NCBI GenBank assembly: GCA_023145595.1
Contig: JAGLDM010000242.1
Coordinates: 1 to 20,745, forward strand
Direction of reading: 5' to 3'
DNA length: 20,745 nucleotides
From: Flavobacteriaceae bacterium
GTDB lineage: Bacteria; Bacteroidota; Bacteroidia; Flavobacteriales; Flavobacteriaceae
A program made the translations under genes and the position numbers. Positions 1 through 20,745 of this stretch are shown one piece after another (the stretch's first letter is position 1; the number at the start of each line of letters is the position of its first letter). The notes beneath the pieces were generated by a model. That model was not told where the DNA came from and searched no databases. It was given only the letters and a program-made list of their open reading frames with translations.

Positions 1-239
1 AAAACAATTGGGTAGTTGAAGATTTCAACACTCTCTGCTTCAACTGTTTTTGGCTGAGTTTCTATTTTAGTTTTAATAGTGTTATTGCAAAACTCAATAA
101 GATTAGGTAGCGCAGTCGGATTTGAATACCAATCTCCACCACCATCATATTTAAGTATTGCAATTTCTTGAGCAAAACTCAAAGGAGAAAAAACACAGAT
201 AAAAATGAGAGTTAAATATTTCTGCATATTATTTTTCAT
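1..239 (-). CDS. DUF4159 family secreted protein (5' part, cut by window edge)
   Basis: Only the N-terminal ~79 residues lie in the window; the gene continues past position 1. The reading frame begins MKNNMQKYLTLIFICVF, a hydrophobic signal peptide ending in LSFAQ, which suggests type I cleavage near Ala-Gln. The mature part starts EIAILKYDGGGDWYSNPTAL, which I recognise as the opening of Bacteroidota DUF4159 proteins. The biochemical function of that family is not established. Two in-frame ATG codons are possible, at 239 and at 227. The first overlaps the end of rsmE by 11 bases and the second leaves a 1-base gap, so the gene is almost certainly co-transcribed with rsmE. The signal-peptide shape fits either start. 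The family call rests on remembered similarity of a short segment, so it is good but not certain. Confidence 0.75.
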   Translation of the reverse strand, partial: MKNNMQKYLTLIFICVFSPLSFAQEIAILKYDGGGDWYSNPTALPNLIEFCNNTIKTKIETQPKTVEAESVEIFNYPIV

Positions 240-939
240 TAAAAAAGACCAAACTATGAACTGAAACTAATGCCGCAGTTTCTGTACGTAATCGGCTTTC
301 ACCCAAAGAAACTGCTTTGTATTTCTGATTTAGAGCCAATGCTATTTCCTTTGTTGAAAAATCACCTTCTGGACCAATGAGTATTGTTAATTTCTGGTTA
401 ACATATAGTTGGCTTTTTAAAGATTCTTTTTTAAATTCTTCACAATGCGCAATAAATAAATCTCCTTCATGTTCGTTTTGAATAAATTTAGAAAACGGAA
501 TTGCATCGTTTAGTTTTGGTAAATGATGCTTTAATGATTGTTTCATTGAAGAAACTACAACTTTTTCAAGACGCTCTTTTTTTATTATTTTCCGTTCAGA
601 ATGATCACAAATTATCGGAGTTATTTCATCAATTCCTAGTTCTGTAGCTTTCTCTAAAAACCATTCAAGTCGGTCATTGTTTTTAGTAGGGGCAATGGCA
701 ACGTGTAAATAATAACTCCAAGGTTTTGTTTTTTCTTTTTTGGAAATAATATTTACCAAACATTTTTTATCACTCGCAATTTCTATTTGAACTTGGAATA
801 AAATACCTTTTCCATTGGTTATATGTAAAATATCACCTTCGGTTTTACGTAAGACTTTTACAATATGACGACTCTCAATTTTATCGAATGTAAATTGATT
901 TGTAGAAAGATTTATATGTGGGCTGTAAAATAATTGCAT
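229..939 (-). CDS. rsmE: 16S rRNA (uracil(1498)-N(3))-methyltransferase RsmE
   Basis: RsmE is a SAM-dependent SPOUT-class methyltransferase that methylates N3 of U1498 in 16S rRNA of the 30S subunit, in the cytoplasm. The protein has about 236 residues, the usual size. The N-terminal PUA-like part includes HIVKVLRKTEGD. The C-terminal trefoil-knot SAM site is clear: a central segment with EKATELGIDEITPI, then LIGPEGDFSTKE, then SLGESRLRTETAAL. These match the family motifs GPEGGxS and LGxRILRTETA. An upstream in-frame TTG at 942 could extend the protein by one residue, but the ATG at 939 is preferred. It overlaps the TGA stop of the upstream GNAT gene as TGATG, a typical translational-coupling arrangement. 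The gene sits third in a four-gene minus-strand operon. Confidence 0.95.
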   Translation of the reverse strand: MQLFYSPHINLSTNQFTFDKIESRHIVKVLRKTEGDILHITNGKGILFQVQIEIASDKKCLVNIISKKEKTKPWSYYLHVAIAPTKNNDRLEWFLEKATELGIDEITPIICDHSERKIIKKERLEKVVVSSMKQSLKHHLPKLNDAIPFSKFIQNEHEGDLFIAHCEEFKKESLKSQLYVNQKLTILIGPEGDFSTKEIALALNQKYKAVSLGESRLRTETAALVSVHSLVFFNEK

Positions 940-2060
940 CAATCAATAGGCATGCTATAGGTGCTTCTTTTTTTATGATTTACAGGTTGGAAATCAGTCC
1001 ATAATTGATTGATTGCAAGGTTGTCTTCAAGTTCAGGAGTTCGTAATAAGGTCTTAATGCCTTTTGTTTTGTAGGTGTTAAAATACGATTCAAAGATAAT
1101 AGAAACGACTCCTTTTCCTTTGTACTCTGGTGCAATTCCGATCAGGTAAAAAATTGCCGTATCATTGGTTTTACGCGATTTTAACATATGGTAAAGTCCG
1201 AATGGAAATAGTTTGCCATTTGCTTTTTGAAGAGCATTTGAGAAAGATGGTAATGTAATTGCAAAGGCAACCAATTTTCCGTCTTTGTCAGCAACAAATT
1301 TGATGTATTCTGGATCAATTAATTTGATGTATTTTTTTTTCAGAAAGGCTTTTTCATCTTCAGAAACCGGAACAAAGGATGATAGTTCGGCATAACTTTT
1401 ATTGAAGAGGTCAAACATCTCATCAGAATAAGGCATAATATCACTCGATTTTGTAAATTCCAATAGGTGTAAATTCAATCTAGATTGAATTATTTTAGAA
1501 ATACGCTTGAATTTATGCGGAATGATATTCTTAAAATCCATTGCATGTTCCAAATATCCTTTTGCTTTTTTTAAGCCTAAGGCTTCAAGATGTTCTACAT
1601 AATATGGATGATTGTACCACGTAATCATGGTTCCTAAAGAATCATAGCCATCGGTTAAAACTCCGACTTTATCTAAATTTGAAAACCCGACAGGACCTTC
1701 AATAAATTCAAGGTTATTGGCTCTTCCTATTTCTTTAACTTTGTTTATAAGAGCTTCAGAAACGGCAAGGTCATCGATAATATCGAACCAACCAAAGCGC
1801 ATTTTTTTAACCTTCTGCTCATTGATTTCTGTCCAATTAATAATTGCAGCAACGCGACCTACAATTTTGTTATCCCGATATGCTAATAGGAATTGTGCGG
1901 TAGCATGTTTAAAAACTGGGTTAATTTTTGTATTGAAATTGACTAACTCATCATTGATAATAGGTGGAACCCAATATGCATTTTCTTTATATAAACTAAA
2001 TGGGAATTTTACAAAGGCACGCATTTCTTTTTTAGATTTAGCCTCTTTTAGTATGATCAT
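939..2060 (-). CDS. GNAT-like protein with two acetyltransferase-type halves
   Basis: This 373-residue cytosolic protein has the pattern of a GNAT acetyltransferase. In the N-terminal half, FLLAYRDNKIVGRVAAIIN (about residues 57-75) resembles the beta-strand pair of a GNAT fold. In the C-terminal half, FVADKDGKLVAFAITLPSF is followed by IGIAPEYKGKGVVSIIFESY, which resembles GNAT motif A, where the acetyl-CoA pyrophosphate loop is usually (Q/R)xxGxG/A. The loop here, YKGKGV, is only partly canonical, so acetyl-CoA binding is plausible but unproven. Close relatives are widespread in flavobacteria with no assigned substrate. The ATG at 2060 overlaps the TGA of the upstream outer-membrane protein gene by three bases (ATGA). 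The stop overlaps the rsmE start. Its position beside rsmE does not reveal a substrate. Confidence 0.7.
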   Translation of the reverse strand: MIILKEAKSKKEMRAFVKFPFSLYKENAYWVPPIINDELVNFNTKINPVFKHATAQFLLAYRDNKIVGRVAAIINWTEINEQKVKKMRFGWFDIIDDLAVSEALINKVKEIGRANNLEFIEGPVGFSNLDKVGVLTDGYDSLGTMITWYNHPYYVEHLEALGLKKAKGYLEHAMDFKNIIPHKFKRISKIIQSRLNLHLLEFTKSSDIMPYSDEMFDLFNKSYAELSSFVPVSEDEKAFLKKKYIKLIDPEYIKFVADKDGKLVAFAITLPSFSNALQKANGKLFPFGLYHMLKSRKTNDTAIFYLIGIAPEYKGKGVVSIIFESYFNTYKTKGIKTLLRTPELEDNLAINQLWTDFQPVNHKKRSTYSMPID

Positions 2061-3106
2061 TTTTTCTTCCTTTTGAAAATGTTAAATATTTTCCATTTGT
2101 CACCTGACTTCACTTCTTCTTCTTCTTCTTCTTCTTCTTCTATTTTTATTTCTTTTACCTTTCTGTTTCTTCCTTCTCCTTCTCCTTCTTCTTCTCCTTC
2201 TACTCCTTCTCCTTCTTCTTCTATTTTTTCTATTTTTTCTACTTTTACTTCTATTAACTCATCTTTATGATTATCCCATCTCCAAGCAACTCCAACACCT
2301 GTAATAAATCCAGGATTTACTTGATCTAAATAAGCTCTTGCAGAAAAATCAAATTGCAAATTTCTAGAAAATAAATATGCTAATCCCGTCCCGACTTGAG
2401 GGTTGAGGGAAGAAGATGAAAGATCGCCTTGATTTTCAATAAAAACAGACAGTGATTCATTGATGGAATAGGTGGCAGTAATAATGTATGTATAAGCAGA
2501 GTTGTTATTATTAATATTGTATGCACCAATATTTGAGAGGATAATTAATCGCTTGCTTAAATTATTTTGTAAAAGGAGGGCAACTCTAGGGGTCATATCA
2601 CTTTCTTGATAATCGGTATTCACCCAATTTGTGTTAACACCTATATAGATTCCAATAGAAGGAATCCATCGGTTTTTATCATATCGTGTGCGTTTTTTCC
2701 AACTTCTAATTTCTTTGGAGTGGTTTATATAATCTCGTTGATAGATAAGATATTTAAAACCAAAATTCAGTTGACTTACACCACTTATTTGTGTGCTAGA
2801 TTTAAATGTATTATTAAATTGAAAATCATTGTATTGGTAAACAATTTGGCCGTTAATTTCAAATCGTTCATTAAATACGCCACACCTTGTAAATAAACTA
2901 GCTCCCCTCGGATTTATTGTAGAAAATAATTCTTCTGACCCCGTATTCCCATAAAACAACCCTGATTCAAATTGAAGAACACCGGTGCCAACAGAATAAG
3001 GACTCTCAGAGTTCCCTGGTCTTTTGGAATTGATAATATCGGTGTATTGTGCATTAATGTATTGATTACAACCAAGTAGTATTAAAAAAAACCAAATTTT
3101 TTTCAT
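2057..3106 (-). CDS. Outer-membrane 'transporter' family protein with low-complexity charged tail
   Basis: This is a 349-residue exported protein. It begins MKKIWFFLILLGCNQYINA, a signal peptide with likely cleavage before QYTDIINSKRPGNS. The LLGC stretch could also be read as a poor lipobox. The opening (SKRPGNSESPYSVGTGVLQFESGLFY) and the alternating aromatic/polar strands up to about residue 278 resemble the MetA-pathway 'transporter' family of small outer-membrane barrels common in flavobacteria. Its substrate is unknown. After the last strand-like segment (VGVAWRWDNHKDEL) comes a roughly 70-residue tail. The tail has a Glu/Gly tract, a basic patch, a run of nine Glu and a final Lys/Arg-rich end (FKRKKK). 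It is encoded by GAA/GGA trinucleotide repeats. The gene heads the minus-strand operon and overlaps the next gene by four bases. Confidence 0.75.
   Translation of the reverse strand: MKKIWFFLILLGCNQYINAQYTDIINSKRPGNSESPYSVGTGVLQFESGLFYGNTGSEELFSTINPRGASLFTRCGVFNERFEINGQIVYQYNDFQFNNTFKSSTQISGVSQLNFGFKYLIYQRDYINHSKEIRSWKKRTRYDKNRWIPSIGIYIGVNTNWVNTDYQESDMTPRVALLLQNNLSKRLIILSNIGAYNINNNNSAYTYIITATYSINESLSVFIENQGDLSSSSLNPQVGTGLAYLFSRNLQFDFSARAYLDQVNPGFITGVGVAWRWDNHKDELIEVKVEKIEKIEEEGEGVEGEEEGEGEGRNRKVKEIKIEEEEEEEEEVKSGDKWKIFNIFKRKKK
2114..2140 (-). repeat. (GAA)9 trinucleotide microsatellite inside a coding region
   Basis: There are nine uninterrupted GAA codons on the minus strand, seen as CTT/TTC repeats on the plus strand. 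They encode a run of nine Glu near the C-terminus of the outer-membrane protein. The repeat unit is three bases, so copy-number change would alter tail length without breaking the frame. Confidence 0.95.
2171..2221 (-). repeat. Imperfect GAA/GGA trinucleotide repeat
   Basis: Seventeen consecutive codons on the minus strand are GAA or GGA, apart from a single GTA. They encode EEEGEGVEGEEEGEGEG. The unit has alternated between GAA and GGA, which suggests expansion of a simple repeat followed by point changes. It lies 30 bases upstream, in the gene's sense, of the perfect (GAA)9 tract. Confidence 0.9.
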
Positions 3107-3220
3107 GCGTTTATATTATTACTTTTTAAAATCACCCTTAATAAGCAGTAGTAAGTTCACTATTAATAATTTTTGTTTTATAAAAAACTCCCTTTTTATA
3201 AATAAGAGGTTAATAGATGC

Positions 3221-3228
3221 CAAATATA
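3221..3228 (-). promoter_or_regulatory. Candidate Bacteroidetes -7 box for the minus-strand operon
   Basis: The minus strand reads TATATTTG, an exact match to the Bacteroidetes consensus TAnnTTTG. It lies about 115 bases before the ATG of the outer-membrane protein gene. No clear TTTG -33 box was found at the usual distance, so this rests on the -7 element alone. The intergenic span 3107-3298 also holds a perfect 8-bp AT inverted repeat (TATAAAAA / TTTTTATA, 3179-3200) of unknown meaning. Confidence 0.35.
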
Positions 3229-3270
3229 AGATTTTATCAGAGTAAACGTTTTAAGTTGTACTCAAATTGT

Positions 3271-3278
3271 TATTTTTG
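3271..3278 (+). promoter_or_regulatory. Candidate Bacteroidetes -7 box for the DUF4834-yfhO unit
   Basis: TATTTTTG matches TAnnTTTG exactly and lies 20 bases before the ATG at 3299, a suitable distance for a short leader. A TTG at 3256-3258 is closer than the usual -33 spacing. The location, divergent from the other operon, supports a promoter here. Confidence 0.45.
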
Positions 3279-3298
3279 GGGTAAATTTTAAAAGAATT

Positions 3299-3568
3299 AT
3301 GCAGGAAGCATCAGTGCAAGGGTTTGTAAGAACGATTTTTATCATAGTAGTGATTTATTATGTGCTAAAAGTTATTGGGAGATTTGTTGCACCTATGATT
3401 ATAAAAAAAGCAGCCAGTAAGTTTGAGGAACGTGTTAAAAATCAGCAACAGTCGGCAGAACCAAAAGAAAAAGTAGGTGAAACAACGATTGATAAAAAAC
3501 CAAACGCCTCAAAAACTTCGAACGACAGTGTAGGAGAGTATGTAGATTTTGAAGAGGTTGATGAGTAA
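3299..3568 (+). CDS. DUF4834 family small membrane protein
   Basis: This 89-residue protein has one N-terminal membrane helix (about residues 10-30, VRTIFIIVVIYYVLKVIGRF). A basic, probably cytoplasmic stretch follows (KKAASKFEERVKNQQQ), then a polar linker and an acidic end, VGEYVDFEEVDE. The single helix plus the conserved GEYVDFEE terminus match the DUF4834 family known in Bacteroidota, which has no assigned function. It is immediately upstream of, and in the same direction as, the yfhO-like gene (88-base gap). From memory this pairing recurs in flavobacteria, which hints at a shared role in the envelope. The ATG at 3299 is the only sensible start and gives the membrane helix at the expected place. 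Confidence 0.8.
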   Translation: MQEASVQGFVRTIFIIVVIYYVLKVIGRFVAPMIIKKAASKFEERVKNQQQSAEPKEKVGETTIDKKPNASKTSNDSVGEYVDFEEVDE

Positions 3569-3573
3569 TAATT

Positions 3574-3605
3574 AATTACGAATTACGAATTCCAAAATTC
3601 CAAAT
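3574..3605. repeat. Short direct repeats in the DUF4834-yfhO gap
   Basis: AATTACG occurs twice in tandem (3574-3580 and 3581-3587), followed by a doubled ATTCCAAA-like unit. Similar AATTACGAATTACGAATTCC strings are familiar in flavobacterial intergenic DNA. No function can be assigned from one copy. Confidence 0.5.
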
Positions 3606-3656
3606 AGAAAGAAGAACCAATTAACAGTAGAATCCATTATTTAAGGATAAGACCAA

Positions 3657-6089
3657 ATGCAAATAAAAAAAGTAATTCCATATATCATTGCAATTTTAAT
3701 TTTTACAATTGTATCACTAACATACTTTTCTCCAGTTTTAGAAGGTAAAAAAATTAAACAAAGCGATATCACCCAATTTATAGGATCTTCTAAAGAAATT
3801 GTTGATTTTAGAAAGCAACATGGAGAAGAACCCTATTGGACCAACACCTCTTTTGGAGGAATGCCATCTTATGCGGTGAGTACCTATTATCCGAATAATT
3901 TCATAAAAAAAATTGACAGCGTTTTACGATTTTTGCCAAGACCAGCAGATTACCTGTTTTTATATTTCTTCGGTTTTTTTATTCTGTTAACGGTTTTAAA
4001 AGTTGATTGGAAATTGGCAATATTTGGAGCCTTAGGGTTTGGACTTTCCACGTATCTTATCATTATTTTAGGAGTTGGGCACAATGCAAAAGCGCACGCA
4101 ATTGCTTATATGCCTTTAGTGTTGTCGGGGATATTGTTGGTGTTTCAAAAAAAACAGTTACTCGGGTTTATAGTAACCGCTGTGGCAATGTCACTTGAAT
4201 TGGCGGCAAGCCATATTCAAATGACCTATTACTTAATGTTTATAGTGCTTATTTTCGGAATTGTGCAACTAATAGAATCTGTCAAGAAAAATGAATTAAA
4301 AATCTTTGCAAAGAGTATTAGTATTCTAATTGCTGCTGTAGTTATTGCTATTGGCACCAATGCGACTAGTTTATTAGCAACAAAAGAATATGCCAAACAT
4401 AGTACTCGAAGTCAGAGTGAATTAACCATTACTCCAGACGGTTCAGAAAAAGCGGTTACCTCTGGATTATCATCCGATTATATCACTGAATACAGTTACG
4501 GGAAACTAGAAACTTTTAATTTGTTTATTCCACGTTTTATGGGTGGTACAACCCATGAACCGGTAGAGAATAGTGAGTTGCTCTCCTTTCTTCAAGATGC
4601 TATAAAAAAAGGCTTAGATGTTGGTGATGCTCAATATTTAATGCAGATTTCTTCAATGTATTGGGGAGACCAACCTATTGTTGCGGCTCCAGCCTATATT
4701 GGTTCTATTTTTATTTTCTTATTTGTGTTGGCGCTTTTTGTAGTGAAAGGAAAATATAAATATTGGTTACTCGCAGCAACTATATTTTCAATTTTGATGA
4801 GTTGGGGTAAAAACAATGCATTGCTCACCGATTTCTTTATCAACTATGTTCCGTTGTATAACAAGTTTAGAGCAGTTTCCTCCATCCAAGTAATTGCTGA
4901 ATTGTGTATTCCACTATTGGCTGTTTTAGGACTGAAGGAACTTGTTTTTGGAGAAATTACAAAAGAGAAATCTTTAAAAGCTTTGAAAAACACCACCATG
5001 ATTGTAGGTGGATTTGCCTTGTTGTTTGTCTTATTAGGAACCAACCTTTTTGATTTTGTTACTCCGATTGATGAACAAATAGATGAACAGATTTCAGGCT
5101 ATTTAGATGCTATTGTCGCAGATAGACAAACGTTGTTTTTTAATGATAGTCTTCGTTCTTTTGTTTTTGTAATGGCAGCAGCAGGATTACTTTGGGCTTA
5201 TTTAAAAGGTCAAATAAAGCAAATCATTTTGGTAGGGTCTTTAACAGTTTTGGTTTTAATCGATTTGGTAAATGTTGATAAAGGTTATGTAAATGACGAT
5301 TATTTTACTTCGGCTAGAAAAGTATCTCGGCCATTTACAGCATCGAAAGTCGATAAGCAAATCCTTAAAGATAAAAGCCATTATCGAGTTGCCAATTTCA
5401 ATAGTAATTTGATGGCAGACGGACGTACTTCTTATTTTCATAAGTCGATTGGTGGTTACCATGCTGCAAAATTAGGACGATACCAAGAGTTATACGATTT
5501 TCATATTTCGAAAAGTAATTTGCAAGTGCTGAACATGTTAAATGTTAAGTACGTGATTGGTGCAAACGATAAAGGTGAAGAAGTTGTGGATCTAAACGCC
5601 AATGCAAACGGCAATGCTTGGTTTATTCAGAATGTAAAATTTGTAAATTCTGCGGATGAAGAAATAAAAGTATTGGACAGTTTAAATACTAAAACGGCTG
5701 TTGTTGTAAGTTCTAGCTTTGCTTCAGAAATAAAGAATAAATATCAACAGGATAGTACGGCAACTATTTCTTTAACCCATTATCAGGCAAATGAATTGAA
5801 ATATGAAAGTTCATCAAACGAGAATCAGTTTGCAGTGTTTTCAGAAATTTATTATAAAGAGGGGTGGAATGCATATGTAGATGGAGAATCAGCTAAAATA
5901 TACCAAGTAGATTACGTATTAAGAGGGTTGGAAATTCCTGCAGGAAAACATAGCATAGAATTTAAGTTTGAGCCAACAGTGATTAAAAAGGGAAATACCA
6001 TTACATTACTATCGTATGCATTTTTGTTATTAATTCCGATTGGTTGGTTTTTAATTGATAGAAGAAAAAAGAAGGATGAGCCATCATAA
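3657..6089 (+). CDS. YfhO family polytopic membrane protein (GT-C-like)
   Basis: This 810-residue integral membrane protein belongs to the YfhO family. The first helix (about residues 8-24) is followed by a large extracytoplasmic loop with KQSDITQFIGSSKEI and a WTNTSFGGMPSY segment. In GT-C enzymes the catalytic acid sits in this first loop, and Asp37 in the SDITQ motif is the natural candidate. About ten to twelve further helices follow to about residue 530. A soluble domain comes next (about 540-770, including LNMLNVKYVIG), then a last helix (about 778-800) with a basic cytoplasmic end. Gram-positive YfhO proteins glycosylate teichoic acids using lipid-linked sugars. By analogy this one may transfer sugar outside the inner membrane. 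It lies upstream of a glycosyltransferase, epimerase and flippase set, which fits a glycan role. The exact substrate is unknown. Confidence 0.85.
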   Translation: MQIKKVIPYIIAILIFTIVSLTYFSPVLEGKKIKQSDITQFIGSSKEIVDFRKQHGEEPYWTNTSFGGMPSYAVSTYYPNNFIKKIDSVLRFLPRPADYLFLYFFGFFILLTVLKVDWKLAIFGALGFGLSTYLIIILGVGHNAKAHAIAYMPLVLSGILLVFQKKQLLGFIVTAVAMSLELAASHIQMTYYLMFIVLIFGIVQLIESVKKNELKIFAKSISILIAAVVIAIGTNATSLLATKEYAKHSTRSQSELTITPDGSEKAVTSGLSSDYITEYSYGKLETFNLFIPRFMGGTTHEPVENSELLSFLQDAIKKGLDVGDAQYLMQISSMYWGDQPIVAAPAYIGSIFIFLFVLALFVVKGKYKYWLLAATIFSILMSWGKNNALLTDFFINYVPLYNKFRAVSSIQVIAELCIPLLAVLGLKELVFGEITKEKSLKALKNTTMIVGGFALLFVLLGTNLFDFVTPIDEQIDEQISGYLDAIVADRQTLFFNDSLRSFVFVMAAAGLLWAYLKGQIKQIILVGSLTVLVLIDLVNVDKGYVNDDYFTSARKVSRPFTASKVDKQILKDKSHYRVANFNSNLMADGRTSYFHKSIGGYHAAKLGRYQELYDFHISKSNLQVLNMLNVKYVIGANDKGEEVVDLNANANGNAWFIQNVKFVNSADEEIKVLDSLNTKTAVVVSSSFASEIKNKYQQDSTATISLTHYQANELKYESSSNENQFAVFSEIYYKEGWNAYVDGESAKIYQVDYVLRGLEIPAGKHSIEFKFEPTVIKKGNTITLLSYAFLLLIPIGWFLIDRRKKKDEPS

Positions 6090-6237
6090 CAAAGGCTACG
6101 CACACTATAGCGTTTTTTATAAGAAGTCGTTAAAAATCACAAAATAGATGTAGTTACGGATTTTGAAAGATTAGAACAATTTTGAAAAGATACACACCAC
6201 GATATTACGGGTTTTACGCAGAAAAAAAGAAAACATC
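6090..6237 (+). other. 148-base gap; possible coding remnant before the glycan genes
   Basis: No intact gene is present. One plus-strand frame between stop codons reads EVVKNHKIDVVTDFERLEQF, then a TGA, then KDTHHDITGFTQKKRKHH. The composition looks more protein-like than spacer-like. This could be the remains of a decayed gene lost between yfhO and the glycosyltransferase, or chance. No promoter box was found here. Confidence 0.25.
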
Positions 6238-7428
6238 ATGAGAATTGGAATGATTTTAGACAAAACGTTTCCGCCCGACCCTAGGGTAGAAAACGAAGCA
6301 GTCGCATTAATCAATTCTGGCCATCAGGTTTTTCTGTTTAGTTTGACGTATGATAAAAATGAAGAGAGTTCTATCATAAATAAAATTGAAGTCAAGCGAT
6401 ATAAATCCAATAAGTTGGAGTACAAATTATCAGCCTTGGCTTATACTTTTCCTTTTTACAAATGGTTGATGCAATCTAAAATCAACCATTTTTTAGTCGA
6501 AAATAAAATAGAGGCAATTCATATTCACGATATAAGAATTGCAGAAGCCACTTTTAAAGCGAATAAAAAATTGAATCTGCCAGTTGTTTTGGATTTGCAT
6601 GATAATATGCCGGAAATCATAAAATTGTATCCGCATCTTCAAAAGTTCCCAGGAAAACAACTCATTTCTCCTTTAAGGTGGAAACAGAAAGAAGAAGAAT
6701 TTATTCAAAAGGCAGATAAGATAATTACGGTTTCGCAAGAATTTGTGAACGAGGTTGTGGAGCGAACAAATATCAAAAAAGATAAAATAGTTTTGGTTCC
6801 TAATACGGTTCAGAAATCATTTTATGAAGATGCAACCATAAATAAATCAATAGTAGAAAAATACAAAGATGATTTTGTAATTTTATATTTGGGAGATACC
6901 GGATTGCGTAGAGGTTTGCAAACTGCCATTGAAGCGGTTTCATTATTGAAGTTTAAGATACCAACGATTAAATTGGTGATTGTTGGGAAAAACACCACCG
7001 ACTCAATTTTGAAAAAACAAGTAATCGATTTAGGAATTGAAAGTTTTGTTGATTTTGAAGGTTGGCAAAATGTTGAATTATTTCCTTCGTATATTGTAGC
7101 AAGTTCGGTTTGTATATCGCCTTTACATAGAAACATTCAACATGATGTTGCCTATGCGAATAAATTGTTTCAATATATGAGTTTTTCGAAACCTGTTTTG
7201 GTAAGTGACGCAACTGCTCAGAAAAATTTGATTGAAAAAACAAATTCAGGTTTGGTTCATGAAGAACGAAATTCTGAGGAGTTTGCTACAAAAATATTGG
7301 AATTATATACAGATTTGGGATTAAGAAATGAGTTGGGTGTCAACGGGAAATATTTTATTGAAAATGAATTTTGTTGGGAGAAAACATCAAAAAAGTTAAT
7401 TGAACTCTACGATAATTTAGAAAATTGA
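6238..7428 (+). CDS. Glycosyltransferase, GT-B fold (GT4-like)
   Basis: This 396-residue cytoplasmic or membrane-associated glycosyltransferase would move a sugar from a nucleotide donor to a growing lipid-linked glycan. The N-terminal Rossmann domain opens with MRIGMILDKTFPPDPRVENE, the typical GT-B start with a glycine/basic acceptor loop. IEAIHIHDIRIAEA and LDLHDNMPEI follow. The linker KADKIITVSQEFVNEVVE leads to the C-terminal donor domain. That domain shows ILYLGDTGLRRGLQTAIEAV (the start of the family-1 domain), KLVIVGKNT, and FQYMSFSKPVLVSDATAQKNLI near the C-terminus. The usual E-x7-E donor motif is not cleanly present, so donor and linkage cannot be predicted. The ATG at 6238 gives a standard start. 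The stop overlaps the next gene. Confidence 0.85.
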   Translation: MRIGMILDKTFPPDPRVENEAVALINSGHQVFLFSLTYDKNEESSIINKIEVKRYKSNKLEYKLSALAYTFPFYKWLMQSKINHFLVENKIEAIHIHDIRIAEATFKANKKLNLPVVLDLHDNMPEIIKLYPHLQKFPGKQLISPLRWKQKEEEFIQKADKIITVSQEFVNEVVERTNIKKDKIVLVPNTVQKSFYEDATINKSIVEKYKDDFVILYLGDTGLRRGLQTAIEAVSLLKFKIPTIKLVIVGKNTTDSILKKQVIDLGIESFVDFEGWQNVELFPSYIVASSVCISPLHRNIQHDVAYANKLFQYMSFSKPVLVSDATAQKNLIEKTNSGLVHEERNSEEFATKILELYTDLGLRNELGVNGKYFIENEFCWEKTSKKLIELYDNLEN

Positions 7429-8684
7429 AGGTTTTAATAATTACATATTATTGGCCGCCTGCAGGTGGAAGCGGAGTTCAGCGTTGGTTGAAGTTTGTAA
7501 AGTATTTTCGAAATTTCGGGATTGAGCCAGTTATTTATACTGTTGAAAATCCGAATTATGCGTTGGAAGATGAAAGTTTGTTAAAAGACATTCCTGATGG
7601 AATTGAAGTTTTAAGGCAACCGATTTGGGAACCAAATAATTTAATGGGGAACAAAAAGCAAACAAGTGCTGGTTTTTTGAATTCAAGCCCGAGTTTAGTC
7701 GGAAAAGTTTTGCAATACATTCGCGCGAATTATTTTATTCCTGATGCTCGTAAATACTGGATAAAACCTTCCGTTGAATTTCTTTCAGAATATTTAGAGA
7801 AAAACCAAATTGATGTGGTGATTTCTACAGGCCCACCACACAGTATGCACTTAATAGGATTGGGCCTTAAAAAGAAATTGGGCATTAAATGGATATCCGA
7901 CTTTAGAGATCCATGGACAGAGATTGATTATTTCCATCAGTTACCATTAACCGAAAAATCAATTAAGAAGCATCAAAAATTGGAACAGGAAGTTCTTGAA
8001 AATTCCGATTCGGTAATTGTTGTTGGAGAAACCATGAAACAGAATTTTTCAACATTCAATTCAAACATTCATGTGATTACAAATGGTTATGACACTGAAC
8101 TTAAAACAGAAAGTGTTGAACTCGATAAAAAGTTTAGTTTAACTCATATTGGTTTGATGAATGAAGATCGAAATCCGAGTGTGTTATGGAAAGTATTGTC
8201 TGAAATAGCAGTTTCCAATAAAAATTTCTCAAGTGATTTAGAAATAAAGTTGATAGGGAAAGTATCCAAAGTGTGTCTAGATGAATTGGATAACAATAAT
8301 TTAGGTAAAAATCTAAATTTAATAGATTACTTGGCTCATAATGAGGTGCAATTGCACCAAAGATCTGCACAGGTGTTATTGCTTGCCATTAATGATGTGC
8401 CGAGTGCAAAGGGAATTATAACAGGTAAAATATTTGAATATTTGGTTGCCAAACGTCCGATATTGGCTATTGGACCTGTAGATGGAGATTTGGCACAAAT
8501 CTTAAACGACACAGATTCTGGAGTTATCATTGATTTTAAAAATGCGGTTTCGCTAAAATCAACTATTTTAGAACTTTATAAAAAGTATAAAAATGAATCA
8601 TTAAAAGTAAATTCAAAAAACATAGAACAGTTTCATAGAAAAAACTTAACCGAAAAATTGAGTAAACTAATTAAAGCCATTTAA
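7425..8684 (+). CDS. Glycosyltransferase, GT-B fold, TTG start
   Basis: This is a 419-residue glycosyltransferase. It begins MKVLIITYYWPPAGGSGVQR, a characteristic N-terminus of a flavobacterial GT4-like group, with the glycine-rich loop next to WLKFVKYF. The first domain ends with VVISTGPPHSMHLIGLGLKK and WISDFRDPWTEIDYF. The second contains THIGLMNEDRNPSVLWKVL and GKIFEYLVAKRPILAIGPVDGD, matching the family-1 donor-binding end. The start is TTG at 7425. It overlaps the preceding stop as TTGA, no ATG lies nearby, and the frame is closed by a stop at 7413-7415 just upstream. The usual family N-terminus begins exactly here. The stop overlaps wecB by one base (TAATG). Donor and acceptor sugars are unknown. 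Confidence 0.88.
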   Translation: MKVLIITYYWPPAGGSGVQRWLKFVKYFRNFGIEPVIYTVENPNYALEDESLLKDIPDGIEVLRQPIWEPNNLMGNKKQTSAGFLNSSPSLVGKVLQYIRANYFIPDARKYWIKPSVEFLSEYLEKNQIDVVISTGPPHSMHLIGLGLKKKLGIKWISDFRDPWTEIDYFHQLPLTEKSIKKHQKLEQEVLENSDSVIVVGETMKQNFSTFNSNIHVITNGYDTELKTESVELDKKFSLTHIGLMNEDRNPSVLWKVLSEIAVSNKNFSSDLEIKLIGKVSKVCLDELDNNNLGKNLNLIDYLAHNEVQLHQRSAQVLLLAINDVPSAKGIITGKIFEYLVAKRPILAIGPVDGDLAQILNDTDSGVIIDFKNAVSLKSTILELYKKYKNESLKVNSKNIEQFHRKNLTEKLSKLIKAI

Positions 8685-9766
8685 TGAAAAAAATAGTAAC
8701 CATTTTAGGGGCAAGACCACAATTTGTAAAAGCGGCAGTTTTGAGTCGAGTGATTTCAAATCACAACGATTTGGAGGAGGTAATTGTACATACTGGTCAG
8801 CATTACGATGCTAATATGAGTGACGTTTTCTTTGAAGAAATGGAGATTCCGAGCCCTAAATACAATTTAGAGATTCACGGTTTAGGACATGGTGCTATGA
8901 CGGGGCAAATGATGGAGAAAATAGAGGCTGTTTTAAATTTAGAAAAACCGGATTCTGTTGTGGTTTTTGGAGATACTAATTCGACCATAGCAGGTGCTTT
9001 AACAGCGAAGAAATTACATATAAAAGTCATACATATTGAGGCTGGGTTGCGTTCGTTTAATATGGAAATGCCAGAAGAAATCAATCGTATTTTAACCGAT
9101 CGAATTTCAGATTTATTGTTATGCCCAACGGATACGGCAATACATAATTTGCGAGACGAGGGTTTTGATAATTTACCAATTACTGTTGTGAAATCGGGAG
9201 ATATAATGAAGGATGCAGTTAACTTTTATAGCAAAACTTCTGCGGAAAAATCCTCAATTATTTCTGATTTGAATTTAACTTCGAATAATTTTGTTTTAGC
9301 AACCATTCACCGCCAAGAAAACACCGATAATCTGTCAAAATTAAAGTCGATTTTTGAAGGGTTAGAGTCTATTTCAAAAAGAAAAAAAGTAGTGATGCCA
9401 TTGCATCCTCGGACTAAAAAAATATTAGAGAGCCATAATTTGAGGTATGATATTGCTTTTATAGATCCAATAGGGTATTTTGATATGCTCGAATTATTAA
9501 AGCATTGTAATTTGGTAATTACAGATAGTGGTGGATTGCAAAAAGAGGCTTTTTTTAATAAAAAGCATTGTATTATTGCTCGTGAAGAAACGGAGTGGAT
9601 TGAATTGGTAACAAATGGATTTGCAAAAATAATTGGTTCAGATTCTGCTGAAATGAAATTGACATTTGAAATGTTTCAAAACTCAAAAATTGACTTTTCG
9701 ATGAACTTGTATGGAGATAAGGTGGGAGAAAATATCTATTCAGAAATAACAAAACTTTTAAATTAA
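8684..9766 (+). CDS. wecB: UDP-N-acetylglucosamine 2-epimerase (non-hydrolysing)
   Basis: WecB interconverts UDP-GlcNAc and UDP-ManNAc in the cytoplasm, supplying ManNAc or a derivative for surface glycans. Its 360 residues match the family length. The motifs appear in order: LGARPQFVKAA with Arg11 and Lys16; VHTGQHYDANMSD; VFGDTNSTIAGAL with Asp97; HIEAGLRSFNMEMPEEINR with Glu119 and Glu131/132; ATIHRQENTDN with His209; LHPRTKK; and TDSGGLQKEAF, which binds the UDP moiety, followed by REETEWIEL. The active-site residues known in bacterial epimerases are therefore all present. No ManNAc dehydrogenase (wecC) follows, so either ManNAc itself is used or oxidation is encoded elsewhere. The gene is coupled to its neighbour by a TAATG overlap. 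Confidence 0.95.
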   Translation: MKKIVTILGARPQFVKAAVLSRVISNHNDLEEVIVHTGQHYDANMSDVFFEEMEIPSPKYNLEIHGLGHGAMTGQMMEKIEAVLNLEKPDSVVVFGDTNSTIAGALTAKKLHIKVIHIEAGLRSFNMEMPEEINRILTDRISDLLLCPTDTAIHNLRDEGFDNLPITVVKSGDIMKDAVNFYSKTSAEKSSIISDLNLTSNNFVLATIHRQENTDNLSKLKSIFEGLESISKRKKVVMPLHPRTKKILESHNLRYDIAFIDPIGYFDMLELLKHCNLVITDSGGLQKEAFFNKKHCIIAREETEWIELVTNGFAKIIGSDSAEMKLTFEMFQNSKIDFSMNLYGDKVGENIYSEITKLLN

Positions 9767-9771
9767 TCACC

Positions 9772-11232
9772 TTGGGAATTGTCTTAAAACAATCATTTAG
9801 AAATACGCTAATTCTTATTGTAGGATTTGCTGTTGGTGGTGTAAATGCATTGTTTTTATACACTAAGTTTTTGGAGGGTGAGTATTATGGATTAATTATT
9901 TTCTTGTTATCGTCATCGGTGTTGATTTTACCATTAGTAGTATATGGAATGCAGCATGCCGTAGTTAAATATTTTTCTTCTTACAACTCTAAATCAGAAA
10001 GAGACAGTTTGCTTTCATGGTCTGTAATTGCGCCTATTTTTATAATTATTCCAATCGGATTTATAGGAACCGTTTTTTACGAAGCCATATCAACAGCACT
10101 TTCTTTAAAAAACGAATTGATAAAAGAGTACGCCTATTTAATCTTTCTAGTGGCTGTTTTTATGGGCTATTTCGAAGTGTTTTATGCTTGGACAAAAGTG
10201 CAGATGGATTCTGTATTTGGAAATTTTATCAAAGAAGTTTTTGCTAGGGTAGGAGTCACAATTTTACTATTTAGTGTTTATTATAAGTGGATAGATACAA
10301 ATCAATTTATCTATGGTGTAGTGATCATTTACTTTCTTAGAATGTTACTTATGAAGATCTACGCACTCTCGATTTACATGCCTAAATTCACATTAAAAAT
10401 CCCACATAACTTTAAAGAAGTGTTACATTATTCGATGTATTTAATTTTGGCAGGATCAGCTGGTTCAATTCTATTAGAAATTGATAAATTTATGATTCCG
10501 CAAGTCGAAAAACTAGCAGAATTGGCCTATTATTCTGTGGGTGTTTTTATAGCATCTACTATTGGTATTCCGAATAGAGCAATGCAGCAAATTACGAATC
10601 CGATTACTGCAAAAGATTTGAATAGCAATGATATGGAGGCGGTTGAAAAACTGTATAAACAAAGTTCAATTAATTTATTATTGATTGGTGGTTTGTTGTT
10701 TTTGCTGATTAATTTGAATATCAGCGATATGTATTTAATAATAAACGAGCCAAATTATTCTGTGGCTGTTTGGGTAGTATTAATGATTTCTATTTCTGAA
10801 TTATATAAATTAGCTTTGGGAACCAACGGTGCTATTTTAACAAACTCTAAATACTACAAAATATTCTTTTATTTCTCCTTGGCAATGGCAGGAACTGTCA
10901 TTGTTTTGAATCATTATTTGATTGAACTTTTAGGAATTAATGGAGCCGCATTGGCAACTTTAATTACCATATTAATATTCAACACCATCAAAGTGTTTTA
11001 TATAAAATCAAAGTTGAATATGCAGCCTTTTACAAAGAAAACGATTGCTGTTTTAGGGATTATTGTGCTGTTATTTGGCCTCTTTTATTTTGTGGAATTG
11101 CCTTTTAATCCGTGGATAAATATTATTGTAAAAAGCGGAATTATTACGGTTGTTTTTACAGTAACAATCTATTTTTCAAAAATATCAACAGAAGTAAATG
11201 AGTTGATTGAAACGTACTTGTTGAAAAAATAA
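9772..11232 (+). CDS. Wzx-like polysaccharide flippase (MATE/MOP superfamily), TTG start
   Basis: This 486-residue polytopic inner-membrane protein has about 12-14 hydrophobic helices along its whole length. It begins MGIVLKQSFRNTLILIVGFAV, then NALFLYTKFLEGEYYGLIIF, the usual opening of flavobacterial polysaccharide or O-antigen export proteins. A central loop carries GSILLEIDKFMIPQ and SVGVFIASTIGIPNRAMQQI, and the C-terminal part has LLGINGAALATLI; all are typical of this superfamily. It would flip lipid-linked oligosaccharide across the inner membrane. The start is TTG at 9772, five bases after wecB. The frame has no ATG upstream before a stop at 9718-9720, and the first internal Met would remove the first two helices. 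It closes the glycan operon and converges with the next gene 12 bases away, with no clear hairpin terminator between them. Confidence 0.88.
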   Translation: MGIVLKQSFRNTLILIVGFAVGGVNALFLYTKFLEGEYYGLIIFLLSSSVLILPLVVYGMQHAVVKYFSSYNSKSERDSLLSWSVIAPIFIIIPIGFIGTVFYEAISTALSLKNELIKEYAYLIFLVAVFMGYFEVFYAWTKVQMDSVFGNFIKEVFARVGVTILLFSVYYKWIDTNQFIYGVVIIYFLRMLLMKIYALSIYMPKFTLKIPHNFKEVLHYSMYLILAGSAGSILLEIDKFMIPQVEKLAELAYYSVGVFIASTIGIPNRAMQQITNPITAKDLNSNDMEAVEKLYKQSSINLLLIGGLLFLLINLNISDMYLIINEPNYSVAVWVVLMISISELYKLALGTNGAILTNSKYYKIFFYFSLAMAGTVIVLNHYLIELLGINGAALATLITILIFNTIKVFYIKSKLNMQPFTKKTIAVLGIIVLLFGLFYFVELPFNPWINIIVKSGIITVVFTVTIYFSKISTEVNELIETYLLKK

Positions 11233-11244
11233 CGACCTGTTTTC

Positions 11245-11760
11245 TTAAATATCGTAATCGTCAATATTTTCAAAATTGTTCATATCATCGAAAGCATCGT
11301 TAAGACCATCATTTTCTTGATCGAATTCATCCAAAGAAAATTCTGCGGTAAATTCCTTTTCAGGTGCGGCTTCTGGAGCATCACCAAAAGAAAAAACGAT
11401 TTTTGGAAGGGTTTCTTCTGTAGTGTCTTTAATTTCAGAAACTTCAATAAAGAATGTCCACATTGCCATAAAATCATAAACATAAATGAGTTTATCGCCT
11501 TCTTTAATTAAAGTGTCTTTAAGGATGAAATTTTGCATTGAAGTTGAATCTCCATCCTCAGACATGTCAAATAGTGGAATTTCTTCACCTTGATTCCAAT
11601 CTTGATCTGTACGGTAAAAAGAAGCCATTTCTTGTCCGTTAAAACCAAAGGCATTAGCTATAGAGGCATGCAGTGTTTCTAAATTATTAGAGCCGTCAAT
11701 TAAAACATCTCTAATCACATCTTTTTTTACATCGAGTATGGCTCTTATCTTGTAAATCAT
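11245..11760 (-). CDS. pRiA4b ORF-3-like family protein
   Basis: This 171-residue, probably cytosolic protein belongs to the plasmid pRiA4b ORF-3-like family (also called IS1096 TnpR-like passenger). It starts MIYKIRAILDVKKDVIRDVL, a ubiquitin/ferredoxin-like beta strand and helix pattern. LHASIANAFGFNGQEMASF follows, then the family core DTLIKEGDKLIYVYDFMAMW. The tail from about residue 135 is very acidic (FDQENDGLNDAFDDMNNF and beyond) and likely disordered. Chromosomal members are common in Bacteroidota and need not signal a mobile element. The family has no settled function. The gene is transcribed alone, divergent from the thioesterase gene (74-base gap). Confidence 0.85.
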   Translation of the reverse strand: MIYKIRAILDVKKDVIRDVLIDGSNNLETLHASIANAFGFNGQEMASFYRTDQDWNQGEEIPLFDMSEDGDSTSMQNFILKDTLIKEGDKLIYVYDFMAMWTFFIEVSEIKDTTEETLPKIVFSFGDAPEAAPEKEFTAEFSLDEFDQENDGLNDAFDDMNNFENIDDYDI

Positions 11761-11777
11761 TCATTGAAATTATAGTG

Positions 11778-11785
11778 CAAAAATA
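11778..11785 (-). promoter_or_regulatory. Candidate -7 box for the pRiA4b-like gene
   Basis: The minus strand reads TATTTTTG, an exact TAnnTTTG match, 17 bases before the ATG at 11760. No convincing -33 box at standard spacing was seen. Confidence 0.4.
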
Positions 11786-11834
11786 CTGTTTAAAGTTTGA
11801 AAGTAGTATTTTTACAAGCAAATAATTTGATTTT

Positions 11835-12257
11835 ATGGACGCGCAAAAAACCTTAATTTTTTTAAATGAGCATATCGTTAAAGGAACTTTAATGGAGACA
11901 TTAGATATAAAATATGTTGAGGTTGGAGTAGATTATGTAGTGGCAGAAATGCCGGTGAATTCACGAGTTCATCAACCTGCAGGATTATTACATGGTGGCG
12001 CAACTGCTGCTTTGGCAGAAAGTACAGGGTCGGCAGCATCTCATTTATTTGTAGATATAGAGAAGTATGAAGTGAGAGGTTTAGAAATTACGGCAAATCA
12101 TGTAAGAAGTGTGAAAAGTGGAGTTGTGCGAGCCACTGCACGTCCTATCCATAGAGGGAAAACAACACATTTATGGGAAATAAAAGTAACGGATGAAGAA
12201 GGTCAGTTAATCTCGATTTGTAAATTAACCGCAATTTTGATTCCTAAAAAAAAATAA
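11835..12257 (+). CDS. menI: Hotdog-fold thioesterase, likely DHNA-CoA hydrolase (MenI-like)
   Basis: This 140-residue hotdog-fold acyl-CoA thioesterase has the segment HQPAGLLHGGATAALAESTG (about residues 46-65). It closely follows the E. coli YdiI/MenI active-site helix, with the HGG motif at 53-55 and Glu62 as the probable catalytic carboxylate. The downstream strand pattern (VRGLEITANHVRSVKSGVV, RPIHRGKTTHLWEIKV) also fits the YdiI/PaaI family. MenI hydrolyses 1,4-dihydroxy-2-naphthoyl-CoA, a step in menaquinone synthesis. The location directly upstream of menF and menD in the same direction supports that role. A broader acyl-CoA thioesterase of PaaI type remains possible from sequence alone. 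The start is ATG at 11835; the gap to menF is 52 bases. Confidence 0.85.
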   Translation: MDAQKTLIFLNEHIVKGTLMETLDIKYVEVGVDYVVAEMPVNSRVHQPAGLLHGGATAALAESTGSAASHLFVDIEKYEVRGLEITANHVRSVKSGVVRATARPIHRGKTTHLWEIKVTDEEGQLISICKLTAILIPKKK

Positions 12258-12309
12258 TGAATGCCTCGTTTTGTTAGGGAAGGGGTTTATTGTTAAAAGT
12301 GATTGAAGA

Positions 12310-13350
12310 GTGAAAAAATTAAGAGATACTATTTTAAAAGCACTACAAAATGATTTTCCTTTTGTAGTGTATAGGAAGCCAAGTACCACTAAAATATTAG
12401 GTGTGTTTCAAAGGTGCGCTACCTCAGAAGTTGTTGAAGAACTGGATGAGGAAGGGTTTTTATTTGCGCCTTTTGATGATTCTGGTGAATCGTTTATAAT
12501 TCCTTTTAAAAATGCTAATAAAATAAATTTCGAACAAGTTTCTATAGAAATAAATACTTCCAATCCCGAAACTCCATCAGATGAAAATAAAAAACAACAT
12601 ATATCTTTAGTTGAGTCGGGAATAGATTTTATTAAAAAATCAAAAGTTGAAAAGGTTGTTTTGTCTCGTAAAGAAGAAGTGAATATTCATGATTTTAACG
12701 AGGTGTCAACTTTTATGAAATTGTGTAATTGCTACCCGAATGCTTTTGTTTATTTATGGAATCACCCAAAAACAGGTATGTGGATGGGAGCATCACCAGA
12801 ACGTTTGTTGTCAATAGATGATCGTAAATTTAAAGTAATGGCATTGGCTTCTACTCAAGAATATAAAGGAGATTTAGAAGTGAATTGGGGAGCAAAGGAG
12901 AAAGAAGAACATCAATATGTGGTAGATTATATTGCTGCTAAGATTCAAAACTTTGATCTTTCCATTTCGGAAACATATACGGTTAAGGCAGGAGATTTAT
13001 TGCATTTACGGGCAGATATTTCTGGAGTTATTCCGTTTGGAGTTAAGTCAAAAGAAACATTGATAAAAGTATTACACCCAACGCCTGCAATCTGCGGATT
13101 GCCAAAAGAAGAGTCAAAACTATTTATTTTAGAAAACGAAAATTACAATCGAGAATACTACACAGGTTATTTAGGAGAATTGAAAAAGGATTCAACTGAT
13201 TTATTCGTAAATTTAAGATGTATGAAAGTTGATTTGAAAAATAAAAAAGTCAATATTTACGTGGGTGGCGGAATTACAAAAGATTCAAATTCAGAAAAAG
13301 AGTGGTTAGAGACGGTTGCAAAAACAGGGGTGATGAAAAAGGTGCTTTAA
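12310..13350 (+). CDS. menF: Isochorismate synthase MenF, GTG start
   Basis: MenF converts chorismate to isochorismate, the committed step to menaquinone. Its 346 residues are shorter than E. coli MenF (about 430), as is common in flavobacteria where the N-terminal region is reduced. The C-terminal chorismate-binding domain is clear: VEKVVLSRKEEV with Lys115 as the candidate general base; MWMGASPERLL; AKEKEEHQYVVDYI with Mg-binding Glu200; LHPTPAICGLPKE; NREYYTGYLGEL with Glu282; and IYVGGGITKDSNSEKEW. The segment usually read as AGT in this superfamily is AST here (residues 180-182). The start is GTG at 12310. An in-frame TGA lies two codons upstream and the next Met is deep in the domain, so GTG is well supported. 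Confidence 0.93.
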   Translation: MKKLRDTILKALQNDFPFVVYRKPSTTKILGVFQRCATSEVVEELDEEGFLFAPFDDSGESFIIPFKNANKINFEQVSIEINTSNPETPSDENKKQHISLVESGIDFIKKSKVEKVVLSRKEEVNIHDFNEVSTFMKLCNCYPNAFVYLWNHPKTGMWMGASPERLLSIDDRKFKVMALASTQEYKGDLEVNWGAKEKEEHQYVVDYIAAKIQNFDLSISETYTVKAGDLLHLRADISGVIPFGVKSKETLIKVLHPTPAICGLPKEESKLFILENENYNREYYTGYLGELKKDSTDLFVNLRCMKVDLKNKKVNIYVGGGITKDSNSEKEWLETVAKTGVMKKVL

Positions 13351-13377
13351 TCCCAATTTAAAATTCATTTCTTTACG

Positions 13378-13385
13378 TACCTTTG
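13378..13385 (+). promoter_or_regulatory. Candidate -7 box before menD
   Basis: TACCTTTG matches TAnnTTTG exactly and sits 20 bases before the menD ATG, inside the 55-base menF-menD gap. It may give menD and the downstream gene their own promoter besides read-through from menF. No clear TTTG box lies at the -33 position. Confidence 0.45.
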
Positions 13386-13405
13386 TGCCAGATTAAAACT
13401 TCTGA

Positions 13406-15061
13406 ATGCCACAATTTCCCAAAAATGAATTAGCCCAACTAGTAATTGCCTCATGCGTGGCAAATACTGTAGATCAGGTGGTTATTTCTCCTGGGTCTAG
13501 AAATGCTCCTTTAACTATTGGCTTTGCCAATCATCCAGATATAAAAGCGTATAGTATTGTAGATGAGAGGAGTGCGGCTTTTTTTGCTTTAGGTATCGCA
13601 CAGCAAACTCAAAAACCGGTTGCTGTTGTTTGTACTTCGGGTTCTGCATTGTTAAATTATTATCCGGCGATTTCAGAAGCGTTTTATAGTCATATTCCGT
13701 TGATAGTTATTTCGGCAGATCGCCCAAAAAACATGATAGATATTGGTGATGGTCAAACCATACGTCAAGAAAATGTATTTGGAAATCATATCTTGAGTTC
13801 TGTAAATTTGGGAATTGATTCAAAAGAAAATCAAAATAAATTAAAAGAGGCTTTTAAAAAATCAATTCAACAAAGAGGACCGATTCATATTAATGTTCCT
13901 TTTGACGAGCCATTGTATGAAGTGGTTGATGCGATGATGAAAATTGAGCCGTCAGAAATTGAAAATATAGATATTCCTTTAGATGTAGATGAATTACAAA
14001 AATTTGCAAATATCTGGAATGCTTCTTCTAAAAAGATGGTATTGCTTGGGACATCTTTTCCAGATGAATTATTACAAGTACAATTAAATAAAATTATTAA
14101 AGACGATTCGGTAATTGTATTGACAGAATCGACTTCAAATGTACACCATGTAAACTTTATTAACGGAATTGACAAAATAATTTTTACGTTGGATGATGAA
14201 GCACTGGCAGAATTAAAACCTGAAATTTTATTAACGTTTGGTGGAATGATTGTTTCTAAAAAAGTGAAGCAGTTTTTACGGAAATATCAGCCTAAGCACC
14301 ATTGGCATGTTGATTTACATAGAGCCTTTGATACATTTTTCTGTTTGTCGAATCATTTTAAAGTTTCGCCACAATTGTTCTTTAGTCAGTTTTTCTTTTT
14401 AACAGAAGATAGAGAAAGTGATTATCAAAGTAAATGGTTAAACATTAAAAAAGCAAGGACTAATGCTCATCAAAAGTTTTTGGATGCGTGTGATTATTCT
14501 GATTTAACGGTGTTTGAATCAGTGTTAAATTCTGTTCCAGATCATTCGCAATTGCAATTAAGTAATAGTTCTATTATTAGATATTCTCAGTTGTTTGATT
14601 TGAATCCGACTCTAAAAGTTTTTTGCAATAGAGGAACAAGCGGAATTGATGGTAGCACAAGCACTGCTATAGGAGCAGCATCAATTTCAGGAAATAAAAC
14701 GGTTTTTATTACAGGTGATATTAGTTTCTTTTATGATAGTAATGCACTTTGGAATCAGCATATAAAATCTGATTTTAGAATCATTATTATCAATAATAAT
14801 GGAGGTGGAATTTTTAAGTTTATTCCAGGACCAAAGGAAACCAATGCATTGTCTTATTTTGAAACTCCGCATGGTTTAACAGCAAAGCATTTGGCAAAAA
14901 TGTATGGGCTTGAATATATAAATGCAAGTAATATAGAAGAGGTTGAGATTACTTTGAAAAATTTCTATCAAGATTCTGAAAAACCAAAAATATTGGAAAT
15001 ATTTACGTCAAGTAGTCAAAATGATTTAATTTTAAAATCATATTTTAAAACATTAAAATAA
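13406..15061 (+). CDS. menD: SEPHCHC synthase MenD (ThDP enzyme)
   Basis: MenD is 2-succinyl-5-enolpyruvyl-6-hydroxy-3-cyclohexene-1-carboxylate synthase. It joins 2-oxoglutarate, decarboxylated on thiamine diphosphate, to isochorismate, the step after MenF in menaquinone synthesis. The 551 residues match the family. The N-terminal Pyr domain shows VISPGSRNAPLTIGF and VDERSAAFFALGIA; Glu54 is the conserved ThDP-activating glutamate, and TSGSALLNYYPAISEA follows. The PP domain has FCNRGTSGIDGSTSTAIGA and then the ThDP/Mg motif, from GDISFFYD (Gly437-Asp438) to NNNGGGIF (Asn463 on), about 28 residues apart as expected. The ATG at 13406 is the natural start, directly before NELAQLVIASCVA, which matches other MenD starts. 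Confidence 0.97.
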   Translation: MPQFPKNELAQLVIASCVANTVDQVVISPGSRNAPLTIGFANHPDIKAYSIVDERSAAFFALGIAQQTQKPVAVVCTSGSALLNYYPAISEAFYSHIPLIVISADRPKNMIDIGDGQTIRQENVFGNHILSSVNLGIDSKENQNKLKEAFKKSIQQRGPIHINVPFDEPLYEVVDAMMKIEPSEIENIDIPLDVDELQKFANIWNASSKKMVLLGTSFPDELLQVQLNKIIKDDSVIVLTESTSNVHHVNFINGIDKIIFTLDDEALAELKPEILLTFGGMIVSKKVKQFLRKYQPKHHWHVDLHRAFDTFFCLSNHFKVSPQLFFSQFFFLTEDRESDYQSKWLNIKKARTNAHQKFLDACDYSDLTVFESVLNSVPDHSQLQLSNSSIIRYSQLFDLNPTLKVFCNRGTSGIDGSTSTAIGAASISGNKTVFITGDISFFYDSNALWNQHIKSDFRIIIINNNGGGIFKFIPGPKETNALSYFETPHGLTAKHLAKMYGLEYINASNIEEVEITLKNFYQDSEKPKILEIFTSSSQNDLILKSYFKTLK

Positions 15062-15067
15062 TATAGT

Positions 15068-15487
15068 ATGAGTTACAAAGTAGGAGATAAGGTTGATTTA
15101 GTAATTGGGAGACTATCTCGATTGGGATTTACAGTTTTAATAGATAAGGATGTAGAAGGGCTGCTTTACAAAAATGAACTTTATGTAAAACTTGCCGAGG
15201 GTGATGAAAAAGTAGGTTTTATTAAAAAAATTCGTGAGGATGGAGGAATTGATGTGAGTTTGCAGCCTATAGGTTTCAAAAAAACCTTGGTTAAAAATGA
15301 AATCAAACTTTTGGACGAACTTAAAAAGAAGGAAGGCTTTATAGCATTACACGATAAAAGCAGTCCAGATGATATAAAACATCAAATGAACATGAGTAAA
15401 AAAGCATTTAAAAGTGCTATTGGCGGCTTGTATCGTTTAAAATTAATCACTTTAGAGGATGACGGAATCCACTTAGTTGAATATTAG
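15068..15487 (+). CDS. Short CvfB/YitL-like RNA-binding protein (S1-like plus winged helix)
   Basis: This 139-residue cytosolic protein begins MSYKVGDKVDLVIGRLSRLG and continues FTVLIDKDVEGLLYKNEL, an S1-like OB-fold strand pattern (about residues 1-62). From about residue 75, HDKSSPDDIKHQMNMSKKAF and AIGGLYRLKLITLEDDGIHL form a helix-turn-helix and wing pattern. This S1 plus winged-helix pair corresponds to the C-terminal half of CvfB (YitL), whose full form has about 280 residues with extra S1 domains. The protein is therefore a short form of the family, or half of a gene reduced long ago; the clean ATG start at 15068 and six-base gap to menD argue for a working gene. CvfB proteins bind RNA and affect virulence regulation in staphylococci; the role here is unknown. 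The downstream gene converges. Confidence 0.75.
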   Translation: MSYKVGDKVDLVIGRLSRLGFTVLIDKDVEGLLYKNELYVKLAEGDEKVGFIKKIREDGGIDVSLQPIGFKKTLVKNEIKLLDELKKKEGFIALHDKSSPDDIKHQMNMSKKAFKSAIGGLYRLKLITLEDDGIHLVEY

Positions 15488-15542
15488 TAAAACCTTATCT
15501 AAAAGACTAAAATATGTGTTTAAAATAACAAGTTGCTCCGAA

Positions 15543-15570
15543 GGTAATATTAAAATTATTAATATTCACC
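15543..15570. terminator. AT-rich inverted repeat between convergent genes
   Basis: GGT-AATATTA, a 7-base loop and TAATATT-C-ACC form a 10-bp stem with one bulged base. It overlaps the stop codon of the minus-strand hydrolase and lies 56 bases after the plus-strand CvfB-like gene. Position suits a shared terminator, but the stem is AT-rich and the U-tract is poor in both directions. Confidence 0.3.
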
Positions 15571-16776
15571 TTCTTCCCATTCGTATTCTTCTTTTTTCAC
15601 TTCTCCTTCTTTTACTTCTTTTGTGTTCACTTTATTAAGAACACGCTCTATGTTTTTGTAAAAACTCTCTGCGGCAGCGGGGTCTCCTTCAATTTTCATA
15701 TATCCTGATTTAAAAGCATCAAGAGATTCTTTGTATTTATCTCTATATTCAAAATCTAATCCGGTATAATAATCACCCAAAGGAGACTCTGGATACAATT
15801 CAAAAATCATTTCTCCAAACTCTCTTAAATGCTTTCCATTTTCCTGGTCTATAATAATAGGCTCAATGGCGTAAATATCACGTTCTCTAATTTTTAAATT
15901 ACTTCCAAAAAAGTGTTCAATGTTAACATATTTATTCTTTAAATAAGCAATGGCATCTAGGGGTGATAAATCTTTAACATGTGTTTCAAATTCTTCTTTT
16001 GTTATGGCAGAGAAGATGTCAAAGATAAAAGAAAAGGCACTCGGCATTGATTGTGAAATAGATGCGGTTAATGAACTTTCGTTAAATTCATCATATTTAT
16101 AGTTAAATTTAGTGTTTGATTTTTCTGATAGCACTTCATTAACAAGTTTAATTTGTGTTTGTTTAGACTTGGAATGATAATCCCCAGAACTCATATAGAA
16201 GTGATAGTTAAACATTTTAACTTTATTTATACTGTTTCCAAGAATCCCTGCCATATTTGGTGCGAAATACGGGTTTATAATGATAAAAGCATCAAACCCA
16301 GGTTCTTCTTCTATAAATAAATAACTGGCAAAATTGGCAGTTAGGGTATTTCCAACTATTGTTTTAAACGGAGATATTCTATAGTTACTACTTAAGTAAT
16401 TAAGCAACTCTCCTCTTATAAATCGGTAAAAGGATTCACTTCTCCCAGAAGGGTAACTCGTATCTTCGTTATAACCGCAATCTACATAGCGCCTATCTCC
16501 ACCTTGACTAATCCCAATTACAATTTGTTCAGGTGCTTTTTCTTTTTGCGAAAATAAAACGGAGTTCCCTACATAGAGGTCAAATAAATAATCTGCATCT
16601 AAAACAATAGCGACAGGGTAAGGTTTTGTTTCATTTTCGTGGTAGGAGGGGGGTAAATAAACCCGAATTTCTCGAACTTCATCTAATTCATAAGAATGAA
16701 TTTTTTCTTTATAGGTTGATTGCGAAAACATTGAAATTACTAAGAAGAGGTTTAATGTGAAAAATATTTTTTTCAT
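15559..16776 (-). CDS. Secreted esterase-like alpha/beta-hydrolase with atypical nucleophile elbow
   Basis: This is a 405-residue exported protein. The signal peptide MKKIFFTLNLFLVISMFSQS has likely cleavage near Ser-Gln. From about residue 28 to 260 it follows the putative esterase (Fes/esterase D) fold: REIRVYLPPSYHENE, YPVAIVLDADYLFDL, QIVIGISQGGDRRYVDCGYN, FYRFIRGELLNYLSSNYRI and KTIVGNTLTANFASYLF. In active members the last segment carries the G-x-S-x-G nucleophile elbow; here it reads G-N-T-L-T (residues 142-146), so serine is replaced by threonine and the final glycine is missing. A C-terminal helical part (about 310-380, with LREFGEMIFELYPESPLGDY) looks TPR-like. The last 20 residues are Glu/Lys/Tyr rich. 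The gene lies 31 bases after the 1233-residue phosphatase-barrel gene, same strand, probably one operon. It may be a non-catalytic or altered hydrolase. Confidence 0.75.
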   Translation of the reverse strand: MKKIFFTLNLFLVISMFSQSTYKEKIHSYELDEVREIRVYLPPSYHENETKPYPVAIVLDADYLFDLYVGNSVLFSQKEKAPEQIVIGISQGGDRRYVDCGYNEDTSYPSGRSESFYRFIRGELLNYLSSNYRISPFKTIVGNTLTANFASYLFIEEEPGFDAFIIINPYFAPNMAGILGNSINKVKMFNYHFYMSSGDYHSKSKQTQIKLVNEVLSEKSNTKFNYKYDEFNESSLTASISQSMPSAFSFIFDIFSAITKEEFETHVKDLSPLDAIAYLKNKYVNIEHFFGSNLKIRERDIYAIEPIIIDQENGKHLREFGEMIFELYPESPLGDYYTGLDFEYRDKYKESLDAFKSGYMKIEGDPAAAESFYKNIERVLNKVNTKEVKEGEVKKEEYEWEEGEY

Positions 16777-16807
16777 GTTTCTTTATTTTATATGTTGATA
16801 TTTTCTT

Positions 16808-19800
16808 TTAAAATCCAAAGCCCATTCCAAACCGAATATAAGCACCTTCATTTGAGTTAAAAATGTAAAAATTTAAATTAATCAATTTGGCTCCAACCGC
16901 CCAAAATCCAACACCATAAGATGTTTTCCAATCGGTTGATTCTTCGCTGTTTAGCCAAACTCTACCGTAGTCAAAACCTGCTAACATTCCTAATTCTAAG
17001 GGAAGTAAAGGGGTTTTTATACGGTCAAACTTGTATCGAATATCGGTATTTTGATAATAAGAACGGTTTCCGGTAAATCGCTGATTTCGGAACCCTCTTA
17101 ACCCATCTTTTCCTCCAATACTCGCCGCATTATAGAATTGAAAATGATCACCAATTATTATATTTCCTTTAAATTTTGTTGCTAAAACAACTTTTCCTTC
17201 AGGAGTTAATTTATGGTTAAAACTCAATTCGGGCCTAATATACGCATTATGTTCGGCTTTTATTCCTAAATTAGTTTTCCATCCAGTTTCTACGGCAAAT
17301 TTCATCCCCATGGTTTGTAGAGCTTTGTTATCGTAGTTCTCATATTTGTAAATAGCATTTACACCTACAAAGTCTTGACGTTCATCAGAAACATCAGGGA
17401 TGTTTTCTATAAAGCGCCCAGTAGTTTTTTCTACTTCGGCAGTTTGAAATAGCGCTCCAAGTTTTAATATACTTCCCATGCGACCTGTCCATTTAAGCGA
17501 TGGGTTGGCAGTAAACGAGGCTGTTTTTACTCTGTAGTATTCTTTTCCCAGAGCATCATCATCATTGATCGTTTCATTTCCCCATCCAAAAAAGTTGACG
17601 CTGTAGTTAGTACTTGTAAATTGGCTAAATAAATTAAAATTCCAATTATGAATGATGTTTCCAATTTCCATGTCAAATTTCACGTCATACCCGCTCGTTG
17701 CAAAATAATAATTGAAGTCAACGTTATACAGTTGGGTGTATGGATTTCCGTTAAATCCATATTTGTAAAAACTATTTTTCACACCAATTCTAAACCCGTC
17801 ATCAGGATTGGCCCCCATTTTTGGTATAATTATATTTCGTTCGCTTTTTAAGCGTTTGTAATCATATGTGTTTATTGAATAGTCATCTAGACGATACACT
17901 GTTCCTTTGTCTGTGGTAAAGGTGTTTTTTTTCGAGTTGAAATCATAGATTATCACCTTTTTTCCGCTCTCTATATTATAGGTGTCATTGTTTTGACCGC
18001 CAATAATTCGCAGTCTGATAACATTTGTATCTTCTCCATTAACATTAAAAATATCTTTATCACGCAGTCCATACATCCAAATTTCTTTGGTCATACCTTT
18101 GAGATATGTTTTTTCAAATATTTTAGAATCTTTTGAGCCTTCTTTAATATTGAATATTTTTATTGTAGTGTCACCATTGGCAAGTCTATTAACATCAAAA
18201 ACATTGTCTTCGTCCGTGCCCTTTATAACAGCATTTTTATGGAGTTCTTCATAATATTTTTTGGCTACTTTTTGCAAATTTGAGATGCGTTCCAAAAATA
18301 TCTTCTTAATTTTTTTGGTGGTTTCTCCTTGTACTTCATAAGGCATTTGCTTAAAAGCAGAATCTATAATTTCGGGAGTCAAATGTTCTTGTAGAAATTT
18401 TGCCTGGGTAAGCCAATCGTCTATAGTAGATTCAGAGGTTAGGGAGATATCTAAAGGGAAGGCTTCTATATTAAACCATTTAACACTTTTCATTTTTGGC
18501 TTGTATTCTTGCATTAATTTAAACTCTCTTACTAGGGCAGTAACAGTTTTTAAAGCAAACCCATCAGAAGTTGAAAATGCTTTATCTCGGCCTCTTGGAA
18601 TTGGTCTGTAAATGGTCTTTTCATCTTTTTTAGTTACTGTCCAGCACCATTGATCTTCATATCGATTCCAATCTCCGATTGCCATATCAAACAAACGAGC
18701 TCTAATATACATGGTCTCATCTAACACATGTTTGTCAGATTTTTTCAAATTATGAAGTAAATCTTGGGTGTTAATGATTTTGTTTGAATATCCAAAACGC
18801 TCAACATTTTCATGACCAAAAAAAACTAGTTCTTCAATCATGTATAATTCGTCACCGAATGCTTTATTGTACTTTCCAAGTCTATTTTGTTTAGGTACAT
18901 AGAATAATTTGGGATTGGTATGGTATAAACCAACCGCATCAGAAAGTATTGCATTTGTAAAAGAGGCGTAAGGGTGGGCAATTGTGTAAATATCCAGAAG
19001 CAATTCCTCTGTATAGGTGTCAATAAATTGCTCATCGATATATTGATCTTTAAAAGCAACTTCTTGAAAATATTGAGCAGTACTTTTCCGTAGGGCTCTC
19101 ATGGTGTATTCCCTACCATCTTTATCTTTTAACCTGATTGATCTTGATTGCTGTCCGTCTCCTTTTCGGATAGGTGTTAACCCACCGTATAGGGTGTCTA
19201 ATAAAACAGTTTTAGCTTCAATTCTTGTGCTATAATCATCACGGTAATGCTCTCCCCAAATACGTTTGTAAAACGGACCTTTATTTGTTTCTCTGTGCGT
19301 ATAAACAGACGTTTTTATAGTTTTTGGAAAAGAATCACTGTATTTGTTTAAATCTATTTCAGGGTTTTTTGGATAAATTTCTTTTCTGAATAGTAAGTTT
19401 TGTTTTTTATCAGATTCCGAATAATAATAGACCCAACTAGCTCCGTTTTTTAGAACTTCTATTTTAGCATACCCTATTCCCCCGTAAGAGAAAACTCCGT
19501 TATCTGTAACTCTAGTAGCTGTTTTTGTTGATCCTGAACCACTAATGATTTGAACTTTGTTTGCGTGTTCTAGGTATTGTAAACTATGCTCATGTCCCGA
19601 TAAAAAAATGACTTTCTCTGCCTTCTGTGAAATAGTAGTTATGCGTTTTTGATATTTAAGGTAGATCGGGTTTTGAAGATCTTGAGGATAGGCACCGCTG
19701 GTTTTTCTGAGAAGGTTAATAAACGACCCTGCTACGGGTAATGGAATTTTATTATTTATTGGAAATAGTTGTTGTTTTAAAGAGTATTGACCACCATGAG

Positions 19801-20509
19801 AGCCATTGCTATACATGGGGTGGTGCAAGGCTACGAATATAATTTTACCGTCGTTCTTTTTAATTAAGGCTTCAAACTCTGAGAAAAAACGTTCACGAGT
19901 TTTAATTTCACATTGATTGTTCATCGTGAGGTTTTTATCCCAATCTTCTAGGTACCACTGAGAGTCAACTAAAATTAAAACAATTTCATTCGAGATATCA
20001 ATTTCATCTATGGGACAACCATTCTTTGGTAAAAAAGAAATTTTGTCATCCAATTGTTTTGCAATGTATTCCTGTTCTCTTTTTAAGCCGATGATACCGT
20101 CATTATAATAATCGTGATTTCCTGGAATAAAAATTGTGTTTCCATTAAATTCTTTAACAATAGATAATTGAGTATCTATACTTTGCTCAGCGTATAACCT
20201 ATCGGGATCCGTTTTGTTAGGCATCCCTTTTTTATAGGTGTTATCACCCAAATAAAGTACTGTTGAATTTTTAGAAGCACTAGAAAGTTCTGTTTTTAAG
20301 GCTTCAAAATTTGATTGTATATGCTTATTATTAGCCCCCCCTCCATCTCCAATTAAATAAAAAGTATGTGCAATTTCACTTTCAGTGCCTTTAGTCGCTT
20401 CTTTCCATTTTTCGGCATTCTCATGGTATTGCGCATCATAAGTTGCACAACCTGACATTAAAAGAATAATAATAACGAATGAAAGTTTGTCGTTTATAAA
20501 TCGACTCAT
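16808..20509 (-). CDS. Multidomain envelope protein: lipoprotein signal, metallophosphatase, kinase-like region, Omp85-type barrel
   Basis: This is a 1233-residue envelope protein. Residues 1-21 form a signal ending LLMSGC, so Cys21 is a likely lipidation site. Residues 48-312 are a calcineurin-like phosphatase with all metal motifs: GDGG (Asp55), LGDN (Asp89), GNHD (130-133), HH (229-230) and GHEH (305-308). Residues about 445-745 form a separate helical-rich region with IGDWNRYEDQW and YRPIPRGRDKAF, resembling the catalytic and metal loops of atypical kinases; this is inference. Residues about 805-860 have GLRDKDIFNVNG and GGQNNDTYNIES, like RTX repeats. From about 890 to the end, amphipathic strands and GGKDGLRGFRNQRFTGN fit an Omp85/TamA-type barrel with the LRGF loop, ending in Phe. 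No POTRA domain is evident. Phosphatase-barrel fusions are known in Bacteroidota, usually annotated only as metallophosphoesterase. The substrate is unknown. It is the first gene of a two-gene unit. Confidence 0.85.
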   Translation of the reverse strand: MSRFINDKLSFVIIILLMSGCATYDAQYHENAEKWKEATKGTESEIAHTFYLIGDGGGANNKHIQSNFEALKTELSSASKNSTVLYLGDNTYKKGMPNKTDPDRLYAEQSIDTQLSIVKEFNGNTIFIPGNHDYYNDGIIGLKREQEYIAKQLDDKISFLPKNGCPIDEIDISNEIVLILVDSQWYLEDWDKNLTMNNQCEIKTRERFFSEFEALIKKNDGKIIFVALHHPMYSNGSHGGQYSLKQQLFPINNKIPLPVAGSFINLLRKTSGAYPQDLQNPIYLKYQKRITTISQKAEKVIFLSGHEHSLQYLEHANKVQIISGSGSTKTATRVTDNGVFSYGGIGYAKIEVLKNGASWVYYYSESDKKQNLLFRKEIYPKNPEIDLNKYSDSFPKTIKTSVYTHRETNKGPFYKRIWGEHYRDDYSTRIEAKTVLLDTLYGGLTPIRKGDGQQSRSIRLKDKDGREYTMRALRKSTAQYFQEVAFKDQYIDEQFIDTYTEELLLDIYTIAHPYASFTNAILSDAVGLYHTNPKLFYVPKQNRLGKYNKAFGDELYMIEELVFFGHENVERFGYSNKIINTQDLLHNLKKSDKHVLDETMYIRARLFDMAIGDWNRYEDQWCWTVTKKDEKTIYRPIPRGRDKAFSTSDGFALKTVTALVREFKLMQEYKPKMKSVKWFNIEAFPLDISLTSESTIDDWLTQAKFLQEHLTPEIIDSAFKQMPYEVQGETTKKIKKIFLERISNLQKVAKKYYEELHKNAVIKGTDEDNVFDVNRLANGDTTIKIFNIKEGSKDSKIFEKTYLKGMTKEIWMYGLRDKDIFNVNGEDTNVIRLRIIGGQNNDTYNIESGKKVIIYDFNSKKNTFTTDKGTVYRLDDYSINTYDYKRLKSERNIIIPKMGANPDDGFRIGVKNSFYKYGFNGNPYTQLYNVDFNYYFATSGYDVKFDMEIGNIIHNWNFNLFSQFTSTNYSVNFFGWGNETINDDDALGKEYYRVKTASFTANPSLKWTGRMGSILKLGALFQTAEVEKTTGRFIENIPDVSDERQDFVGVNAIYKYENYDNKALQTMGMKFAVETGWKTNLGIKAEHNAYIRPELSFNHKLTPEGKVVLATKFKGNIIIGDHFQFYNAASIGGKDGLRGFRNQRFTGNRSYYQNTDIRYKFDRIKTPLLPLELGMLAGFDYGRVWLNSEESTDWKTSYGVGFWAVGAKLINLNFYIFNSNEGAYIRFGMGFGF

Positions 20510-20745
20510 GCTTTTTTATAAAATTAAAAGTTTAAAAGTACGTAAAATAATGTGTTTTAAGAGGTTTCGATTGAAACAAATCTCCGCTAAAAACAGTTTT
20601 GTAATGTTTTGAGAATCGAGATTGTTTTGTTTGTAATAATTATGAAAATAACATTTTAAACAACCTGTCAAGTGTCTAATTATTAACGTCTTGAATCGTT
20701 TGGGGGTGAAATTATTCTTGTGAAACGAGATGTAATTCATACTTG
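20510..20745. other. Upstream region of the phosphatase-barrel gene; no gene seen
   Basis: This is AT-rich DNA with no convincing gene. A minus-strand open frame exists, but its residues show no family pattern and are rich in Asn, Lys, Ile and Leu as expected from AT-rich spacer. The minus strand carries TACTTTTA (20533-20540), one base off the TAnnTTTG -7 consensus, 24 bases before the ATG at 20509. It is a weak promoter candidate. Confidence 0.4.

Follow-up and report, generated by a model that had tools for sequence, protein, structure and literature searches.

The window analyzed in this work, a 20,745-nucleotide stretch of Flavobacteriaceae DNA (contig JAGLDM010000242.1), carries on its minus strand a reading frame that encodes a protein of 1233 amino acids with no internal stop codons (Table 1). 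The search for homologues returned 3543 proteins at E ≤ 1e-3 among the 7997 scored, the best 120 of these 3543 spanning 1083–1258 amino acids, and with this number of homologues the architecture is therefore not due to chance. Source databases name the members of the family 'metallophosphoesterase', 'phosphoesterase', 'BamA/TamA family' and the like. Conservation was evaluated on an alignment of 153 long proteins, comprising 120 from the homologue search (window copy included) and 33 from fetched loci. Position Cys21 is a cysteine in 149 of these proteins and a gap in the other four, in line with the lipobox proposed in an earlier, sequence-only reading of this DNA. A lipobox pattern matched 72 of 117 fused proteins and none of 116 that lack the phosphatase, a difference to which we give little weight in view of the strictness of the pattern and the origin of the latter group, all relatives of a single protein.

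Table 1. Features of the reading frame and its surroundings in the window.
Feature	Position	Strand	Remarks
Whole ORF	16808..20509	-	lipoprotein signal, metallophosphoesterase, kinase-like domain, beta domain, Omp85-type barrel
Lipoprotein signal peptide (residues 1-20) and lipidation Cys21	20447..20509	-	Cys21 in 149/153 aligned long proteins
Metallophosphoesterase (residues ~45-385)	19355..20377	-	PF00149, E 1.5e-10; metal-site residues present
Kinase-like (KIN) domain (residues 393-786)	18152..19333	-	also exists alone; remote CotH/HipA/CtkA likeness, not significant alone
Degenerate catalytic loop, codon 615 AAT (N) and codon 617 TAT (Y)	18659..18667	-	D and H in the family
Degenerate metal-binding motif, codon 640 GGC (G)	18590..18592	-	D in the family
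Small beta-rich domain (residues 787-893)	17831..18151	-	accompanies KIN in split and barrel-less versions
Omp85-type barrel (residues 894-1233)	16811..17830	-	GLRGF at 1136-1140; C-terminal F
Upstream stretch up to contig end	20510..20745	.	without the HD-PycTM gene found here in same-genus relatives
Putative esterase, downstream, same strand	15559..16776	-	PF00756 match

The N-terminal enzyme carries the complete metal-site motif set of calcineurin-like metallophosphoesterases, as the sequence-only reading had claimed. Pfam Metallophos matches residues 65–245 with 42.3 bits (cut-off 21.5), and the eight metal-site residues (D55, D89, N131, H132, H229, H230, H306 and H308) all occur in the window copy and are kept in 146–153 of the 153 long proteins; matches of this part in the PDB are to purple acid phosphatase/TRAP and are weak (best E 0.0017). 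The C-terminal Omp85 barrel with an LRGF motif was likewise recovered. ShlB (PF03865) matches residues 1127–1201 with 28.7 bits, over its cut-off of 22.7, NCBIfam Omp85_fam matches residues 1099–1228 at 62.6 bits, under its cut-off of 200, and the arginine of the motif is present in 153 of 153 aligned proteins, while a separate homologous barrel gene (L148:6910-8097) matches PF01103 with E 7.7e-13. The usual Omp85 companion, one or more POTRA domains, had been reported as missing, and a Pfam scan found no POTRA family at E up to 1, a range in which HMMER filters drop most matches above 0.1; the chain is filled by other domains instead. By its sequence, the barrel is of Omp85 type, C-terminal and POTRA-less.

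The middle of the protein had been described as two unassigned domains. Their number stands, and the first can now be characterized as a large kinase-like domain (KIN) that makes up most of the region, the second being a small beta domain that accompanies it. In profile scans, KIN was fitted by no Pfam or NCBIfam model. Conservation within KIN was assessed on matches at E ≤ 1e-10 collected before divergent copies were fetched; the 526 rows hold 506 distinct sequences and, with the window set apart and four gappy sequences dropped, 501 fragments, among which some proteins may be counted twice with different ends. K475, D608, D613, R616 and W621 are invariant among these 501 fragments, D615 is found in 499, H617 in 496, and D640 and D642 in 498 each. 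The order of motifs (K, hinge-like E, D-x-D-R-H, D-x-D) is one that we take to be kinase-like.

CotH and HipA were named as candidates ahead of a profile comparison with hhalign. Using 570 KIN sequences and 31 comparisons, CotH ranked first by score (30.2) and P value (0.0085), and HipA second by score (25.2) and third by P value (0.025, with one decoy family at 0.024), all probabilities being below 5%. The alignments pair the GDWDRH loop of KIN with the catalytic loop of both families and, for CotH, also the KIN PRDRD motif with the CotH D-x-D. In a first run (59 KIN sequences, 29 comparisons), CotH came first and HipA third by score with a decoy between them, and by P value a decoy (0.020) was slightly ahead of CotH (0.021). 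A PDB profile search placed CtkA on top (E 0.049 and 0.16) with unrelated chains near (0.14 and 0.29), and a single-sequence PDB search with a standalone KIN domain gave no match at E up to 10. Across 19 KIN members, HipA_C was matched by one (E 0.14, short of its curated cut-off), CotH was absent from the families listed, and no curated kinase-family cut-off was reached. For the FAM20C family, PF06702 was not listed as a match when the window protein was scanned up to E 1, and a genome search with it matched no genome, controls included, which makes that search uninformative. We regard the likeness of KIN to CotH and HipA/CtkA kinases as remote and not significant alone, and a kinase fold with phosphotransferase activity in most relatives as probable.

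The same modules occur in other arrangements. In two genomes that belong to the same genus, KIN-beta, phosphatase and barrel are encoded by three neighbouring genes, and in the split version at locus L148 phosphatase and KIN lie on genes of their own, with lipoprotein signals that were read by eye. Ten ORFs join KIN, beta domain and barrel without phosphatase, and KIN is also found alone with an N-terminal transmembrane (TM) anchor (e.g. L021, L022). Viral contigs yielded six pattern stretches and no relatives of the protein.

The KIN family appears to be tied to PycTM across many families of Bacteroidota. In a phylum-wide draw of 296 genomes (112 with KIN, 184 without), a strong PycTM match, set at 94 bits after inspection of the list, was found in 92 of the 112 KIN genomes versus 3 of the 184 KIN-less ones; the association holds at 80 bits or for any PycTM match (Fisher P 1.6e-48 and 4.3e-42, all Fisher P values being uncorrected for phylogeny). 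A class-level draw gave PycTM at 94 bits or more in 7 of 225 KIN-less genomes, and among 60 relatives a long PycTM protein (390–501 aa frame) was encoded by 34 of 35 KIN genomes versus 0 of 25 others. PycTM lies within 12 kb of KIN in 78 of the 92 genomes, and adjacency spans 19 families in several orientations. At 80 named loci, the upstream partner is on the opposite strand in 57 and on the same strand in 2, and adjacent HD-PycTM is absent from the fetched stretch in 21. The C-terminal membrane domain of the neighbour matches Pfam PycTM and the PADLOC PycTM and 2TM effector models, often accompanied by an HD domain and otherwise alone, and hydropathy indicates three TM segments in each of seven PycTM proteins. 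A Pfam scan of eight neighbour proteins revealed no pyrimidine cyclase. A propeller-like neighbour is present at 57 of 89 loci, its best PDB match (E 0.041) being of no use.

Partner presence covaries with the integrity of the KIN active site. The best KIN copy is degenerate in 13 of the 112 KIN genomes of the phylum draw, three of these (G071, G072, G296) being partial, poorly aligned matches. The site is intact in all 92 genomes with a strong PycTM match, and in the 20 without one it is degenerate in 13 and intact in seven, five of which belong to one genus; scored by any PycTM match, it is intact in 92 of 95 versus 7 of 17 genomes (P 8e-8, uncorrected for phylogeny). Phylogenetic thinning leaves five independent contrasts (sign test p 0.0625). 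Two further genomes without strong PycTM differ, with KIN degenerate in G444, from a later sample and devoid of PycTM, and intact in G469, which is 69% complete. At single loci, PycTM without HD pairs with intact KIN (L225-L229, L240), and HD without PycTM with degenerate KIN (L214, L224; weakly L215, L217).

The window copy is of the degenerate kind. The residues taken to mark an active KIN are K475, D615, D640 and D642, and the window has N615 and G640, its substitutions being D615N, H617Y and D640G. Ten of 89 near-invariant KIN columns are changed, against a mean of 0.66 in 119 other proteins, whereas the phosphatase has 2 of 72 such columns changed and the barrel 1 of 61. Relative to its nearest relative, the window has 39 versus 15 changes in the phosphatase and 38 versus 9 in KIN. 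Judged on these residues, the window protein most likely works as a phosphatase whose pseudokinase part is a scaffold devoid of catalysis. All nine same-genus genomes with the fusion have an HD-PycTM gene 13–114 bp upstream, and a tblastn search of the 236 bp available upstream in the window gave a best E of 0.022 for HD-PycTM, which we take as chance; ten of ten controls were positive (E 1e-17 to 6e-42), these being loci known beforehand to carry the gene, which demonstrate detectability only. At locus L101, from Flavobacterium johnsoniae strain CI04, the HD-PycTM gene begins 27 bp upstream of the gene for a 1248-aa relative. The partner gene has most likely left its conserved site in the window lineage, genome-wide loss being unproven in a genome 77% complete whose contig is cut at 20745.

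Phosphatase-Omp85 fusions have been known since 2014. The window protein, joining PF00149 to an Omp85 barrel, has the domain pairing of the 'Metallo' subfamily of Heinz & Lithgow (2014, PMC4104836), which the available part of that account describes as a metalloprotease with open topology and genus-level conservation only and likens by its barrel to 'noNterm' barrels, mentioning neither a domain in the middle nor an operon of split genes nor a link to PycTM. Titles and abstract starts of the open-licence PubMed Central literature yielded no report of KIN in Omp85-phosphatase fusions or of the PycTM link. PlpD and other patatin-Omp85 proteins share the N-terminal enzyme, its probable position on the periplasmic side and the C-terminal barrel, but according to the excerpted description (PMC11116518) PlpD has a patatin domain, POTRA and no kinase-like domain, whereas the window protein has neither the patatin nor the POTRA of type Vd. 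TamL, also from this phylum, is an Omp85 protein lipidated at its N-terminus (PMC12045153); it shares lipidation and barrel but has three POTRA domains, where the window protein has Cys21 and no POTRA, and the portion available mentions no enzyme domains. Since TamL is lipidated and has an Omp85 barrel, both anchors can lie in the outer membrane; the double anchoring that had been seen as a topological puzzle thus has a precedent. CotH, HipA and CtkA remotely resemble KIN in the catalytic-loop pattern, and CotH also in the metal motif, but they have another context and KIN would be extracytoplasmic. FAM20A/FAM20C (PMC5413348, PMC4421793) offer a parallel by description, as kinases of the secretory pathway among which a pseudokinase, in the passages available, retains a role. 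Pycsar PycTM (PMC11224242, in part) and 2TM effectors share the neighbour's membrane domain, but here PycTM stands alone or fused to HD, and its link is with an enzyme of the outer membrane.

On balance we consider it probable that the protein is an outer-membrane-tethered periplasmic phosphatase with a pseudokinase, derived from a system of kinase and phosphatase that is coupled to a PycTM protein of the inner membrane. The lipid-anchored, purple-acid-phosphatase-like domain and KIN would face the periplasm, held by the POTRA-less barrel to which the small beta domain would join KIN. In most relatives, KIN would be an active phosphotransferase that acts against the phosphatase on substrates of the envelope and needs for catalysis a PycTM-type protein of the inner membrane, as a rule the product of a nearby gene; in the window lineage, the PycTM gene would have gone from its site and the KIN site decayed, the phosphatase remaining as the working part. 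Of this picture, the order of the domains, their conservation, the linkage and co-occurrence of the genes and the lost residues are read from sequence, while the periplasmic position, the kinase fold and activity, the antagonism of the two enzymes and the kind of dependence on PycTM are inferred. KIN could instead be another metal- or nucleotide-dependent enzyme (AMP or glycan transfer, hydrolysis) or a sensor, resembling kinases in its loop by convergence. We find this rather doubtful. In its favour, every single kinase match is insignificant, some decoys score close, no Pfam or NCBIfam model fits, and the periplasm is not known to contain ATP; against it, the two families named beforehand took the top two of 31 scores and aligned at their catalytic loops, and the residues of the kinase-like motif order are the very ones lost in degenerate copies. 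Secretion of the enzyme chain onto the cell surface through the barrel, which the sequence-only reading had raised on the PlpD model, is improbable. The Omp85/TpsB superfamily does include translocators (PMC4104836, in part) and some Bacteroidota lipoproteins are surface-exposed (PMC12045153, in part), but no POTRA was found in the window protein, PlpD itself is described as keeping its enzyme in the periplasm, phosphatase and KIN occur on barrel-free genes, and KIN may carry an N-terminal membrane anchor. The other option of that reading, a periplasmic enzyme docked on the barrel, is therefore favoured, as a putative location.

The dependence on PycTM admits two further readings. Linkage might be inherited gene order without function, with decay only reflecting fast-evolving lineages. 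The common divergent arrangement may indeed be single-clade synteny, several degenerate KIN copies sit on long branches, and the window phosphatase has also evolved fast; adjacency over many families and orientations, co-occurrence of the genes even at a distance (14 of 92), the separate behaviour of PycTM and HD and the concentration of conserved-column changes in KIN nonetheless make this explanation unlikely. The PycTM protein might also be the substrate of KIN, the kinase decaying once its substrate is gone, which would produce the same co-occurrence and decay. We deem this more unlikely still: with three TM segments, and provided that the HD end is cytoplasmic, no more than a short loop and a tail would be exposed on the outer side, and partner and kinase would lie in different membranes in most architectures.

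Returning to the dependence of a periplasmic KIN on its partner, one tentative form that it could take, itself unlikely on present evidence, is a trans-envelope system in which PycTM, kin to phage-defence nucleotide-gated pores, would export a nucleotide or other phosphate donor to a periplasmic kinase tethered to the outer membrane, and in many species a phosphatase within the same polypeptide would work against that kinase; loss of PycTM would then starve the kinase and let its site decay, as in the window. If true, this would explain donor supply for an extracytoplasmic kinase of a diderm, and envelope physiology would be where a defence effector arose or found a second use. Conserved PycTM genes of this kind are scored by defence-finding models, whose hits call for caution. 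A widespread Bacteroidota family appears to contain an unrecognised kinase-like family linked to a domain otherwise familiar from phage defence, and the pairing of partner presence with site integrity constitutes a natural experiment that makes testable both envelope phosphorylation outside the diderm cytoplasm, with its donor, and the role of PycTM-type proteins other than as defence effectors.

The sequence-only reading had described the product of the fusion gene as a lipid-anchored phosphatase joined to an Omp85 barrel without POTRA domains, and this observation is confirmed by domain matches, the lipidation cysteine and the metal-site residues. Pfam places a calcineurin-like phosphoesterase at residues 65-245 of the window protein and a ShlB-type barrel end at residues 1127-1201, the Omp85 barrel scores under the NCBIfam cut-off, and no POTRA family is among the matches listed. 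Of 153 long proteins aligned, the window's own copy among them, 149 have Cys at the lipidation position and the other 4 a gap; the window copy retains every metal-site residue checked. The nearest solved structures by sequence are purple acid phosphatases/TRAP, with weak E-values (best 0.0017).

Features of the window at and beside the fusion gene
Feature	Position	Strand	Remarks
Surface polysaccharide cluster	3657-11232		YfhO-like membrane protein, two glycosyltransferases, UDP-GlcNAc 2-epimerase, polysaccharide synthesis/flippase-like gene
Thioesterase, chorismate-binding enzyme and TPP enzyme genes, then CvfB-like winged helix gene	11835-15487		
Putative esterase gene	15559-16776	same as fusion gene	31 bp downstream of fusion gene
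Fusion ORF	16808-20509	minus	1233 aa, uninterrupted frame

Between phosphatase and barrel, an alignment of 54 full-length and 14 short proteins delimits residues ~393-786 as one conserved unit that also exists alone (KIN), and no Pfam or NCBIfam model covers it in the members scanned. In two genomes among 60 relatives KIN is a protein of its own, 410-423 aa long, that carries a hydrophobic segment at its N-terminus. The 410-aa form, used as query, retrieved 903 proteins at E <= 1e-3; where names are shown among the 120 listed, they read hypothetical or uncharacterized protein. An early set of fetched loci, some with ORFs clipped at their ends, contains 144 phosphatase-KIN-beta-barrel ORFs, 10 KIN-beta-barrel, 8 KIN-beta, 2 KIN alone and 2 partial KIN plus barrel, the beta domain (787-893) accompanying KIN in barrel-less forms. 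KIN-beta, phosphatase and barrel are encoded separately, by three genes in a row, in a pair of genomes from a single genus (L147, L148); in L148 the KIN-beta and phosphatase genes bear lipoprotein signals, as judged by eye. One genome carries a tandem triplet of the fusion gene (L025:5484-16535) with a degenerate KIN site in the middle copy and intact outer ones, and L145 and L146 (genomes G223 and G130) hold several extra KIN-beta genes; in each genome one of these has D615S and H617R, next to copies that are intact.

Of 501 distinct homologous fragments, the window left out, all have K475, D608, D613, R616 and W621; D615 is kept in 499, and D640 and D642 in 498 each. In its GDWDRH...PRDRD pattern KIN is similar to CotH, HipA and FAM20 kinases at their catalytic loop and metal motif, a hypothesis set before testing. 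The top PDB match of the KIN profile, aligned at the catalytic loop, is CtkA, a HipA-like kinase (E 0.049 with 19 sequences, 0.16 with 59), closely followed by unrelated chains (E 0.14 and 0.29, respectively). An HH comparison set KIN against CotH, HipA, 2 reversed controls and 27 neighbouring-gene families. CotH came first by both score (30.2) and P (0.0085); HipA came second by score (25.2), its P of 0.025 being slightly bettered by one decoy at 0.024. In an earlier run with fewer sequences HipA had the third-best of 29 scores, and a decoy (P 0.020) just beat CotH (0.021). None of these likenesses is significant taken singly, and it is from the CtkA, CotH and HipA matches and the motif pattern taken together that a kinase-type fold emerges as the best reading of KIN.

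The commonest neighbour of KIN genes, at 60/89 loci, is a ~400-aa protein with HD and PycTM domains (Pfam calls on two members). PADLOC models score its membrane domain both as PycTM and as 2TM effector; PycTM is described, in an introduction, as a pore-forming membrane disruptor (PMC11224242). HD-PycTM lies within the fetched stretch at 59/80 named loci and is lacking there at 21; most of these neighbours are divergent, and the gap has a median of 55 bp. Some families have the PycTM half only, adjoining intact KIN (L225-L229, L240), and phosphatase-less KIN-beta-barrel genes also occur near HD-PycTM (L233, L234, L235, L236, L239). Of the 35 KIN genomes among 60 relatives, 34 encode a long PycTM protein (390-501 aa frame), the window's genome being the exception; none of the 25 KIN-less genomes encodes one, and a single one of them has just a short PycTM. 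Among 296 genomes drawn from across the phylum, KIN is present in 112 and PycTM of at least 94 bits in 95 (both 92, KIN only 20, PycTM only 3, neither 181), and in 78/92 genomes, spanning 19 families, the two matches start <= 12 kb apart on one contig. Seven genomes of a 247-genome class draw have PycTM at this threshold without KIN. HD-PycTM without any KIN match occurs at L288 and L289, in family f65 (G352, G531; G424 by match), a use independent of KIN. Conserved PycTM genes that track the KIN gene (L003:5275-6489, L225:2061-2630) score as PycTM/2TM effectors in the defence library, and KIN-linked PycTM genes are possible false positives of defence-finding tools.

Presence of the partner goes with integrity of the KIN active site. 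Scoring the best KIN copy in each of the 112 genomes, we found the site intact in 92/92 with strong PycTM; of the 20 without, 7 are intact and 13 degenerate, three of the latter (G071, G072, G296) being partial alignments. Degenerate copies at L214, L215, L217 and L224 adjoin a protein matching the HD half only (weakly in L215 and L217), and the PycTM-positive G130 and G223 have one extra degenerate copy each next to intact ones. G274, with intact KIN, still has a PycTM remnant riddled with stops (E 1e-4), which breaks off ~135 bp ahead of the fusion gene, as expected after recent PycTM loss; the other intact exceptions are five genomes of one genus (G106, G155, G261, G273, G308) and G342. The later class draw, which overlaps the phylum draw, has 22 KIN genomes, 18 with PycTM of at least 80 bits and 4 without (G000, G294, G444, G469). 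Among the six newly scored, KIN is intact in four with PycTM (G409, G440, G416, G534), degenerate in G444, which lacks it and fits the rule, and intact in G469, which lacks it in a genome 69% complete. The G469 fusion gene (L282:2540-6347) is apparently frameshifted within the barrel into two overlapping ORFs, which may be an assembly error. A KIN tree built without the seven catalytic columns, on which several degenerate rows form long branches, calls for at least 5 changes of the intact state. Of five independent contrasts, a mean of 4.7 agree with expectation and 0 go against it (sign test p 0.0625); of six contrasts drawn from PycTM differences, a mean of 3.9 agree, 0 go against and 2.1 show no difference.

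As far as can be seen, the window fits this rule. In all 9 other genomes of its genus that carry the fusion gene, HD-PycTM sits 13-114 bp upstream of it (8 divergent, 1 same strand); the window's 236 bp upstream, where the contig ends, contain no HD-PycTM-like coding (best E 0.022), and the same test detects it in 10/10 loci chosen for having it (E 1e-17 to 6e-42). A whole-genome search found no HD-PycTM in the window's genome either, but that assembly is 77% complete and in 460 contigs. Strong relatives of the window's esterase gene occur only in L001-L008, L035 and L036 among the fetched loci, many with short flanks. In distant families (L028-L030, L239) the fusion or KIN-barrel gene is immediately preceded, with an overlap of a few bases, by an SdiA-regulated-like propeller gene; most named loci having such a gene have it downstream in convergent orientation. 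The window's thioesterase, chorismate-binding and TPP enzyme genes appear to resemble the start of menaquinone synthesis.

The window's KIN carries N615, Y617 and G640, although the site is intact in the two closest relatives, at 81% and 73% identity. It departs at 10/89 KIN columns at least 97% constant in 119 homologues, two departures (A624T, F626T) being common to it and these relatives; other homologues average 0.66, and only P0083, a homologous protein that is degenerate too, matches its 10. At near-constant columns the phosphatase departs at 2/72 and the barrel at 1/61. Over all sites, changes in the window versus its nearest relative number 39 vs 15 in the phosphatase, 38 vs 9 in KIN and 23 vs 15 in the barrel, so that phosphatase and KIN both change faster and the barrel less so. 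Sequencing or assembly error may lie behind the KIN changes. Because the frame stays open and both the phosphatase site and the barrel are preserved, the window's KIN looks like a pseudokinase rather than part of a dead gene, and the phosphatase half alone is likely to be catalytic.

Phosphatase-Omp85 fusions appear in a 2014 listing as a 'Metallo' group, described there as metalloproteases (PMC4104836). Titles and abstract starts in open-licence PubMed Central yielded nothing on the kinase-like family, separate-gene KIN, the PycTM link or linked decay, and a word search of the main text of a recent Bacteroidota BAM paper returned no phosphatase, kinase or metallophos- (PMC12611786).

By analogy with TamL, for which lipid and barrel are both proposed to sit in the outer membrane (PMC12045153), and with PlpD, whose enzyme is reported on the periplasmic side (PMC11116518), a double outer-membrane anchor with periplasmic enzymes is most likely for the window protein: lipid and barrel would both be anchored in the outer membrane, the barrel holding there a phosphatase and KIN that face the periplasm. 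The phosphatase is optional in KIN systems, given the phosphatase-less forms near HD-PycTM. In intact systems an envelope target would be phosphorylated by KIN and dephosphorylated by the phosphatase, and the dependence of the KIN active site on PycTM suggests that PycTM may supply or control what KIN needs, perhaps a phosphate donor.
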